Source of the DNA: a virus
Strand: one strand, 5' to 3'
Length of the DNA: 64,000 nucleotides
IMG/VR virus record: IMGVR_UViG_3300034375_008262
Span: 1-64,000 of that record
The notes under the pieces were generated by a model. The model had not been told where the DNA came from and made no database searches. It worked only from the letters and a program-made list of their open reading frames with translations. Shown one piece after another: positions 1 to 64,000 of the stretch; within the stretch, counting starts at the first letter, position 1, and every line of letters starts with the position of its first letter. The position numbers and the translations under genes are program-made.

Positions 1-640
1 TCCTTGGTTTGCGTTGGACTTCTTGATACCAATCCATATCAGGATATTGCTTGATTGGATCACGCACATACTCGAGTTGTTCCTCGTTATAGCGATGTTT
101 GCCATCATACAAAACAGTTTTAGCAAGCACTGGAAACAGCTTTATACCGCCCGTTACAGCGTCTACAAGCGTCTTACAGCGTTCAAAGTGTTCAGGATCC
201 ATCAACACGTCAATATTTGTTTCTACACGGTAATCGTATAACAATTCGGCAACACTGAGACAATGAGAAGGATTTCCCGATTCATGATGTAGACTGATAT
301 GGACCACATCAAAACAATGCCAGTGTCTTCTCCACCAACTGAGACTTTGACTGGCATTGGTGCTCAAGCATATTTTTATATCATGTGCCATTTTAAGTGT
401 ATTACACAACCTCGGTAGGTGTTTCCACAGTGTAGGCTCACCACCAATCAAATACAGTCTAGTGGGTCTGTCATGTTGCTTGATATATTTCAGCAGTGCT
501 GTTTCTAATCTACCTACGTCAGGCCAGCGCACTGTGCCTTCATTGGCACCAGGAAAACAATAGCTACACCGGTAATTACAAGTGTTGCCCAAGTCTAATT
601 CAATGACAAAGTCAGTATCGTGATTTTCAATATGCTTCAT
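1..640 (-). CDS. Radical SAM protein, 3' end cut by window edge
   Basis: The reading frame starts at an ATG (638-640) that overlaps the TGA of the upstream gene by four bases (ATGA) and stays open to the left edge, so about 213 N-terminal residues are visible. The cluster-binding motif is CNYRCSYC with Cys21, Cys25 and Cys28, and the SAM-binding GGEP lies at residues 66-69. Unlike the twitch-type proteins nearby, there is no N-terminal cysteine region: the core begins almost at once, as in the protein at 11656-12624, its closest relative here. Radical SAM enzymes cleave S-adenosylmethionine with a 4Fe-4S cluster to start radical chemistry. The substrate is unknown. It is the last visible gene of the leftward island. 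Confidence 0.85.
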   Translation of the reverse strand, partial: MKHIENHDTDFVIELDLGNTCNYRCSYCFPGANEGTVRWPDVGRLETALLKYIKQHDRPTRLYLIGGEPTLWKHLPRLCNTLKMAHDIKICLSTNASQSLSWWRRHWHCFDVVHISLHHESGNPSHCLSVAELLYDYRVETNIDVLMDPEHFERCKTLVDAVTGGIKLFPVLAKTVLYDGKHRYNEEQLEYVRDPIKQYPDMDWYQEVQRKPR

Positions 641-2016
641 AACAAATGTGCTAATTCAGGAAACACTGTTTTAGCATCAACTCCTCTGATAGCATCTAGT
701 TTGTTTACATATTCTTTGAACCCTGGCAGCACGTGGCTCTTGTCGTCTGCGTCCATGTGATTCAATATTGCTTCCCAGCGTCTCCAACCATAAGGATTGT
801 GTTCCCAAAAGGTAGAGTCCGTTGTCCAATTATCTCGCAGATAGTTTTTAAATTTACCAAACAATTCACGTATTTCTGCTTTGTCCTCTTTGGGCAATAT
901 TTGTATACTCAAAAACGTTGGTATGTATAGTAGGTGCATGTTCACTAAGCCGCCGCCTGCTTTTACACCTCGGATTTCTTCTGTGTTGACTTTTTTAAAA
1001 TCCTGTGATATTTTCCAATGTATAAAATCTGGCAAATGTTTTATGTTGAAAATTTGTATAGCAGTAGCAATACTTGGGCGTATGTTGTCTGGTGTATTAT
1101 CCAAAATGTGTAAATTGCGTTCTACTGTATCCCAGTCAGTAGGATAACGTATGTAGTTGTTGCGTGGTCCAGCAGCGTCCATGCTAACACCTACTTTTAC
1201 TATTTCAAAATGACTCCACAACTCAATTAAATCTTTATCGACCAATATGCCATTTGTATTGTAGCGTAGACGTATGCGTTTGTTGTATCCTTGTCTAACA
1301 ATTTCTTCAATGAACTTTTTGTGTTCAGCAATCATTAGTGGTTCGCCGCCAGCAAAGTATACTTCACGTAGATTGGGTATTTGTTTGTATAAGTCGTCCC
1401 AGAATATTTCTTGTTCATGCCACTTGTTGTTGAAAGCAGCTTTATCCCACTGCATCTGTCTTTTGACTTCTGGATCTTCTAGCTGTGGCTCTAATACTTT
1501 CCAGTCCTTTACCCACTTGCTACTATCATGTGGCGAACACATTACACACTTGATATTACAAGTATGCCCAAGACGTAGGTCTAAATATTGTAGTTCTTCT
1601 TTGTAGTATCCATTTTTGTGTGTTTCGTTTAATAAATCTTGTATATCAAGACCACGTTCCATCCACGTTCCTGTTTCCCACACACGTTTGCTTACTACAC
1701 CTTTTGATTCTTCAGCAAAACATTTACTACAACTTGCAGGTATTTTTCCGTCCATCATAGTGCGTCTAACACTACGCATGTATTCGCTGTTCCATGCTTC
1801 CATAGGAGATGTTGTTGCAAAGTTTATATGCTGTCCGCTATCGTCTTTTACAATACCCACTGTATGATCCGTGCCTGCTCCGCTGGCATTAGCACTACAG
1901 CACAAACGCATATCTCCATTAGGTCGTGTTGCCATGTGTATCCAAGGCAAAGCGCAAAATGTTTCTGTTGCTTCTGCTTTTAGTCTATTGTTGAATAAAT
2001 CTAAAAAATCTTTCAT
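637..2016 (-). CDS. N-terminal-twitch radical SAM protein
   Basis: 459 residues. The N-terminus has the pattern seen in twitch/SPASM-like cysteine regions: Cys21 in FCALPW, a CC pair at 39-40, and Cys96/Cys99 (CSKC). The radical SAM core follows, with CNIKCVMC (Cys153, Cys157, Cys160) and GGEP at 223-226. This order, auxiliary cysteines before the core, resembles the family named N-terminal twitch radical SAM, which is common in marine phages; no substrate is established for it. The start ATG overlaps the upstream methyltransferase TGA (ATGA) and its own stop overlaps the next radical SAM gene, so three genes are translationally coupled. All core cysteines are intact, so I infer an active enzyme. 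Confidence 0.88.
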   Translation of the reverse strand: MKDFLDLFNNRLKAEATETFCALPWIHMATRPNGDMRLCCSANASGAGTDHTVGIVKDDSGQHINFATTSPMEAWNSEYMRSVRRTMMDGKIPASCSKCFAEESKGVVSKRVWETGTWMERGLDIQDLLNETHKNGYYKEELQYLDLRLGHTCNIKCVMCSPHDSSKWVKDWKVLEPQLEDPEVKRQMQWDKAAFNNKWHEQEIFWDDLYKQIPNLREVYFAGGEPLMIAEHKKFIEEIVRQGYNKRIRLRYNTNGILVDKDLIELWSHFEIVKVGVSMDAAGPRNNYIRYPTDWDTVERNLHILDNTPDNIRPSIATAIQIFNIKHLPDFIHWKISQDFKKVNTEEIRGVKAGGGLVNMHLLYIPTFLSIQILPKEDKAEIRELFGKFKNYLRDNWTTDSTFWEHNPYGWRRWEAILNHMDADDKSHVLPGFKEYVNKLDAIRGVDAKTVFPELAHLL

Positions 2017-2618
2017 TTACGTCCGATCAATAGGTATCTATCATATAATGGCAAGTTGAGTGTATCTTTATACATTATATCTCCTAGCTCACTTGCTTTA
2101 ACAAATTCGTGTAGGCTATCATAGCACCTAACATGATCTGACACTTCTTTATAATTATTGTTTTGTAACACAAGCAAACTATTATCAGGCACATTACTCA
2201 ACCAACGGTTGTATTGTTCTTGGGTAATATGCTCTGTGCTTGTGTTAATAACTACGTCAGGCTCATACTCATATTTATATTTGCACATGTCTGCGGTAAT
2301 TGCTGTAAACTTGCCTATCATTTCTTGACGTTTACACATCATGTTTGCTGTTTCTTCGCAGCTAGGATCAATATCAATGCTGCGTATATCATTAATGTCA
2401 AGTCTACTATTGAACAGTAAACTACTTAACACTCCATTCCAGCCGCCGTGGATAACTATGTCCAAAGGTTTTATGGGTGCATAACCAGTTAGTTTTTCAA
2501 TAAGCCAAACTTTGCTTTGTATTTGACCTTTCCAAAAACTTTCAAGCACTCCAAAATGATTTTCACTGTTACGCACAGCGTCCATCCAAAATGCCACATC
2601 GTCCAAGTTTACCAGCAT
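2013..2618 (-). CDS. Putative class I SAM-dependent methyltransferase
   Basis: 201 residues. The central part reads as a Rossmann-type methyltransferase: a degenerate motif I (HGGWNGVL near residue 57), an acidic end of strand two (SIDIDPSC), an ADMC segment near residue 110, and VVINTSTEHI at the motif IV position. Methyltransferases of this size move a methyl group from SAM to a small molecule, sugar or protein; no substrate can be read here. It lies between a glycan-type gene and two radical SAM genes, overlapping both (10 and 4 bases), so it is probably co-expressed with them. The degenerate glycine-rich loop lowers certainty; another Rossmann-fold role is possible. Confidence 0.6.
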   Translation of the reverse strand: MLVNLDDVAFWMDAVRNSENHFGVLESFWKGQIQSKVWLIEKLTGYAPIKPLDIVIHGGWNGVLSSLLFNSRLDINDIRSIDIDPSCEETANMMCKRQEMIGKFTAITADMCKYKYEYEPDVVINTSTEHITQEQYNRWLSNVPDNSLLVLQNNNYKEVSDHVRCYDSLHEFVKASELGDIMYKDTLNLPLYDRYLLIGRK

Positions 2619-3709
2619 GTTTTAACCATTTCTTTTCTTATTTTTTGGAAGTGTTTAAAATTGTGTTTACGTATTTCTAATGTAACGCTGTTTAGTTCTT
2701 CCACACTATGCTTATTAATTATATTATACAATGTTTCTATAGCTTTGTAAAGTCTTTTATCTTCTGGCAACTCGTCATAACTTTCGTCCCATATGCTATC
2801 AAAAGTTTTAAAGCCAAGCTCACGTAAATATCTTAAACTATATTGAGGTCCAACCATTATAAATGCTTGTTTACAAACAATTGGTTTCCATATTTTTTCA
2901 CTAAAAAATATATGATGATGTAAATTGTGTTCTTTGCCATAATGTGTTTCGGTAACTACATTTATCAAACATTCGTTGTAAATCATATTATTGTAATCAT
3001 GAGGTCTACTTCCACGAGAAAAATCTTCTGTATCAAAATTCAATGGTAATTTTGTTTTTGTAATTTCTTTTTGATTATTCAGTATAAAACTTATTTCTTG
3101 TGTATAATTTTGATTATAAGACATAACATTTTGTTCATATGGCATACGATTGTTAAGAGTTTCGTATTGTGTATCTAAACACGTGACTATGCCTTTATCT
3201 AATAAATCAAAATAATCTATTAGTGTCACCGTTTGTAGTCTGTGAGGGTGAGGACGATTATTAAGACAACAAAAGTATGTTGGTTTTAGATATTTTATTT
3301 TATGTAAACGATAATCTATTAAATTATCATACACTCTATGATACCATTCTGGATAATAAAACGTTTTAAAATTTCCAGAAAGCGGCCATTTAGCATATTC
3401 TTTTTCTGCATCTAAAAGAGAAGTTGCGAAAAACACTTTTCCTTGTAAATTATTTTTTACAACAAAACTATCAATTTTACTAAATCTTCTGTAGGCAAAT
3501 CCTTCTAAAATATCATGTAGTATCAAAAATACATTTGGTTTGTGCAGTTCTTTTATGTAGTCCAGTTCTTCTCTGCGTCTAAAATGTTCAATAAAAAAAT
3601 ATTTTCCGTTGCCTTGCCATTCTTCATAGGGGAGATATTGCAAACCAAAAGGGTTTGTATACCTTGTATGTTTTTTATTTGAATAAGCTAGGTCAGTATC
3701 GATTTCCAA
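2609..3709 (-). CDS. Unnamed glycosyltransferase-like phage protein (EK/GFKTF family, copy 1)
   Basis: 366 residues, family not named with certainty. The C-terminal third carries FSEKIWKPI, then a hydrophobic strand, VGP, and LRELGFKTFDSIWDESYD, followed by a helical tail. The same layout recurs in the proteins at 6029-7087 and 9622-10974. A conserved Glu-Lys before an 'all-beta then helix' segment recalls the C-terminal lobe of GT-B glycosyltransferases (GT10/exostosin-like), which is inference only. The middle has CCLNNRPHPHR, matched by SLNNRGHPHR in the 6029 protein. The start is TTG (3707-3709), with an AAGGA 10 bases upstream and no in-frame ATG nearby. It overlaps the epimerase gene by 22 bases, consistent with a sugar-related role. 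Confidence 0.6.
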   Translation of the reverse strand: MEIDTDLAYSNKKHTRYTNPFGLQYLPYEEWQGNGKYFFIEHFRRREELDYIKELHKPNVFLILHDILEGFAYRRFSKIDSFVVKNNLQGKVFFATSLLDAEKEYAKWPLSGNFKTFYYPEWYHRVYDNLIDYRLHKIKYLKPTYFCCLNNRPHPHRLQTVTLIDYFDLLDKGIVTCLDTQYETLNNRMPYEQNVMSYNQNYTQEISFILNNQKEITKTKLPLNFDTEDFSRGSRPHDYNNMIYNECLINVVTETHYGKEHNLHHHIFFSEKIWKPIVCKQAFIMVGPQYSLRYLRELGFKTFDSIWDESYDELPEDKRLYKAIETLYNIINKHSVEELNSVTLEIRKHNFKHFQKIRKEMVKTCW

Positions 3710-4599
3710 TGGTGGATGGTCCTTTCAATACCTTCTTCATAAGATACTTTAGGCGTCCACCCTGTTTTACTTGTAAGCAAGTTGTGATTACTGTTGAGCC
3801 ACCAAATCTCACCATGACGTGGATCTTTTGTATCCCAATTTATTTTTCCTGTCCAATTCAATTGTTCAGCAATGTAATCTGCACAGTGTCTAATTTTACG
3901 AGGATCATCTGGTCCAATTGTATAGAAGTTTCCTTTACATGCATCTCTGTTTTCAATGACTGCCATCCATGCATCTAACAAATCACTAATGTAAATAAAG
4001 TTTCTATATGGTTCTGCGTATCCTAAATTACAAGTATCACCTTTGATCATTTGAGCAATAATTTGTTCTGTCACAAAAAAATCATTGTCCTTACGTCCAT
4101 AACTGTTTGTTTGTCTAAAACTTGCCCAAGGCAAACCGTATGCTCTACCAGCATATTCTAAATATTTTTCACAACCATACTTAGCAACAGCATAAGGAGC
4201 ATTTGGATTAGGCTGAGTATATTCATCAAAAGCAACGCTTTCTTTATAAGTTCCGGTCTTTTCTACTTCATCTGAAATAGGTTGCCAGCCATAAACTTCC
4301 ATTGTGCTTGCAAATACAAAATAAGGTAACGTGCTAAGTTGTCTACATGCTTCGATAAGATTAACTGTGCCAACATAATTTACTTCACTAAAACTTACTT
4401 GTTCATAAAAACTTTTTTGCACTTCAGTTCTAGCAGCAAGGTGAACTACAATGTCAGGATTCACTGACTTTACTTCTTGTTGTATTCCTGTGTGATGTGT
4501 TAAATCTGTTTTAAGCTCATGGACTTCTCCAATTGCTTGTAATCTTGGCAACAAGTGTTGTCCGATAAATCCGCTAGATCCAGTTAGTAATATTTTCAT
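3688..4599 (-). CDS. NAD-dependent epimerase/dehydratase (extended SDR family)
   Basis: 303 residues from the ATG at 4597-4599, chosen because AAGGAG lies eight bases upstream; an in-frame upstream start lacks this. The N-terminus has the NAD-binding loop GSSGFIG at 7-13, AARTEV for the second glycine-rich strand region, the STMEVYG active-site segment at 98-104 and the YAVAK catalytic Tyr136/Lys140. Extended SDR enzymes convert nucleotide sugars (UDP-glucose epimerase, GDP-mannose or dTDP-glucose dehydratase types). Length and motifs are complete. The TRNAPY-like segment (NPNAPYAVAK) is typical of nucleotide-sugar SDRs. Context with glycosyltransferases and a DegT-like gene suggests it makes a modified sugar donor in the host cytoplasm. 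Confidence 0.88.
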   Translation of the reverse strand: MKILLTGSSGFIGQHLLPRLQAIGEVHELKTDLTHHTGIQQEVKSVNPDIVVHLAARTEVQKSFYEQVSFSEVNYVGTVNLIEACRQLSTLPYFVFASTMEVYGWQPISDEVEKTGTYKESVAFDEYTQPNPNAPYAVAKYGCEKYLEYAGRAYGLPWASFRQTNSYGRKDNDFFVTEQIIAQMIKGDTCNLGYAEPYRNFIYISDLLDAWMAVIENRDACKGNFYTIGPDDPRKIRHCADYIAEQLNWTGKINWDTKDPRHGEIWWLNSNHNLLTSKTGWTPKVSYEEGIERTIHHWKSILT

Positions 4600-4631
4600 G
4601 TAAAACTCCTTACTATATTTACAATCCATTA

Positions 4632-4660
4632 AGTATATGTTTATTAGATCTGGTGGTTAA
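4632..4660 (-). promoter_or_regulatory. Possible sigma-70 promoter for the epimerase operon
   Basis: On the minus strand TTAACC (4655-4660) is 17 bases from TATACT (4632-4637). The -10 is good but the -35 matches consensus at only four positions. It would start a transcript about 25 bases before the epimerase ribosome site and would carry the genes down to the left edge. It overlaps the rightward late promoter of the DegT-like gene. Confidence 0.4.
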
Positions 4661-4663
4661 ATA
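4656..4663 (+). promoter_or_regulatory. Late promoter-like GTTAAATA, leaderless type
   Basis: TAAATA is at 4658-4663 and the ATG of the DegT-like gene begins exactly four bases later (4668). The 16 bases GGTTAAATACATTATG are identical to those before the gp25 gene at 46988. T4 late promoters (TATAAATA) start transcription about six bases downstream of the element, so the transcript would begin at or beside the start codon. Confidence 0.6.
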
Positions 4664-4667
4664 CATT

Positions 4668-5255
4668 ATGTTCGATATTGTAGATGAGTTTGAAAGACAA
4701 ATAGCAGATTTTTTTGGTGCTCCGTATGCTGTAAGCACCGACTGCTGCACTCATGCTATTGAATTAGTTTTGCGTTATAAACAAATAAAACATGTTACGG
4801 TTCCAAAACAAACATATTTAAGTGTGCCAATGGCAGCTAAAAAAATAGGAGCAACTGTATCTTGGGCTAACTGTAGATGGGAAGAATATTATAACTTACA
4901 CAGCAACATATATGATGCTGCTGTTTTATGGAGACGAAACAGTTATATAAAAGATAGTTACATGTGTTTGAGTTTTCAATACCGGAAGCATCTTAGTTTA
5001 GGCAGAGGTGGCATGATTTTGTTAAGCAGCAAAGAAGAAAAAGATGATTTAATAAAATTAGGATATGACGGTAGACACAGAAATGCTCCTTGGGCAGAAC
5101 AAGATATTAACAGTATGGGTTACCATTATTACATGACGCCAGAAACAGCACAATTAGGTTTAGACAAACTGCCAGATGCTATTAGGTCTACTCCAAAATT
5201 GTGGACATGGAAAGATTATCCTAATATATATGATCAGGTAGCTCATATGATTTGA
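4668..5255 (+). CDS. Shortened DegT/DnrJ/EryC1-like PLP aminotransferase homologue
   Basis: 195 residues from ATG 4668; a GTG 15 bases upstream is in frame but lies inside the promoter-like element, so I prefer the ATG. The N-terminus (FEREIADFFGAPYAV-like, STDCCTHAIELVL) matches the start of sugar aminotransferases of the DegT family, and SFQYRKHLSLGRGG (Lys107) matches the segment holding the PLP-binding lysine. Usual members have about 370 residues; this one ends soon after, lacking the C-terminal small domain. It may be a minimal or partner-dependent enzyme, or a remnant. Full enzymes place an amino group on a keto-sugar. It runs against the minus-strand neighbours and overlaps the 5221 gene by 35 bases. 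Confidence 0.7.
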   Translation: MFDIVDEFERQIADFFGAPYAVSTDCCTHAIELVLRYKQIKHVTVPKQTYLSVPMAAKKIGATVSWANCRWEEYYNLHSNIYDAAVLWRRNSYIKDSYMCLSFQYRKHLSLGRGGMILLSSKEEKDDLIKLGYDGRHRNAPWAEQDINSMGYHYYMTPETAQLGLDKLPDAIRSTPKLWTWKDYPNIYDQVAHMI

Positions 5256-6036
5256 ATAATCTGTGAATAGGTTGGTATTTGTCGTTTTTACGTAGCTCTC
5301 TGCACAAATAATCTTGCAATATATGCGAATCCTTAATACGATTTGTTTGAACATATATCTCAATATCATGTTGCAATTGGTCTATTAATTTATGTGTAGA
5401 TTTAGTTAATGTCCAGCCTAAGTCTTTGTAAACATTTTCAACTAATAAATTTTTATGACTAGCAATATCTGGATGAATATCTTCTACAACCTTAAAACAT
5501 AATTTCAAATCGTCAAATTCTCTAACTGTAATATTAGGTAGCTTTTTGTCATATAAATTTTTTAAGCCTTTTGCAATTTTTAGATCTTGTTGAGAATAAT
5601 CTATACCAGATAATCCGTGTTCTGCAAGTATTGGATCAAATGCATGGGCTTGCCATAATATGTTTTCTTTAAAAGATTTATTTACTGATAAAATAGAGGT
5701 ATAGTTTCTTACAATATCGTTAGTTACACTCCAATTACGTTGATGCCAAAGCCTACGTTCTTTTGGTGCATGAAACACACTTCCATAATTTTCCCAATGA
5801 GTATTTGTTATCCAGTCAAATCTTTCAAAACCAGACCATAGTATTACAATTTTATCATGTTCTGTAAAATTAAATTTAGCATCTGCTTCAAACACCCTAC
5901 TTGCAATACCAACATTACCCAAGCCAGCAATTGCAAAATTATAAAAGTCTACACCTTTATCAAGTGCCATAATATCTGCCCATGTAGGCCAGCCATACCT
6001 TGTAAAACTACAACCAAAAGCAAATAATCTATCCAT
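5221..6036 (-). CDS. SGNH-like hydrolase-fold protein (copy 1)
   Basis: 271 residues. The N-terminus, LFAFGCSFTRYGW, has the block I serine (Ser10) of SGNH/GDSL hydrolases; FAIAGLGNVGIA matches block II; and EDIHPDIASH near residue 195 provides a D-x-H-P block V. Families of this type remove acyl groups from glycans, lipids or peptidoglycan; the substrate here is unknown. It is clearly related to the 7084-7791 protein (FGCSFTHYYWPCW, GLAGIGNVGIS, DDSHPDIIDH). It starts inside the last eight bases of the 6029 gene, so the two are coupled, and its 3' end overlaps the convergent DegT-like gene by 35 bases. Confidence 0.68.
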   Translation of the reverse strand: MDRLFAFGCSFTRYGWPTWADIMALDKGVDFYNFAIAGLGNVGIASRVFEADAKFNFTEHDKIVILWSGFERFDWITNTHWENYGSVFHAPKERRLWHQRNWSVTNDIVRNYTSILSVNKSFKENILWQAHAFDPILAEHGLSGIDYSQQDLKIAKGLKNLYDKKLPNITVREFDDLKLCFKVVEDIHPDIASHKNLLVENVYKDLGWTLTKSTHKLIDQLQHDIEIYVQTNRIKDSHILQDYLCRELRKNDKYQPIHRLFKSYELPDHIY

Positions 6037-7087
6037 TTTGAATAATCCATTTGTTTATACGTTTTGAATCAAAAAATATTTTATCTTTATAATGATTATT
6101 AAAATGTTCATTATTAGTAGTAGAAAAATTTTTATATACTTCTGGAGGAAATATATTTTCAGTTGATTTAATCATTTCAATTAAATGTTGAAAATTATGT
6201 TTTATTTTATATTCGCAAGCATCATATATGCGTGAATAATTATGATCCTTGTATTTTGCTACCTGTTGCCACACTGCATCTGCACGGGCTTCATCGTCTT
6301 CTATACTGTCAAAACTATAATCAAAAAGATTATCATATAAATCAAATCCTAATTCAACAAGTGCTTTATGATAGTTAGGCACACTAAATGTAATAAAAGG
6401 ACGTTGATGTAAGATTGGCACAAAAGTTTTTTCTGTCATAAACAAACATTCTGTGTTGCTTTCACAAACTACACTCAATGCACTATCACTAAATTGCTCT
6501 GGAGGGTATAGTATTTCGCCGTCCCTTCCTTTCCAATCTAATCTTTTAGCAATCATATAATCAGTAAAATATTTCCATTGGTGTTCTTGTGAAATATTGT
6601 TTGTTGACCAAGAAATGTGACCATAATTTTCACATTTGTTTTTATACAACATATCCATAAAAATACATCGATGAGGATGCCCTCTATTGTTTAAACTTGT
6701 AAACAATTTTTTTGGTTTATTAACTTTATGTAATTTCCAATTTCGATCTATATGAGAATGTAAAACTGCGTTTGCAAAGTAATGCATAAATTGCACTAAG
6801 TTTTTACCTTGTGTAATGTAATGTCTATGATTTAATTTACCTAAGTATGCTGGTCTAAACAAATAAACATTTACATTATTTTCATTTGCAAATGCAAGAA
6901 ATTCTTTCCAAGAGTTTTTATCATTAAAAATGTAAATAATTTCATATTCTTCAAATCCTATCAAATATAAAGTTTTACATTCAGGACGTTGCATTTCTTT
7001 TTTTAACTCGTCAGCCATTTGGACACTCACACTATGAGCCCATACAAACCACCAAATACATCCATTATTATCAATTGGGAAATTCAT
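6029..7087 (-). CDS. Unnamed glycosyltransferase-like phage protein (EK/GFKTF family, copy 2)
   Basis: 352 residues. It shares with the 2609 protein the segment SLNNRGHPHRCIFMDML and the C-terminal pattern FMTEKTFVPILHQRPFITF, ALVELGFDLYDNLFDYSFD, followed by a helical tail. The N-terminal half (residues 1-130) is different and starts with IWWFVWAHSVSVQMADEL. I cannot name the enzyme; a GT-B-like glycosyltransferase is a guess from the conserved Glu-Lys segment and its neighbours. It lies between two SGNH-like genes with 4- and 8-base overlaps. Together the three form an SGNH / EK-family / SGNH block that probably acts on one product. Confidence 0.58.
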   Translation of the reverse strand: MNFPIDNNGCIWWFVWAHSVSVQMADELKKEMQRPECKTLYLIGFEEYEIIYIFNDKNSWKEFLAFANENNVNVYLFRPAYLGKLNHRHYITQGKNLVQFMHYFANAVLHSHIDRNWKLHKVNKPKKLFTSLNNRGHPHRCIFMDMLYKNKCENYGHISWSTNNISQEHQWKYFTDYMIAKRLDWKGRDGEILYPPEQFSDSALSVVCESNTECLFMTEKTFVPILHQRPFITFSVPNYHKALVELGFDLYDNLFDYSFDSIEDDEARADAVWQQVAKYKDHNYSRIYDACEYKIKHNFQHLIEMIKSTENIFPPEVYKNFSTTNNEHFNNHYKDKIFFDSKRINKWIIQNG

Positions 7088-7791
7088 TTCATAAACTCTC
7101 TTGGATTAAAATCAAATACATCTTCTATTTTTTTACCATCTTGTATTTGTTTTTGCAAATTTTGCCAATAATTTTTATTTTCATTGGATACTTCAACGCC
7201 TATAATATTTTCAACTATATCTAAATGATCTATAATATCAGGATGTGAATCATCTAAAACACCAAAAGATTTACTGCCTTTTTCTGCTTGAAAATATTTC
7301 ATTTCTGGTAATGTAGCAGCAAATTTATTATACAAATTATTTACAACAGGTCCAGCTATTTCAGTATCTTCCCAAGAAGACTTAAATGCACTTGCTTGAA
7401 ATTTTATTAAATCTTTATATGTGCCATTTACTTGATTTATAGCAGTGACATTTTTTACAATATCGTGTTCCCAATTCCAAAAATACTTGTGATACTTATT
7501 CCAAATACGTTCACCTATATTACTAAAAACATTGCCGTATTGTGCAAATCCTTCGCCAAGTATTCTATCCTCTCGATTCCAACTGGTCCATAATATCATA
7601 ATTTCATCGTCTTCTGTAAATTTATGTTTTACATCAGCTTCCATAATTCTATAGCTAATACCAACATTACCTATACCTGCTAAACCATAATTGTAAACTT
7701 GTGTGTCAGTTAATTCTCTATCTAAAATTTCAGGCCAACAAGGCCAATAGTAATGAGTAAAACTGCAACCAAATGTGAATAATCTGCGCAT
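7084..7791 (-). CDS. SGNH-like hydrolase-fold protein (copy 2)
   Basis: 235 residues. Block I is LFTFGCSFTHYYW with Ser10, block II is YGLAGIGNVGIS, and block V is VLDDSHPDIIDH near residue 195. A tryptophan-rich stretch (MILWTSWNRED) matches MILW/VILWSGFERFD in the 5221 paralogue. SGNH enzymes are serine esterases or acyltransferase-like hydrolases; the target is not visible. An AAGG ribosome site precedes the ATG (7789-7791). It is divergent from the amidinotransferase gene, with only 19 bases between start codons, so promoter sequences of both strands overlap there. Confidence 0.68.
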   Translation of the reverse strand: MRRLFTFGCSFTHYYWPCWPEILDRELTDTQVYNYGLAGIGNVGISYRIMEADVKHKFTEDDEIMILWTSWNREDRILGEGFAQYGNVFSNIGERIWNKYHKYFWNWEHDIVKNVTAINQVNGTYKDLIKFQASAFKSSWEDTEIAGPVVNNLYNKFAATLPEMKYFQAEKGSKSFGVLDDSHPDIIDHLDIVENIIGVEVSNENKNYWQNLQKQIQDGKKIEDVFDFNPREFMK

Positions 7792-7798
7792 ATATTGC

Positions 7799-7806
7799 CT
7801 TAAATA
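7799..7806 (+). promoter_or_regulatory. Late promoter-like CTTAAATA, leaderless type
   Basis: TAAATA (7801-7806) is followed by four bases and then ATG at 7811, the same spacing as before the DegT-like gene, gp25 and the 59639 gene. No Shine-Dalgarno sequence fits between the element and the ATG. Confidence 0.6.
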
Positions 7807-7810
7807 CTGT

Positions 7811-8812
7811 ATGAATATTTATAGTGTAAACGAATGGGATCCATTGAAAAAGGTTTGTGTTGGAGTCGCTGACTATTGCCGCATTCCTGAGATGGACGAA
7901 AGTCTACGTGTAATTAATTACGCAGACAGGCAGGATGTAAGTGATGTAAAGGCTGGTCTATATCCTGATCAAGTTGTAGAAGAATCAAACGAAGATCTTG
8001 AAACTTTTGTAAAGTTTTTAGAAGGCGAAGGTGTCGAAGTTGTCAGACCTAAGCGCACACCAGAAGTTGAATACTATAACTACTGCCCACGTGATACTGT
8101 ATTTGTTCATGGCAACAGAGCTTTTGCTGCTCCAATGGCCCTCGCAGCAAGAGAAACAGAATGGCGACATCTACTGCCTGGTGTTGCTCCTATTGAAATA
8201 GGACACAGCATAGACAGAACAGGATTGTATGACGAATCCTGTGTCGGAGATCCAGATCGCCTTGCCCTCACTGAAGTAGCACCATGCTTTGACGCTGCTA
8301 ACGCAATTAGAGCCAACGACGATATTTTGTATTTGGTAAGCAATAGTGGCAACAAAGCAGGTGCTGCTTATTTAAGCACATGGATAAACAAACCTGAAAA
8401 TAGTTTTTCTGAGCCAGGCAACATACGTGTTCATCGCCTTGAAGATGTTTACAGTTATATGCACATTGACAGCACCATTGCTTTCTTACGTGAAGGACTA
8501 TTACTTGCTAATCCAAGTAGAATTAAAAGCATGGACGTTTTGCCTGCACCATTCAACACCTGGGATGTAATTTGGGCACCAGATCCTGTTGATGCTGGAC
8601 ACTATCCTGGACTGTGTAATAGCAGTATATGGACTTGGAATGTAAACTTGTTTAGTGTGAACCCTAATCTTGTTGTGTTAGAAGAACATCAAGAACCAAC
8701 ACGTAAAGCATTAGAAGCACATGGTATTGAATGTGCTATGCTACCGCTGCGTCATGCTAGAACACTAGGTGGGTGTTTTCATTGTTGCACATTAGATCTT
8801 GTTAGAGGCTAA
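7811..8812 (+). CDS. Glycine/arginine amidinotransferase-like enzyme
   Basis: 333 residues. The protein matches the arginine:glycine amidinotransferase family over its full length. Catalytic residues are all present: Asp161 in PCFDAAN, His218 in MHID, and Cys325 in GGCFHCC, equivalent to Asp254, His303 and Cys407 of the human enzyme. CPRDTVFV near residue 92 is another family hallmark. The family moves the amidino group of arginine to glycine or another amine, giving guanidinoacetate-like products and ornithine. I start at ATG 7811; a longer in-frame extension has no ribosome site and runs through the promoter element. Bases 8792-8812 overlap the convergent SGNH gene. Its G+C looks somewhat higher than its neighbours. 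The acceptor amine is unknown. Confidence 0.9.
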   Translation: MNIYSVNEWDPLKKVCVGVADYCRIPEMDESLRVINYADRQDVSDVKAGLYPDQVVEESNEDLETFVKFLEGEGVEVVRPKRTPEVEYYNYCPRDTVFVHGNRAFAAPMALAARETEWRHLLPGVAPIEIGHSIDRTGLYDESCVGDPDRLALTEVAPCFDAANAIRANDDILYLVSNSGNKAGAAYLSTWINKPENSFSEPGNIRVHRLEDVYSYMHIDSTIAFLREGLLLANPSRIKSMDVLPAPFNTWDVIWAPDPVDAGHYPGLCNSSIWTWNVNLFSVNPNLVVLEEHQEPTRKALEAHGIECAMLPLRHARTLGGCFHCCTLDLVRG

Positions 8813-9568
8813 TAATTGATCCACAGTTTGTCTGTGAAATTCAACTCCGTCATGCATACAATCTCTAGCCTCCATGCTTCCTGACGTAGGATTAATATAT
8901 TGCATATCAACACTTAATAAAAAATCTAGTTCTCCTTCCCAAGTAAAGTTTACAACAGGAACTCCTAAACTTTGCCATACTAGATTGAAGCTTTCAATAC
9001 TTGCAAACACAGATTTTTTAAGTTCTCCTATGTCTTGAATGTATCTTTTGCCCCACCATTTTCCGTCAATTGATCTTGTTCCACTCATATCTTTCCAACG
9101 AATACTGCCATCATCATCTTCAAATCCAAATTGTTTTCTTGTAATCTGTGGCCACTGTGCTACTACTAATTTTGGCAAGGGTAAATTATTTAACTTCCAT
9201 AAAAGACTGTTAAAATGTAGAACTTCAGGACTACTAGCTTGTTTTCCTATATTGACTAAATCAAGTTGCAACTCATTTGCTAACATACTACACCATATAT
9301 CTTCAGTGTTTAACCCAACACCCTCTGTATAACTACATCCAGTTGCAAGTAGAAAAGGTTTTGAAATATCATTTATTTCTTGCGTTCGATAACCTAGGCT
9401 GTTAAAATTATATTGAATTGTTTCTTTATGATATTTCCAGTCTTTTGGCATTTTTTTACAATTCTTTTTATATTCGTCTTGATCGTCGGTTGAGAAAAAA
9501 TACATGCTTTTACCGTTTGTTTCTCGATCAACTAGCAAAGGACTATTTTTTTGAAAATAGAGGGCCAT
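8792..9568 (-). CDS. SGNH/GDSL-type hydrolase (copy 3)
   Basis: 258 residues with a clear SGNH set: LATGCSYTEG with Ser79, NIGKQASSP as block II, and a C-terminal Asp240/His245 pair in MHDGVEFH. The N-terminal 70 residues, beginning MALYFQKNSPLLVDRETNG, are an extra segment; RTQEIND before the serine strand is typical of phage and marine SGNH proteins in sugar loci. Likely an esterase or O-acyl-removing enzyme on a glycan. The ATG has TTGGAG ten bases upstream. It is divergent from the 9622 gene and its last 21 bases overlap the amidinotransferase gene. Confidence 0.75.
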   Translation of the reverse strand: MALYFQKNSPLLVDRETNGKSMYFFSTDDQDEYKKNCKKMPKDWKYHKETIQYNFNSLGYRTQEINDISKPFLLATGCSYTEGVGLNTEDIWCSMLANELQLDLVNIGKQASSPEVLHFNSLLWKLNNLPLPKLVVAQWPQITRKQFGFEDDDGSIRWKDMSGTRSIDGKWWGKRYIQDIGELKKSVFASIESFNLVWQSLGVPVVNFTWEGELDFLLSVDMQYINPTSGSMEARDCMHDGVEFHRQTVDQLLASNKI

Positions 9569-9581
9569 AAAAATTACTCCA

Positions 9582-9589
9582 AATAAATA
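9582..9589 (+). promoter_or_regulatory. Late promoter-like AATAAATA
   Basis: The element lies 32 bases before the GTG of the rightward gene at 9622, leaving room for a leader with the CGGAG ribosome site at 9612-9616. Confidence 0.5.
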
Positions 9590-9621
9590 ACTACGTATAT
9601 TTAAAAAACATCGGAGTCATA

Positions 9622-10974
9622 GTGTCATATAACTGGTTTAATTGTCTTTACTTTAGCCCAAGAAATAAATGCCTACCTGAGCTAATAATGCAAGACGGTA
9701 ATAGAGCACCGTTGCGACAAATAAGCAAAATAGAAATGCTGATGGATATTACCAAAGAAAGTTTTGTTGGTAAATTTAAAGAACCATTAATAATCTACAA
9801 TGGCACTCATAATATTCCTAATCTAGATAAACTTTTTATAAGTGATACACACACCAACATTTTGAAAACTCAGCGTGTGCATTTTTTCTTTATGGAAGTG
9901 CTTACACACTATATTCCTAATCCTTGGGGAAAACTAGAACCTCATATTCTTAAAATTGACAACGAGCCTGAAAAATTAAACAAAATTAGATGCTACGAAC
10001 TTGATACATTAAATCAATGGGCTAAAGAAAATGACATAGATTTGTATGTATACTGCACTGATCATAAAAGTTGGGAATATTATCAAAAAATATATCCCTA
10101 TATAAAATTAAGAAGCATGGATTTATTTGTAAGTTGGTATAGTAGTAGATTTCAATTACAAGAAGAATATAACAGAAGTGGCATGCTTCCAGGTGATATC
10201 TATCCAGTTATAGAATATAAAAAAATTAGAAAGAAGTTTTTTAGTGGGTCATGGAGATATGATCCAAGTAGACATTTTATAACAGCATTTCTTGCAAGCG
10301 AAGGATTGACAAAAGATAACGAGATTAGTTTTTATCATAAATCAAGCAACGAAGACATGATTGCAAATATGTGGTTTGATTGGGAAAAGTTTGCAAATAA
10401 ACATCCTGCTATGAGTCAATCACTATTAAAAGGAAATGAATTATTGCAACCACAACTTCCTTTGAGTTTTGAAGTTAAAAATCCTATATCTTGCGATTTA
10501 AAACAAGGCGATCCTGATTACAATACGCCAGGTATGTATAACAGACGTAGAACACAAGATCCATATAAAACCTACGAACGTGTGTTTTGCGCAATCATAA
10601 ACGAAAGTAGAGTTACTCAACCTTGGCCAAATGTCAGCGAAAAGACACTCAATGCAATGAAAAGTTTTAGACCATTTGTTTTAGTAGCAGCACCACACAC
10701 ATTAAAATATTTGAAAGAAATGGGATACAAAACATTCAGTGACTTTTGGCCTGAAGATTATGATGATATCCAATGCACAAGCGACAGATTGGTAGAAGTT
10801 TGTAATACTATAAAATATATAGATTCATTTAGTATAGAAGATTGTAGGAAAATTTACAAAAAATTGATACCAAGGTTGATGCACAATTATAATGTTTTGC
10901 AAAAGAATTATAAATGGTTTGATGAATACAATTTAAAATTAGATTCCCAAAGTTCATTAGCCCAGTATGTATGA
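9622..10974 (+). CDS. Unnamed glycosyltransferase-like phage protein (EK/GFKTF family, copy 3)
   Basis: 450 residues. The C-terminal part matches the 2609 and 6029 proteins: NVSEKTLNAMKSFRPFVLV, LKEMGYKTFSDFWPEDYD, then a helical tail with HNYNVLQKN. The N-terminal half has an aromatic-rich segment (MSYNWFNCLYFSPRNKC) and no motif I can assign. Start is GTG 9622 with CGGAG six bases upstream. It is the only family member read rightward, and its last 67 bases overlap the convergent SGNH-like gene. That large overlap and the separate promoter suggest it was inserted independently. Function: probably carbohydrate transfer, inferred only. Confidence 0.6.
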   Translation: MSYNWFNCLYFSPRNKCLPELIMQDGNRAPLRQISKIEMLMDITKESFVGKFKEPLIIYNGTHNIPNLDKLFISDTHTNILKTQRVHFFFMEVLTHYIPNPWGKLEPHILKIDNEPEKLNKIRCYELDTLNQWAKENDIDLYVYCTDHKSWEYYQKIYPYIKLRSMDLFVSWYSSRFQLQEEYNRSGMLPGDIYPVIEYKKIRKKFFSGSWRYDPSRHFITAFLASEGLTKDNEISFYHKSSNEDMIANMWFDWEKFANKHPAMSQSLLKGNELLQPQLPLSFEVKNPISCDLKQGDPDYNTPGMYNRRRTQDPYKTYERVFCAIINESRVTQPWPNVSEKTLNAMKSFRPFVLVAAPHTLKYLKEMGYKTFSDFWPEDYDDIQCTSDRLVEVCNTIKYIDSFSIEDCRKIYKKLIPRLMHNYNVLQKNYKWFDEYNLKLDSQSSLAQYV

Positions 10975-11663
10975 GCAGGCAATCTATGATGCCAATACAT
11001 TTGTCCTTCAACACTGTGTCCTTGGTTTAGACAATTTTCAAAAAAGCTGTAATTTTCATCATCCCAATATAAAAAATTTTCTTTGTCAATTTTATCAGCA
11101 TAATATTTGTATCTTTTAGAATTTTCACATGCTTGAAAACTATTCCTAAATGTATAACTTAAATTATTTGCTTTGAAAAAACTTTGTAATTCAATTATAT
11201 TCATATACCTGTTTACTTGCCATTGCACAGGATTAATAAAAAGATGTTTACTTAATGAATCTAAGTTTTTACGTATAGAAACTGGAGCCCAATCAGGATA
11301 ATGTTGAGGATGCAAATGTAATACATTTTTATCAGGTGTATAAGGAATAAACTTGTTTGTGTCACTGTGCTCATCCAAATGATCATAAAAATATTCAGTG
11401 CGTTCAGCACCTGTCCAATTAATAAAAAAATGTGTGGTTTTTGCTTGTTTAGGATTATCTAATATCCAAAGTAATGTTGTTCTTTTGATATAATCATTGC
11501 TGCCGCCAGGCATGGCAATATTTGTATATTTCCAATTAAGTTTTTTTGCTATTTGTGCAGAATAACAATTTTCTCTGTTATAGTTGCCTTCGCCTATACC
11601 ACTGCCTTCAATTTCACTTCCAGCTGTATGACTGCACCCGTTAATAAACAAATGATCAATCAT
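10908..11663 (-). CDS. SGNH-like hydrolase-fold protein (copy 4)
   Basis: 251 residues. The N-terminus, LFINGCSHTAGSEIEGSG, holds the block I serine (Ser11) in a variant common in phage SGNH-like proteins; NIAMPGGSNDYI supplies block II with an Asn-Asp. The C-terminal LNQGHSVEGQMYWHHRLPAHTYWA has histidines at the block V position but no clear D-x-x-H, so catalysis is less certain than for the 8792 protein. It overlaps the radical SAM gene upstream by eight bases (ATG inside PIND-stop) and is the end of the long overlapping leftward run 21140-10908. Confidence 0.62.
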   Translation of the reverse strand: MIDHLFINGCSHTAGSEIEGSGIGEGNYNRENCYSAQIAKKLNWKYTNIAMPGGSNDYIKRTTLLWILDNPKQAKTTHFFINWTGAERTEYFYDHLDEHSDTNKFIPYTPDKNVLHLHPQHYPDWAPVSIRKNLDSLSKHLFINPVQWQVNRYMNIIELQSFFKANNLSYTFRNSFQACENSKRYKYYADKIDKENFLYWDDENYSFFENCLNQGHSVEGQMYWHHRLPAHTYWANELWESNFKLYSSNHL

Positions 11664-12624
11664 TAATAGGTTCCTTTGGAATAATTATATCAGTTCCACA
11701 ATGACAATGTTGTTTACTACATATAACTGGTTGCAAATCAAATGTCAAGTCTTTATCTAATATATTTCCGTGATTATTACCTACGCCACAACTCGCACTA
11801 CTGATATCACCACGTGGATTGATAAAAAGTGCATCATCTACAAAACATTTCCACCCAGCAAAAAAGTTTTGTCGGGCAGCAATAATTTTATTGCTGTTTA
11901 CAGGTTCTATTCCTGTGTCGTAATGTGCATTGCTAATTGCTTTGTTTTGTCTGTGAGGTTTCGAAATAGTTTGCACACTTTCAAATTGTGCTTTTTCTAA
12001 AAACTCTACTTTTGCAGGATCTTTGTATTCCCACGGGCCTGCATTTACACTCATTTCATCAAACAGTGGAGTCCATTCTAAGTTATAGTTTGGCACTTCT
12101 TTGCGCACCCGTTCTCCAAACTCTTTTACTTCCCAAAAGCGTTCTTCGTGCATTAGCATCTTTGTGCAAAGATAATCAACCTTGTCGCATAAAAATTTTG
12201 CATTTTCAATATAACGATCTTTTTTGCTAAACTCTACATGAAAACTTGCAACAATGTCATCAAACAAATGATAATGCTGTTCCCAATAACGTAAAGGCCT
12301 TGATAGGTTTGTGTTTACAGCAACAGTAAGACTATCACCTAATTCTTCTTTCAAGTATTCAGTAAGTGGAATAAAGTTTTCCCAATGAGTAGGTTCTCCT
12401 CCGCTGTAAAATATTTTAAAATACTTATAGCCTCGGTCTTGATATTGTTGAAATATATTTCTTACATTTTCTTTGTAAGTATCAAGAGCTCCATTGTTGC
12501 GATTATCACCTGCCCAGTTTCCTGGATTACAATAACTGCACTGGAAGTTACAAAAGTTATTCACTTGCCACGTAATGGTAGCATAAGGTTCTGACATTGG
12601 TGTGATTTTTAGTAAATTAGACAT
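11656..12624 (-). CDS. Radical SAM protein with C-terminal cysteine region
   Basis: 322 residues. The core starts at once: CNFQCSYC with Cys25, Cys29, Cys32, then SGGEP at 74-78. The C-terminus has a SPASM/twitch-like set (WKCFVDDALFINPRGDISSASCGV, then CSKQHCHCG), suggesting an auxiliary iron-sulfur cluster, in the usual C-terminal place. This differs from its four upstream neighbours, which carry such cysteines before the core. SPASM-type enzymes commonly act on peptides or proteins; some act on sugars. Start ATG overlaps the upstream gene by eight bases. Closest relative in the window is the truncated protein at the left edge. Confidence 0.85.
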   Translation of the reverse strand: MSNLLKITPMSEPYATITWQVNNFCNFQCSYCNPGNWAGDNRNNGALDTYKENVRNIFQQYQDRGYKYFKIFYSGGEPTHWENFIPLTEYLKEELGDSLTVAVNTNLSRPLRYWEQHYHLFDDIVASFHVEFSKKDRYIENAKFLCDKVDYLCTKMLMHEERFWEVKEFGERVRKEVPNYNLEWTPLFDEMSVNAGPWEYKDPAKVEFLEKAQFESVQTISKPHRQNKAISNAHYDTGIEPVNSNKIIAARQNFFAGWKCFVDDALFINPRGDISSASCGVGNNHGNILDKDLTFDLQPVICSKQHCHCGTDIIIPKEPIND

Positions 12625-13900
12625 ATGCTCTTAGCCACTCCAACTCTGGAAATGTTGCCCAAAAATCTTCTTTGCGATGTTGATCTAATCCGTGATTTTT
12701 TTCAAAGAATTGCTTTAGTTTTACAGTATCAAGTTTGCCAGTGTTCATAAACTGTATAACACTATCAATTTTTCCTAATACATCTTTTACAACATCAGGC
12801 TTTGTAGCAATACGATCTTTGATTTTATCATATGCCCATGCTTTGTAATCAATATACTTGCTGCGTAATTCTATTTTAAAATCATTGGGTATACTATCAA
12901 GTCTCATAAAGTCAGGATCTGTAAGCATGTTTAATCTACAATTTTCAATGTCTACTAATCCACGTTCTACCCAATTCATATGAAAGTCAGGCCAATTCCA
13001 CACGTTATACAAACTTATAGTAGGAGTAAGTTCAAAGTGTATGTTAGGCAATGCTTCAAGCATTTCTTGTCTATTACGCTCTACAGTTTCCCAATGTGTT
13101 CCATGACGCATAAATTCTGCTCTTGCACCCATTGCATCTAAACTTGCACTAACTTGAATATCAGGAAATTCTCTCCAATAATCAATAATACTTTTTTGCT
13201 TGAATCTTAAATTACTGAAGTTTGTGGTATAGCGTAATCTTACATCTGTTTTGCCAGTTTCAATCCAATGATCTAAAATCTTATAGTGTTCGTTTGTAAT
13301 CAGTGGCTCACCACCTGCCCAGTATACTTCTTCAACATCAGGCAAGTATTGCTGCAATTCATCCCAAAAGTTTTTGTGCTTTGCAACATTAACAATAATG
13401 CTGCCGTTGTTTTTGAGTATGTTTGCAACTTCGTGTTTGCCATATAGTTCACCGTGTTCTTGTGCATGTAAACTGCTTAACTCAGGCCCGCATGTCCTAC
13501 ACTTCATATTGCAAATATTGCTGAAACGTATGTCCATGTATGCCATGCGCATTTCGTCAATGCTGCCATCAGCATTTGTTTTTTCTACCAAATCAAAATG
13601 CTTATCACCAAACCATTGATTGTGATTTTTGCGCAATGTCCAAATGTAAGTGCTGTCTTCAAGTTCGTAGCAACGTCTACAGCAATCCAGTTTCTCACCT
13701 TTTAACATAGCAAGACGTAGTTCTCGATACTTGTCGCTGTTCCATACTTCTGCAATAGTGTTTTCTTTTACATTGCCAAAAGGTTGATCACTGTCTGCAA
13801 TACAGCAAGGCATAGCTCTACCATCAGGCCAGGCGTGCATGTGTATCCAAGGCAGGATACAGAACGCTTTATTCTTTTTTAATAGATGTTCTTTATCCAT
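12617..13900 (-). CDS. N-terminal-twitch radical SAM protein
   Basis: 427 residues. N-terminal cysteines: FCILPWIH (Cys14), CC at 32-33, CCRRC at 73-77. The core has CNMKCRTC (Cys130, Cys134, Cys137) and AGGEP (GGEP 196-199). It is a close paralogue of the next gene (13893-15113): both share the FC..PWLH, PCC, NVK, RL.ML.G, MAY.DIRFSNICN layout, which points to a tandem duplication. The C-terminal end WATFPELEWL resembles VEVFPELAGL there and TVFPELAHLL in the 637 protein, so the ending is a family signature. Eight-base overlap on both sides. Confidence 0.87.
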   Translation of the reverse strand: MDKEHLLKKNKAFCILPWIHMHAWPDGRAMPCCIADSDQPFGNVKENTIAEVWNSDKYRELRLAMLKGEKLDCCRRCYELEDSTYIWTLRKNHNQWFGDKHFDLVEKTNADGSIDEMRMAYMDIRFSNICNMKCRTCGPELSSLHAQEHGELYGKHEVANILKNNGSIIVNVAKHKNFWDELQQYLPDVEEVYWAGGEPLITNEHYKILDHWIETGKTDVRLRYTTNFSNLRFKQKSIIDYWREFPDIQVSASLDAMGARAEFMRHGTHWETVERNRQEMLEALPNIHFELTPTISLYNVWNWPDFHMNWVERGLVDIENCRLNMLTDPDFMRLDSIPNDFKIELRSKYIDYKAWAYDKIKDRIATKPDVVKDVLGKIDSVIQFMNTGKLDTVKLKQFFEKNHGLDQHRKEDFWATFPELEWLRAYV

Positions 13901-15113
13901 TCATTAATCCTGCAAGTTCTGGAAATACTTCAACAAAATTCTCATTGCGAATTTTATCACGTCTACTAGTATTATGTATAAACTCTTTGCCGTGTTCATC
14001 CCAAGTATGAGCACTGGTTGCAAAACGCATTGCATTTTCTACATGCTGCACACACCAATATTCGTCTTTGATTTGATTGATTAGTTTTAACAATCCCAGT
14101 GTGCCTTTTTCTTTTTCTTCTGGTGGCAAATTTTGCGCACTGTAAAAACTTGGATTTAACAAATGATAAATGCTGATGTAATCGTGTTTGCGGAGTAAAT
14201 CTTGATCAATCATGTATGTAAAGAAATCACCCAGTGTGACATAATTCAAGTTGCTTAATACACAGTTGAATTGATAATCAATAAAGTCTACATCTCTAAT
14301 TTTGCGTAGATTGTTTTCTACTGTAAACCATTTAGTGCCATTGCGTATGTATTCGGCTTTTTTGCCATAATGGTCCAAACTTGCACTGACTTCTACACCT
14401 TTGAAATTGCTCCACATATCAAGTATATCATACTTTTTGTATTTAAAGTTGCTCATATTTGTGTTGTAGCGTAATGTTATATCTTTACAGCTACCATTAG
14501 CAATCATTTCTTCAAGTATTGTGTAGTGTTCATCTGTGATCAATGGCTCGCCACCTGCAAAGTATGCAAGTTCAATATTGGGTATTTGTTCAAGAACTTG
14601 ATCCAACAACTTGCCGCTTTCGTCAGCATGTTGCACTACACGAAATCCAGGAGGTGGAGCATCATGTTCTTTGTGTTCTTGCCCCCATTTGCTGGAAAAT
14701 TCGCTGCCGCAGGTTCTGCATTTGAAATTGCAAATGTTGCTAAAACGTATGTCATAATAAGCCATTGTAAATTTATCAAGGCTACCGTCTTCGTTTGTAA
14801 AAGGCACTAAATCATCGTATTTGTCAGCAAACTTTTCAATGCTGTATTTTCTAAAACTGTATGGTGAACTTTCTTCATGCTTGTAGCAAAATTCACAGGC
14901 TTCGTTTTTCCTGCCAGCAAGCATATCCAAACGTAATTTTTTCATACGTTCAGTGTTAAATGCTTGCTCCAATGTGGTATCTTTTACATTAGCAAAAGGT
15001 TCAACATAGTCACTGCTACAACAAGGATATACATCTCCTTTTGGCGTCACGTTTAAGTGTAGCCAAGGAAACATACAAAAAGTTTTACTGCTTTTTAGAT
15101 GATCATCTTTCAT
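13893..15113 (-). CDS. N-terminal-twitch radical SAM protein
   Basis: 406 residues. N-terminal cysteine set FCMFPWLHL (Cys13), PCC (31-32), CEFC (73-76); core CNFKCRTC (Cys128, Cys132, Cys135) and AGGEP (187-190). All cluster ligands are intact. Paralogue of 12617-13900. The start ATG overlaps the TGA of the 15110 gene (ATGA) and the stop region overlaps the next start by eight bases, so expression is coupled along the run. Substrate unknown; the shared FPEL C-terminal end in the family may be a docking or recognition element, which is inference. Confidence 0.87.
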   Translation of the reverse strand: MKDDHLKSSKTFCMFPWLHLNVTPKGDVYPCCSSDYVEPFANVKDTTLEQAFNTERMKKLRLDMLAGRKNEACEFCYKHEESSPYSFRKYSIEKFADKYDDLVPFTNEDGSLDKFTMAYYDIRFSNICNFKCRTCGSEFSSKWGQEHKEHDAPPPGFRVVQHADESGKLLDQVLEQIPNIELAYFAGGEPLITDEHYTILEEMIANGSCKDITLRYNTNMSNFKYKKYDILDMWSNFKGVEVSASLDHYGKKAEYIRNGTKWFTVENNLRKIRDVDFIDYQFNCVLSNLNYVTLGDFFTYMIDQDLLRKHDYISIYHLLNPSFYSAQNLPPEEKEKGTLGLLKLINQIKDEYWCVQHVENAMRFATSAHTWDEHGKEFIHNTSRRDKIRNENFVEVFPELAGLMNG

Positions 15114-16270
15114 ACAGAATCTAATACCTTTACTAATTCTGGATGCAAATATGTTTTATAAGATTGTTGCCTATTTTTATCAAACTGCATGGTTTCTATT
15201 TTTAATTCACGTATTTTATCTACACTATACTTATTATTATGAATACATGATGCAAGGTAATTATTGAAGCTTTGTGTTTGATACCCTAGTCCATTTATCA
15301 AAACCCTGCCATACAATAATAAATTATTAGGCAGCCAACAGACATCAATTGCTCGTTCAATTGGAAATACATTTGTAATTACAATGTCTTCAAAGTTATA
15401 TTTTTCTGCCCACTTTACAGTATTTCTAATATCAAGAAAGTTGTATACTGTTGCTACAAAATTGATTTGCGCAGAATAATTGTCAATCTTGTTAAAAAAG
15501 TTTTTGACATTATTTTCTAGTATTTCAAACGAGAAAGGATATCTTGTATATTCATATACTTTACCAACACCGTCTATGCTAAAGGTTGCATTTATTTTTT
15601 TAAATTTATTCAATCTGTATACATTTGCATTTGAAAATTTTGTTGCATTTGTATGCATCTCCAAAGTTATATTTTCAGCATATCCGTTGTCAATACAATA
15701 ATCAAGCAATTCTAAAAACTGGTTTGATAGCAATGGCTCTCCGCCGCTTACTCTAATATTAGTTATGTCTTTTAACACAGGATATAATATTCTAATATCA
15801 TGAGGTTCAATATCAGGTATACTGCTCCACCAATATTTGTATCCATTTTTTTCAAAAAGCTCTGCATCTTTATTGAGTTGATTACTCAACGCAGGGTGGC
15901 ACATTCTACAACGTAAATTACATTTATTGCCTAAATGGATGTCAAGCCATTCTAATCTGTTATCAACTGTTGTGTCCAACATAAGTCTTGGACTATTGCC
16001 CATAGTTTTTTCTGCATTATAACAACCTTGGCATGCTTGAGGATATTTTCCTTCCAACATTTCTGTTCGGATATTTTGCAACTGAGGTAGATTGAATAAT
16101 TCTTCTACATTATTGTGTATGTTTTTGTTTGTTTGTAGAGGATCAGGATCAACAGGACTTGCTATATTACAGCATGGATTTACACATTGTATACCGTCTT
16201 GATTCCAATGACTGATTGCAAGTTGCTTAAATGGATAATAACAATAAGAATTATCTTTAGAAGGTTTCAT
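15110..16270 (-). CDS. N-terminal-twitch radical SAM protein
   Basis: 386 residues from ATG 16268-16270, chosen over an in-frame ATG 21 bases upstream because AAGGA lies five bases before it. N-terminal cysteines: SYCYYPF (Cys10), Cys29, CC at 33-34, CQGC (80-83). Core CNLRCRMC (Cys117, Cys121, Cys124) and SGGEP (GGEP 176-179). Diverged from the 12617/13893 pair but with the same architecture. It overlaps the 16257 gene by 14 bases with this start and the 13893 gene by four. Codon use looks more AT-rich than in its two downstream paralogues, so it may have joined the cluster separately. Confidence 0.85.
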   Translation of the reverse strand: MKPSKDNSYCYYPFKQLAISHWNQDGIQCVNPCCNIASPVDPDPLQTNKNIHNNVEELFNLPQLQNIRTEMLEGKYPQACQGCYNAEKTMGNSPRLMLDTTVDNRLEWLDIHLGNKCNLRCRMCHPALSNQLNKDAELFEKNGYKYWWSSIPDIEPHDIRILYPVLKDITNIRVSGGEPLLSNQFLELLDYCIDNGYAENITLEMHTNATKFSNANVYRLNKFKKINATFSIDGVGKVYEYTRYPFSFEILENNVKNFFNKIDNYSAQINFVATVYNFLDIRNTVKWAEKYNFEDIVITNVFPIERAIDVCWLPNNLLLYGRVLINGLGYQTQSFNNYLASCIHNNKYSVDKIRELKIETMQFDKNRQQSYKTYLHPELVKVLDSV

Positions 16271-17642
16271 TGGCTTCCTTACATAATGCAAAGAAGTCGC
16301 TCATTTCAGGAAATGTTTTTTCAAAATCTGTATCACGTCTACGATCATGTTCTTTGAAGAAGTTCCAAAAGTCTTTGCGACCTTCTCTAATTTTGTTTAC
16401 ATCGTATCTAGTTGTTTTCATGTAATCAACAACACGTCTAAATTTTTCATATTCCATTTCACTAAAATGTTCTTTACTACCTTCTTTTACATTGTCTTTG
16501 ATAAATTGTAAATGGCTTTCCATATAAGGTATATAAGTTTCTTTAGGCAAAATGTTTATATCATATTGCAGTGGCTCTTTTAAATAAGGTGTATCAAAAT
16601 GTATACGTTGCCAACGTCCGCTGTTTACATCATTATACATACGCCTTTGTTCTAATATTTTTTCAAGCAATGTTTGGAATGTTGTGACACTGAACAAACT
16701 AAATGTAATCATGTATGTCACAGGTGCAGTTGTATTACGCATAAAGTAATCAAAATTGCGCTCAAACACTTTTAAGTCCAATCCATCACGTATATACTCT
16801 GCACGTTCGTTCCATGTATCTAAACTTGTAAACAACTTAAAACTTTTTACTTTATTTTGTGTAAGCAAACTGTTTACACTATCTGTAAATTTTTCCAGTT
16901 GTTTTTCTTTGCCGCCAAAATTACTGTTTACATTTAATTCAAGATGTGGCTTTGGATCTTTTTCAAGTTCATCAAACATCCTATACATGCTTTTTTGCAT
17001 AGTAGGTTCGCCGCCGGTGATACGTAAAATGTTCAATGTTTTGCTAACTTCAGGCCACCATTTCCACCAAGCACGTAAATAAGGGTTTGAATCTTCTTCA
17101 TAGATACGGAACCAGTCAATATCACATCTATGATTCTTACTTTGTGAATACGGCCCGTGTTGTCTTATTTCATTGTAGTATCTGCTGCTTGCTTTTGGAT
17201 GACAATATCCGCAACGGAAATTACATTCATTACCAAATGAAATTTCAATATATTCAGGATTTACATTAAAGTCCCACTTGTTAAACTTTACCTCTTTTAA
17301 TCTATCTTCGTTATAAATGCTGCCACTGCGAATATGCCTATCACTGATATAATCATCTCCCATGTTTTCAACATTCCAACAATACTGACAACCAGCACAT
17401 TGTTTGCCTTCTAACATTTCCTTACGTTCTTGTTTTTTATGTTGTGTATTATGCAATGCACTAGGATTTGTTAACAACTCGTCAATATCAATTTTGTGAG
17501 GTGCTGGATGATAACAACTATGTGTTTCACCTGTTTGCAAGTAGATAGTTGTATGATACCATTTTGCAAAACAAAAAGTCGGCGAAAAATGCCGCTTTGT
17601 GATATCATTGATATATTTTACTCTGTCTGTTTGATTTGACAT
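16257..17642 (-). CDS. N-terminal-twitch radical SAM protein
   Basis: 461 residues. Here the N-terminal set is FCFAKWYHTTIY (Cys24), SCYHP (Cys43), and CAGCQYC (Cys82, 85, 88), with CYHP replacing the CC pair of its neighbours. Core CNFRCGYC (Cys140, 144, 147) and TGGEP (GGEP 210-213). Long C-terminal helical tail ending TFPEMSDFFAL, again the FPE signature. The ATG follows AGGACGATA and overlaps the stop of the glycosyltransferase gene by one base (TAATG). This is the first radical SAM gene of the leftward run. Confidence 0.86.
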   Translation of the reverse strand: MSNQTDRVKYINDITKRHFSPTFCFAKWYHTTIYLQTGETHSCYHPAPHKIDIDELLTNPSALHNTQHKKQERKEMLEGKQCAGCQYCWNVENMGDDYISDRHIRSGSIYNEDRLKEVKFNKWDFNVNPEYIEISFGNECNFRCGYCHPKASSRYYNEIRQHGPYSQSKNHRCDIDWFRIYEEDSNPYLRAWWKWWPEVSKTLNILRITGGEPTMQKSMYRMFDELEKDPKPHLELNVNSNFGGKEKQLEKFTDSVNSLLTQNKVKSFKLFTSLDTWNERAEYIRDGLDLKVFERNFDYFMRNTTAPVTYMITFSLFSVTTFQTLLEKILEQRRMYNDVNSGRWQRIHFDTPYLKEPLQYDINILPKETYIPYMESHLQFIKDNVKEGSKEHFSEMEYEKFRRVVDYMKTTRYDVNKIREGRKDFWNFFKEHDRRRDTDFEKTFPEMSDFFALCKEANETF

Positions 17643-18571
17643 TATCGTCCTTTACGTGGTATCCTTGAAGGATTCATATACACAGTTTTAAAAAATAAAC
17701 TTTGATTTCCATTTAGTGGTTCAGCAGCAATAGGCAAATCAAGTTCTTCAATTAGCTTGTAGCCAAGATCAATTGTATTTTCTTCCATTTGATCTTCATC
17801 AATATTTTTGCTATCCCAATATTCATTTAACCATTTAAAATCACGCACATTTACAAAGTCCCAGTCGGTACACATTGTTTTATATAACCCTTCTCTAGCA
17901 CCGTATATAGCCCAACGTCCGTTTTCTACATCCGCACCAACCATTAGCCAAATATACAAACGATGCAAGTTCTTCCAATGATTTTTTTGAAACGCTTCTA
18001 CAGTAGGTTTCATGCCTCTGTCCAATGCCATTTTAACACCTTCACGGAAACCAGCACGCCATGCTTGATGTGGTGTAGCATTATTCATGATTTCACTATG
18101 ACATTGATTTATTTGTATGTATTCTAGGTCCCAACAAAAATCTACCTGGGCGTGTGGGTTGTTAGGATCTGCATTTTCATGCGTTTTCATGTTGAGAACT
18201 TTTTGTTTAGGCCAACATTTAATTCCGCCGTTGCCATACATAAGTCCGTTAATTGTGTTTTTAGCACTCCAACTTACAACACAATTTTCAAATGCAACTT
18301 CTCTGTTCCAGTGTGCATCTTCGTGATTATCTAAGTCAAACTCTCTACCAAGGAAGTCTGCGTTTACAATGTTATCACCGTCAATAGTAATAAATCTATC
18401 AGTTTCGCTTAGTTTAGCACATGCTTTGTGTGCTGCATCACTGCCTTCTACTCCATGCACACGTTTTGCCCACGGCACTTTACTACACAAGTCTGCATAG
18501 TTTTTTTCTGCATTTGGCTCATCATAACTTAGATATATGATATCATAATCTAAAATTCTAAATTTACTCAT
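17642..18571 (-). CDS. GT-A-like glycosyltransferase
   Basis: 309 residues. The N-terminal half is a nucleotide-sugar-binding fold: DIIYLSYDEPNAEKNY opening, and FITIDGDNIV with the D-x-D metal motif at Asp64/Asp66. The protein then has a WDLEYIQINQCHSEI segment and conserved tryptophans. Related phage proteins are annotated as glycosyltransferases. It would act in the host cytoplasm, moving a sugar to a glycan or to a virion protein. The start overlaps the 18568 gene by four bases; the stop overlaps the radical SAM start by one. Confidence 0.75.
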   Translation of the reverse strand: MSKFRILDYDIIYLSYDEPNAEKNYADLCSKVPWAKRVHGVEGSDAAHKACAKLSETDRFITIDGDNIVNADFLGREFDLDNHEDAHWNREVAFENCVVSWSAKNTINGLMYGNGGIKCWPKQKVLNMKTHENADPNNPHAQVDFCWDLEYIQINQCHSEIMNNATPHQAWRAGFREGVKMALDRGMKPTVEAFQKNHWKNLHRLYIWLMVGADVENGRWAIYGAREGLYKTMCTDWDFVNVRDFKWLNEYWDSKNIDEDQMEENTIDLGYKLIEELDLPIAAEPLNGNQSLFFKTVYMNPSRIPRKGR

Positions 18572-19140
18572 TTTGCAACCTCATACGAATACTTCTCAAA
18601 TCTTTTTATAGTATATACACTAACTGCCGAAGAGTCAAGTTCTAAATCGGAGGCAAAATTGATTTCTATTTTTCCATTTTTTAAATCATCTATTGCACAA
18701 TAAATGTATTGATATAGCACATGAGGATCGTGTGCTTTTGTAATACTAAATCCCATATCAGCTCTAAAGCTAAGTTTATTAGATAAAAGATTATCTTGTA
18801 TTGCTTTGTCTAATTCTATTATCCACTTTTTTTCTTTTTTGTTATGAATAATAACAACGTCTGGTCTGTCTTGGATATTTACTGGAATTTGATATATCTG
18901 GTCATTAATATCAAACTGGTATTCATCTTCGATATATCTATGAGATAATTTATGTTGTTTAGTCACAGTATCAAACAACACAACATAATTACTTACAACT
19001 TCTTTTCCAGTAACTAAATCATAAACGTCATCAATTTCAACAATAATATAATTACCTAACTCTTTATAATTGTTTTTGATACTGGTAATATTACCGTCGT
19101 CATCAAAATATACATAACGCTTTTTGTTTACTTCTAACAT
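18568..19140 (-). CDS. Hypothetical protein, 190 residues
   Basis: I do not recognise the family. The protein starts MLEVNKKRYVYFDDDGNIT, alternates short charged strands with turns, and has no membrane segment, signal or catalytic motif I can see; it looks beta-rich in the first 130 residues and helical near 150. Such proteins occur next to tail-fibre and glycosyltransferase genes in marine T4-like phages, as an impression from memory. It overlaps both neighbours by one and four bases, so it is part of the same transcript. Confidence 0.7.
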   Translation of the reverse strand: MLEVNKKRYVYFDDDGNITSIKNNYKELGNYIIVEIDDVYDLVTGKEVVSNYVVLFDTVTKQHKLSHRYIEDEYQFDINDQIYQIPVNIQDRPDVVIIHNKKEKKWIIELDKAIQDNLLSNKLSFRADMGFSITKAHDPHVLYQYIYCAIDDLKNGKIEINFASDLELDSSAVSVYTIKRFEKYSYEVAK

Positions 19141-19979
19141 TATATTCCTAATTTATTTTCATATGTGCTTATTATATGATCATTGCAGAAGTTGTCTTCG
19201 GTGTAATGAAATATGCCACTTTGTGTATAATTGCCTATTGCTAGTTTGCAATCATTATCAACATACACGCCTAATTGTTTTTGCCAACTGTCTACCCATA
19301 ATTTATCCCAATTTTGGTTATGTAATTTCATGTGTGTAAAAGTTGGATAACTGGTTTTTAAAGTAATTTGATCTTCGCATTGTAAAATTTTTGCTGCAAT
19401 TGCACTGCTTACATCTACACTAGGCCATTTTTGGAAATATTTTCCTCCAGCATATTGTCCATAAAACAATTCCCAATTGTGCATAATTGTTTCAACCCAT
19501 TTGAAAAATTCATGTGCTTGATCTGATTTTTTGAACCAATGAAACCCAGCATATAAATTAGGCAAATGATGATTTCTAAATGCTTTTCTATAGTATGTAT
19601 TATCTGCTACTTCGCCTCTATATGTCAATACACGATCGACATAATATACATTTTTTGTTTTTAATAAATCATACCAATGGGAAATGTCAGACAAAACCAA
19701 CATGTCAGTATCAATTACTGCTGTTTCATCAAATGGTGTAGCATGATATATTTTCCAACGATTTTCAACTTTCCAAGTAGAATTTTCTGCTTCGTCTTTC
19801 CAAGGTATATCTACAATGTGATCATATAAAACTTTATATTTGTCGTCAACTACATCATTTGTTATAAGAGCAATTTTACATGTAGGATTGGTTAGTTTTA
19901 GACTCATTGCAGCAACATTTGCCTGTTGAACATAATTAACATCACTGTTCTGTGCAAATAAAGTAAAATTAAAGCTCAT
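19140..19979 (-). CDS. GT-A-like glycosyltransferase (paralogue of 19969)
   Basis: 279 residues from ATG 19977-19979; the codon just upstream is TTG and adds one residue only. A GT-A fold is suggested by FTLFAQNSDVNYVQQA at the start, the strand KIALITNDVVDDKYK, and TAVIDTDMLVLSDI with D-x-D at Asp90/Asp92. WWF-type conserved regions follow (YAGFHWFKKSDQAHEFF). The 19969 protein has the same order of motifs (IPVSLVTDN, ILMDTDYIL, YFRKSKQTELFF), so the two are a duplicated pair. Likely transfers sugars to a phage or host glycan. Overlaps the previous gene by 11 bases. Confidence 0.75.
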   Translation of the reverse strand: MSFNFTLFAQNSDVNYVQQANVAAMSLKLTNPTCKIALITNDVVDDKYKVLYDHIVDIPWKDEAENSTWKVENRWKIYHATPFDETAVIDTDMLVLSDISHWYDLLKTKNVYYVDRVLTYRGEVADNTYYRKAFRNHHLPNLYAGFHWFKKSDQAHEFFKWVETIMHNWELFYGQYAGGKYFQKWPSVDVSSAIAAKILQCEDQITLKTSYPTFTHMKLHNQNWDKLWVDSWQKQLGVYVDNDCKLAIGNYTQSGIFHYTEDNFCNDHIISTYENKLGI

Positions 19980-20799
19980 CAATCAACCTATTCAAACTAA
20001 ATTTATTCATAATATGAACATTGCAACCTTCAACTATTGCAGGAAAATAATCTATACTATCTTTTTTTTGCAATAAAAATTTTACTTTATCGTTTTTGAT
20101 ATCTAAGCAAATATCTTTATCTACGGTATAATATTTCTTACCCGGTAATTGTTTTACAAAATTGCCTGACATATGGCCATTCATTATGTGTATTGCAATG
20201 CTAAATGCAAAATCGTTCCTAAACGTATTTGCTGTGATTCTATATAAATTTTTGTAATGATACCAATATTCTTTAATGTGTGATACAAGATTAAAAAATA
20301 ATTCTGTTTGTTTACTTTTTCTAAAATATATTACTGTTGCCCAATAAAAATCAATGCCATTTGCAGATATATGTTTAAATTCCCTCACATCTCTCCATCC
20401 TGATAATTCAGTAGAATTTTTATATAACATAATATCATTTGATTGTTCAAAACAATATTTCAAACAATCATTACACAAGATGTAATCAGTATCCATTAAA
20501 ATAGTTTCATCATATGGAGATAGTTCATATGCCCGGTGTCTATCTAAATTTTTCCATTGTAATTTATACTCTTTATATACACCATCTCTGTATGTTTTAT
20601 AATTGTTATTCTCGCTTGATATTTCAATTACATTATCAAACTCATGCTTATAGTTTGCTTCTAAATACGAAGCATTATCTGTGACAAGAGATACTGGAAT
20701 ATTTAAATACTGTTTAATTCTTGCAGCACAAAATATTGCTTGTTTTATGTAATCTACTTGTGTGTTATTACATGCAATTAATAGAGCACCCTTGCTCAT
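19969..20799 (-). CDS. GT-A-like glycosyltransferase (paralogue of 19140)
   Basis: 276 residues. Motifs run ALLIACNNTQVDYIKQAIF, then SLVTDNASYLEANYK, ETILMDTDYILCND with D-x-D at Asp103/Asp105, and YWATVIYFRKSKQTELFF. It is the more AT-rich member of the pair. The donor and acceptor cannot be read from sequence. It overlaps the 114-residue gene by four bases (ATGA) and the following gene by 11, so it is near the 5' end of the early island transcript. Confidence 0.74.
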   Translation of the reverse strand: MSKGALLIACNNTQVDYIKQAIFCAARIKQYLNIPVSLVTDNASYLEANYKHEFDNVIEISSENNNYKTYRDGVYKEYKLQWKNLDRHRAYELSPYDETILMDTDYILCNDCLKYCFEQSNDIMLYKNSTELSGWRDVREFKHISANGIDFYWATVIYFRKSKQTELFFNLVSHIKEYWYHYKNLYRITANTFRNDFAFSIAIHIMNGHMSGNFVKQLPGKKYYTVDKDICLDIKNDKVKFLLQKKDSIDYFPAIVEGCNVHIMNKFSLNRLIDEL

Positions 20800-21140
20800 G
20801 TGTCAAAAATACCTTCAACTGATCTATTTGTTTTTAGCTTATCATATTCTACATAGTATTTGTTGCTTGCTCTAAAATATGTGTCCGATACGCCTTGTAC
20901 AAACTCTTGTAAATTTACATTAATAGGAATATCATTGCTGTCAACAATAACTGTATCTTCTTGTCCTGCGGATATCATACTATAGCAAAACGTTATAAGT
21001 TCTTTTGTAGAAATAAATGTGCCTCCGCCATAGTAATATAGTAAATCTTCTTGATATTTTTCTTTCAAGATACGTTTTTGATTGTCAAGCGTAATCATAT
21101 AATTACTAAAATCAAGAGCTTTTTTTAATCTGTCATCCAT
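20796..21140 (-). CDS. Hypothetical protein, 114 residues, first gene of island operon
   Basis: Starts MDDRLKKALDFSNYMITLDNQKRIL, a helical N-terminus, then YYYGGGTFISTKELITFCYSMI and a charged C-terminus. No known motif or membrane segment. I recall similar short proteins beside the tail-fibre genes of marine T4-like phages but cannot name a function. A strong GGAGG lies eight bases before the ATG, and a consensus sigma-70 promoter lies just upstream, so it should be the best translated gene of the leftward early transcript. Confidence 0.75.
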   Translation of the reverse strand: MDDRLKKALDFSNYMITLDNQKRILKEKYQEDLLYYYGGGTFISTKELITFCYSMISAGQEDTVIVDSNDIPINVNLQEFVQGVSDTYFRASNKYYVEYDKLKTNRSVEGIFDT

Positions 21141-21157
21141 GGTATACCTCCATTATT

Positions 21158-21186
21158 AGTATACACAGAAAAAGACGATTTGTCAA
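21158..21186 (-). promoter_or_regulatory. Consensus sigma-70 promoter for the accessory island
   Basis: On the minus strand TTGACA (21181-21186) and TATACT (21158-21163) are 17 bases apart, a near-perfect host RNA polymerase promoter. It is placed directly after the stop codon of the last tail gene (21190) and reads into 21140 and the overlapping run of island genes. No TAAATA late element is seen here, so I infer early expression by unmodified host polymerase. Confidence 0.85.
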
Positions 21187-21189
21187 CTA

Positions 21190-22239
21190 TTACAACAATC
21201 CAGAACCTGAATAATCGCCTAAATTGTTTTGAGTTGTTCCTGATGCATTTGTAACAATTCCACCTTTGGTAACTCCGGTTAGGTCGACTGCTACTTGAGT
21301 TACAGAATTATAGGTAAAACTACTGTCTGGACTGTAACTTGCACATGCACTGTCTAGTGTGCCATTTACTTCTTCATCAATTGGAGTTCCTGTTCCTGGA
21401 CCAGCAAGATCTCCTGTTCCAGTGTCTCCATCAAAAAATCTTATACGAAATCTATAAGCACTGGTGCTTACTACTTTACCATAGATTCTATAGTTGTTAT
21501 CTGAATAAACACCACTTCCTGACTTTGAAAACATCTGTTGATAAGTGCCTGTTAAATTAGTAAGTCCTATACCGCTTGATGTTCCTGAGGTTGCGCTGAC
21601 ATCGTATTTGTCAATGTAAACAGTGCCCATTGCAGATAAAAGAGCAGCCCAATCTAATGATTTTGCGCCTGTGCCGCTGCTTAAACTGGCTGTAAAATGT
21701 AATCTACCGTTTGCATCTTGCCAAGCCAACTTTGCAGCCTCTGTTGCCCAATCAACATCAACAACATGATAGATATCATTATTACTAGCGGCTGCGCCCC
21801 AATTAGTTGTTCTTTGGGCAGTAGCAGTTGATTCTAAACTAAAACTACTAGAATCATAACTTAAATGACTTGCTGGATAATTTGATACTGCTACATTCAG
21901 AGCTTCAAAATCATTAAATCCCATTAATGTGCCATTTGATACTGCACTAAACGCACCTGTAGATTGATTGTAATCTTGAGACGTGTCAGCGCCAATTGTT
22001 TGTCCAACAGCAGGCACTGCTAAACTTGCTTCAACTGCACCAGTTTGGTGCACCCAACATGATTGTAAATCAAGATATAGTTCTTCTAATTGGTCTGCTT
22101 CGACTTGATCAACTGAAGCTGCAACATCTGCCGAACGAGATGTTTGTGCCCACTTAGTAACATACAAATCATCAATAATGTTTCTTCGGCTATTATAGTC
22201 ATCAGCGTTGACTCTATCTCCTACATTTACATTTGCCAT
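21190..22239 (-). CDS. Putative virion/tail-fibre protein (paralogue of 22240)
   Basis: 349 residues, low-complexity Ser/Thr/Gly/Asn-rich beta protein without motifs of an enzyme. It shares a layout with the 22240 protein: a start of the type VGDxI/VNxxxYNxxR, a Leu-rich segment then SCWVHQT or SYVHQN, a WAALLSAMGTVY/WVAMVTTVGVVK segment, a GVYSDNNYR/GTYENNNIT segment, FFDGDTG/YRDGDPND, and PIDEEVNGT/GIDEAVSGT. The two are tandem duplicates. Position after the fibres and the late promoter upstream suggest an adhesin or fibre-associated virion component. Start ATG directly follows the TAA of the 22240 gene, with AGGTG six bases upstream. Confidence 0.72.
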   Translation of the reverse strand: MANVNVGDRVNADDYNSRRNIIDDLYVTKWAQTSRSADVAASVDQVEADQLEELYLDLQSCWVHQTGAVEASLAVPAVGQTIGADTSQDYNQSTGAFSAVSNGTLMGFNDFEALNVAVSNYPASHLSYDSSSFSLESTATAQRTTNWGAAASNNDIYHVVDVDWATEAAKLAWQDANGRLHFTASLSSGTGAKSLDWAALLSAMGTVYIDKYDVSATSGTSSGIGLTNLTGTYQQMFSKSGSGVYSDNNYRIYGKVVSTSAYRFRIRFFDGDTGTGDLAGPGTGTPIDEEVNGTLDSACASYSPDSSFTYNSVTQVAVDLTGVTKGGIVTNASGTTQNNLGDYSGSGLL

Positions 22240-23157
22240 TTATTCACCTAATGTTTGTGTATTTGCATACGCAGGACTATCTACTTCAACATAACTACCT
22301 GTTGCACGTTGTTGCTCAACAATACTTCTAAATGTTCCACTTACTGCTTCATCAATTCCGGCTGTGCCGTCGCCTGGATCATTTGGATCACCATCTCTGT
22401 AAATAACTTTAAAACTTAACTGATTTCCGGCAGAATTAAGTTTGGCCTGATATGTGATATTATTGTTTTCATAAGTTCCTGCGCCTGGTTCATAATACCA
22501 TATATTAACATAATCTGCACCAGCTGTCAAGTCATATGCACCACGATTATAATCAGTTCCAGAGCTTGCTGTGGTATCAGTGTAAGCAAATTTTACAACG
22601 CCTACGGTTGTAACCATGGCAACCCAACTGGTATATTTTGCTCCAGAACCACCACTTAATGCTGCTCTAGTTCTTACTTCGCCGCCACTGTTAAAAAATG
22701 CTCGTAAATGGTTGTTGTTGTTAAAACTTACAGTCCATTCATGAATAATTGTAGAAACCGAAGGATGTCCCCATTGTGAAGTTCTTGTAACAGCAAGTTT
22801 AGATTCAGGTGCTGTCATTTGATTTATATTATAACTTAAAGCATTTTGCTCAATGTCAACTGATACGGTTTCGTATTCTACATATACAGCATCAGTAATA
22901 TCGTCTTGGCTTACTACATCGGTTAGTGTTGGAAAACTATTATTTTGGTGAACATAAGATTTTTGTAAATCAGTTTTTAAACTTTGCATATGAGCAGAGT
23001 TAACAACGGTTGGATTGTTATTTACGTTAGTAGGTAAGCTACTACTTGCAACTGATTGTCCATATCCAAATGTTCCGCTTCCTGTGCCTAAAACTTTTGC
23101 AGCTCGTGCTTGCATCTGATTGTATCGTGCAACAGAAATAATGTCGCCAACTGCCAT
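22240..23157 (-). CDS. Putative virion/tail-fibre protein (paralogue of 21190)
   Basis: 305 residues. N-terminus MAVGDIISVARYNQMQARA recalls the start of marine phage virion proteins that attach near the fibres. Beta-rich with YVHQNNSF, SWVAMVTTVGVVKFAY, GTYENNNITYQ, VIYRDGDPNDPGDG and IDEAVSGTF blocks shared with the next gene. No receptor or enzyme motif identified. AGGAG lies seven bases before the ATG and a perfect late promoter 25 bases before it, so it begins a late transcript of its own carrying this pair. Confidence 0.72.
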   Translation of the reverse strand: MAVGDIISVARYNQMQARAAKVLGTGSGTFGYGQSVASSSLPTNVNNNPTVVNSAHMQSLKTDLQKSYVHQNNSFPTLTDVVSQDDITDAVYVEYETVSVDIEQNALSYNINQMTAPESKLAVTRTSQWGHPSVSTIIHEWTVSFNNNNHLRAFFNSGGEVRTRAALSGGSGAKYTSWVAMVTTVGVVKFAYTDTTASSGTDYNRGAYDLTAGADYVNIWYYEPGAGTYENNNITYQAKLNSAGNQLSFKVIYRDGDPNDPGDGTAGIDEAVSGTFRSIVEQQRATGSYVEVDSPAYANTQTLGE

Positions 23158-23182
23158 TGCTTACTCCTAAAATATATGCTAG

Positions 23183-23190
23183 TATTTATA
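23183..23190 (-). promoter_or_regulatory. Late promoter TATAAATA
   Basis: Perfect match to the T4 late consensus, 25 bases before the ATG at 23157. It overlaps the TAA stop of the upstream fibre gene (23186-23188). Confidence 0.75.
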
Positions 23191-24682
23191 CTTTTAGGAC
23201 ACACTCAACTAACTTGACTGAGATATCTTCGTTGGATTCAAGTGCTACGCCTACTAATGCACTAGTAGCAACCGTTTTACATATTCCATTATCCCAGGCA
23301 TAGACTGCTTGACCTTTCTTTACAGGACCTTCAACTTTAACCGGAACTCGTCCTTTTAGTGCAATGTATTGCCCATCTGCTTCGCTATTCATCATAATCG
23401 CTGGATCAGTTGATACAACACCGATGCAAATATCACTAGCTTTAGCAGGTCCTACTTCACAGCAATCGTCGGCTATTACTGCTACTGCCGTTCCTGGTTC
23501 TAGTTCTGTATCACCAGTTGTGTATTTTTCTGCAAGGTCAGCATAACGAGCTTGAGTTGCTGTGCCTGTAAAAATATTTGCTGTGATATTTCCGCTTCCG
23601 TCTCTAGCAGCGATTGAGTTATTTGCGGCACTTGTTGATGCTGCACGGTAAACTCCTGACACTTCTAAAGTATTTGCTTGTGTAGCTGTTCCAACAAAAT
23701 TGTTTGAATAAATGTTGTTTAATGGACTTCCTGATAAACCAATTGATAATCCGGTTAGTGCTGGATAAATTGCTAGATTGGTAATATGCCAGACAGTCGT
23801 ATCATCAGATTTAGCAATAAGTAATTCATCTCTATGTAACTGCAATCTTGGTGTTTCTAAATCTGCGCCAATTTTTACAGTCAAATCAGTATCATTACCA
23901 ACGGTAAAACCATTGTCGCCAAAGTTTACGGTGCTAGAAGTAAAATCAATAGTTGGTCCTGATTGAAGGAAATCGCTTGGGCTATATACTGCTGAACCGT
24001 CTGTTAATTTAAAGGCTGTTTGTGCCGATCCATAATAAAGATTTACATTACCTCTACTATCTGTAGTAGATACACCATTTGATCCAACGCCTCTTAGGTT
24101 ATACCCAGCTTTTAATGTTGCAAAATCGCTTGCTACCCAATTCGTTACATCTGGTTGACTTAATGCAGGCACAAAATCTACTTCGCTAATTATAGCAACA
24201 ATATAATCTTCAACATATGCAGCAGTAACATTATGATCGACTGCTCCAGTATCAGCTAATATAATGTTTTTCATTTCTGTAGTGCTGCCAGCTGTTGCTT
24301 GCGGGCCAATTAAGTTCCATTCATTGTTAGAATTTTTTCCGTATAACTGGTTAGTTGTGCTGTTCCACCACAAATCGCCTTCGGCTAAACCTGTTGGCTG
24401 TGTAGCACTTACTTCGGCACCTGCAACTGATTTATACGCTGTGCCATCATATACTCTAATTTTTTCACTAGTTGCATCATACCAAATTTGACCTGTGATA
24501 GATTTTGTTGGAGCAACAGTTCCTTGGAAATTTTCTAATAAAAACACAAAGTTTTCATTTTGTTGTTCTCCATATCCAGCAAAGTTTTTTCCAATAAGTT
24601 TTAGTTCGGTTGTTGTATCAACTGTGCCGTCTTCAACTGTAACTAATTGTGATCCGTTAAAACTATTAATTATATAAGCCAT
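23186..24682 (-). CDS. Tail fibre protein with shared N-terminal domain (498 residues)
   Basis: Residues 1-90 carry the domain repeated in the next two genes: LKLIGKNFAGYGEQQNENFV, FLLENF, then GQIWYDATSEKIRVYDG. A second strand block, EGDLWWNSTTNQLYGKNS, follows. The middle is a Ser/Thr/Asn-rich fibre shaft. The C-terminal 120 residues (ARYADLAEKYTTGDTELEPG, GVVSTDPAIMM, VPVKVEGPVKKGQ) are a domain often found at the end of phage and other fibre proteins. The shared N-terminus probably docks fibres to the baseplate. Own late-type promoter upstream. Confidence 0.8.
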   Translation of the reverse strand: MAYIINSFNGSQLVTVEDGTVDTTTELKLIGKNFAGYGEQQNENFVFLLENFQGTVAPTKSITGQIWYDATSEKIRVYDGTAYKSVAGAEVSATQPTGLAEGDLWWNSTTNQLYGKNSNNEWNLIGPQATAGSTTEMKNIILADTGAVDHNVTAAYVEDYIVAIISEVDFVPALSQPDVTNWVASDFATLKAGYNLRGVGSNGVSTTDSRGNVNLYYGSAQTAFKLTDGSAVYSPSDFLQSGPTIDFTSSTVNFGDNGFTVGNDTDLTVKIGADLETPRLQLHRDELLIAKSDDTTVWHITNLAIYPALTGLSIGLSGSPLNNIYSNNFVGTATQANTLEVSGVYRAASTSAANNSIAARDGSGNITANIFTGTATQARYADLAEKYTTGDTELEPGTAVAVIADDCCEVGPAKASDICIGVVSTDPAIMMNSEADGQYIALKGRVPVKVEGPVKKGQAVYAWDNGICKTVATSALVGVALESNEDISVKLVECVLKV

Positions 24683-24709
24683 TTAATCTACCCTATGATG
24701 CGTTAGTAG

Positions 24710-24717
24710 TATTTACC
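24710..24717 (-). promoter_or_regulatory. Late promoter-like GGTAAATA
   Basis: Lies 27 bases before the ATG of the 498-residue fibre gene (24682), with an AGGGTAG ribosome-site candidate in between, and overlaps the stop codon of the upstream fibre gene (24717-24719). Confidence 0.55.
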
Positions 24718-26555
24718 TAAACACTGCTGACCAAGTCTTCTTGCCAAACCCATGCTCCTGCTACTACTTCAAATCTTTTCAATGTTCTTGTTACCGTTAA
24801 TGTAACATTATCTGTAATATCACCAAAACTAAAATCAGCAACAACAGATTGGTTTTGAACACCGGCACTGTCAACAGCAACAAAACTTTTTGACACACCA
24901 TCTGTTCCATTATATGTGTATGTTCCTGCATAAGATGTGCAATGAACTCGTGCGCTTACTCCATTATTTTTTTGTGCTGACGGTGATATATCGTTTAACA
25001 AATCTGCTAATTGAGAATTTGTTAAACCAGTTGAATCAACACTTACCGCTACATCAAGTGTTTTTGATACATCATCTACATACTGTTTATTAGCTACATC
25101 ATTAGCTGTTGCTGGAGTTGCAACATTTCTAATTTTTGTTGTTCCAATCATGATAATATCGCCATTGATATTAGCATTTAAATCATTATTAACCGTTAAA
25201 GTGTTTCCATTCAAACTTATATCGTCAACATTTAATGCAGTAAGTGTTCCAATACTTGTAAGTCCGTTAGCTGTTGTTACACTACTATGAAGTTCGTTTA
25301 TAGTTAGAACATTTGTTCCGTTAATTCTATATCCATACCCATCAGCAACATCAATATTAACATTTGATCTCCAAGCATTTGTCGCATTTTTCCAAACCCA
25401 TTCTTTGTCAATACCGGTTGATTTTAAAACAACACCGCCGTCGTCAACTGTTGCATCATCTCCTAAACTACTATCTTCAGTTATACCAAGTTCTATTTGT
25501 TTATCTTCTACACGTAGTGTTGCTACTTCTAATGCAGTTTGTGTGCCTTCTACAACCATATTACCTGTGACTCGTAAATCACCGGTAATATCAAGTGTAT
25601 AAGAAGGTGTTGCATCAAAAATTCCAACTCTATTATTTGAAGCGTCAATTGTAATTGCATCCACTGCTAAACCACTGTTTGTGACTTGAACTTTAATATT
25701 TGCATCTTCTCTTAAAGCACCTAATATAATATCTCTATCTGCTGAAGTTGTGTCTGTGCTAATACTAAATCTACTTACATCACCTACTAATACACCTCTA
25801 TCATTGTTTACATGTAAATGTTGGTTTGTAGTTTGATAAGATGCAATTGGTAGAGCAGGCGATACTTGTAAAAAACTACTTGGTGCAAAAACGTTACTTC
25901 CAGATATTAAATTTTCAGAATTTGTTGCCGTGCCATTCCATTTAAAATTGCTATATGTAGGATTTATATTCACGCCTTGTTTAAATATGAATGGAGATGT
26001 GAAACCTGTAAGTAATGCTACATTAGAATCAATAGTAGCTGCTGTGAGATCTTCTGCACAAACAATAGCCACAGTTTTATTTCCAACACTCCATCTTCCA
26101 ACAGTTTTTGTAACACCAAAACTATCAATCAAACTAATTGCATCATATTCAGTTTTTGTTTGGCTTCTTGTGTAACTAGGACCAACTAGATAGTCAGCTG
26201 CTCCGTCACTAAAATAAAGTTGCTTATTGACAGCATCAATCCACAAATCACCAGCCACCAAGGTTGGTTTGATCGCACTGTAAGTTGTTGTATCAGTTCC
26301 TCTAAACTGTTCGCCATCCCAAACTTTTAGTCTACCTTCGCTTGTATCATACCATAGCTGTCCTCTTAATGGATTTGCAGGAGCACTAGTTGCAGCAAAA
26401 TTTTCAATAATTTTTACGAAATTTTCGTTAAATGCTTCGCCATACCCTGTATAATTTCTTCCCACAAGGGTCACATCAGTTGATGTAGAATCTATGGCAC
26501 CATCAATCAAATCTACTAGTAGAGTTCCGTCGGTTTTGTTAATTTTATAGCTCAT
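24717..26555 (-). CDS. Tail fibre protein with shared N-terminal domain (612 residues)
   Basis: N-terminal domain: VTLVGRNYTGYGEAFNENFV, KIIENF, GQLWYDTSEGRLKVWDG, then AGDLWIDAVNKQLYFSDG. The central part has RDIILGALREDANIKVQVTNSG and LDITGDLRVTGNMVVEGTQT, an intermediate type of beta-helical fibre shaft found in many phages, then KQIELGITEDSSLGDD and KEWVWKNATNAW. C-terminal FSFGDITDNVTLTVTRTLKRFEV may be the trimer head. The start overlaps the stop of the collar fibre gene by one base (TAATG), with AGGAGG seven bases upstream. Confidence 0.8.
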   Translation of the reverse strand: MSYKINKTDGTLLVDLIDGAIDSTSTDVTLVGRNYTGYGEAFNENFVKIIENFAATSAPANPLRGQLWYDTSEGRLKVWDGEQFRGTDTTTYSAIKPTLVAGDLWIDAVNKQLYFSDGAADYLVGPSYTRSQTKTEYDAISLIDSFGVTKTVGRWSVGNKTVAIVCAEDLTAATIDSNVALLTGFTSPFIFKQGVNINPTYSNFKWNGTATNSENLISGSNVFAPSSFLQVSPALPIASYQTTNQHLHVNNDRGVLVGDVSRFSISTDTTSADRDIILGALREDANIKVQVTNSGLAVDAITIDASNNRVGIFDATPSYTLDITGDLRVTGNMVVEGTQTALEVATLRVEDKQIELGITEDSSLGDDATVDDGGVVLKSTGIDKEWVWKNATNAWRSNVNIDVADGYGYRINGTNVLTINELHSSVTTANGLTSIGTLTALNVDDISLNGNTLTVNNDLNANINGDIIMIGTTKIRNVATPATANDVANKQYVDDVSKTLDVAVSVDSTGLTNSQLADLLNDISPSAQKNNGVSARVHCTSYAGTYTYNGTDGVSKSFVAVDSAGVQNQSVVADFSFGDITDNVTLTVTRTLKRFEVVAGAWVWQEDLVSSV

Positions 26556-28618
26556 TAAGAACCTCCTGTGTAGATAATAAACTCAACTGTTGTATATGGA
26601 CTGGTATGATAATATGGTGTATTTTGTATATCATTCATTGATCCTGTCCTATCAATTCCTGTGCCTGTTGTTGTTCCTGTAATATTTTGAGAACTTGCAC
26701 CTGTATCTGTGCCACCTGTTACGTTTGTTACTCCATAGTATTGCTCGCCATTATCGCCTTGCATACTATGTGTGTGATCTGGTAATTGGGCTTGTGTGAT
26801 ATTGTGAGATTCGCTACCACCTGTTAAACCTACTGTATTAGCAGCAGCATCATTCAAAACCCTGTTTCCGCTTGTAGCTGCACCTAAGTGTCCTAGTAAA
26901 TGTCTACCTCTAAAATCAGGTAAAACAAAAAAGTCTGGCGTGCTCGGTGTTCCGTATAAATTACCTATAATAGCATATAAAGGTTCATAATCGCCGCCTC
27001 TAGCTAATTCTTGTCCGTGACATAACTCCCAACCAGTTGGTGCTATTGTTCCTGCATAGGGCATAATCATTCCCAACGCAAACACTGGAATAGTGCTGAC
27101 AATTTGTGCTTGCGTCATTTTGCGCAAACCTTCTGAATTATACACTAAAAATTGATCTGTTGGTGCCACTGCTACTGAAATTGCAGTTTGATTTGTAAGG
27201 AAGTTTGGATCTATATTAAGTGTCCACTCTTTGGTTGTGCCGCCTACTTGTCCGTCAAATTGCACACTTCCTGTTGCAGTTACATCTCCGGCGCTGTTAA
27301 ATTGGAATGTTGTAGGACTTGACAGTTTGCCTGCTGATTGAGCACTGCCGCTTACATTTCCTGTTACATTTCCTTCTAAATTTCCGTGAAAAGTATTTGC
27401 ATATACATGTGCATATTTTAAATTAGGTAATCCAATACTATTGGCTAAATTTGTATAAGGTTGTATATTATTAGCATAAATTGAACCAGTGTTATTAGTA
27501 TCATTTAGGTTGAAGTAAGCATCTCCGCCAACATTGATATCTTTAGAAATACCAACTCCGCCTGCGGTGTTAATTGCTCCGTCTGTTGTGTTACTACTAT
27601 TCAACGTGCTAGTTGAAATAATCTTTGTTGCTTTTATATTTCCTGTTACATCAAGTGCTTCTTCAGGAGATGTGTTTAAAATTCCGTGTTTGCCGTCAGA
27701 TGCAATATACAGAGATGTTTGATTTGCTCCGCTGTTATTTGTGTTAAAATTAATAGATCCGTCTGTAGCTTTGTTTCTGATTGTAATAGACGATCCGGTC
27801 ACGCTGGCTGTTAATATGCCATTTTCGCCAATGGTTAATCCAGCATTGCTAGAGATTCGTTGTTCTTTTGTAAATCTATTTATTACATCTAATCTCGCAA
27901 TATCTCCGTAGACTAAACTGTTATTACCACTAGCATCAACTAATGCTTCGGCTTTTTCACTTGTGCCGTAATATTTTGCTTTTGCACCACTAAATATTGA
28001 TTCTGTTGGAATATTAACACCAGGCTTCATCACATAACCTGTAGGAAATCCTGTAACCTTGGCTTTTGGTGTAAATTCAACATAACTATAAACTGCAATA
28101 ATATTATTGTTTACATAATTAATCAATACTGTGTGATTTGTATCAGTGCCAAGCAGTGTGCTTGTGCCAATGAGGGTTTCAATTTTTGCACCTGTTGCAG
28201 TAGACTCACTATAATCTGGACCAATTAAAACCCAGCCACTACCACTGTAAATGTATGCTTGTAAATTTGCTGTATCTACCCAGATGTCGCCAAGTATACT
28301 TGCACTTGCTTCTGGTTGTGAGGCTGCTTTTTTGATGCCGCCTGCTGCTACCCATGCTGCACCATCGTATACTTTCAGCTGATCAACGCCTGCGGTTGTA
28401 TCATACCAAAGTTGTCCTTCTACAGGACTACTAGGTGCAGTAGTATTTGCAAAATTTTCTAAAAGATGCAAAAAGTTTTCATTGATATAAGCACCATAAC
28501 CAGACAGATTCTGCCCTACTAATTTTAAACTTGTATCTGTAGAATTTAGGCCATTTTCTTCAACTGTGAGAGAACCTTTATTAATTAAATCTGTAAAGTT
28601 TATGGTATAGTCTGCCAT
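26555..28618 (-). CDS. gp12: Short-tail-fibre-like protein with collar domain
   Basis: 687 residues. The N-terminal domain shared with the two other fibres is at 1-95 (LKLVGQNLSGYGAYINENFL, LLENF, GQLWYDTTAG). The shaft has LDVTGNIKATKIISTSTLNSS and GGVGISKDINVGGDA, typical of fibre shafts. Residues about 515-650 are a phage tail-collar domain: GMIMPYAGTIAPTGWELCHGQ, FVLPDFRGRHLLG, and LPDHTHSM with the His-x-His type seen in metal-binding fibre tips of T4 gp12/gp37. In T4, gp12 binds irreversibly to the outer membrane surface. Numbering as gp12 is by domain and position downstream of gp6-gp8, not by full-length similarity. Confidence 0.82.
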   Translation of the reverse strand: MADYTINFTDLINKGSLTVEENGLNSTDTSLKLVGQNLSGYGAYINENFLHLLENFANTTAPSSPVEGQLWYDTTAGVDQLKVYDGAAWVAAGGIKKAASQPEASASILGDIWVDTANLQAYIYSGSGWVLIGPDYSESTATGAKIETLIGTSTLLGTDTNHTVLINYVNNNIIAVYSYVEFTPKAKVTGFPTGYVMKPGVNIPTESIFSGAKAKYYGTSEKAEALVDASGNNSLVYGDIARLDVINRFTKEQRISSNAGLTIGENGILTASVTGSSITIRNKATDGSINFNTNNSGANQTSLYIASDGKHGILNTSPEEALDVTGNIKATKIISTSTLNSSNTTDGAINTAGGVGISKDINVGGDAYFNLNDTNNTGSIYANNIQPYTNLANSIGLPNLKYAHVYANTFHGNLEGNVTGNVSGSAQSAGKLSSPTTFQFNSAGDVTATGSVQFDGQVGGTTKEWTLNIDPNFLTNQTAISVAVAPTDQFLVYNSEGLRKMTQAQIVSTIPVFALGMIMPYAGTIAPTGWELCHGQELARGGDYEPLYAIIGNLYGTPSTPDFFVLPDFRGRHLLGHLGAATSGNRVLNDAAANTVGLTGGSESHNITQAQLPDHTHSMQGDNGEQYYGVTNVTGGTDTGASSQNITGTTTGTGIDRTGSMNDIQNTPYYHTSPYTTVEFIIYTGGS

Positions 28619-28620
28619 GA

Positions 28621-29229
28621 TTACCCCTCAATTCCGCTTAAACTTTGAATTCTTACAGTATAATCTACTTGTATCAAACGGTTTAAACTTTTTTGCACTG
28701 GATGGAATATAACATGTGTAATCAATCTTCCAGTTCCGCTTGCACTATAACTACGTAAACCTAATTCATCAAATACATATAAACTGTCATTGCTGCCAGC
28801 AGTATCAAACGCATCTTGTCCTGAAGGTTCTCCGTAGTCTAACAAGCATCTAACTAATATATCAGTATAATTTGTCCCACTAACATGTCTAATTTCAGTT
28901 TTGTTTCTCGCTGGATCAGTGTTGTTAACACTGCGTTCATCAACTACTTTTGTAAATGTTTGATTATACAAACTGCTGTTTGTGCCTGTGCTGTTTGGTG
29001 TTAAGTATGTCACAATACCTGTTGGATCAACACTGGTTCCACCGTTGCCAAAACTCATTTCATAAACAAAGCCTTCGCCTTGGTTAGCAAGACTTTCTGC
29101 TAATGCAATACTCATATTTTCATAATGAATAGCATTGCGTTTGTTCACATAAATTTCGCCGCTATCAGGGTCAGAAATTTTTATGTGTCCTTCAACATGT
29201 ATTCCATTTAGATCATTAAACTGTGTCAT
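28621..29229 (-). CDS. Putative baseplate/virion structural protein (202 residues)
   Basis: Beta-rich, starting MTQFNDLNGIHVEGHIKISD, with GFVYEMSFGNGGTSVDPTGIV and a C-terminus LNRLIQVDYTVRIQSLSG. No enzyme motif. Position between the giant gp7-position gene and the gp12-like fibre corresponds to gp8-gp11 in T4, so a wedge or fibre-attachment role is likely, inferred from position alone. GAGGGG near its end serves the next gene. It has its own late promoter overlapping the stop of the giant gene, so it and the fibres can be expressed without the 13.7 kb gene upstream. Confidence 0.7.
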   Translation of the reverse strand: MTQFNDLNGIHVEGHIKISDPDSGEIYVNKRNAIHYENMSIALAESLANQGEGFVYEMSFGNGGTSVDPTGIVTYLTPNSTGTNSSLYNQTFTKVVDERSVNNTDPARNKTEIRHVSGTNYTDILVRCLLDYGEPSGQDAFDTAGSNDSLYVFDELGLRSYSASGTGRLITHVIFHPVQKSLNRLIQVDYTVRIQSLSGIEG

Positions 29230-29247
29230 CTTTTTTACCTTATACTG

Positions 29248-29255
29248 TATTTATT
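29248..29255 (-). promoter_or_regulatory. Late promoter-like AATAAATA
   Basis: Placed 18 bases before the ATG at 29229, with AAGG in the leader. It overlaps the TAA of the 4583-residue gene (29251-29253). Confidence 0.6.
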
Positions 29256-32200
29256 TAGGTAGCTCAATTGTTGCTCCGCGAATAAATTTTGCTATTGGTG
29301 AAGAACTGGTTCTAAGTGTTTCATTTGGTTGAATCCATCTTCTTCCAGTTCTTTTCACTACTCTTATTTCTGTGTTTACAGCAGGAGTTGTAGTAAAGTT
29401 TATACGTTTTTCTCCTGATACATCTACTACTGTAAACTCTTGTGCTTTAACTTGATCGCCTTCGGTGCTGTCTTGTGCTATAGTGTTGTTGTAAACATTA
29501 ACATCAACTTTACTTAACTTTTTACCACCAACAAACACCTCAATTTCGTTTATGTTATCAAATGTAAATCCAAGATCTACAATTTGACTCGAACCATCTG
29601 CAAAATCTCTATATACATCATATGTGTCTTGGTAGTCAATTGTTTCTCCTGGACCTTGACCAAATGCTCTATCGCCTGCTTTGTGCAAACTCTTAACACC
29701 TGTTCCTAATGTTCCTCTGCGCAATTGAGATAATGTATTTCCTTGGACTGAAAAATATTCAATACGTTCGCCATCAATCCAAAGTATACCTGGCAGGTTT
29801 TTAAGTGTGTTTGGTTTCTGTATTCCAGTTGCATCATCAAGTAGAATAGAGTTGTCATATACTTGCAAATCTTTTGCTAATACGTAAGAGTTTTCTTGGT
29901 TTAACCGCTTGTAATGTGTTCTACCAAGCATGTCTCTAAATATTCTAAAACCAAAACGCTTACCTGATACTGCATTAGTCCAATGTAAAACTTGTATTTT
30001 ATCATTAGCAGCAGGAATTTCGTTTAATCTTACTGCATCAAGTTCTTCCATTACTTCGTAATCAATCAAAGGACGTAGTAATTTTTTATTTTTTACTACC
30101 CATACATATTGCGCTCCAGCTGCTTGACTATCAAGTTCGACAATACCACTTGTTAATAAATTACGTCTGGTATATTCAGAAGTAAATTCATTTACTACAG
30201 TGTCAGTTAAAACGTCATAACTGTATCTTCTAAATTTGTTAACATCATGATTACTAAAATGCATTACTCTATAAGTTGTAAATGCCCCATTGTATTTGTC
30301 TGGATCTATACTTATACTGTCGCTTTCTATAAATTCTATATTTGCAATTTTCATTTGCGTAGAATCGTTTGTTACCCAAAAATCTTCGTCTGCAACAAAT
30401 TCATCTCTAATTTGTCTTGCCATTCCTTCAACAACAACTACGTTATTTGATACTGATTTTACAATCGGATTAAAAACAGTAGAAGAGGCTGTGCTAACTA
30501 ATTTTAACGGCTGGCCTACTGTTACTAACGGCTCCATATTAATTGTTGTGCTACCATCTACCTCTGTAAATTCTATTTGTGTATCAATAAAGTAATAATC
30601 TGCATTATTGATTACATAGATATCTAGTTTTGTTCCTGCTGGTGCTATGGTATTTGACAATATTGTAATTCTTGCACTTGTTTGATCCCATGTCCAATAT
30701 TGTCTGTCAACTCTTACATCGTCTGCATATACTAAAATGTCACGACTATTAATTTGTGTCAAGTCTGAAAATGCCCAGCTATCTAAATCGTATACTCTAT
30801 CAGTTGTTGTAGTATATCTGATACTGTAACCAGGATCTAATATTTCATCGTCACCAAAAACGATCAAATTATGACCTAAAGGTTTTACATTAAATGGTGT
30901 AGGCGTATTGGTAAAGTTCCAATAATTTCCTAATGTTTGATTCCATGTTATATCTTGGTATACTAGGCTATAACTTACAATATTTGTATCATACACAGCA
31001 TATTGTATAATGTTATTTTCTCCAAGTCTCACACGACCGCCTGGAAATTCGATTGTAATTTTGTTTGCTGCTTCTGTTGTGCTATCGCTAATGTTTAAGA
31101 AATAGTCGCTACCTTCTGTTGCAACACGGCCGTTCATAACAACAATTGCACTAGCATCACTGCTGAAGTCAGCTGCTGTTACAAATCTCCAATTTTCGCC
31201 AACTGGTTGATTTGCAATATCATAAGAGTTGAGTTGTATTGTTTTAGAATCAATTAAATTGTTACCGTTGGATCCAAATGTCATAACAGTAATACTATCG
31301 CCAGTTTCTATATTTTCATCGCTATCAATAAACACTGCATTTAAATCATAATCTGAATAAAATACATCTTCTCTTAAAACTTTTTGATTAACCATTACAA
31401 CAACATTTGTTTCTCCAAATGGTTTTTCAGGAAACTCAAACTCTCTTGTAGATCCATCATAGATATAATTAGCAACAGCAATGTTTGCTAATCCGTTATT
31501 AGGTCTTGTATATACTTGTAAATCAAGTGTATCTGTAACTGTGCCAGGAACAAGTTCTTCAGGACCTTTGCTGTTGGTTGCTGAAAAGAATTCATCGCCG
31601 TCTACTACAATTTCTCCACTTGGTATGCCTGTGGCAGTAGTTTTATCAAGAGCGCCGCCTGACAAACTGGTGTCAAAATTTGTGCTTACAGGAGATAGAG
31701 ATCCGTCACTTTCTTCTTTTCTAATAATTACTTCATCACCATCTGTTGTAGTAAATATACCTTGTATATCTATTTCAATTTGCTCACCGTCGCCTACAAT
31801 TGTAGCCATTACAGCATTTTTGTTGGCTGTAGCAGTGCTGCCATCATATGCAGGGTCGTCTAACCTTACACCGTTTAGATATATGTTGTAATTTACTCCA
31901 TTTTCTAGAGGTTTTGAAAGTGTGATTGTAGCAGTGCTACCATCTAATTTAATTACTTCGTCACTAAATGTGTTATCAAAAGTGTCCCAAGGCAAATCAC
32001 TAAATCCGCCGGCGCCAAATCCTTGTTCATTACCAAAACCAAAACTATCGTATAATGCACCTTCGTATTCAACACCTTGCATTACTTGACTTAATTCTTT
32101 GCCAGGCATACCTGTAGTAGGATTGTATTCATACAACACTCTGTCGGCAGCATGAAGCAGACTGGTTGCTTTTTTGTAATTTACAACAATCACATCATCG

Positions 32201-35200
32201 ATTGCAGGATCTTTTACAAAATTAATATACCCAAAATACCTATCATAACCTTTTGTAGTATCAAGATCATTGCCAACTTGATATTCGCTTTTCAACATCT
32301 CAACACCATTTACTGTGACACTAAATGTATCTGTCTTTACATTCATTGGCCACAACAATTGGAATTTTTGTTTTGCGCCTGTTCCTAAAAAGTTTTCTTT
32401 TTGGTCAATAGTCTCAAAATATTTTTTACCACTAACTCTGTCAAATTTTACAGTCATGTGTGTGCTTCTTACCAAAGGATTACCAATAATTACACTTGCT
32501 TTTACTGGACTACCGTCTGGATCTTGATTGCCACTTACTGTTACAGTAGGAGCAGATAACACTCTGTTGCCTTTTTTAAGTATTTCAATTGATTTAACTT
32601 TGCCTTTAGCAATATATGCTCTCGCAGTTGCTCCACTATTTCCACTAATAGTAACATCTGGTGTATTGTTAAACCCACTGCCTCCGTCTAAAACTTCAAT
32701 ACTAACTATTTCGTATGTATTGTTATCTACCCAATTTTTGTATGGATACGTAAAATATTTTTGCCACAAATCTGTAACTTCATTGTTTGAAAATTTAGCA
32801 ACACTAGGAGTAATATTTCCTCCAATGTAGCTAGGTGGTAAATCAAAGTCAGATATCAAACTATTGGTAGGTTCAATTTTTTCGTATGAACTTATGTATT
32901 CTCTAACACTAGTTTTATAAGGCTTAACTTCGTTGATATAATCTTGATAATTTTCAAGATTGTCATTTTGATATGCAACTTTTTGTTCCAATTCTCCAAC
33001 ATTATGTTTTGCTCTTAAGAAACTTGATTTAAATACCCAATCAACATTTTCCTGTTCAGATAGTGCATATCTTACACTTGCAAAAAATAGTTTATTGTAT
33101 TCTACAGCCAATTCGCCAATAAAAATATCAGTTTTAATAGCATTTAATATATTTCTTAATTCATTAACTGGTTCTCTATCATAAAATGCTATATCATATA
33201 CACCAGCATCATAACCAGTAGTTTCTGTTGAATAATTATAAATTAAGCTAGACAATTGAATTGTGCCATTTTGTCTGCCTACAGTTTTGTAATTAATTGT
33301 ATAATCTTCAGTGTCTTGGTTGTCTATTTTTTCTAACAGAAGCCAGCCGCCTGTTCCAATATTTTTTATTTTAACAACATCACCTATTGTATTATCTAAT
33401 CCGAATAATTCATAACTAGATTCTATTGTTTGGTTAATTATTGTGTTTATTGAATAACCAGTAGCGTAATAATCAGCATAATTCCAATACTTGGTTGTAT
33501 CAAAACTTTGGTTGTCTGTTCTATTCCATTCTCTAGAAGTAGGATTGTAAACATATATGCTCCAACGTCCGCCAATTGTTTCATCTGCGTTTACTAATAC
33601 ACTGAATTCTCTTACTTTTAAAATTGTGTTAGACGAATAATCAAAACCTTGTTCTTTAATTTCAACACTTGTAATTTGTCCATTACTGTTTATTGTTGCT
33701 TTAAATTCAGCATTTTTACCTGTGACATCATCAAATTCAATTTCAGGAGCAACTTTATATCCGTTGCCTGCATTATTAATAATTACGTCGGTGATTTTAC
33801 CGTCAACAATCACAGGTGTTAAAACAGCTTGTGTCTTTTTTGCAGTTCCTACAAATTGTAAATCATTTACAGTATCAACTGCAACATCGTGTTTTCCTAA
33901 AGACAATAAAGGTGCTGGATCCACTAATAATAATTTGCTTATATTATAATTATCTACTATAATATTTTTCAAAAATACTGAGTTGACTCTATCAACAAAT
34001 TGTTTTACAGCTTCTATTCTATTTACAAACATACTCTGTCTTGGAATATTTAACAATCCGTATTTTTTAGCAACTTGTAAATTTTCATCTGGAACTGAGT
34101 TGCCTATGTTATCATATCCAATTAAACTATCAATCCATTTTTGTTCTATGTCTTTGCTTGGCATAGAAACATCTAAACCTTCTGTTAATAAATTATACTC
34201 GTAATGTATAGGCACATTCAAATCTACATCTTTTTCTTTTCTAAAATGTAGTATTGTATTTCGACCTTCAATTAAACTTGCAGTGTTATACATTGCAAAT
34301 TTGTTATTTTCTAGTATACTAATAAATCTATAACCTGTTGAGGCAGGATCTCTGATTAAGTTAGTTACCGATTCACAACTTAAAATACGCCCTGGAACAT
34401 TAGGAACAATTTGCGTATTTCTTACCCAGTAAAAATATTTTGTTATAAATCTTTTTCTAATAGCATCATAAACTTGCTTGCTACTAAACACTTCGCTACC
34501 GTATAGAGTAGTGCCAGTTACACCTCTTGCATAACCTTCAGTTGTGCCAGCTAAGTCGTCCCATTCACTTGGAAGTAAATCTGACGATACCCATTCACAA
34601 ACTTGTATTTGTGCGTTAGGCAATAATTTATGGAACACACCTGCTCTATAATTGCTGTTACCTTGATAAGGATCAAACCAACTTGCTTTGCTAATATCCC
34701 ACCATAGTTTTCCAACATATCTATCTGTCCAGTTTGAATATGCATCTACTGTAACATCTTGTTCGCCTGTGCTAAAAGAATATACTGCTGGATCATACCA
34801 AGTTTTAAATGTAATTTCTTGTTCTGCTGGACCTGCAATTTTTCCTTGTCTTGGATCTATAACATCTAAACGTTGTATAATATCTTTTTTGTCATCGCTA
34901 TACAAAAATACCTGTTGTAGTTCTTGTATTTTTGGTTTTGAAACTTGACTTGTTAAAATAGTCCAGCTATCTTTTCCTTTAGTAAAACTAAAATCAGCTA
35001 ACAATCCTTGGTTAACACTATTTACATATTTAGAATTTCCTGTGGCTGGATTGTCTGCTTCAAGGGCAGTAATAGTTGGCATATTCAAATACAAATGATT
35101 TTGATTAAATTTAAAATCGTCAAGCACATGATTGGATGTATCTCTTTTATATGCTATATCTTCTCCGTAAACGTAGGTGTTGTTGATTAGTTGGAATACT

Positions 35201-38200
35201 ACAATTCTGCCTGTATCTTGTATAGTTTTTGATATTCTTGTGTTACCATTGTCAAGTTTTAATTGATTGTTATCAAAACCTGTAACTTCAACTAAATCAC
35301 TGTTTTTACCACAAATTGCAAGTTTATTACCGCTAAAATCAACTGCACTTCCGAATGCTTCATTTTTATCTTTATAAGGACTTCTAACATTTTGCGACAG
35401 AGTATACAAATCATCTGACTGCTGCTTATACAGGTATACTGTGCCAGCATCATTTGATATATCATCGTTGTATGGTGCTGCTACAGCAATACGATCACCG
35501 TCGTCATTGATAGCAAAGTCTACACCCCAGCTTTCTCTTTTTGTAGTATCTGCTTTTATTTCTTGTATATATTTCCATCTATCGACTGGTTTGTTATAAA
35601 CACTAAGAGTTCTAACACTACTTACATCAGACTCAACAACAATTTTATCTCCATTGTCATTTACGTCAAATTTAATGCCAAAATTTGATTCGCCTGTATC
35701 AGAGTCACCGTCTAATTCTTGGTATCTATTAGGAATATATCCGGTGTGTTCTATATCTTGTGCTGCAATCCAACTATTTGTATCTGTAGGTAATTTATCA
35801 TTAACAGGAGTTGTTAGAGGAATTCTTTCAACAAGTGCTTGATACAATGCACCTTGGTAGAAAACTATATCGTTTTCTCTATATTTTTCATTTACATCAA
35901 ACACACCTTTGTAGCTTCTATTTCTCGTCCACTTCCATTCGTCGTCAAATTCAAAGAAATAAACACGACCTACGTCAATACCAGGAGCACTAACATACAA
36001 TTGATGTATACCATTTATATTTTTTCTTAATTCTACTTGATAACCAAATTGTTCTTCTGCATTTGGATCAGGACTACACATAACTATGTCTAAGGTATAC
36101 TCTCTTGTAGAATCATCAAACTTGTAAATATGAACAATACCTTGATTACTCAATCCTGATGAATTTCCTACACCAGCAGGAATATAATATGCTGGTTCCC
36201 AATCATTACTGTCGCTATCAGAAATAGTGCTACTATCGCTATAACTGTCATGCCAGTTGCTTACAGCTTGTTTGGCTCTCCATAGTGTGCCTCTGTCAAC
36301 TACTATATCACCTTGGTCGTATGCTTCAGTTGGATCATAAGTGCCTTTAAATTGTGTTAACGCATTATCAGCTCGTGGTGCACCAACTGCAATAAATTTA
36401 CTATCTGGTGAAATTGCAACACTTGCACCGTATCCAGAATTTATGTCAGCTTCTTGTTCTGGTTCAAAAATTGCTCCTGCAGAATATGTAAAACTTTCTG
36501 CATTTCTAATCAGTAAAGATACTTTGCCTATTCTTGTAGATGACGTGTCGGTGCTGTCACCTCTAACAAGTGTTGTGTTTCCAAAGTTAATGTCATATGA
36601 TTCCGCTACACGGTTAAGCTGTGAATCTAAATTTGCATATTCTTGTTGTAAACTAATTACACTGTTATTTTCGTATACACTGAAAATACCTTGTCCGTTA
36701 TCGTCTACCCAAAGTCTGTCAGCTGCATCTTTTTGTATATCTTCAATATTTAAATTTAGTGTTTCAAAGTCAGCAAATCTTCTTGTTACAAATCTACTTA
36801 AACTTGCGCCGCCGGCTGCTGAAAAACTATCATCAGGATCTTCAAAAGAAATTTCAATTTCACTTGATCCTAAATCAAATGTAATGTCACTGCCTAATAC
36901 TTCTGTTACTTTGTAAAATCCTTTTAAATTTGGAATACTAGAAAATATTCCTATAATATCGTCAACAGCAATATCGTCAACTTGTCTATCGCAATTTATT
37001 TTTACACCAGAATTACTCGACGCAAGTGTTAAATTTGTAAATCCTAGTATTTCTAAATCACTTTGACTGTGCTTTAAAACTGTCCAAGATTGTTTGTCAG
37101 TAGTTACCCAAATGTGTTTGCCAATTTCTAAGTTGTCAATATCTATATTCAAAATAGAATCTTTAGATGTTACAATAAATTCTACATCCTCTGACCTAAC
37201 ATATCCTGAATTTTTTGTAAATGTATCCGTATTAGATATTACACTTGTTAATGTATGATCGTAATCTTCTGGCGATTTGAAAACTTGATTTTTAGCAATT
37301 TCATAAACTAAGTCAGTTCTGCCAATTGTAATATTGTTATTAAGTTCAAATAACTGCGGTTCAATTCTGTATTTGCTTTCGTCAAGTTTGTATTCAATTT
37401 CTTGAATATTATCAATTGCTCCGTATTGTCCAGCTCTAATTGCCCATTCTTCATATAGCTCAACACTGTCTTTATTAGAAGAACCTAAAGCATCAAACAA
37501 CTTGGTCATAGCATTATTTGTGCCTTTTTCTTGTATAAATCCTTGATAAAATTTATATTGGCTCACATTATCGGTAATAATATTTTCTAAATATTGACGT
37601 TTTTGATAGCCAATTAAATGCTGTGCTAAACGTTGTTGTTCTGTGTCAAAATTATCTGTATCTAAATCATAAAAATCTGCAAACTGATTAACTTTATAAT
37701 CCCAGTTTGGATAAATTTGCGATACAGGTTTTTCAGATAGTCTACGCCATTTTGTATTGTCAAATGTTTGTTTAGAACTATGATTTCCAAATGCACTATA
37801 ATAAAATTCTTTGTATTTTACTACATCGCCTATACGATAATCTGTGTTTTCTCGCCAATCAACAATTTTTGCTTCATCATAAAAAAATCCTGGTATACTC
37901 AAACTACCAGTCCAATTATCTGTTCTATACCCTACAAGTTTGATACGTTCTTGTCTAAAGCCAGCTGCTTTATCAAAAATAACATCATTGAATACTGTTT
38001 GATTATCAATCAATACCACATGTTCTTTTTGCACTAATGGTAATTTAATTAAGAATATACCTTCCGGTGTGCCAACAGGATTAATTGTAAATTTTGTATC
38101 TTTGTCTCTAAAAATATTTGTTAAACTACTGTCTATTGCATTGCCGTTTCCGTCTAATATAGATACATCGTAAAAATTATCATATACATTATCAATAGTA

Positions 38201-41200
38201 AAATTGTTTTTTGAAAATGTAACTCTGTTAGCAGCAGGACTAATGGCTAATACTGTATCATTGTCCCAGTTTTGTGTGGTAAAGAATAAAAACTCTTTTA
38301 TTAGTAGCAGCATGTCTTCTACTTGCCCACTTTCAGGATTAATGTTTTCAAAGTTCCAACCGTCGTCTTTTAAGTATGCTTCATACCCTAACAGGAAGTC
38401 TACAACGTCTTGTTCTGTTTTGTAAATCTGTCCGTAAGGAACACTTGTAGCAGTTTTGTTGAATCTTCTTCTAATAACGCCGGTTTTACCTCCTTGAACA
38501 GGAAGCTCTGCTAACTTAGTAAAATTTTTATTTTCAAATTCATTAGAGCTTACATGAGAAACTTTTGCTCTATAAAATTCATTGTTGTATTTTACAACTG
38601 TGCCAATTGTGTATGTATTAGACTCGCTCCAGTTTAAGAATTTTTCACTAATTCCTCCAACATTAATAGCACTATCACTTTGTGTTTCTATATAAGGATA
38701 AATTGTAAATGAAGGATTTTGATTGTCATAACCTTCTATAATATATCCACTATCGCTCACTGTAATCAAAATGCCACTAAGTGTTGCAACTTGTTGAACT
38801 GAAGAAGTATTTAAAAATATTTGATAATTTTCTTCTGGAACAAATACGCTGGTTTTATTCAACGGACTTCTGCTGTCAAGTAACAATTTCAATTTATTTT
38901 TTTCAGCAAAGCCGGCTAATTTTATGCTTAATTGATTGTCTAGCCTTTTTAAATCTGACTGATAAGAATCATAACTAGATGACACTGCCCATTTCACATA
39001 ATTTGCTATGTAATTTATTAAACCAGCAGTAAAATGTTGTTTTGATTCATTGCCAGTGAGTGTGGGAAAAATTATATCTTTTGTTGTAATAGCTTGTCCA
39101 GTTTCATTGTAAACAAAATTGCCTGCCATATCTTTGATAATTCTACTTCTATCAAAACCTAATCCAAAAACTTCACATGGCTTACTTACAATCCAAGCCT
39201 TTAGTATAGCAAATCTATAATCACTGCTATTTCTAAATGCACTTTCGGTTGGTCCTTGATCTCCGTAAACAAAAGGCTCGCTTGTAGAAGGTAGATAAAA
39301 TCCTTGTGCTATTCCGCTATCCAAAGGTGAACGTAAATTTCCATTTTCGTCAGTAGGAATAATAGACAATAAATTTGGACGTTTATACTTGTCTAATGTC
39401 TTTACAGATTTGCCAGGTTCTTTTACAAAACCGTCACGTAAATCTTGCCATAGCACTGTATTACTTAGAGTGTATGGCGCAGGACCATAAACATCTTGCC
39501 ACCATGTAGGCTCAATTGAAAAACCTAGCATTTCCCAAGGATGTGTATGCGGACGGTCTGTATCATAGAACTGTTTAAAGATTGCACGCCACCCACCAGG
39601 TAATCTATTGCCATCTGCATCTGACATGCTTCTATAATTAAATGTAAAACTATTTTCGCCGCTCCAATTTGTATTTTCAGTATAATTTGGATTTCCAGCT
39701 GTGCTTAACCATGAACTAAAATCTTCAAGAATAAGGCTATCAATTGTTTCTCTACTAACACCTGTCTTTCTATTAAATCCACCTATAAAATCATGAATAT
39801 CTAAATATTCAGTGTTATAAGATGTTTTAATATTGTTGTAAATTCTTTTTTCAAGATCTAATAATAGTTCATCTCTATAATCATCAAATCTTACAGTATA
39901 ACTTCCATCATGTCCAACAATAACATCAACATTTCCATTAGCACCTGTAATTGTTTGGAACTCTGGTTTGTATAACGGATACAAACCTAATTTAGTTGGT
40001 GTAGGTGGAACATAGCACCCGTTTGTGTTTTCATATTCATATACAACTATGTCTTGTCCTATTGTTGGATTATAGTATTTTATAAATCCATTTTCAAAAT
40101 CGTAATCTACACCTTGATATTTTTGTTCGCCGTTAACATAAACTAAAACTGCTTTGTTGCTGAGAGTTTTCAAATCAAAGTTTGTAAAACTTGTAGGCAA
40201 ATATGCTGTTTCGTCATATTCTATTTCATGAATCGTTTCTGTAGTTGCATTCATCGGAATCATATCAGATGCAAAAAACGGCATACTTGATGTTTTGTCT
40301 TTGTTCAAAGTATTCATTATCAAGTCAACATGTTTTTTGGTATCTCCATGAAATCCAGTTTGGTTTGCTGTAAAAAGAAAGCTACTTTTAAATCTGCTGT
40401 ATTCTTTCATAGCAAATTGAATAGATTTAATTATGTTTGCATCCTTATCTACCAAATGATATGCTGCTAAATTTACAGGTCCGCTGTGTTTCATAAACTG
40501 CGTTCCGTATTGAGTAATGTTTGGTAAATCTCTTAGGTTTGTATTTCCAGGTATACTACCTTGTGCTACTGGATGATAATTTTCAACAATACTGTTAACA
40601 TGTTTGTTTACTTCACCGAGTGTAAATGTTGTAAGATTTTCATTTTGTGGATTGCTTTCCAAATTCTTTGGTATTTCATAATATCCATTAACGTTTTTGT
40701 TTGCAGAACTATAACATTTTAAAACTACAATACTTTCACTATCTAAATTATTAAAAAATCTTACTTGTTTGTATTTTACAGTGTTATCTAATGTGTAATC
40801 AACACCTTCAATTTTCTTTTTGTTGTTGACAAAAACTCTAACCACTAGATCATCGAGTAAATGACTATTATCAAATACATCTACAGGAAAATTATTTAAT
40901 TGTCCGTTATATTGTCTAATAACAGGTTGTCTTGATTTAAAATATGTTTTTTCCCAGACGCTTTTCCATTTATAACTGCCGTCTTGGTTAAAGATTTTGA
41001 AGAAACCACTTGAAGTATTTTTTTCTACAATATTTTGAGAACTGTCTTGATAGGTAAATTTATCGGTGTGATAATTAAAATCAAAAACAATATCACCAAA
41101 ATTGTTAATACTTTGGTATTTCAACGGAAATCCAAGTTCTACATCGTTAGAGCCGCTTCCTTTTGCATAAGAAAAAAGTTTTGTCCCTATAAAACTTGTT

Positions 41201-43002
41201 CCTACATACTGTGTAGTATCGCCATAACTATATGCATTTGAATCAAATAAATCAAAATGAGGTTGTTGATTTACAGATGTTTTTTCTTGAGCTTTATTCC
41301 ATTTGTTATTTGCATAATGGAACATCTTTCCAGCATTAACATTACCTTGAGAAACTAATACAGTATCGCCTTCGTTTGGAATAGTATCTGCTTCTTCAAT
41401 TAAAGTTATTTGTCTATTTTTTATTGTGCCTGTTCCAAAGTTAATAAATTTTACTTTATAAATTTTTCCTGCAACAAGTATGTCTTTGTCAGCTGTGAAC
41501 AATAATCTCATGCCATCTGTGACTTCAACACCATCAATAATGTATCCACCTTTTCCTTCAATAGTGCTAAAAACATCAGTTGTAAACGTATCTATTAGAT
41601 CAACATTATCTTTTGCAACAGCACCATGATTATATAATTTTAAACCAGATGTATACTCAATAATTGGACGCTTGGCTCTAGCTTCCTCGTCAATTTCTAC
41701 AGGTAACCCTGCTTGGTTATAACTTTCTACAATAACATCCCTATGGAACCATCTGTTATATCTTGACCACGGGTTTTTATCTGGACTACCTCTGTTGATT
41801 GTGATATAATCTTTTTGTGCAACAAAAGCAGCAGCATCTTCATAAGGATATTCGTCAAAGCCAAATTCCTCGCCATCAAATGGAACATTTTTTACTGTTG
41901 TAAAAGGAACTGGAATTTCTAATTCTGTTTCTGGTATCAATCTAATAGAAGACCCAACTCCTTCAACAAAATAATTTCCTGTTGCATATTTTTTTGGAGT
42001 TACCTCGCCTACAAAAAAGATACGCTGACCATTTGATAAATTTCCACCAATTGGAGATTGATATGATTTTTTACCTATAATTTCATCTTCTACATTAATT
42101 TGAGAATTTTCATTTATGTTATAAAAGTTAAGCAATCCATTCATATTTGCATTGTTTTTACTTGCATAATATAAAAGTGGTGGAACTGTATCGTCTGGAG
42201 TAAATTCAATACGGCCGTTTTCAATCCATACATCGTCTGTTTCAATGTATGCACCGTCTTGATTTCTTTTGTATCTTTTGATATTTGTATTGTAAATTGT
42301 GCTGATATTTTCTGCATCAATTTCTAAAAGAGGATCATTATCTTGATATGCAATATTTGTTACAAAAGAAATAGGTTCACCTGGAGTGTTAATATCAAAT
42401 TTATAAGTTTGACCTTTATATAATTTTAATGTTGGATTTTTTGTTATTCCATCTGGAGAAAAAACATAGCTTTGTGTTTGATCGTCGGTTCCCAACTCAA
42501 CATTGTAAACACTGGTTATACCTCGTTGAGATCCACTAACAGCAACCGGAATTGGACCAAGTGGCAGCCAATAATATTCTCTAAAATTTGTAAACTTATC
42601 AAAATCAATGTGCGGATTCCAACTATAACTTGTTTGTGAATTTAGCACACTGTGATTGTTCACACTACCTTTATATGTTTTTATAACACCTAATAGATCT
42701 GTATATGAAGAATAAAAATTAACATTACCTAAATCATCTTTACTTACAATACTAGATTCAAACTGATAGTTTTCTCTATCTGTAGATACATCAGGTAAAA
42801 AAGTATCTGTAACCTTTGCTGTAGGAGAATTTCTTCTTCCTACATATGCATCTAATTTTTCGATTACACCTTCAGAAATCATTGAATCAATGGTTGACTG
42901 AACAAACTTATTGTTTGTATCTGTTCTAAAATACCTTGGTAACAAGTTTTTAGCTGATCTGTCTGAATCGCCAATTGGCAATGGATAATCAATACTTTCC
43001 AT
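29251..43002 (-). CDS. Giant baseplate protein, 4583 residues (gp7 position)
   Basis: One uninterrupted frame of 13.75 kb. The start ATG overlaps the gp6 stop (TAATG). The order gp25-gp6-giant matches gp25-gp6-gp7 in T4, but gp7 has about 1030 residues. Visible parts: N-terminal region with YSWNPHIDFDKFTNFREYYW; repeated beta modules of the type 'VNGxxxxxGxDY ... DxIxVxxF' near residues 710-970 and again about 3490-4560 (FSVTVNGVEMLKSEYQVG, VVMVNQKVLREDVFY, LVYADDVRVDRQYW); four chitin-binding-module-like repeats (near 1455, 1715, 2220, 2365; e.g. YRIGDVVKYKEFYYSA); FG-GAP-like propeller blades near 2190-2560 (SVAISPDSKFIAVGAP, DFAINDDGDRIAVAAP); and G-x-G-Y repeat pairs near 3060-3130 and 3425-3490. 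Probably a wedge protein that also binds surface glycan. Confidence 0.85.
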   Translation of the reverse strand: MESIDYPLPIGDSDRSAKNLLPRYFRTDTNNKFVQSTIDSMISEGVIEKLDAYVGRRNSPTAKVTDTFLPDVSTDRENYQFESSIVSKDDLGNVNFYSSYTDLLGVIKTYKGSVNNHSVLNSQTSYSWNPHIDFDKFTNFREYYWLPLGPIPVAVSGSQRGITSVYNVELGTDDQTQSYVFSPDGITKNPTLKLYKGQTYKFDINTPGEPISFVTNIAYQDNDPLLEIDAENISTIYNTNIKRYKRNQDGAYIETDDVWIENGRIEFTPDDTVPPLLYYASKNNANMNGLLNFYNINENSQINVEDEIIGKKSYQSPIGGNLSNGQRIFFVGEVTPKKYATGNYFVEGVGSSIRLIPETELEIPVPFTTVKNVPFDGEEFGFDEYPYEDAAAFVAQKDYITINRGSPDKNPWSRYNRWFHRDVIVESYNQAGLPVEIDEEARAKRPIIEYTSGLKLYNHGAVAKDNVDLIDTFTTDVFSTIEGKGGYIIDGVEVTDGMRLLFTADKDILVAGKIYKVKFINFGTGTIKNRQITLIEEADTIPNEGDTVLVSQGNVNAGKMFHYANNKWNKAQEKTSVNQQPHFDLFDSNAYSYGDTTQYVGTSFIGTKLFSYAKGSGSNDVELGFPLKYQSINNFGDIVFDFNYHTDKFTYQDSSQNIVEKNTSSGFFKIFNQDGSYKWKSVWEKTYFKSRQPVIRQYNGQLNNFPVDVFDNSHLLDDLVVRVFVNNKKKIEGVDYTLDNTVKYKQVRFFNNLDSESIVVLKCYSSANKNVNGYYEIPKNLESNPQNENLTTFTLGEVNKHVNSIVENYHPVAQGSIPGNTNLRDLPNITQYGTQFMKHSGPVNLAAYHLVDKDANIIKSIQFAMKEYSRFKSSFLFTANQTGFHGDTKKHVDLIMNTLNKDKTSSMPFFASDMIPMNATTETIHEIEYDETAYLPTSFTNFDLKTLSNKAVLVYVNGEQKYQGVDYDFENGFIKYYNPTIGQDIVVYEYENTNGCYVPPTPTKLGLYPLYKPEFQTITGANGNVDVIVGHDGSYTVRFDDYRDELLLDLEKRIYNNIKTSYNTEYLDIHDFIGGFNRKTGVSRETIDSLILEDFSSWLSTAGNPNYTENTNWSGENSFTFNYRSMSDADGNRLPGGWRAIFKQFYDTDRPHTHPWEMLGFSIEPTWWQDVYGPAPYTLSNTVLWQDLRDGFVKEPGKSVKTLDKYKRPNLLSIIPTDENGNLRSPLDSGIAQGFYLPSTSEPFVYGDQGPTESAFRNSSDYRFAILKAWIVSKPCEVFGLGFDRSRIIKDMAGNFVYNETGQAITTKDIIFPTLTGNESKQHFTAGLINYIANYVKWAVSSSYDSYQSDLKRLDNQLSIKLAGFAEKNKLKLLLDSRSPLNKTSVFVPEENYQIFLNTSSVQQVATLSGILITVSDSGYIIEGYDNQNPSFTIYPYIETQSDSAINVGGISEKFLNWSESNTYTIGTVVKYNNEFYRAKVSHVSSNEFENKNFTKLAELPVQGGKTGVIRRRFNKTATSVPYGQIYKTEQDVVDFLLGYEAYLKDDGWNFENINPESGQVEDMLLLIKEFLFFTTQNWDNDTVLAISPAANRVTFSKNNFTIDNVYDNFYDVSILDGNGNAIDSSLTNIFRDKDTKFTINPVGTPEGIFLIKLPLVQKEHVVLIDNQTVFNDVIFDKAAGFRQERIKLVGYRTDNWTGSLSIPGFFYDEAKIVDWRENTDYRIGDVVKYKEFYYSAFGNHSSKQTFDNTKWRRLSEKPVSQIYPNWDYKVNQFADFYDLDTDNFDTEQQRLAQHLIGYQKRQYLENIITDNVSQYKFYQGFIQEKGTNNAMTKLFDALGSSNKDSVELYEEWAIRAGQYGAIDNIQEIEYKLDESKYRIEPQLFELNNNITIGRTDLVYEIAKNQVFKSPEDYDHTLTSVISNTDTFTKNSGYVRSEDVEFIVTSKDSILNIDIDNLEIGKHIWVTTDKQSWTVLKHSQSDLEILGFTNLTLASSNSGVKINCDRQVDDIAVDDIIGIFSSIPNLKGFYKVTEVLGSDITFDLGSSEIEISFEDPDDSFSAAGGASLSRFVTRRFADFETLNLNIEDIQKDAADRLWVDDNGQGIFSVYENNSVISLQQEYANLDSQLNRVAESYDINFGNTTLVRGDSTDTSSTRIGKVSLLIRNAESFTYSAGAIFEPEQEADINSGYGASVAISPDSKFIAVGAPRADNALTQFKGTYDPTEAYDQGDIVVDRGTLWRAKQAVSNWHDSYSDSSTISDSDSNDWEPAYYIPAGVGNSSGLSNQGIVHIYKFDDSTREYTLDIVMCSPDPNAEEQFGYQVELRKNINGIHQLYVSAPGIDVGRVYFFEFDDEWKWTRNRSYKGVFDVNEKYRENDIVFYQGALYQALVERIPLTTPVNDKLPTDTNSWIAAQDIEHTGYIPNRYQELDGDSDTGESNFGIKFDVNDNGDKIVVESDVSSVRTLSVYNKPVDRWKYIQEIKADTTKRESWGVDFAINDDGDRIAVAAPYNDDISNDAGTVYLYKQQSDDLYTLSQNVRSPYKDKNEAFGSAVDFSGNKLAICGKNSDLVEVTGFDNNQLKLDNGNTRISKTIQDTGRIVVFQLINNTYVYGEDIAYKRDTSNHVLDDFKFNQNHLYLNMPTITALEADNPATGNSKYVNSVNQGLLADFSFTKGKDSWTILTSQVSKPKIQELQQVFLYSDDKKDIIQRLDVIDPRQGKIAGPAEQEITFKTWYDPAVYSFSTGEQDVTVDAYSNWTDRYVGKLWWDISKASWFDPYQGNSNYRAGVFHKLLPNAQIQVCEWVSSDLLPSEWDDLAGTTEGYARGVTGTTLYGSEVFSSKQVYDAIRKRFITKYFYWVRNTQIVPNVPGRILSCESVTNLIRDPASTGYRFISILENNKFAMYNTASLIEGRNTILHFRKEKDVDLNVPIHYEYNLLTEGLDVSMPSKDIEQKWIDSLIGYDNIGNSVPDENLQVAKKYGLLNIPRQSMFVNRIEAVKQFVDRVNSVFLKNIIVDNYNISKLLLVDPAPLLSLGKHDVAVDTVNDLQFVGTAKKTQAVLTPVIVDGKITDVIINNAGNGYKVAPEIEFDDVTGKNAEFKATINSNGQITSVEIKEQGFDYSSNTILKVREFSVLVNADETIGGRWSIYVYNPTSREWNRTDNQSFDTTKYWNYADYYATGYSINTIINQTIESSYELFGLDNTIGDVVKIKNIGTGGWLLLEKIDNQDTEDYTINYKTVGRQNGTIQLSSLIYNYSTETTGYDAGVYDIAFYDREPVNELRNILNAIKTDIFIGELAVEYNKLFFASVRYALSEQENVDWVFKSSFLRAKHNVGELEQKVAYQNDNLENYQDYINEVKPYKTSVREYISSYEKIEPTNSLISDFDLPPSYIGGNITPSVAKFSNNEVTDLWQKYFTYPYKNWVDNNTYEIVSIEVLDGGSGFNNTPDVTISGNSGATARAYIAKGKVKSIEILKKGNRVLSAPTVTVSGNQDPDGSPVKASVIIGNPLVRSTHMTVKFDRVSGKKYFETIDQKENFLGTGAKQKFQLLWPMNVKTDTFSVTVNGVEMLKSEYQVGNDLDTTKGYDRYFGYINFVKDPAIDDVIVVNYKKATSLLHAADRVLYEYNPTTGMPGKELSQVMQGVEYEGALYDSFGFGNEQGFGAGGFSDLPWDTFDNTFSDEVIKLDGSTATITLSKPLENGVNYNIYLNGVRLDDPAYDGSTATANKNAVMATIVGDGEQIEIDIQGIFTTTDGDEVIIRKEESDGSLSPVSTNFDTSLSGGALDKTTATGIPSGEIVVDGDEFFSATNSKGPEELVPGTVTDTLDLQVYTRPNNGLANIAVANYIYDGSTREFEFPEKPFGETNVVVMVNQKVLREDVFYSDYDLNAVFIDSDENIETGDSITVMTFGSNGNNLIDSKTIQLNSYDIANQPVGENWRFVTAADFSSDASAIVVMNGRVATEGSDYFLNISDSTTEAANKITIEFPGGRVRLGENNIIQYAVYDTNIVSYSLVYQDITWNQTLGNYWNFTNTPTPFNVKPLGHNLIVFGDDEILDPGYSIRYTTTTDRVYDLDSWAFSDLTQINSRDILVYADDVRVDRQYWTWDQTSARITILSNTIAPAGTKLDIYVINNADYYFIDTQIEFTEVDGSTTINMEPLVTVGQPLKLVSTASSTVFNPIVKSVSNNVVVVEGMARQIRDEFVADEDFWVTNDSTQMKIANIEFIESDSISIDPDKYNGAFTTYRVMHFSNHDVNKFRRYSYDVLTDTVVNEFTSEYTRRNLLTSGIVELDSQAAGAQYVWVVKNKKLLRPLIDYEVMEELDAVRLNEIPAANDKIQVLHWTNAVSGKRFGFRIFRDMLGRTHYKRLNQENSYVLAKDLQVYDNSILLDDATGIQKPNTLKNLPGILWIDGERIEYFSVQGNTLSQLRRGTLGTGVKSLHKAGDRAFGQGPGETIDYQDTYDVYRDFADGSSQIVDLGFTFDNINEIEVFVGGKKLSKVDVNVYNNTIAQDSTEGDQVKAQEFTVVDVSGEKRINFTTTPAVNTEIRVVKRTGRRWIQPNETLRTSSSPIAKFIRGATIELPK

Positions 43003-46000
43003 TAGTAACTGCTTCCTCCGCTATTAGAACTACTACTTGTTGTAGTCACAACTGTTTCTGATGAACTAGATACCGCTTGACTTGTATCGTTAACAGATGT
43101 TACAATTGCTCCACTTGCTTTTAGGCGTTCTGCTGTAATTGCTGTAATTATTTCAACATTATCTACTGTTGCACCACTTATAAATATTTCATCATTTTCA
43201 GACTTTACTTCAAATAAACTTCCAAAGCTATCTGTAGCACTGTTTGGAACTAAAACAATACTGTGTAAATCAGGTGCTAACGACTGCATAATATATGCAC
43301 TAAGCTCACTCCAGTAAAATGTTTCTCCAAAATTCCAATTTTCTAAAGCAAAAAATTCTTCTATTGCTTCGATAATTTTACTTTTTACATCTTGATCGTT
43401 AACTACTCTGTCTGTGTTTTTTACAACTTTTAAAGTTGCTTGCAGACTTGGAGTTGCTTTTGAACCAAACAAAACTTTAAACTTTACTGGATGATAAACA
43501 ATTTCATCACTTATACTTTTTATTTTGTTTATTTCGCCGCCATAAGTTCTAAATAACTGATCACTACTCATTGGTAATGGCTCGGCAGCAAATGCTCCAG
43601 CAAGATACTGTCTATAACTTGTATCATATTGTTTTGTTAACAAATATGTATCCATTATATTGCTACTACTTGGATCAATTCTATTGTTTTCATCGCTTGC
43701 ATGTAAATATTGAAATTTCAATCCTGCTCTACCCAAGTAACCTTTATAGTTAAAAATCAATTGTCTTGTTCTTGCTGTGCTGTTGACCTTGTAAAAAACG
43801 TTTGTTGAAGACACATAAAAAATAGGATCTCCTGGTGTTGTAACTGTTGCTTCTACTTCACTTGTTACTACTCTAATGTTTTCTGCGGCTGCATCTACAT
43901 AATAGTAAAACTCATTATCGTTTGTAGATTTTTTAACAAAAACATATTTAGATTGTGACGAATTATTGTTAGCAGTGATATCTTCAAATATTTGAGGATT
44001 GTCTACTACACCGTCGTCGTCATTATCAAAAAATACAACTTCAACTTTTTTACTGTTTACGTATCCAATACCGTCTCTGTATTCAGCACTTACTGCCCAA
44101 TCATAATCGACTGTGAACGGTGTTAATTGACCTGTGCTGGCAAGATTCTTGTTAATATTTAAAATGCTTATTTTGTCTCTTACAATTTCACCTGTTTTAC
44201 TATCGTAAATCTTTTTAGTAGAATCATAAAAGAATCTTACTTCCTTGTCGCTTTCAAACACATATCGTAATGTCCTCGATGTGATTGTGTATTCAACTCC
44301 GTTGGTTTCAAATAAAACAAGCCAACTTCTATCTAAATTTTGCTGTGTAATGTCACCAGTTAACCCACTACTCCATTCTTGAGTAGTATTAACATTTTCT
44401 TGTGTCACTACTGCCCAACGTCTTGTGCTTGTGTTGTATCTTAGCGCAACAGTTCTGTATGCAAATATTTGATCTACTAAAACACTTTTTACATCATCAA
44501 TTAAATCTCTAACAAACTTTGGTTTGATTTTATTTAAAATTGCTCCTGTAGGAATAATATCATTAAATGTAATACCACCTAGACCTGATGCAGACAGTTC
44601 ATTACCGCCGTTATTCACAGCAACTACTTTTACCCATTTGTAACTACTAGATCCTGCGTGATCTGCTGCTCCTAACATCAATGTTCCATCAGGCATAAAA
44701 TGCTGGCCTGTTGGCGCAGTAAATTTGACCAACGCTCCTGGTTCTAAATATCTAAATACACCTTCTGTAAAGCTGGAAACAGTATACTTGAATGCTGATG
44801 TATCGCTTGCATTTGAACTATCAACAATAAATCCAGTGCTTCTATTTGTATCCTTTGTAGTTTGTTGCCAAACTACGCTTAAATCACTATAATCTTGATC
44901 TGTAAACTTATCATAATAATAATTGCGCAAATTGTTATCTTCGAGTAGATTAGTAACAGTGTTGTTTATTACACCTTCAATATCAGTTTTTGTAACAAAA
45001 CTAAAATTTGTTTTTTCTGTTTTATAATCTTTGTAAATAACTCCGTCGGTTCCAAACATATTTGTAGTGCTGTATTTTCCTGTGCTATCTCTTAAATCAT
45101 AATATCTATTAATACCACTGCTGGTTCTGTTTACTGCTTTTGCTTTGATAATATCTTGACTTACACCCAACGGACCTAGGTTATAATCCTCACCTGTGAT
45201 TAATCTGTTTTGAGTGTAGTATGTGCTAGGTGCATTGTCACGTATACTATCTGTTGATTCTGTGCTTGCGCCATTGGTAACTGGTTGCTTTAGGCTGCAA
45301 ACTATTGATAAAGTTTCGTTGCGTCCAATACCAGAAGTATATGGAATACTGACTTTGATATTTTGTATATTATTTGCAAAAATAGTATAATCTAAATTTG
45401 CACTTGTTCTATAGTAAGCTCTAAAATTGCCTTTAGGTAAATTACCAAAAACACCATCGCTAAAAATTAAACTAATTCTATCATTTGTTCTAGTTAACAC
45501 ACTGAAAATATTTTTTATATTTTTTGCAATGCTATTATAAATTACATTATTACCTTCAACAGCATCAACTTTTGTCCAAGCAGTTTCCTCAACTCCTTGT
45601 GAATTTAAACTGTATAACCATACGTCACTGTTGTTTACATTTGTTGCATCTATTTCTACATTTTGATTAGGTGTGGGTAAACTTACCGAAAAGTCACCTC
45701 GTTGTAGTGTTCCTTGTCTAAAGTGTAGGAAAAATCCTGTGTTGGAACTACCTGCGCCTTGGCCGTTGTCTCTATATAACAAACTGAATTTGTTTCCTGT
45801 CAACGGCGCTTCTTCAATTATTTCACCATTGTCGATATCAGCACCAACAACTTCAAAATCTAAATTTGTGCCGTTAATAACTTTGTTAAAACTGAACACT
45901 GGAAATGCAGATTGTAAATTATTAAGTTTATATTTTTCTGTTGGAATACCATTGACAATGTCAGACTTACGAGGAGAACCAAACTGATTTTGATCAAGCA

Positions 46001-46490
46001 TTGCTGCATTCATAATTTTAATAAATTGTTCATACCAATTACTATTTGTTTGATCATTCCATTTTACAGACTTACCCGAAATGTTGGTTCCTGTTGTGTC
46101 AACAATATTTTCTGTTGTCGTCACGCTGTCTATTTTGAGTAATCCGTTGGCAGTTTGATTTCTTGTTACATTATAACTAATAAGTCTTGCTAATCTTAAA
46201 ACACTTTCTCTACGCTCTGCTAATTCAATAAAATTTTCTCTAGCATTTAGATCAACCCTAAAGCTAATATTTTGGCCAAGGAATGCAATTAAATCAATCA
46301 AAGATAGGTATTCAGAACTTTCAATATAATCATTAAAATCTTCTGGATAATTTTGTCTAATATAATTGATCATTGTTCTACGTAGATTGTCAAAATCATA
46401 GCTTTTGAAATCTGCGTATTTGAAACTTTGATAAATTTTTTGCCAATCTTCGGCTAATAATAATCGGTTTTGCCTATCTGTAGATGACAT
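43002..46490 (-). CDS. gp6: Baseplate wedge protein gp6
   Basis: 1162 residues. The first 130 residues (QKIYQSFKYADFKSYDFDNL, YIESSEYLSLIDLIAFLGQNI, RENFIELAERRESVLRLARL) match the conserved gp6/J-like baseplate N-terminus. The C-terminal part (FKVLFGSKATPSLQATLKVV, ALENWNFGETFYWSELSAYIMQ) matches the gp6 end. It is longer than T4 gp6 (660 residues), as in marine relatives. gp6 dimers form the ring that holds the wedges together and moves on contraction. AAGGA lies six to seven bases before the ATG; the stop overlaps the giant gene's start. It is preceded by a late promoter. Confidence 0.93.
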   Translation of the reverse strand: MSSTDRQNRLLLAEDWQKIYQSFKYADFKSYDFDNLRRTMINYIRQNYPEDFNDYIESSEYLSLIDLIAFLGQNISFRVDLNARENFIELAERRESVLRLARLISYNVTRNQTANGLLKIDSVTTTENIVDTTGTNISGKSVKWNDQTNSNWYEQFIKIMNAAMLDQNQFGSPRKSDIVNGIPTEKYKLNNLQSAFPVFSFNKVINGTNLDFEVVGADIDNGEIIEEAPLTGNKFSLLYRDNGQGAGSSNTGFFLHFRQGTLQRGDFSVSLPTPNQNVEIDATNVNNSDVWLYSLNSQGVEETAWTKVDAVEGNNVIYNSIAKNIKNIFSVLTRTNDRISLIFSDGVFGNLPKGNFRAYYRTSANLDYTIFANNIQNIKVSIPYTSGIGRNETLSIVCSLKQPVTNGASTESTDSIRDNAPSTYYTQNRLITGEDYNLGPLGVSQDIIKAKAVNRTSSGINRYYDLRDSTGKYSTTNMFGTDGVIYKDYKTEKTNFSFVTKTDIEGVINNTVTNLLEDNNLRNYYYDKFTDQDYSDLSVVWQQTTKDTNRSTGFIVDSSNASDTSAFKYTVSSFTEGVFRYLEPGALVKFTAPTGQHFMPDGTLMLGAADHAGSSSYKWVKVVAVNNGGNELSASGLGGITFNDIIPTGAILNKIKPKFVRDLIDDVKSVLVDQIFAYRTVALRYNTSTRRWAVVTQENVNTTQEWSSGLTGDITQQNLDRSWLVLFETNGVEYTITSRTLRYVFESDKEVRFFYDSTKKIYDSKTGEIVRDKISILNINKNLASTGQLTPFTVDYDWAVSAEYRDGIGYVNSKKVEVVFFDNDDDGVVDNPQIFEDITANNNSSQSKYVFVKKSTNDNEFYYYVDAAAENIRVVTSEVEATVTTPGDPIFYVSSTNVFYKVNSTARTRQLIFNYKGYLGRAGLKFQYLHASDENNRIDPSSSNIMDTYLLTKQYDTSYRQYLAGAFAAEPLPMSSDQLFRTYGGEINKIKSISDEIVYHPVKFKVLFGSKATPSLQATLKVVKNTDRVVNDQDVKSKIIEAIEEFFALENWNFGETFYWSELSAYIMQSLAPDLHSIVLVPNSATDSFGSLFEVKSENDEIFISGATVDNVEIITAITAERLKASGAIVTSVNDTSQAVSSSSETVVTTTSSSSNSGGSSY

Positions 46491-46513
46491 GTCTTTTTCC
46501 TTAGCTAATGTAA

Positions 46514-46521
46514 TATTTATG
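46514..46521 (-). promoter_or_regulatory. Late promoter-like CATAAATA
   Basis: Lies 23 bases before the gp6 ATG. A second element, TATAAATC, is 10-15 bases further upstream on the same strand and could also act. Confidence 0.62.
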
Positions 46522-46547
46522 AGATTTATAAACTACGCACATTAAAA

Positions 46548-46988
46548 CTAAAGCTGGTTTTCGTTATCAAAACGAAGTGTTAAACGTTCACTTATATTAT
46601 AATCTAAATAGGTCAAGTCTGCATAAACTTGAATACCTGATTCATACGCATCAACAATAATATTTTCGGCTTGCACTCTTGGATCATAATTCAATATTTG
46701 TGTTACATTATCCAATACAGCACGTTTTATTGGTTCAGTAAGAGGTTCAAATAAAACATCCCAAATTATACAACCAAATCTTGGATTTTCCAAACGCTCG
46801 CCTACTTTAATGTGAAAGTGATTTAAAATATCTTGCTTGATTAAATCTAAATTACGCAGTTGAAACGTTTTTTCGTTAGAAGAAACTGTGCTAAGTCCTT
46901 TATAACTTTTGTCAACCAAAACATTATTACTAGATTTAGGTGTTGTTATTTTTAAATTTTTATATAGATTCTTTTCTAACGTGCTCAT
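46548..46988 (-). CDS. gp25: Baseplate wedge protein gp25 (lysozyme-like fold)
   Basis: 146 residues, the normal gp25/gpW size. Diagnostic segments: FQLRNLDLIKQDILNHFHIKVGERLENPRFGC, then IIWDVLFEPLTEP and VTQILNYDPRV. gp25 joins gp6, gp53 and the sheath initiator at the inner baseplate and nucleates sheath assembly; it is a T4-type/contractile injection universal component. The ATG lies four bases after TAAATA with no room for a ribosome site, which predicts a leaderless mRNA (see findings). Its 5' end is 12 bases after the CHAP gene's stop. Confidence 0.94.
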   Translation of the reverse strand: MSTLEKNLYKNLKITTPKSSNNVLVDKSYKGLSTVSSNEKTFQLRNLDLIKQDILNHFHIKVGERLENPRFGCIIWDVLFEPLTEPIKRAVLDNVTQILNYDPRVQAENIIVDAYESGIQVYADLTYLDYNISERLTLRFDNENQL

Positions 46989-46992
46989 AATG

Positions 46993-47000
46993 TATTTAAC
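46993..47000 (-). promoter_or_regulatory. Late promoter-like GTTAAATA, leaderless type
   Basis: TAAATA ends four bases before the gp25 ATG. The 16-base stretch GGTTAAATACATTATG recurs before the DegT-like gene (4655-4670) on the other strand. Confidence 0.62.
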
Positions 47001-47804
47001 CTATCTTGTGCTTGTTTCGTATACACCAGTATCACTAGACGGCGGGCCGCTTGTATTTTGTTCTGACTGTATTGTTACCAGAGGTATATCAAACCCAGCT
47101 GGAATTTCCCAGTTTCTTCTAATTTGATTTAAGTATAATCCTGTGGTTTCTCTATTTACAATTCTAAAATTCGATAATGGATTTTTACCATTGCTTTGAT
47201 TACCTCCAAACATTCTAATTCTGTTTGCAGCAGGATCAATACTATGCACAAACCCAACATGTCCATAACGTGATTCTTCTTTACGTGTAAGTACAACCAA
47301 ATCGTATTTTCTAATTTTTGTAAAATCTCGCCAATCTACTGATTTTCCATATCGTAAATAACTTTGGCTACCCATACCAGGAACAATATGTTCTAATCCA
47401 CATTTCCACAATACCCAGGTCACAAATGCTGCACACCATGGATTTGTTTTTGGTCCATCAACACTCATTCTGCCGCCGCCAGCAACTTCCCATGCTTCAG
47501 CAATATTTGGATTAGGAGGATTTCCTCTTTCTTTCCAATCTTGACTAGGAAACGCTTCTAATATTTGTTGCAAACTTGCAAATGCTGTGCCAGCAGGTGG
47601 CGGATTTTCTGGAGGTTGTACAGGTTGATAATTACCGCCAATATTAGGATCAAAATCTCCCACTCCTGTAAGAGCATCTGGTGGAGTGAAAACACTACTT
47701 TGTGTATTATCATCAAAAGGTAAAAAATATCTATCAATTTCGCCAGCTTCTAATGCTCTTGACGGAGACGGAACTGGATTACCTGGTATAACTATTTGAC
47801 ACAT
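47001..47804 (-). CDS. CHAP-type peptidoglycan amidase/endopeptidase
   Basis: 267 residues. The first 75 residues are Pro/Asp-rich and probably flexible. The catalytic domain (about 75-210) has NPWCAAFVTWVL with Cys124, YGHVGFVHSID with His182, and FGGNQSN with Asn202: the Cys-His-Asn set of the CHAP/NlpC-P60 group, closest to the TIGR02594-type family. Such enzymes cut peptide bonds of peptidoglycan. Placement between the gp5-like spike and gp25, within the baseplate operon, suggests a virion-associated enzyme for cell entry rather than lysis. The last 35 residues are Ser/Thr-rich. The start overlaps the spike gene's stop (TAATG). Confidence 0.85.
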   Translation of the reverse strand: MCQIVIPGNPVPSPSRALEAGEIDRYFLPFDDNTQSSVFTPPDALTGVGDFDPNIGGNYQPVQPPENPPPAGTAFASLQQILEAFPSQDWKERGNPPNPNIAEAWEVAGGGRMSVDGPKTNPWCAAFVTWVLWKCGLEHIVPGMGSQSYLRYGKSVDWRDFTKIRKYDLVVLTRKEESRYGHVGFVHSIDPAANRIRMFGGNQSNGKNPLSNFRIVNRETTGLYLNQIRRNWEIPAGFDIPLVTIQSEQNTSGPPSSDTGVYETSTR

Positions 47805-50719
47805 TATCCGTATACTCCTGTGTTTGGAACAGTGGCTTGTCCCAACTGTATATATTCATCAATGCTAGTGCCGTAAGCGTCTGTTCCTACCGCAGTTTCG
47901 TTGCGCCATTTTCTAACATCGTTGGGTCCTTTTAGATGCGCACCCATCAACAATCCAGCTATTAACTGTTTAGTGTCGCCTTCTCTAATACTACCATTAG
48001 CTTTGAGATATCTTACATTTGCATTAGTGTAAAGTATCATGCCTTTTTCTTGGCAATCTCCTTTGTTTGCCAACCAATCGTCGACATTATTTACTCCGTC
48101 TTTTCCTGTCCAATTATCTGGATTAAGTCTTAGTCTTGGACTGCCGCCTTGGACGCTTTTTCTAATGTAGCCGCCTTCTTTAAGTGCATAGCCACCAAAC
48201 TGATATTTTCCTGCAAAACCAATGCTATTTGTGCAATTATAACGCAAACCGCTTTCTCTAAAGCCAATAGCATTAAGATAAGCAAGAGTTTCTGCCTCTG
48301 TGAATCCAGTTATTAAGCCTGCCGGAGGAGCCGACAATGGTCCATCGCTAGGACCATTGCATCCATATTGCGTGCCTGTTGTTCCAGCTGGCGGATAATC
48401 TTGTTGGAGTTGCGCTACTGCCACATCGGTTGTTGCTTCAGCTACAGCTTGTGTGCCTCCAGATACTTCAACAGATCCGCCTGCTGCTGAAGCAATTGTA
48501 GAACCTACTGTAGCACTACCAAAGTATCTTGATGTTGATCTATATTTGTCTGCAATTTCTTGTGCAGCGTCAGGTGTAATTAATGTTGGATCAGTTGTAT
48601 CATACACTGGATTTTCAACTATAGCACCATTTGCTAATGCTGCATCATTAACAGCTCTTGCAAGTGTTTTCAAATCATTTTCAATAGGATGACCAAATGG
48701 AGGATTTATATTTGGTGAAACAATTACAACTTTGTATCCTAATGCATTCAAATCAACAATAATTTTTCTAACGTTAACTTTTGCTTTCTCAGGATCGCCT
48801 ATGTCTTCTATACCTACAGCTACTACTGCAAATTGCCCTGCAGATGCATTTGGAAATGCAGCAGCATCTCTGTTTGATTTTTTATTAATATCATCATCTT
48901 TTACTGCACTCGAAACAGGTGTCACACTTCCGGCACCGACTGCTGCAAAAGTATCAGGCAATGTTGAACTCAAATGACTATTAACTTGCTGTGTTCCTGC
49001 TCTAGTTTTTTCAACTGTATAGGCTGCTGGATTTAAGTTTTCATGCTGTGGCCACGGTTCATGCTCAGGCACTCGTGCTGCAACTGCTGCCCTTACAGGT
49101 GCATTTGGCAAAAACGGATTAGGAGCAGGTGGCAATGTAGCTTCACGAGATTCTATAGCAGTGTCAGCAGGATAACTACTACTATTCAAATGTATTTCAG
49201 TAGCAGTTGTTTGAATGTTGGCGCCATCTGCTTGTAAACTCATCAATGCTTGTGAATATAATTTAGTTGCACCTGTGCTGTAAAGTTCTAATGTATTTGC
49301 AGAAGTTATATATGTTTGCAGTTCGCTACTAAAATGATTTTGACCATCTACTTGATGATAACTGCTACCTAGTGCTTTCATGTGATAATCACCGTCAGTA
49401 GTAATTTTTACAAATTCGCAACCTTCAATGCCTACGCTTTCTGCACTACCAACTGCCAAATGTTGCTGGCTAATTACATTGAGAGTGCCTTTACTGGTTA
49501 AACTAATGTTATCATTACCATAAAGTCCAATGCCGTCGTGGCCTGTCAAACTAATGTTTGCTCCAGCATTTACTGCTACTTCTTGCTGTGCCGAAATGCC
49601 AACGCTATTTCCAGCATCGATTGCAATATCTTTGCCTGCACTGATATTCATGTTTTCGTTTGCAGTTAGATTTATGTCTCTATCGGCTGTAAAGTTTAAA
49701 TCGTTTTCACTGTGAATACTAACACTATCTTGAGCGTATACATCAATTTTGCCGTTGCTAGACATTTCTATCCAGCTAGTCCCTTTACTATTACTAATAT
49801 AAATTAAATCTTCTGTATTGTGTAAAAGTATCTGATGACCTGTGCGTGTTCTAATTCTAAACAATTCATTTGCAGGTCTAGTTACATCACCTGTGTCCTC
49901 TGTGTTTTCAATGTCTGCATATTCAAAAGGTGTAGATTCCGGATTCCCTTTGCGTAAAAATTTGTCATCACCGTCGTCCATAACAATACTGTGTCCACCA
50001 AGTCGTGATTTATAAAATTCGATTTCGCCTTTACCGTGTTGATAGGTTGGAGCATTTTGTCTTTTATCAAAAGGCCCTGGAGTGTTCATACCGAACACTG
50101 TGCTCGGTAGTTCCCTTCTTGCACTGCTTGTGGTAAGTCCTCTTACATCGTCTGTGATTAATCCTGCTCTAGTTAAAACATTTACAAAATCTGTATTAAC
50201 AGGTTTTAAAAATTTTGTAGGTTGATTTTCGCCATCTGGAGAAGTCAATGCTTTATTGTATTCTCCTACAGGCAATTTTTGACCAAGTTCGTTTATGTAA
50301 GTAGAAGTTCTGCCATCAGGAATTGTAAAGTTTGTAAACGTATCTTGTATACATGCAATCCAATAGCCAAAATCTTTTCTTCCTTCCACAAGTAATACAA
50401 TAACTTTTGTGCCAACATCAGGAGGCACAGCCCAAAAACCGTAACTTTGTTGTGTGTCTGCATATGTGTTATTTGCACCTACTTGATGCAAAGGCGTTTG
50501 TCCAGAAAAAGGACTTGCATACAAACACTGTATACTTTGTCCTGTATCATCCCAATCATTACCGTTTGAATTTGCTTTTAACAAATTAACTTTTAAACCA
50601 CCCATAAAAGTTTGGTCTAAATGTCCTATTACTCTTCCAATATATATGCCTGGATCAAAAGTAACGGTGTTATCGCTTTTCCTAGTAAATTCAGTTCTTA
50701 TATTACGTGGTTCTGGCAT
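47804..50719 (-). CDS. gp5: gp5-like baseplate spike with C-terminal muralytic domain
   Basis: 971 residues. In order: an OB-fold of the gp5 type (about 20-140; PGIYIGRVIGHLDQTFMGG, WAVPPDVGTKVIVLL); a gap; a triple-stranded beta-helix of short 8-residue repeats (about 320-520; DVYAQDSVSIHSENDLNF, NMNISAGKDIAIDAGNSVG); a Pro-rich linker; an alpha/beta domain near 625-725 (FAVVAVGIEDIGDPEKAK, YKVVIVSPNINPPFG), SGNH-like but without clear catalytic residues; and a C-terminal lysozyme/transglycosylase-like domain near 805-960 (FRESGLRYNC, FAGKYQFGGYALKEGG). T4 gp5 has its lysozyme between OB-fold and helix; here the muralytic part is at the end. It punctures the outer membrane. The stop codon of the hub gene overlaps its ATG. 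Confidence 0.87.
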   Translation of the reverse strand: MPEPRNIRTEFTRKSDNTVTFDPGIYIGRVIGHLDQTFMGGLKVNLLKANSNGNDWDDTGQSIQCLYASPFSGQTPLHQVGANNTYADTQQSYGFWAVPPDVGTKVIVLLVEGRKDFGYWIACIQDTFTNFTIPDGRTSTYINELGQKLPVGEYNKALTSPDGENQPTKFLKPVNTDFVNVLTRAGLITDDVRGLTTSSARRELPSTVFGMNTPGPFDKRQNAPTYQHGKGEIEFYKSRLGGHSIVMDDGDDKFLRKGNPESTPFEYADIENTEDTGDVTRPANELFRIRTRTGHQILLHNTEDLIYISNSKGTSWIEMSSNGKIDVYAQDSVSIHSENDLNFTADRDINLTANENMNISAGKDIAIDAGNSVGISAQQEVAVNAGANISLTGHDGIGLYGNDNISLTSKGTLNVISQQHLAVGSAESVGIEGCEFVKITTDGDYHMKALGSSYHQVDGQNHFSSELQTYITSANTLELYSTGATKLYSQALMSLQADGANIQTTATEIHLNSSSYPADTAIESREATLPPAPNPFLPNAPVRAAVAARVPEHEPWPQHENLNPAAYTVEKTRAGTQQVNSHLSSTLPDTFAAVGAGSVTPVSSAVKDDDINKKSNRDAAAFPNASAGQFAVVAVGIEDIGDPEKAKVNVRKIIVDLNALGYKVVIVSPNINPPFGHPIENDLKTLARAVNDAALANGAIVENPVYDTTDPTLITPDAAQEIADKYRSTSRYFGSATVGSTIASAAGGSVEVSGGTQAVAEATTDVAVAQLQQDYPPAGTTGTQYGCNGPSDGPLSAPPAGLITGFTEAETLAYLNAIGFRESGLRYNCTNSIGFAGKYQFGGYALKEGGYIRKSVQGGSPRLRLNPDNWTGKDGVNNVDDWLANKGDCQEKGMILYTNANVRYLKANGSIREGDTKQLIAGLLMGAHLKGPNDVRKWRNETAVGTDAYGTSIDEYIQLGQATVPNTGVYG

Positions 50720-53667
50720 TAGAATAACTTGCCTCCAAATTGTCTAGTAATTCTTGCTGCGGCGCCGCTTTGGAAATTTTCTGCTGCTTGTGCAAAAGAA
50801 GTTACAGTTGCCTGTTGTATATAACCAGGTATCTTGTCAAAATTCTTCTGTATTGACGCAGGCATTTGTTGGACAGCATTTGCTAATTCAGCAGGCAATT
50901 GTCCTTGGAATTTTTGCATAACATCTGGCAATTCTGCAGAAAGTTTTTGCAATGTTATAGGCAGTTGTGCTTGTGCTTGTGATAGTGCAGCCGCAAGTTG
51001 CGGTTGTCCTGCTGCAATAGCTGCATTAATTTCGGCTTGTAATCCTGCGCCGCCTGCAATCACTCTACTAATATCGCCATTGATATCTTGACTGCCAGCT
51101 AATACTGCATTAGCAAGACTACTACTTGTAATGTTATTAAATAATCCAGGTATTTGATTTTGTAGTTGTTGTGCTGCTGCTGGTAACCCTTGGTTAAGTT
51201 GACCTAATGCACTGTTAAGTTGACCGCCAAATCCGCTTGGCAAAATACTTGACAGGGCACCAATTGTTCTGTTCAAGGTATTTGCAATTAAATTAATTTG
51301 ATTAAATGCACTAAAAACATTTTGTGCTATATCATTTATTGCTGTGCCACTAAACAATTCAGGAATTTTATCAATTTGATTGTTTGAAAATCCTGTTAAT
51401 AATGAGTTTATACCATATTCAGTTTTTTGTAAAAGAGCTTGTGTTGCAACTGATTGACTTGCAATTTTTCTGTTGATATTTCCTAAAACTAAATTTGGAT
51501 TAGAATAAAGATTTGATAAAACTAAACTATTAGATAAATTTTGATCTTCTAATGTTTGTCCTGGCATTTTCATTAAATTCAAAGTTTGTGTAAATGTTCC
51601 GTTTGCAAATTCATTACGGAAAGTTACAATCTTGTATACGCCGCTAAAAGCATTTGCAGGATCTAATGCAGTAAGGTTGCCAACAAAATCTACACTTGTC
51701 CTAAAACTAATCAAAACAAAAACTTCGCCTCTTGTAATATCAAGATGTCCTTTGTCTGTTACACCAATTGCACTAGATTGAGGATGATTGTTGCCAAAGT
51801 CAGCTTCAGTAAAATAAAAAGGATCTCCCCAAATTCTTAAATCAAGCATAACATTATCTTGGTCACTGTTGAGAATTAACTTGTTAAAATGTTCTGCTAT
51901 TCTTCTTTTACCGCTATCGTCACCAGATCCGCCTGACGGTGATGTTGTGCCACTGCCTGTGGCTACATTACCAGACGGATTAGAAAAATCTTCGCTGGCT
52001 GTAACTGAAAATCCTGGGCCAACACTTGAAACACTTTGTGATGTAGGTTCTATTACTGCCCTATTACCTGAATTTTGCATAGTGTCCTGACCGCCTTGTG
52101 ATCCAAGTCTAGTCATTTCTTTGTAGAATGCATTGTTAATATTAAAAGTAAAATCTATAATATCTGTGTTAAGTCCTGTATACACATAATTGTAGTGTTT
52201 TACTGCTTTTTTGATTTGAGGACTGTAAGTTTGGGGTGCTAGTCCAGTAATTCTACTTGAATGAATGCTCTGCGGTGTCACAATGTAAGTATAACGCATT
52301 GCAGGATTACCTGTTTTTGCCATCATACTTGGATCAATTATTTCGCTACGAGAATGAATTTTAAACCAAGTTATTTCTCCTTGATCTCCAAAACCATCTA
52401 TTACAGCAAGTTCATCTGCTTTAGCCTTTCCCCATGCACTTCCAAGTAAAACACCTTCAATAATTTTTTCAATTTTTTCACCAACACCAAATTGAAATTC
52501 TCTATTATCTGGATCAAATGTCATTGATCCTCTAGTAATCACTTTTGTTCCGTCTGGGTTTTCTCTTATTTGACCGTCAACTAATGTTTTAAAAGGAATA
52601 TTTCCGTAGGCAAATTGATCATCTGTAATAAGTGCTTGTCCTAATTCGTTTTCGTTTTCATTTATAACTGCATTTGCTCTTATACTACGAGGATTTGGTA
52701 TTTGTCTATTGATTTGTGCTAGATTTCTTTCAGCTTGTAGTTTTTCAAACGGATCTGCAAATCCAGAGAGTGTTTGTTCTAATGCTGTAACTCTAGGTTG
52801 GTTTGCTTGTCGAATTAATCTAGCATCTGATACTGCTGTTTGTCTTTGCTCTTCAGCAATATCTCTTTGTCTTCTAGCTCTATCACGTAATGAATATTCG
52901 TATTGTCTAGAAGTAGTTACATAAGCTCCATCCGAATTTAATAAACTAATATCTTGTGGGAAATCTATTCTAAATTCATGCGGAATATAATTTGTATCTT
53001 GTCTAGCTTTTTCAGTTTCAATTTTGTTTAGATGCTCTTCTAAACTAAATTCTCCCCAAGATAAGATTTCTCCTACACTTCCCCCTTTTAAAGCAGCATC
53101 GTTTGGTATTCTACATATTTGATCAAAAAAGGCTTTGTGATTCCAAGGTATAGCACTCACTTGATACATAGCACCTGCTGCTGTGACTTCAAACGTTACA
53201 TTTATCAAAGACAATACTAAATTGTGCGATGGCAATATTTTTGTATTATTGTTATCATCAAAACCTTTAAATGTGCATTTGAATAAAAATGGTGCATTCA
53301 AATAACTTACACCAACACCAAGTGCTTGCTCAGTTGCAATACTTAAACTTTGAAAAAATAACCCAACGCTACCTGGTTCTATTACTTGAAAATCAATTTG
53401 TATTGCATTTGAAAAACTAGTTCCTGGATTAGCAGTAGGCAAGTAGCTTGCATTAACATTGTCTATAAAAAATTCAACATTTGTTCCAGTATCGTCCTCA
53501 ATAGCTGTAGTTAAACTTTTGTCAGAGAACCCTCCAGACTTGATAATGGTAACTGCTGCACCATCTTTATAACTTTGTTCGCCGTTGGCTTGTCTAGCGT
53601 TTAAAACACCAAATTCAAAGTTATAGTTGTAGGTAGCAAAACTGTTTAAAGGGTTTTCTAATGCCAT
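50719..53667 (-). CDS. Putative baseplate hub protein (gp27-like role)
   Basis: 982 residues. Residues 1-200 form a beta domain (YNYNFEFGVLNARQANGEQ, VEFFIDNVNASYLPTANPG, IDFQVIEPGSVGLFFQSL). A basic helical region follows (RRQRDIAEEQRQTA), then beta domains (WFKIHSRSEIIDPSMMAKTG, YTYIVTPQSIH, MLDLRIWGDPFYFTEADFGN, FSGVYKIVTFRNEFANGTF). The last 250 residues are Gln/Ala-rich, probably coiled. Its place between gp53 and the gp5-like spike fits the hub, which carries the spike. Similar proteins are labelled virion structural in marine phages. GGAGG at the end of gp53 provides the ribosome site. Confidence 0.72.
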   Translation of the reverse strand: MALENPLNSFATYNYNFEFGVLNARQANGEQSYKDGAAVTIIKSGGFSDKSLTTAIEDDTGTNVEFFIDNVNASYLPTANPGTSFSNAIQIDFQVIEPGSVGLFFQSLSIATEQALGVGVSYLNAPFLFKCTFKGFDDNNNTKILPSHNLVLSLINVTFEVTAAGAMYQVSAIPWNHKAFFDQICRIPNDAALKGGSVGEILSWGEFSLEEHLNKIETEKARQDTNYIPHEFRIDFPQDISLLNSDGAYVTTSRQYEYSLRDRARRQRDIAEEQRQTAVSDARLIRQANQPRVTALEQTLSGFADPFEKLQAERNLAQINRQIPNPRSIRANAVINENENELGQALITDDQFAYGNIPFKTLVDGQIRENPDGTKVITRGSMTFDPDNREFQFGVGEKIEKIIEGVLLGSAWGKAKADELAVIDGFGDQGEITWFKIHSRSEIIDPSMMAKTGNPAMRYTYIVTPQSIHSSRITGLAPQTYSPQIKKAVKHYNYVYTGLNTDIIDFTFNINNAFYKEMTRLGSQGGQDTMQNSGNRAVIEPTSQSVSSVGPGFSVTASEDFSNPSGNVATGSGTTSPSGGSGDDSGKRRIAEHFNKLILNSDQDNVMLDLRIWGDPFYFTEADFGNNHPQSSAIGVTDKGHLDITRGEVFVLISFRTSVDFVGNLTALDPANAFSGVYKIVTFRNEFANGTFTQTLNLMKMPGQTLEDQNLSNSLVLSNLYSNPNLVLGNINRKIASQSVATQALLQKTEYGINSLLTGFSNNQIDKIPELFSGTAINDIAQNVFSAFNQINLIANTLNRTIGALSSILPSGFGGQLNSALGQLNQGLPAAAQQLQNQIPGLFNNITSSSLANAVLAGSQDINGDISRVIAGGAGLQAEINAAIAAGQPQLAAALSQAQAQLPITLQKLSAELPDVMQKFQGQLPAELANAVQQMPASIQKNFDKIPGYIQQATVTSFAQAAENFQSGAAARITRQFGGKLF

Positions 53668-53967
53668 TTATCCTCCAAGCACAGAGTCAAGTGTAGTTTT
53701 TTGCGGTAATTTAATAGTTGTTCCTGCTCTAAAATCAAAGACTGGATCTTTGATAATATCCATGTTGCGTAGAGCAAATACCCACCATAATTTTGCATTA
53801 CCATATAAGTCAAAACTTAACAAATCTGGTCTATATGTATATTGCGGTTCAATAGTATATGTTACATCATTTTCTACTGCGGGTAAAAATCTTGGTTGGT
53901 ATATATCCATGTAACTTTCATTTATAGGTGTTTCAAAGTAAGGACTTGAAGCTGAATATTTTGCCAT
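53668..53967 (-). CDS. gp53: Baseplate wedge protein gp53
   Basis: 99 residues. The conserved centre YRPDLLSFDLYGNAKLWWVF, then RNMDIIKDPVFDFRAGTTI and IKLPQKTT, is diagnostic of the LysM-like gp53 family. In T4, gp53 (196 residues) completes the wedge and clamps wedges together; this is the compact marine form. Start overlaps the stop of the 53967 gene by one base; its final codons include the GGAGG used by the hub gene. Confidence 0.9.
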   Translation of the reverse strand: MAKYSASSPYFETPINESYMDIYQPRFLPAVENDVTYTIEPQYTYRPDLLSFDLYGNAKLWWVFALRNMDIIKDPVFDFRAGTTIKLPQKTTLDSVLGG

Positions 53968-54851
53968 TAGATAAATCCTCCATTAGTTTTATTGCCAATG
54001 TAATCACCTTTAATAAATGATTCTAAGTTAAAATTCTTTTGTGCTGTTCTACTGTATGCTGGAGCAACTGTTACGTTAATAGTGCTTAATGTAGGAACGT
54101 AACAATAATTACCAGACACATTTATTTGATCATCAAGTGATACCTGATCTTCTAAAGGAACTTTGATGTAATCTACTGCATTTGGTAAATCTAGGTTAAA
54201 CATCTTTACAATAACAGGTGTATGGTCAAATATAAAATTACCATATCCAGATAATGCCACTCTAGGCGGTGGATGACCTTGCAAAGGTCCTTGCCCATAG
54301 AACATTTTTGTAATACTTCTTAAAAAATGCACTGCTGCTACCCAATATGCTCCGTCTCTTTCGTTTTCTACAGGAAATTCTGCACTAATTGTGATATCTT
54401 CTATCCTACTTGATTCATATACATGATAAGGATAGTTTGTATGCACAGGTTGTATTTGATCATAATTTGCCATGCTAGACAAAAGAATCTGTGGTGTTGT
54501 AGGAAAAACTAAACTGTAATCACTTAAAAAAAGAGGTGACAAAATTTGACTTTGCGTAAAATAATCCGGTGCAGCAGGAAGATGAATACGCACACGCCAA
54601 TCTTCGCCGTTTTGTTGATTACCTGCGGCTAATCTTGCTTGTCTTACTGTTGCAGTATTAGGTGAAGCACCGTAGCTTACTTGTGTTCCTAATCTACCCT
54701 GGCTTACAAAGGTAATAAAGTCTTCTGCATTGCCAGAAGAAAATACCTTTCTTGCAGCATCAATTGTGCGCACTGTTTTTACAATTGGATTACTATTAAA
54801 AGCTGTTTGCACAGTGTTTACCAGCTGACCAACTACATTTATTACAGACAT
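53967..54851 (-). CDS. Putative baseplate tail-tube cap/initiator (gp48/gp54-like)
   Basis: 294 residues from ATG 54849-54851; a TTG two codons upstream is in frame but the AGGAGA ribosome site fits the ATG. The protein has DWRVRIHLPAAPDYFTQSQI, LVFPTTPQILLSSMANYD, RIEDITISAEFPVENERDGAYW, and VHFLRSITKMFYGQGP. I recall this type next to gp53 in marine T4-like phages; T4 has gp48 and gp54 in the tube-baseplate junction. Which of the two it replaces cannot be settled by reading. It heads the baseplate operon down to the CHAP gene. Confidence 0.6.
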   Translation of the reverse strand: MSVINVVGQLVNTVQTAFNSNPIVKTVRTIDAARKVFSSGNAEDFITFVSQGRLGTQVSYGASPNTATVRQARLAAGNQQNGEDWRVRIHLPAAPDYFTQSQILSPLFLSDYSLVFPTTPQILLSSMANYDQIQPVHTNYPYHVYESSRIEDITISAEFPVENERDGAYWVAAVHFLRSITKMFYGQGPLQGHPPPRVALSGYGNFIFDHTPVIVKMFNLDLPNAVDYIKVPLEDQVSLDDQINVSGNYCYVPTLSTINVTVAPAYSRTAQKNFNLESFIKGDYIGNKTNGGFI

Positions 54852-54869
54852 ATTCAATCTCCTATATAC

Positions 54870-54877
54870 TATTTAGT
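54870..54877 (-). promoter_or_regulatory. Late promoter-like ACTAAATA
   Basis: Lies 19 bases before the ATG at 54851, with AGGAGA in the leader. It is adjacent to the rightward promoter region of the sigma-factor gene. Confidence 0.5.
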
Positions 54878-54905
54878 TGACAAAATTATCTACGTAGTTT
54901 ATTAT
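54877..54905 (+). promoter_or_regulatory. Sigma-70 promoter of the late sigma factor gene
   Basis: TTGACA (54877-54882) and TATTAT (54900-54905) are 17 bases apart. The -10 overlaps a perfect late element, so the gene can be read by both forms of polymerase. Confidence 0.72.
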
Positions 54906-54910
54906 AAATA
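54903..54910 (+). promoter_or_regulatory. Late promoter TATAAATA
   Basis: Perfect late consensus, 16 bases before the ATG of the late sigma gene, sharing bases with the sigma-70 -10. Implies positive autoregulation. Confidence 0.7.
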
Positions 54911-54926
54911 CAAGTAAGGAGACCTC

Positions 54927-55751
54927 ATGGCAAGAAGAGTTAATTATCTCAACAACAAAGACATGTTAATTGAGATACATAGATCAAAAAATTCATTTGC
55001 AAGTTATTTAGAAAAAGAACATGCAGACTACGATTTAATTTTGAATAGTATTGATAAAATCAATGTTAGAACTATTGCTGAAGCAAAACGTGCAAAAGCA
55101 AAAAAACAATCAAATGAAATTTATGAACAAGCTAAAGCAAATGGTAAAAAAGTTAAACAAGCCGAATGCGAAGTAGATTACAGAAAAATCAAAAAAGACG
55201 AACTAATATTTCGTATTATGACATTTGAACACATTCCTGAAGAGCCAGGACGTAAGAAAAACCCTAAAACAGAAGCAGATAAAAAAACAAAACTACCTTT
55301 TCCACCTTATCAGCACTACAAGTTTGATGAAAACGATAATTTAATTTGTGTAGGCAAAAGTCATTGGGTTGGTGGCATGGAAAATGGACATTTTTCAAAA
55401 GATCACGGTAAGGCAACTAACAAACTTGCTATGATGTGGATGAAACTTGTAGATAGATATGCTACTAGAGGCAATGTTCGTGGATATACTTATAATGACG
55501 AAATGAAAGGTCAAGCAATATTGCAACTTGCACAAATTGGTTTGCAGTTTGATGAATCAAAATCACAAAACCCATTTGCATATTACACAGCCGCAGTTAC
55601 AAATAGCTTTGTTAGAGTGATTAATTTGGAAAAACGTAACCAAAATATTAGAGACGATATACTAGAAATGAACGATCTTAACCCAAGTCATACTAGAATG
55701 CACCAAGGCGAATGGGAAGCAGCCTTGCGTAGAGAAAAAGAAAGTAATTGA
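54927..55751 (+). CDS. gp55: Late-transcription sigma factor (gp55-like)
   Basis: 274 residues, longer than T4 gp55 (185). Residues 1-160 contain a charged helical N-terminus and a linker with FPPYQHYKFDENDNLICVGK that T4 lacks. The C-terminal half has the gp55 core: MKLVDRYATRGNVRGYTYND, QAILQLAQIGLQFDESKSQN, PFAYYTAAVTNSFVRVINLE, equivalent to sigma region 2 that binds core polymerase and the TATAAATA promoter. gp55 together with gp33 and gp45 redirects host polymerase to late genes. AAGGAG lies seven bases before the ATG. Stop codon overlaps the -35 of the next promoter. Confidence 0.85.
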   Translation: MARRVNYLNNKDMLIEIHRSKNSFASYLEKEHADYDLILNSIDKINVRTIAEAKRAKAKKQSNEIYEQAKANGKKVKQAECEVDYRKIKKDELIFRIMTFEHIPEEPGRKKNPKTEADKKTKLPFPPYQHYKFDENDNLICVGKSHWVGGMENGHFSKDHGKATNKLAMMWMKLVDRYATRGNVRGYTYNDEMKGQAILQLAQIGLQFDESKSQNPFAYYTAAVTNSFVRVINLEKRNQNIRDDILEMNDLNPSHTRMHQGEWEAALRREKESN

Positions 55752-55776
55752 CAATCTCAAAATAATGTTTTATACT
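55748..55776 (+). promoter_or_regulatory. Consensus sigma-70 promoter for gp47-gp46
   Basis: TTGACA (55748-55753), 17-base spacer, TATACT (55771-55776). The -35 contains the TGA stop of the sigma gene (55749-55751). It starts the recombination operon about 20 bases before AAGGAA. Confidence 0.82.
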
Positions 55777-55801
55777 ACAAGTTGGTAGAAGGAATAACAA
55801 T

Positions 55802-56815
55802 TTGTTTAAAAAAGCCGCTGTCTTTACGGATATCCACTTTGGATTGAAGGGTAATTCGCGAGTTCATAACCAAGATTGTGAAGAATATGTAGATTGGTTT
55901 ATCAAAACTGCAAAAGAACATGGGTGTGAAACAGCCTTGTTTACTGGTGACTGGAATCACAACAGAAACAGCTTAAATTTAACAACTATGGATTCTGGTA
56001 TACGCAGTTTAGAAAAGCTAGGTGCAGCATTTGATAAGTTTTATATGTTTGCTGGCAATCACGATTTGTATTACAAGGATAAACGTGACGTAAAATCTAC
56101 TGAATTTGCAAGACATATACCTGGTGTGACAGTTATTGAAGATATACATATCGAAGATGACGTTGCATTAGTGCCTTGGTTAGTAGGTGACGAATGGAAA
56201 CGTATGAGTAGCATTGAAGCAAAGTATCTGTTTGGACACTTTGAACTTCCTAGTTTTTACATGAATGCTATGGTGCAAATGCCAGATCACGGCGAACTGA
56301 AAAGCGAACACTTTGTAAATCAAGAGTATGTGTTCAGTGGACACTTCCACAAGCGTCAGAAGCAAGGCAAGATCCACTACATTGGTAATGCTTTCCCACA
56401 CAACTATGCAGATGCTTGGGATGATGACCGCGGTATGATGATATTAGACCGTGAGAATGGTGCAGAACCAGAGTATATCAACTGGCTAGACTGCCCTAAG
56501 TATAGAACTGTAAGGCTATCTCAGTTGATCGATGAAAAAGATACAATGCTAAAAAGCAAAATGTATCTAAGAGTTACCTTAGACTTGCCAGTAAGTTATG
56601 AAGAAGCTAGTTTCATTAAAGAAACATTTATTAGAGATTATGATTGCCGTGAAATAACACTTATTCCACACAAACAACTTGAAGAAATAAACACAGAACT
56701 TGACATTGCACAGTTTGAAAGTGTTGATCAAATTGTTAGCAACGAAATTATGGCAATTGACAGTGACAACTTTGATAAGGCATTGTTGTTAAACATTTAC
56801 AACGGTTTAGAATGA
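55802..56815 (+). CDS. gp47: Recombination endonuclease subunit gp47 (SbcD/Mre11-like)
   Basis: 337 residues. Metallophosphoesterase motifs in order: FTDIHFG (Asp10, His12), FTGDWNHN (Asp50), AGNHDLY (Asn86, His87, Asp88), GHFELP (His146), SGHFHKRQ (His181, His183). All metal ligands are present. gp47 forms a complex with gp46 that resects DNA ends for recombination-dependent replication. The start is TTG (55802-55804), set by AAGGAA eight bases upstream; no ATG fits. It overlaps gp46 by four bases (ATGA). Confidence 0.94.
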   Translation: MFKKAAVFTDIHFGLKGNSRVHNQDCEEYVDWFIKTAKEHGCETALFTGDWNHNRNSLNLTTMDSGIRSLEKLGAAFDKFYMFAGNHDLYYKDKRDVKSTEFARHIPGVTVIEDIHIEDDVALVPWLVGDEWKRMSSIEAKYLFGHFELPSFYMNAMVQMPDHGELKSEHFVNQEYVFSGHFHKRQKQGKIHYIGNAFPHNYADAWDDDRGMMILDRENGAEPEYINWLDCPKYRTVRLSQLIDEKDTMLKSKMYLRVTLDLPVSYEEASFIKETFIRDYDCREITLIPHKQLEEINTELDIAQFESVDQIVSNEIMAIDSDNFDKALLLNIYNGLE

Positions 56816-58590
56816 TTAAATTAAAAGATCTTACAGTAAAAAACTTTATGAGTGTGGGTAATGTTACCCAAGCAGTTGATTTCCAAGAGGATCAACTCAC
56901 TCTAGTGCTTGGTGAAAATTTAGATCAAGGAGGTGACGACACTGGATCACGAAACGGAACAGGCAAAACTACAATAATCAATGGATTATCTTACGCCTTG
57001 TTCGGCCAAGCACTAACAAATATCAAGCGTAACAACTTGATAAACAAAACCAACAGCAAGGGCATGTTGGTTACACTAAACTTTGAAAAAGGTGGTAACA
57101 AATACCGCATTGAACGTGGTAGATCACCTAACATACTAAAGTTTTACGTAAACGACAGTGAACAACTTGATGAATTAGAAGATAACAGTCAAGGCGACAG
57201 TAGAAAAACACAAGAAACTATCAATGACTTGTTGGATATGAGTCATGATATGTTCAAACACATTGTTGCACTTAATACATACACAGAACCTTTCCTAAGT
57301 ATGCGAGCAAATGACCAAAGAGCTATTATTGAACAGCTACTTGGTATTACAATACTTACAGAAAAGGCAAATTTATTAAAAGACAGTATCAGATTAACAA
57401 AAGATACTATTACAGAAGAAACATTAAAGATAGAAGCTATACAAAAAGCCAACGAAGGCATTGAAAACACTATTAACAATCTAAAACAAACGCAACGTGC
57501 ATGGAAAGCCAAGCATAATACCGATATTGAACGTTTAGAGTCTGCTATTATAGAGCTAGAACAACTAGATATTGATGCAGAATTAGATAGTCATGAAAAA
57601 TTGCAAAATTGGACTGAGTTAAACGCTGCAATTGCTGCACTTAACAAAGAAAAAGCCACATTAGAAAGTGCTCTAATGAGAGCAAACAAAAGTGTAGATA
57701 ACGCAACCAAGGATATTGCAGAACTTGACGATGCTACTTGTTATACATGTGGACAAGCACTACATGAAGACAAAAAAGCAGAGATTCTTGCAACTAAAAG
57801 CAAAGATTTGCAAGATTCTATGGCATATCAGACAGAAGTTGCTGGAAAATTAGATGATGTTGTTAAAGGTCTTAACAAAATTGGTGATATCAACGGTCGT
57901 CCTACAACATTTTATGAAACTGTAAAAGAAGCATATGAACATAGAAACAATGTAGATAATTTGAAGAAATCTTTGCTAAGTAAACAGCAAGAAGAAGATC
58001 CTTACCAGGCACAAATTAACGATTTAACCAATACAGCATTACAAGAGATCAATTGGGCACCTATTAACGAACTAAACAATGTAAAAGAGCATCAAGACTT
58101 CTTGTTGAAGTTACTTACAAACAAAGATTCGTTTATTAGAAAGAAGATTATTGATCAAAACTTAGCATATCTAAACAATAGGCTAACTTACTACTTAGAT
58201 AAAATAGGCTTACCGCATCAAGTTGTGTTCCAAAATGATTTAAACGTAGAAATTACACAGCTAGGACAGGATTTAGACTTTGATAACTTGTCACGTGGCG
58301 AACGTAACAGGCTAATACTCGGTCTTTCCTTTGCATTCCGCGATGTTTGGGAAAGTTTATATCAAGGCATTAACTTGTTGTTCATTGACGAGCTTATTGA
58401 TAGCGGAATGGACACAGCAGGCGTAGAAAACAGCATAGGCATACTGAAAAAGATGACTAGAGAGCGTGATAAGAACGTTTTCTTGATTAGTCACAAGGAC
58501 GAACTAGTTGGTAGAGTCAACAATGTTCTAAGAGTGGTAAAGGAAAACGGGTTCACTAGTTATGCAACAGACATTGACATTGTAGAATGA
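56812..58590 (+). CDS. gp46: Recombination endonuclease subunit gp46 (SbcC/Rad50-like ATPase)
   Basis: 592 residues. Walker A GSRNGTGKTT at 45-54; a coiled-coil arm interrupted by a zinc hook, CYTCGQ, near 310; ABC signature LSRGERNRL near 493; Walker B NLLFIDELID near 525; and a final SHKDE (H-loop). The insert after the early glycine-rich loop (DQGGDDTG) resembles marine gp46. It powers and regulates gp47. The start overlaps the gp47 stop, and its stop overlaps the next gene (ATGA), so three genes are coupled. Length matches T4 gp46 (560). Confidence 0.95.
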   Translation: MIKLKDLTVKNFMSVGNVTQAVDFQEDQLTLVLGENLDQGGDDTGSRNGTGKTTIINGLSYALFGQALTNIKRNNLINKTNSKGMLVTLNFEKGGNKYRIERGRSPNILKFYVNDSEQLDELEDNSQGDSRKTQETINDLLDMSHDMFKHIVALNTYTEPFLSMRANDQRAIIEQLLGITILTEKANLLKDSIRLTKDTITEETLKIEAIQKANEGIENTINNLKQTQRAWKAKHNTDIERLESAIIELEQLDIDAELDSHEKLQNWTELNAAIAALNKEKATLESALMRANKSVDNATKDIAELDDATCYTCGQALHEDKKAEILATKSKDLQDSMAYQTEVAGKLDDVVKGLNKIGDINGRPTTFYETVKEAYEHRNNVDNLKKSLLSKQQEEDPYQAQINDLTNTALQEINWAPINELNNVKEHQDFLLKLLTNKDSFIRKKIIDQNLAYLNNRLTYYLDKIGLPHQVVFQNDLNVEITQLGQDLDFDNLSRGERNRLILGLSFAFRDVWESLYQGINLLFIDELIDSGMDTAGVENSIGILKKMTRERDKNVFLISHKDELVGRVNNVLRVVKENGFTSYATDIDIVE

Positions 58591-58832
58591 ACGAATCGGA
58601 TACACATGACAAAATAGTGTTAGCAGTCCTTGAATATTTTGAACTAAACGAAATATTCAACCACAGGCCTGCAGAACTAAAGCGTAGGAAGGTGCGTAAA
58701 AAGCTATCTGAACTACGCAATCTATGCAATGTTAGGCGAGAAGAAATACTACAAGAACATATTAGGCATGTAAAAGACGGCAGAGCAAAAAATAATCCAG
58801 AAAAGGCACGAGAAGCAAAGACAAACAAGTAA
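58587..58832 (+). CDS. Small conserved hypothetical protein (81 residues)
   Basis: Starts MNESDTHDKIVLAVLEYFELNEIF, with a basic helical middle (ELKRRKVRKKLSELRNLCNVRREEIL) and Lys/Arg-rich C-terminus. It is likely an all-helical, nucleic-acid-associated protein, given its charge; no family named. Overlap with the gp46 stop (ATGA) and tight spacing to the next gene support expression with the recombination operon. Confidence 0.7.
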   Translation: MNESDTHDKIVLAVLEYFELNEIFNHRPAELKRRKVRKKLSELRNLCNVRREEILQEHIRHVKDGRAKNNPEKAREAKTNK

Positions 58833-58839
58833 CTATTAT

Positions 58840-59274
58840 ATGAATTGGACTTACAAAGGTAAAGAAATAACCGAAATATCGGATGAATATGAAGGATTCG
58901 TTTACCTTATAACCAATTTAACAGACAATCGCAAATATGTAGGCAAAAAACTAGCTAAATTTAAAACAACCAAGCCACCTCTAAAAGGCAAAAAGAACAA
59001 ACGCAGAGGTCACAAAGAATCAGATTGGCGAGACTATTGGGGATCATCAGATAAACTAATAGCAGACGTAGAAAAATTAGGCGAAAACAAATTCACTAGA
59101 GAAATACTTTACTTTTGTAAATCTAGAGGCGAAATGTCATACTTAGAGGCACGAGAACAATTTGAACGTAGAGTTTTAGAAACAGATGAATACTACAATG
59201 GTATTATAAACGTTCGAGTTGGTGGTTCAAAAATACTTAGAGAAAATTTAAAGGCACATCAGGACACTGTTTGA
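58840..59274 (+). CDS. GIY-YIG family nuclease (Seg-like)
   Basis: 144 residues. The GIY-YIG core is visible as GFVYLITNLTDNRKYVGKK (residues 19-37; Tyr22 and Tyr33-Val34-Gly35), then a basic loop KGKKNKRRGHKESDWRDYWGSS, and a Glu-containing helix (YLEAREQFERRVL). T4 Seg proteins and I-TevI use this domain for site-specific cleavage; many free-standing copies move by homing. There is no separate DNA-binding C-terminal domain, so it may be a simple nuclease. It begins eight bases after the previous stop and is followed by the structured non-coding region, which raises the question of a homing element. Confidence 0.78.
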   Translation: MNWTYKGKEITEISDEYEGFVYLITNLTDNRKYVGKKLAKFKTTKPPLKGKKNKRRGHKESDWRDYWGSSDKLIADVEKLGENKFTREILYFCKSRGEMSYLEAREQFERRVLETDEYYNGIINVRVGGSKILRENLKAHQDTV

Positions 59275-59280
59275 TCGGAA

Positions 59281-59580
59281 TTGTTCGATCCACCTTGAGC
59301 TTCACGTAACCACGTGATCAGATACTGGTGAAGTCCAACAGGCTGTATGCTACGAAAACCCCTTAGCACTAGGAACGAAGCGGGGGATAGCGCATTTTGC
59401 GTGATGTCGACGTAGGTTGGGAAAGGTCAGAGCCCAGTAGCATAGTCAAATACCTACTTCCGATCTCGGCCATGCTACTCGTATGAAGCTTTGAGAAGAT
59501 GGAACCGCTAGTAGGTTCCGTCTGACCAATTAATCTGTATGAAACTACAGTGCTTCGCACTTAAGATAAACAAATATGTG
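59281..59580 (+). ncRNA. Candidate structured non-coding RNA
   Basis: G+C in 59341-59520 is about 51% by count, against roughly one third for the genome, and no convincing protein is encoded on either strand. Stems seen: AGATGGAACC with GGTTCCGTCT (59497-59506/59514-59523, 10 pairs, loop GCTAGTA); CTTCAC/GTGAAG around 59310-59333; CCCC/GGGG; CGCA/TGCG (59391-59401); TGGG/CCCA (59418-59436) whose loop holds GGTCAGA, complementary to TCTGACC (59521-59527); AGTGC/GCACT near 59550. GTAGCATA (59437-59444) can pair with either TATGCTAC (59346-59353) or CATGCTAC (59471-59478). It lacks the landmarks of tmRNA, RNase P or a group I intron core. Strand is assumed from its neighbours. Confidence 0.62.
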
Positions 59581-59600
59581 TTGAGTGACAACGAAAACAC

Positions 59601-59619
59601 AGATGAACGTAGTTCATCT
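59601..59619 (+). repeat. Perfect 8-base inverted repeat
   Basis: AGATGAAC, loop GTA, GTTCATCT. It lies between the structured region and the promoter-like element of the next gene. With two T's only after it, it is a weak terminator at best; it may be an RNA 3' end or a regulatory stem. Confidence 0.6.
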
Positions 59620-59626
59620 TAATAGT

Positions 59627-59634
59627 AGTAAATA
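59627..59634 (+). promoter_or_regulatory. Late promoter-like AGTAAATA, leaderless type
   Basis: TAAATA (59629-59634) is four bases before ATG 59639. The overlapping TATAAT (59633-59638) has no matching -35. Confidence 0.52.
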
Positions 59635-59638
59635 TAAT

Positions 59639-60124
59639 ATGGCAACAGAATTAGTAAGAAATATTGTAAAAAAAGCAAATACTCCACAAATGTGTTGGAG
59701 AACACCTAATAGTGGACAGTGTGGTAAGTGTGAACGCAATTGGGCAAGTGATGAAGAAGATGGCGTGTTTCATATTGATGAAAAAGATTTAAACATACTC
59801 CTTGATATGCTTAAAGGATATGAATATGAAACTATCACTCGTAAAAAAGAGATAAAAAATATATACAAAGAAAGTTGGACATTGCCAGTTGGTAGAGTTA
59901 CTAGTGACACTAGTAGATTGCCACGAATTGTTTTGCTGTTAGAGTCAACTTTAGGTAATGCTGTGATAACAGGTAAAGTTATTCAAGCAGCAAACACATT
60001 GAGTTGGAGCAGCACCTGTGAAATACGTGATAAAATTATTCTTGGATTAGGTTTCAAGGATAGAGGTGGCAAAGAAGTGTTTGCTGATGAAAAGTTAAAA
60101 CAAATATATGCAGAAGATAAATAA
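59639..60124 (+). CDS. Hypothetical protein with cysteine cluster (161 residues)
   Basis: I chose ATG 59639 because it lies four bases after a TAAATA element; a GTG 54 bases upstream is in frame but would place the inverted repeat inside the gene. Early residues include CWRTPNSGQCGKCERNW (Cys19, Cys28, Cys31), a possible small metal site. The rest is a mixed fold with SWTLPVGRVTSDTSRLPRIV, and LGFKDRGGKEVFADEKLKQI at the end. No family recognised. Its stop codon overlaps the next promoter. Confidence 0.68.
   Translation: MATELVRNIVKKANTPQMCWRTPNSGQCGKCERNWASDEEDGVFHIDEKDLNILLDMLKGYEYETITRKKEIKNIYKESWTLPVGRVTSDTSRLPRIVLLLESTLGNAVITGKVIQAANTLSWSSTCEIRDKIILGLGFKDRGGKEVFADEKLKQIYAEDK
60116..60123 (+). 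promoter_or_regulatory. Late promoter-like GATAAATA
   Basis: 21 bases before the ATG at 60145, overlapping the TAA of the previous gene. Leader contains AAGGAA. Confidence 0.62.
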
Positions 60125-60144
60125 TTTATATTAAGGAAACTCTC

Positions 60145-60822
60145 ATGAAAGTATTTCAAGTTATTGCAGAACAAAATGAATTAGATGAAATTGGATTAAA
60201 TCCGTTTGGAAAACTTGCTCGTCAACAACGTGCAGCAAATAAAGCTGGCAAACAAAGTATAAAAGACGAAGTAAATCAATTGCGTATTGAGTTTAACGCA
60301 TTTCTTAAAACAAGCAAGCAGCCTGCAACTGCTGGCACACTGTTAAATTACTTGAAGCAAAAAGGTTACGGAGCAGAAGCAGCAGCTATTATTAAAGCAC
60401 TACCAAGCAAAGGCAGCAAGATGAGAGCAAAAGCTGCTGCACAGGATAAAAAAGCAGCAGCCCAAGCAGCAGCACAAAAGACAGCAGCTGGTCAAGCAGC
60501 AGCCGCAGCTGGTTTAGGCAATCAAGGAAGTGCAGCAAGCATTAACAAGATGCCAGCTGATCAACAGAAGATTGCAAGACTAGCAGCAAGTCAATACGAT
60601 GAAGCAGCAGCAGGCGATGTATTAAGCGGCGGACAAATCAAAAGTGTTATTGACCAAGTTGTAAGAAAAGGCTTTACTAGCAAAGCAGGATATTCAAAAG
60701 GTAAATTTGCTGGTGACGAACCACCTGCAACATTTAAGTCTGCTCAGGGTGCACCAGGTGATGCAACACAAAAAGCAATTGCACTTTTGAAAAAAGCAGG
60801 TTACACTGTAACTAAAGATTAA
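60145..60822 (+). CDS. Probable internal head protein with capsid-targeting N-terminus
   Basis: 225 residues. The N-terminus MKVFQVIAEQNELDEIG closely resembles the T4 capsid-targeting sequence (MKTYQEFIAE) of internal proteins IPI-IPIII, including the I-A-E where the prohead protease cuts; a second L-D-E is at 13-15. The body is Ala/Lys/Gln-rich and helical (KKAAAQAAAQKTAAGQ), then KPPATFKS-like and GYTVTKD at the end. Basic, small, late-expressed: it fits a protein packed in the head and injected with DNA. AAGGAA lies eight bases before the ATG. Its function after injection is unknown. The last four bases overlap the convergent gene's stop. Confidence 0.7.
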   Translation: MKVFQVIAEQNELDEIGLNPFGKLARQQRAANKAGKQSIKDEVNQLRIEFNAFLKTSKQPATAGTLLNYLKQKGYGAEAAAIIKALPSKGSKMRAKAAAQDKKAAAQAAAQKTAAGQAAAAAGLGNQGSAASINKMPADQQKIARLAASQYDEAAAGDVLSGGQIKSVIDQVVRKGFTSKAGYSKGKFAGDEPPATFKSAQGAPGDATQKAIALLKKAGYTVTKD

Positions 60823-61037
60823 AAAAACGGCTGTTGTGTTTTCTTAGCAACTTCTAAATTATCTTCGGCAAGTTTAGCTATAACTTCTCTGTCCTCTGGA
60901 GACAGCATAAAAGCATCATCATAACTCAAACCACCACGCATGTGCCAAACCATTTTGGCTAAATCGTAGCGGAGTTGTTTAATTTCTTCTTCTTGGACCT
61001 TGACCTCTTGTAATATTTTCTCCACGGGGAGAGCCAA
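60819..61037 (-). CDS. Tail assembly chaperone extension (gp51-position, -1 frame)
   Basis: As a separate gene it has 72 residues from TTG 61035-61037, with AAGGA only two bases away, too close for good initiation. The frame is open upstream of the TTG and joins the gp26-like gene through AAATTTT (61052-61058). I therefore read it mainly as the -1 frame extension of that gene, giving a fusion of about 359 residues. Sequence: ILQEVKVQEEEIKQLRYDL coil, then HMRGGLSYDDAFMLSPEDRE, which recalls the C-terminal part of G/GT-type tail chaperones. Stop overlaps the convergent gene by four bases. Confidence 0.72.
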   Translation of the reverse strand: MALPVEKILQEVKVQEEEIKQLRYDLAKMVWHMRGGLSYDDAFMLSPEDREVIAKLAEDNLEVAKKTQQPFF

Positions 61038-61042
61038 GATCC

Positions 61043-61897
61043 TTATGCGAAAAAATTTGAAGCGTCAAAGTTAATAGGCACTTCAAATGTTTCAGGAGCG
61101 CCAGTTGCTCTATCCTCTTCTGTTGTGACAATTTTTCTTGGTTTTACAGCAAATTTTTTGCGTTGATTATCAACATGGTCAAGCAGTGACTTGTAAAATT
61201 CAACAGGTGCGTTCTGTAAAAACTCCATGATGTGATTTTTATCAGTTACAGTTTGATCACCTACTGTGATGCTTACAACACTTGAATACACACTTGTTAG
61301 ATTCATTTCTGTGAGTCTTGAGAATGTTTCATTAAACTGAGATAGTTTTTCTACTTCACTCAATTTTTCGTCATCAACAATACGAAGAATACGCTGTTCT
61401 TCAAATGTTTTGAGTGCAACATCTGTAAACTGTCTATAGTTCATTGGTTGTGTTTCTACTTTAAACTCGTTGTGTTCAAAGATTGGATCATAAGTTTGAC
61501 TGTTAAGTTCGTCTAGTAATTCAACTAAGTTTGTTTCAAAGCTACGCTCTTCTGCTGTGCCTGGAATAGTTATATCCATAGTTAACATTTCACCATAAGT
61601 TGCAATACGAATTGCTGTAAGCAGTGCATCAAGATCAATACTTGGCACCATCCATGCGTTCTTGATAGCAGGCACACAGTTTTGAATCACATTGACTGTG
61701 CTTTGTCCGTTGAGCAATGCATCAGGCGTTTTGATCATGATTTCGTCTTTTGCCGTCATAGGATAAACTGCATATTGATTGTTTTCTGTTTTTTCTAGCG
61801 ATCCAGGTGCATAGAACAACCCTTTACTAGGTAAATCGATAAACAATTTGGGCTGACGAAAATGTTTCATCAGCGGATTTGCTGTTATTTCGCTCAT
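61043..61897 (-). CDS. gp26: gp26-like baseplate hub / tail assembly chaperone protein
   Basis: 284 residues. Matches the T4 base-plate family (T4_baseplate, gp26): FIDLPSKGLFYAPGSLE, VYPMTAKDEIMIKTPDALL, NGQSTVNVIQNCVPAIKN, MVPSIDLDALLTAIRIATYG, MDITIPGTAEE. These are diagnostic together. The protein ends in ASNFFA, where the slippery AAATTTT can shift ribosomes into the 60819 frame. CCGGAG is six bases before the ATG. It is divergent from the tape-measure-like gene, as chaperones commonly are placed beside it. Role: folding of the tape measure before tail-tube polymerisation, inferred. Confidence 0.85.
   Translation of the reverse strand: MSEITANPLMKHFRQPKLFIDLPSKGLFYAPGSLEKTENNQYAVYPMTAKDEIMIKTPDALLNGQSTVNVIQNCVPAIKNAWMVPSIDLDALLTAIRIATYGEMLTMDITIPGTAEERSFETNLVELLDELNSQTYDPIFEHNEFKVETQPMNYRQFTDVALKTFEEQRILRIVDDEKLSEVEKLSQFNETFSRLTEMNLTSVYSSVVSITVGDQTVTDKNHIMEFLQNAPVEFYKSLLDHVDNQRKKFAVKPRKIVTTEEDRATGAPETFEVPINFDASNFFA
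61052..61058 (-). promoter_or_regulatory. Predicted -1 ribosomal frameshift site AAATTTT
   Basis: In frame 0 the codons are TCA AAT TTT TTC GCA TAA. The heptamer A AAT TTT fits X XXY YYZ exactly; a -1 slip gives AAA TTT, then TTT CGC ATA AGG ATC TTG and the open 60819 frame. The zero-frame stop follows nine bases after the slip site. Confidence 0.75.
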
Positions 61898-61908
61898 ATT
61901 TTTCTCCG

Positions 61909-61916
61909 GATAAATA
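61909..61916 (+). promoter_or_regulatory. Late promoter-like GATAAATA
   Basis: Lies 56 bases before the GTG at 61973. The rest of the leader contains TAGGA as ribosome site. Confidence 0.6.
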
Positions 61917-61972
61917 ACTTATACAGTATATACCATATTTAATTAAGTGCGTAGTTAATTTAGGAATCAAAA

Positions 61973-64000
61973 GTGACTGATACAGATATTCGTAATGTAG
62001 GTGGACCAGATGGTGTAGCCAGTGAAGCAACTCTTATGAGACTTGTTGAATTAACAAGATCAATGCAAAGAGGCACCAATGCTGCGGCTCAAGCTGAAGC
62101 TAGACTACGCAAAGCACACAATGATTCTGTAGCAAAAGGCACAAAAGAACTTGGACTACTTGGTAAAGCAGCTGACCTAGCTGGAAAAGGTTTAAACAAG
62201 TATGCCAATGTTTTGCAACACGGTGTTAGTGGTGTAAGCGACTTTAGCAAATACATTTTAGGCAGCAACAGCGCACTACAAAGACTAGTTGAATATGCTG
62301 ACCAAAGCACACATCAATTTAGAGAACTAAGCCAAGTTGGTGCAGGATTCAGCAACAGTATTTTTGAAATGAACAAAGTTGCTGCAACCAGTGGCATGGC
62401 TATGACACAGTTTTACGAAACTATATCTGGCAACAGTGAAGTGTTAAGGATGCTAGGCGGCACAGTCACAGACGGTGCAAAACGTTTCTCAGAAATATCA
62501 AAAGGTATCCGTCAAAGTGATCTTGGTCAAAGACTTTTACAATTAGGATTTACTGCTCAAGATATCAACGAAGGCTTTCTGTCTTATTCAAACAACATGC
62601 AACGCCAAGGATTATTGCAACGCATGAGCAATGCAGAGTTAATTGAAGGCAGTGCAAACTATCTAAAAGAAATTGACTTGCTTGCAAAAGCAACAGGCAA
62701 AAACAGACAAGAATTATTGAATCAAACCAGCGAGTTGCAAAACAGTGCAGCATTCCAGGCATTGCAAGCAAGAGCAAGTGCTGACGGTGCAGGACAACTC
62801 GAACGCAACATGGCAAGTCTTGCAAGTTTCTTACCAGGCTTTACTGGCGACATCATGGACATGGCAAGTGGATTGCGTGGTAGCCAATTAGAAATAGGTT
62901 TGAGTCAAAGTGCTGCTGGTCAACAAATGGTTAACTTGATTAGAAACATGGAAGGTATGAGCAATACTGAATTCCTAAGAAACATGCAGCAACTTGGTCC
63001 TCTTATTGGTAATACTGTTGCAGCAATGGATCCAGCACAGATTAGAGCATTGAGAGCACAAGGTAGTCCTTTGGCTGCACTGTTTGATGCGATGCCTGCC
63101 TTTAGAGCAATGGCAAACATTGATCCTGATGCAGCTGAAAAAGAACAAGAACAACGTAATAAACTAACAGAATTGTTTGCAGGATTTTCAGATGCAATAT
63201 CAAGATTGTCATCATTTATCTTAGAGGAATTTTTGAACAGTGAAACGTTTGAATCTTTGAAAAGAATTGGCAACAGCCTGTCTGAGACATTCAAACAATT
63301 GTTTGGCGAACAAGGTGAAAGCGGTGCTTTTGCTAATGCAAGCGAAGGCATTAAAAATTTTACAACAACAATTGATACATGGTTTGTTGAAAATATTACT
63401 CAACCGTTACAAGCATTTATAGATGATTTTAATAACTTTAGTGCAGAAGGCGGAACACCTTTAGAATTTTTGAAAATGAAAGTCACAGAAGCAGGTAATG
63501 CTATTGCTGACTATTTGTTAGGTCCTATTGAAAGTGAACCTGGAGGTCCAAACAGAGGACAACGAGCTGGCGGCATACTTAAAAAAATCACAGACGGTAT
63601 AGCAAATGCATTCAGCGGAGACGGTGCAAGTAATTTTTTAACTAGTATCAGTGATAGTATTAAAGGTGTATACGAAAAACTAACAGCAGACGGAACATTT
63701 ATAAGTGATGTAACAAAAAGTGTCACTGACATTTTTACAAACCTAACAAGCGATCAAGGTTTTATAACAAACATCAGTAATGCAGTAACTAAAATATTCA
63801 CAGACTTAACAAGCGATCAAGGGTTTATTACAAAAATTAATGATGCAATTTCAAGTATTTTTTCTGATCAAGGTGTAATTTCTAGTGTAAGCACTGCCTT
63901 TAGTGATTTTATGAAGAACAATACTGTAATACAAGCAATGTCAGATGCTATATCAAATGCAATGGATACTGTAGAAACCAGTCTGCGTGACTGGCTTGGT
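61973..64000 (+). CDS. Tape-measure-like protein, 5' 676 codons
   Basis: Open from GTG 61973 (AGGA seven bases upstream) to the right edge, so the C-terminus is missing. The visible part is almost all helical and Ala/Ser/Gln-rich: VASEATLMRLVELTRSMQR, GLLGKAADLAGKGLNKYANV at the start, and SDQGFIT repeats with a 21-residue (63-base) period at about 63680-63860, such as TDLTSDQGFITKINDAISSI. A regular helical repeat and placement beside the gp26-like chaperone fit a tape-measure (gp29-like) protein that sets tail length. A different large virion protein is possible, since no hydrophobic pore segment is visible yet. Confidence 0.75.
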   Translation, partial: MTDTDIRNVGGPDGVASEATLMRLVELTRSMQRGTNAAAQAEARLRKAHNDSVAKGTKELGLLGKAADLAGKGLNKYANVLQHGVSGVSDFSKYILGSNSALQRLVEYADQSTHQFRELSQVGAGFSNSIFEMNKVAATSGMAMTQFYETISGNSEVLRMLGGTVTDGAKRFSEISKGIRQSDLGQRLLQLGFTAQDINEGFLSYSNNMQRQGLLQRMSNAELIEGSANYLKEIDLLAKATGKNRQELLNQTSELQNSAAFQALQARASADGAGQLERNMASLASFLPGFTGDIMDMASGLRGSQLEIGLSQSAAGQQMVNLIRNMEGMSNTEFLRNMQQLGPLIGNTVAAMDPAQIRALRAQGSPLAALFDAMPAFRAMANIDPDAAEKEQEQRNKLTELFAGFSDAISRLSSFILEEFLNSETFESLKRIGNSLSETFKQLFGEQGESGAFANASEGIKNFTTTIDTWFVENITQPLQAFIDDFNNFSAEGGTPLEFLKMKVTEAGNAIADYLLGPIESEPGGPNRGQRAGGILKKITDGIANAFSGDGASNFLTSISDSIKGVYEKLTADGTFISDVTKSVTDIFTNLTSDQGFITNISNAVTKIFTDLTSDQGFITKINDAISSIFSDQGVISSVSTAFSDFMKNNTVIQAMSDAISNAMDTVETSLRDWLG
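63737..63866 (+). repeat. 63-base (21-codon) repeats in tape-measure-like gene
   Basis: TAACAAGCGATCAAGG starts at 63744 and again at 63807, 63 bases apart; the encoded unit is SDQGFIT with flanking helix. A third, divergent unit follows. This fits the periodic helices of tape measures. Confidence 0.65.

Follow-up and report, generated by a model that had tools for sequence, protein, structure and literature searches.

A Predicted Programmed −1 Ribosomal Frameshift at the 3' End of a gp26-like Gene in a Group of T4-like Marine Viruses

Introduction

A stretch of viral DNA of 64,000 nucleotides (positions 1 to 64,000 of the IMG/VR record IMGVR_UViG_3300034375_008262; hereafter the window) carries on its minus strand a gp26-like gene (61043..61897) that ends with TCA AAT TTT TTC GCA TAA, and the frame one base back stays open beyond this stop codon. 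The question raised by the locus is whether that second frame is a small gene in its own right or the end of a longer protein produced by programmed −1 ribosomal frameshifting, as had been proposed in an earlier reading of the sequence alone by comparison with genes G and GT of phage lambda. In lambda, the short form coats the tape measure, while the rare long form recruits the tail tube protein. Tail assembly chaperones of the G/GT type were reportedly described by Levin et al. in 1993 and by Xu, Hendrix and Duda in 2004. With a probability of roughly 0.9, the locus of the window gives rise to a short and a long form of a tail assembly chaperone via a programmed −1 frameshift of this type. 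A slippery heptamer, an open −1 frame and RNA structure support the prediction, and the proposal of a lambda-like arrangement is upheld to that extent.

The gp26-like gene and its relatives

The gp26-like ORF, 284 amino acids in length and proposed to be the short tail assembly chaperone (TAC-N), matches PF12322 (T4_baseplate) in a profile search with an E value of 4.5e-7 and 30.2 bits against the curated cut-off of 24.5, which supports its membership in the T4 gp26 family. It also matches phrog_150 (baseplate hub). An AlphaFold2 model of the protein has a pLDDT of 86, and its top match in BFVD is a T4-like baseplate hub assembly protein (E 6e-23). A Foldseek search of this N-terminal part against the PDB gave nothing at E ≤ 0.001, an absence that proves nothing; in VIA-align the best Z was 6.9, to unrelated helical proteins, and no chaperone was recognised among the rows. 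By sequence, no solved relative of the N-terminal part was found, the one match (E 0.21) being a chance one. No match resulted when the profile of the window-type N domain was set against T4 gp51; PF12322 ties each of the two separately to the family. No close DNA relatives of the window were found among phage and plasmid records.

Relatives on viral contigs were collected by a protein search (18), by two alignment searches (the best 80 of 593 and the best 80 of 598 matches) and by a further search (3). Two loci that run off their contig before the stop codon (L018 and L217) were left out of the scoring of heptamers. The 181 distinct records scored comprise 172 viral contigs and nine named phages, namely P-SSM2, Syn9, S-PM2, HTVC008M, KVP40, Phosso, Atu_ph07, MIJ3 and 121Q. 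Some of the 181 are identical stretches on different contigs, and these were removed by clustering at 85% identity over 210 bases, giving 106 clusters, 51 in the window's group and 55 others. The relatives reach down to 25% protein identity to the gp26 of the window. Since the junction was absent from the search patterns, conservation of the heptamer does not arise from selection of records for the heptamer.

The slippery site

Two overlapping heptamers near the gp26 stop have the in-phase X_XXY_YYZ form of a predicted programmed −1 ribosomal frameshift site. T_TTT_TTC (61049..61055, minus strand) ends 3 nt before the stop, and A_AAT_TTT lies at 61052..61058 on the same strand. In the sequence-only reading, the 3' end of the gene had been given correctly, and A_AAT_TTT, said to be nine bases before the stop, had been taken as the slippery site. 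This heptamer is indeed in phase, although the distance from its end to the stop is six bases; likewise, a slippery site does stand near the stop, but the conserved one is T_TTT_TTC. In surveys that include the best 80 of 593 and the best 80 of 598 matches, T_TTT_TT[CT] is found in phase near the gp26 stop in all of the 181 distinct records and thus in all of the 106 clusters, against 78 of the 181 records for A_AAT_TTT, which rules out the latter as the main site. By cluster, A_AAT_TTT is present in 42 of the 51 of the window's group and in none of the 55 others of the same best-match surveys. As read from the sequence, a slip on either heptamer would yield an identical junction peptide, ASNFF-RIRILAL, and an identical fusion of 359 amino acids. 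The fusion junction of the window is spanned by ASNFFRIRILAL.

In the same records, best 80 of 593 and of 598 included, the heptamer is spelled TTTTTTC within a run of exactly six T in 180 of 181, the exception being HTVC008M, where it is spelled TTTTTTT within a run of eight. The first base of the heptamer is 10 nt from the gp26 stop in 171 records, 19 nt in eight, 16 nt in MIJ3 and 7 nt in HTVC008M. Further upstream, the gp26 frames of the 106 clusters offer 26,382 other codon positions, of which one carries an in-phase T_TTT_TTY, and among the 71 other FF pairs in those upstream frames a single one is spelled TTT TTC. The heptamer AAATTTT is found 65 times in the window, where about 70 are expected, and is not above chance, so that the strength of the case lies in phase, position and conservation and not in the heptamer as such.

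Ten further named phages were inspected. Six of them have T_TTT_TTC (Desulfovibrio 7757, RaK2, Salicola SCTP-2, Vibrio 2.275.O, GAP32 and Serratia BF), one has T_TTT_TTG (Rhizobium RHph_I1_9), and three, Vibrio D531, Vibrio 207E48.1 and Aeromonas phiA8-29, have no such site while keeping the −1 ORF. In D531 and 207E48.1, a start codon overlaps the gp26 stop (TAATG). The 19 named phages other than T-even phages therefore fall into 15 with T_TTT_TTY, one with T_TTT_TTG and three with neither. Relatives that lose the heptamer while retaining both frames had been put forward in advance as a result that would speak against frameshifting. Such a pattern is seen in these three of the 19; because they are distant, and because of the TAATG start in two of them, they are read as replacement of the mechanism in another lineage and not as a refutation for the clade of the window. 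Among related marine phages, the comparison suggested in the sequence-only reading came out in favour of frameshifting, with both the heptamer and the open −1 frame conserved.

The −1 frame

The −1 extension (60819..61049, minus strand) is proposed to supply the long chaperone (TAC-NC) with its C-terminal domain. Beginning at the slippery stretch, the frame reads FFRIRILALPVEKIL and so on, open to 60819, with 76 codons after the FF and a stop, and it contains the previously noted 72-codon frame that begins at a TTG (60819..61037, minus strand); the continuation of the open frame through the gp26 stop into the latter is real. The predicted −1 frame past the 0-frame stop is both open and conserved: it is open for 60–78 codons in the 169 viral-contig records that are not cut off (best 80 of 593 and of 598 included) and for 59–79 codons in the nine named phages, and the W.MRG core of its product is invariant in 40 aligned sequences.

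The AlphaFold2 model of the C domain consists of three helices (pLDDT 87). No match of this part in BFVD was found at E ≤ 0.001, which again proves nothing by its absence, and the names met at E 1 or worse include tail assembly chaperone, tape measure chaperone and baseplate hub assembly catalyst. Against 35 PDB chains the best Z was 3.4, and profile searches gave no convincing known family for the −1 product alone. One of 40 members of the −1 product matched phrog_634, 'baseplate hub assembly catalyst', with an E value of 0.0058.

RNA structure and other proposed stimulators

A proposed stimulatory stem starts 6 nt after the heptamer. Its 5' arm (GGATCTTGGCT) lies at 61032..61042 and its 3' arm (GGTCAAGGTCC) at 60995..61005, both on the minus strand, with a smaller hairpin inside the loop. 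The folding of this segment in the window has a z of −3.41 relative to dinucleotide shuffles, none of 200 shuffles being as stable, and five relatives folded alongside gave z values from −1.81 to −2.85. Because short stems are easily found by chance, resampling of synonymous codons with the −1 protein fixed was used as the test. It gave a mean z of −2.39 in the window's group (n = 50) and −2.61 in the cyanophage group (n = 48), and a downstream control region, slightly more stable than its own controls, gave −0.41 (n = 50) and −0.88 (n = 47), respectively. The search for an RNA stimulator after the site, which had been suggested together with the frameshift, thus ended in a hairpin more stable than its synonymous-codon controls, that is, in RNA structure beyond coding need.

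This structure lies a few nucleotides past the heptamer, though not in every member. When the best uninterrupted stem of at least 5 pairs is taken, its commonest start is 5 nt past the heptamer, as seen in 25 of the 49 clusters with such a stem in the window's group and in 15 of the 47 in the cyanophage group; in one cluster of each of these two large groups there is no stem of 5 pairs, and the stem is not universal. In the window's group, 33 of 50 clusters can form 8 or all 9 of the 9 pairs when either of two registers is allowed, and the distance of the 3' arm varies between members. Column-wise covariation is strong in 47 cyanophage sequences, where cells of the stem changed on both sides number 22 against 9.0 in shuffles, with none of 500 shuffles as high, a count that relatedness alone can raise. 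Covariation in the window's group is weak: in 49 sequences, the two-sided changes number 7 in one test (6.1 in column shuffles) and 4 in the other (4.3 in shuffles). The likely reason is that the position of the 3' arm varies, so that no single register suits all members.

The cyanophage group has an additional element upstream. In 40 of 48, the heptamer is preceded by an SD-like GAGG whose first base lies exactly 14 nt upstream of it. Glutamate is encoded by GAG at this position in 40 of 48, whereas at the other glutamate codons of these genes GAG is used in 369 of 1,162. The −1 site of E. coli dnaX is a three-element site. The cyanophages with the SD-like GAGG, the heptamer and the hairpin resemble it, with U_UUU_UUC in place of the dnaX heptamer, whereas the window's group is without the SD-like element, which was found in one of its 51 clusters.

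Separate initiation and other explanations

The explanation that survives best besides frameshifting alone is one compatible with it, in which the fusion is made by frameshifting and a free C domain is produced as well wherever a good ATG is near. For the locus as a whole this is possible but rather doubtful. The heptamer coexists with a nearby or overlapping ATG in many cyanophages and in KVP40, 121Q, Phosso and Atu_ph07, and where the fifth codon of the −1 frame is an ATG, as in many cyanophages, the short gp51 could also be made separately. The window lacks a good nearby start, its −1 frame having only the TTG at codon 6 and a GTG at codon 10 before codon 34, and such a mixed mode therefore applies poorly to it.

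It is improbable that the −1 ORF is simply a separate small gene, coupled or re-initiated past the gp26 stop from the TTG in the window (61035..61037, minus strand) and from an ATG in cyanophages, with the poly-T being merely two Phe codons and the product being the annotated 'gp51 baseplate hub assembly catalyst'. A small ORF is annotated in P-SSM2, HTVC008M, KVP40, 121Q and Phosso, the ATG at codon 5 is frequent in cyanophages, and the TAATG overlaps in D531 and 207E48.1 occur without the heptamer, all of which would suit a separate gene. However, among the 51 window-group clusters the sixth codon of this frame reads TTG in 13 and TTA in 17, and since the TTG is not conserved, a start at this codon is disfavoured and judged not to be the main route, as had been expected from its poor context for initiation. 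In the best-match surveys (80 of 593 and 80 of 598), the first 12 codons of the −1 frame contain no ATG, GTG or TTG in 26 of the 106 clusters, no start codon precedes codon 24 in 15, and a start within 12 codons is accompanied by a suitably spaced SD-like 4-mer in 3; in MIJ3 and Desulfovibrio 7757, there is no start codon across the whole −1 frame. A separate gene would also leave the hairpin and the presence of T_TTT_TTY in 181 of 181 records unexplained.

Transcriptional slippage on the T6 run, giving rise to a −1 mRNA, would fit the near-constant length of the run described above, exactly six T in 180 of 181 records and eight in HTVC008M, and yet appears more improbable still. A run of six is short for polymerase slippage. 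The phase of the run suits tandem slippage of tRNA-Phe, and the close hairpin, together with the SD-like element of cyanophages, fits ribosomal frameshifting. A chance open frame next to a coincidental slippery sequence, for which the chance frequency of AAATTTT in the AT-rich window might be adduced, can be dismissed in view of the conservation over the 106 clusters of the best-match surveys, down to 25% protein identity, and of the preserved core of the −1 protein.

Programmed −1 frameshifting, the preferred reading, would operate at this locus as follows. The majority of ribosomes would terminate at the TAA to release the short gp26-like protein of 284 amino acids. A fraction, stalled by the hairpin about 6 nt downstream, would slip one base back on U_UUU_UUC and read 76 more codons, producing the 359-amino-acid fusion with a gp51-type C-terminal domain. 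In their sequence architecture, the two predicted products correspond to a tail assembly chaperone pair, sharing the N domain and differing in the C-terminal extension of the longer one. By analogy with lambda G/GT, coating of the tape measure may fall to the short form and recruitment of the tail tube protein to the rare long one. The frameshifting event, its rate and the function of both products are what we infer from these features.

Comparison with lambda and T4 tail genes

The likeness of the window to lambda G/GT lies in the predicted short protein with a rare −1 fusion and in the slippery heptamer near the 3' end. The tail tube gene adjoins the gp26-like gene in HTVC008M, KVP40 and Rhizobium RHph_I1_9, as in the lambda arrangement; in HTVC008M, the tail tube gene lies on one side and a putative tape measure gene lies beyond gp51 and one further ORF. 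Unlike lambda G/GT, the gene of the window belongs to PF12322, has the heptamer U_UUU_UUY and is divergent from its large neighbour. This neighbour (61973..64000, plus strand, running off the window) is possibly a tape measure protein: its similarity to the Phosso neighbour is weak (E 1.4e-5 in one direction, 0.001 in the other), and at the corresponding position in RaK2 the neighbour carries an annotation of similarity to a tail tape measure.

The −1 product of P-SSM2 and HTVC008M has been annotated from an internal start as 'baseplate hub assembly catalyst'. In hhalign, the −1 profile of the cyanophage group matches residues 207–246 of T4 gp51 (of 249) at 94% with an E value of 1e-7, and PF12322 matches T4 gp26 and T4 gp51 alike. 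The available text of a 2010 comparison of T4-like genomes describes cyanophage gp51 as about 20% of the usual length and like the C-terminal region (PMC3037559), and another paper, in its available part, counts both T4 proteins, gp26 and gp51, among the hub assembly chaperones (PMC3004832). The shared PF12322 domain and the match to the C-terminal part of gp51 suggest that T4 gp51 is built like the frameshift product but made from one gene, gp26 corresponding to the short form, and that the junction is very probably a tail-assembly-chaperone frameshift. The −1 product of the window has weak profile similarity to the cyanophage C domains, in the expected register, and weak similarity to the gp51 C domain, not in the expected register. 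Position and this weak profile similarity loosely suggest a tie between the window-type C domain and those of cyanophages and gp51.

While T4 gp26/gp51 and the window share the N-domain family PF12322, the T-even phages have two genes and no slippery site, in contrast to the one gene with a −1 extension in the window. None of ten intact T-even gp26 ends has the heptamer. Seven of the ten keep the FF, spelled TTC TTT, and the −1 frame then closes within two codons; the loci without FF are L223, L224 and L225. A further T-even locus, L220, is truncated, and no −1 length was used for it. The gp51 alignment comprises 8 of 11 sequences, without L226, in which the gp51 frame stops early, and without L220 and L221. 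Frameshifting on U_UUU_UUC was probably ancestral in the T4-like superfamily, taken here as the cyanophages, a pelagiphage, a Vibrio phage, jumbo myoviruses and the window's marine group. The T-even phages would be the exception, in which the gene was duplicated, the copy fused to the C domain became gene 51, and the slippery FF was re-coded in gene 26.

Related reports

Vladimirov, Gautam and Davidson reportedly identified the tail assembly chaperone genes of T4-like phages in 2022 (Virology 566:9–15), in a paper whose title is said to stress a mechanism other than frameshifting. The earlier remark that frameshifting is not established for T4-type gp26 genes may hold only in part, since the chaperone genes of T4-like phages had reportedly been identified there. 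In its available text, the PRFect paper cites this work for 'some T4-like phages' with a short gene and a fused long gene (PMC10885494), and the Adele paper, likewise in its available part, refers to it when mentioning slippery sites of the poly-T kind in the TAC-N genes of T4-like phages (PMC12846349). Because of the latter citation, the idea is not claimed here as unpublished. The same part of the Adele paper describes an invariant GTTTTT motif in the TAC frameshift of Vandenendeviridae, which is also found in Andersonviridae (PMC12846349). Both resemble the present case in having a poly-T −1 site that ends TAC-N, and in Vandenendeviridae the −1 frame is open in every genome examined there, whereas the phage families and the chaperone genes are other ones and hairpins are not analysed (PMC12846349, available part). 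The literature searched, as far as its text was available, describes no gp26/gp51 junction of cyanophages or jumbo phages as a frameshift, the 2022 paper lying outside the search. Names referring to 'tail assembly chaperone' or to frameshifting do not occur among the features annotated at the matches listed (60 of 62 and 60 of 1,166 records). The predicted frameshifting at the gp26/gp51 junction is well supported, extends more widely than the sequence-only reading supposed, and may in part have been reported already by Vladimirov and colleagues in 2022.

Implications

If the frameshift is real, the annotation of a core tail gene would be corrected in marine and jumbo phages, a very large group: what is now annotated as gp26 and a short gp51 would be a single gene read with a frameshift. 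If frameshifting was ancestral, the marine genes named 'gp51 hub assembly catalyst' would be halves of a frameshift product and not independent genes, and a concrete evolutionary route would lead from a frameshifted gene to the separate genes 26 and 51 of T4. For T4 gp26 and gp51, whose roles have long been unclear, a chaperone model open to testing would then be available, in which the two products stand in a defined ratio.

Signals at the proposed frameshift junction

In the cyanophage group, one of the two large sets of relatives, an SD-like GAGG lies at a fixed spacing of about 14 nt 5' of the proposed slippery heptamer, T_TTT_TTY, in 40 of 48 clusters (e.g., loci L135 and L042), and the choice of Glu codons is skewed at this element. 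Because the GAGG stands at a fixed distance and the Glu codons are biased, a three-element frameshift signal similar to that of dnaX is suggested for the cyanophage group, whereas the window's own group is without the SD-like GAGG (1 of 51 clusters). Among the 181 records scored at the junction, the sole variant heptamer is that of HTVC008M (L053, reverse strand), in which the end of gp26 has a run of eight Ts and the stop codon immediately follows the slippery codons (TTT TTT TAA). Both chaperone frames are kept without T_TTT_TTY in Vibrio phages D531 (L229, 1500-1740) and 207E48.1 (L230, 1450-1655), both of which use a TAATG overlap, and in Aeromonas phage phiA8-29 (L231, 1520-1745). In the T-even-like locus L226, an early stop is found in the gp51 frame, from 1501.

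Other genes in the window

A gene run, mostly on the minus strand, occupies 637-17642, several members of which resemble, by eye, radical-SAM/SPASM enzymes or glycosyltransferases. Two of these were tested for Pfam domains: PF13186, a SPASM domain, is present in the ORF at 12617-13900; for that at 16257-17642, no Pfam match was found. A sugar epimerase is encoded at 3688-4629. The content of this run is unusual cargo in a T4-like phage. A single ORF of 4,583 aa spans 29251-43002. The metallophosphoesterase and AAA/SMC-like ATPase paired at 55802-58590 are probably homologues of gp47 and gp46, which, if true, would agree with membership in the T4-like superfamily.
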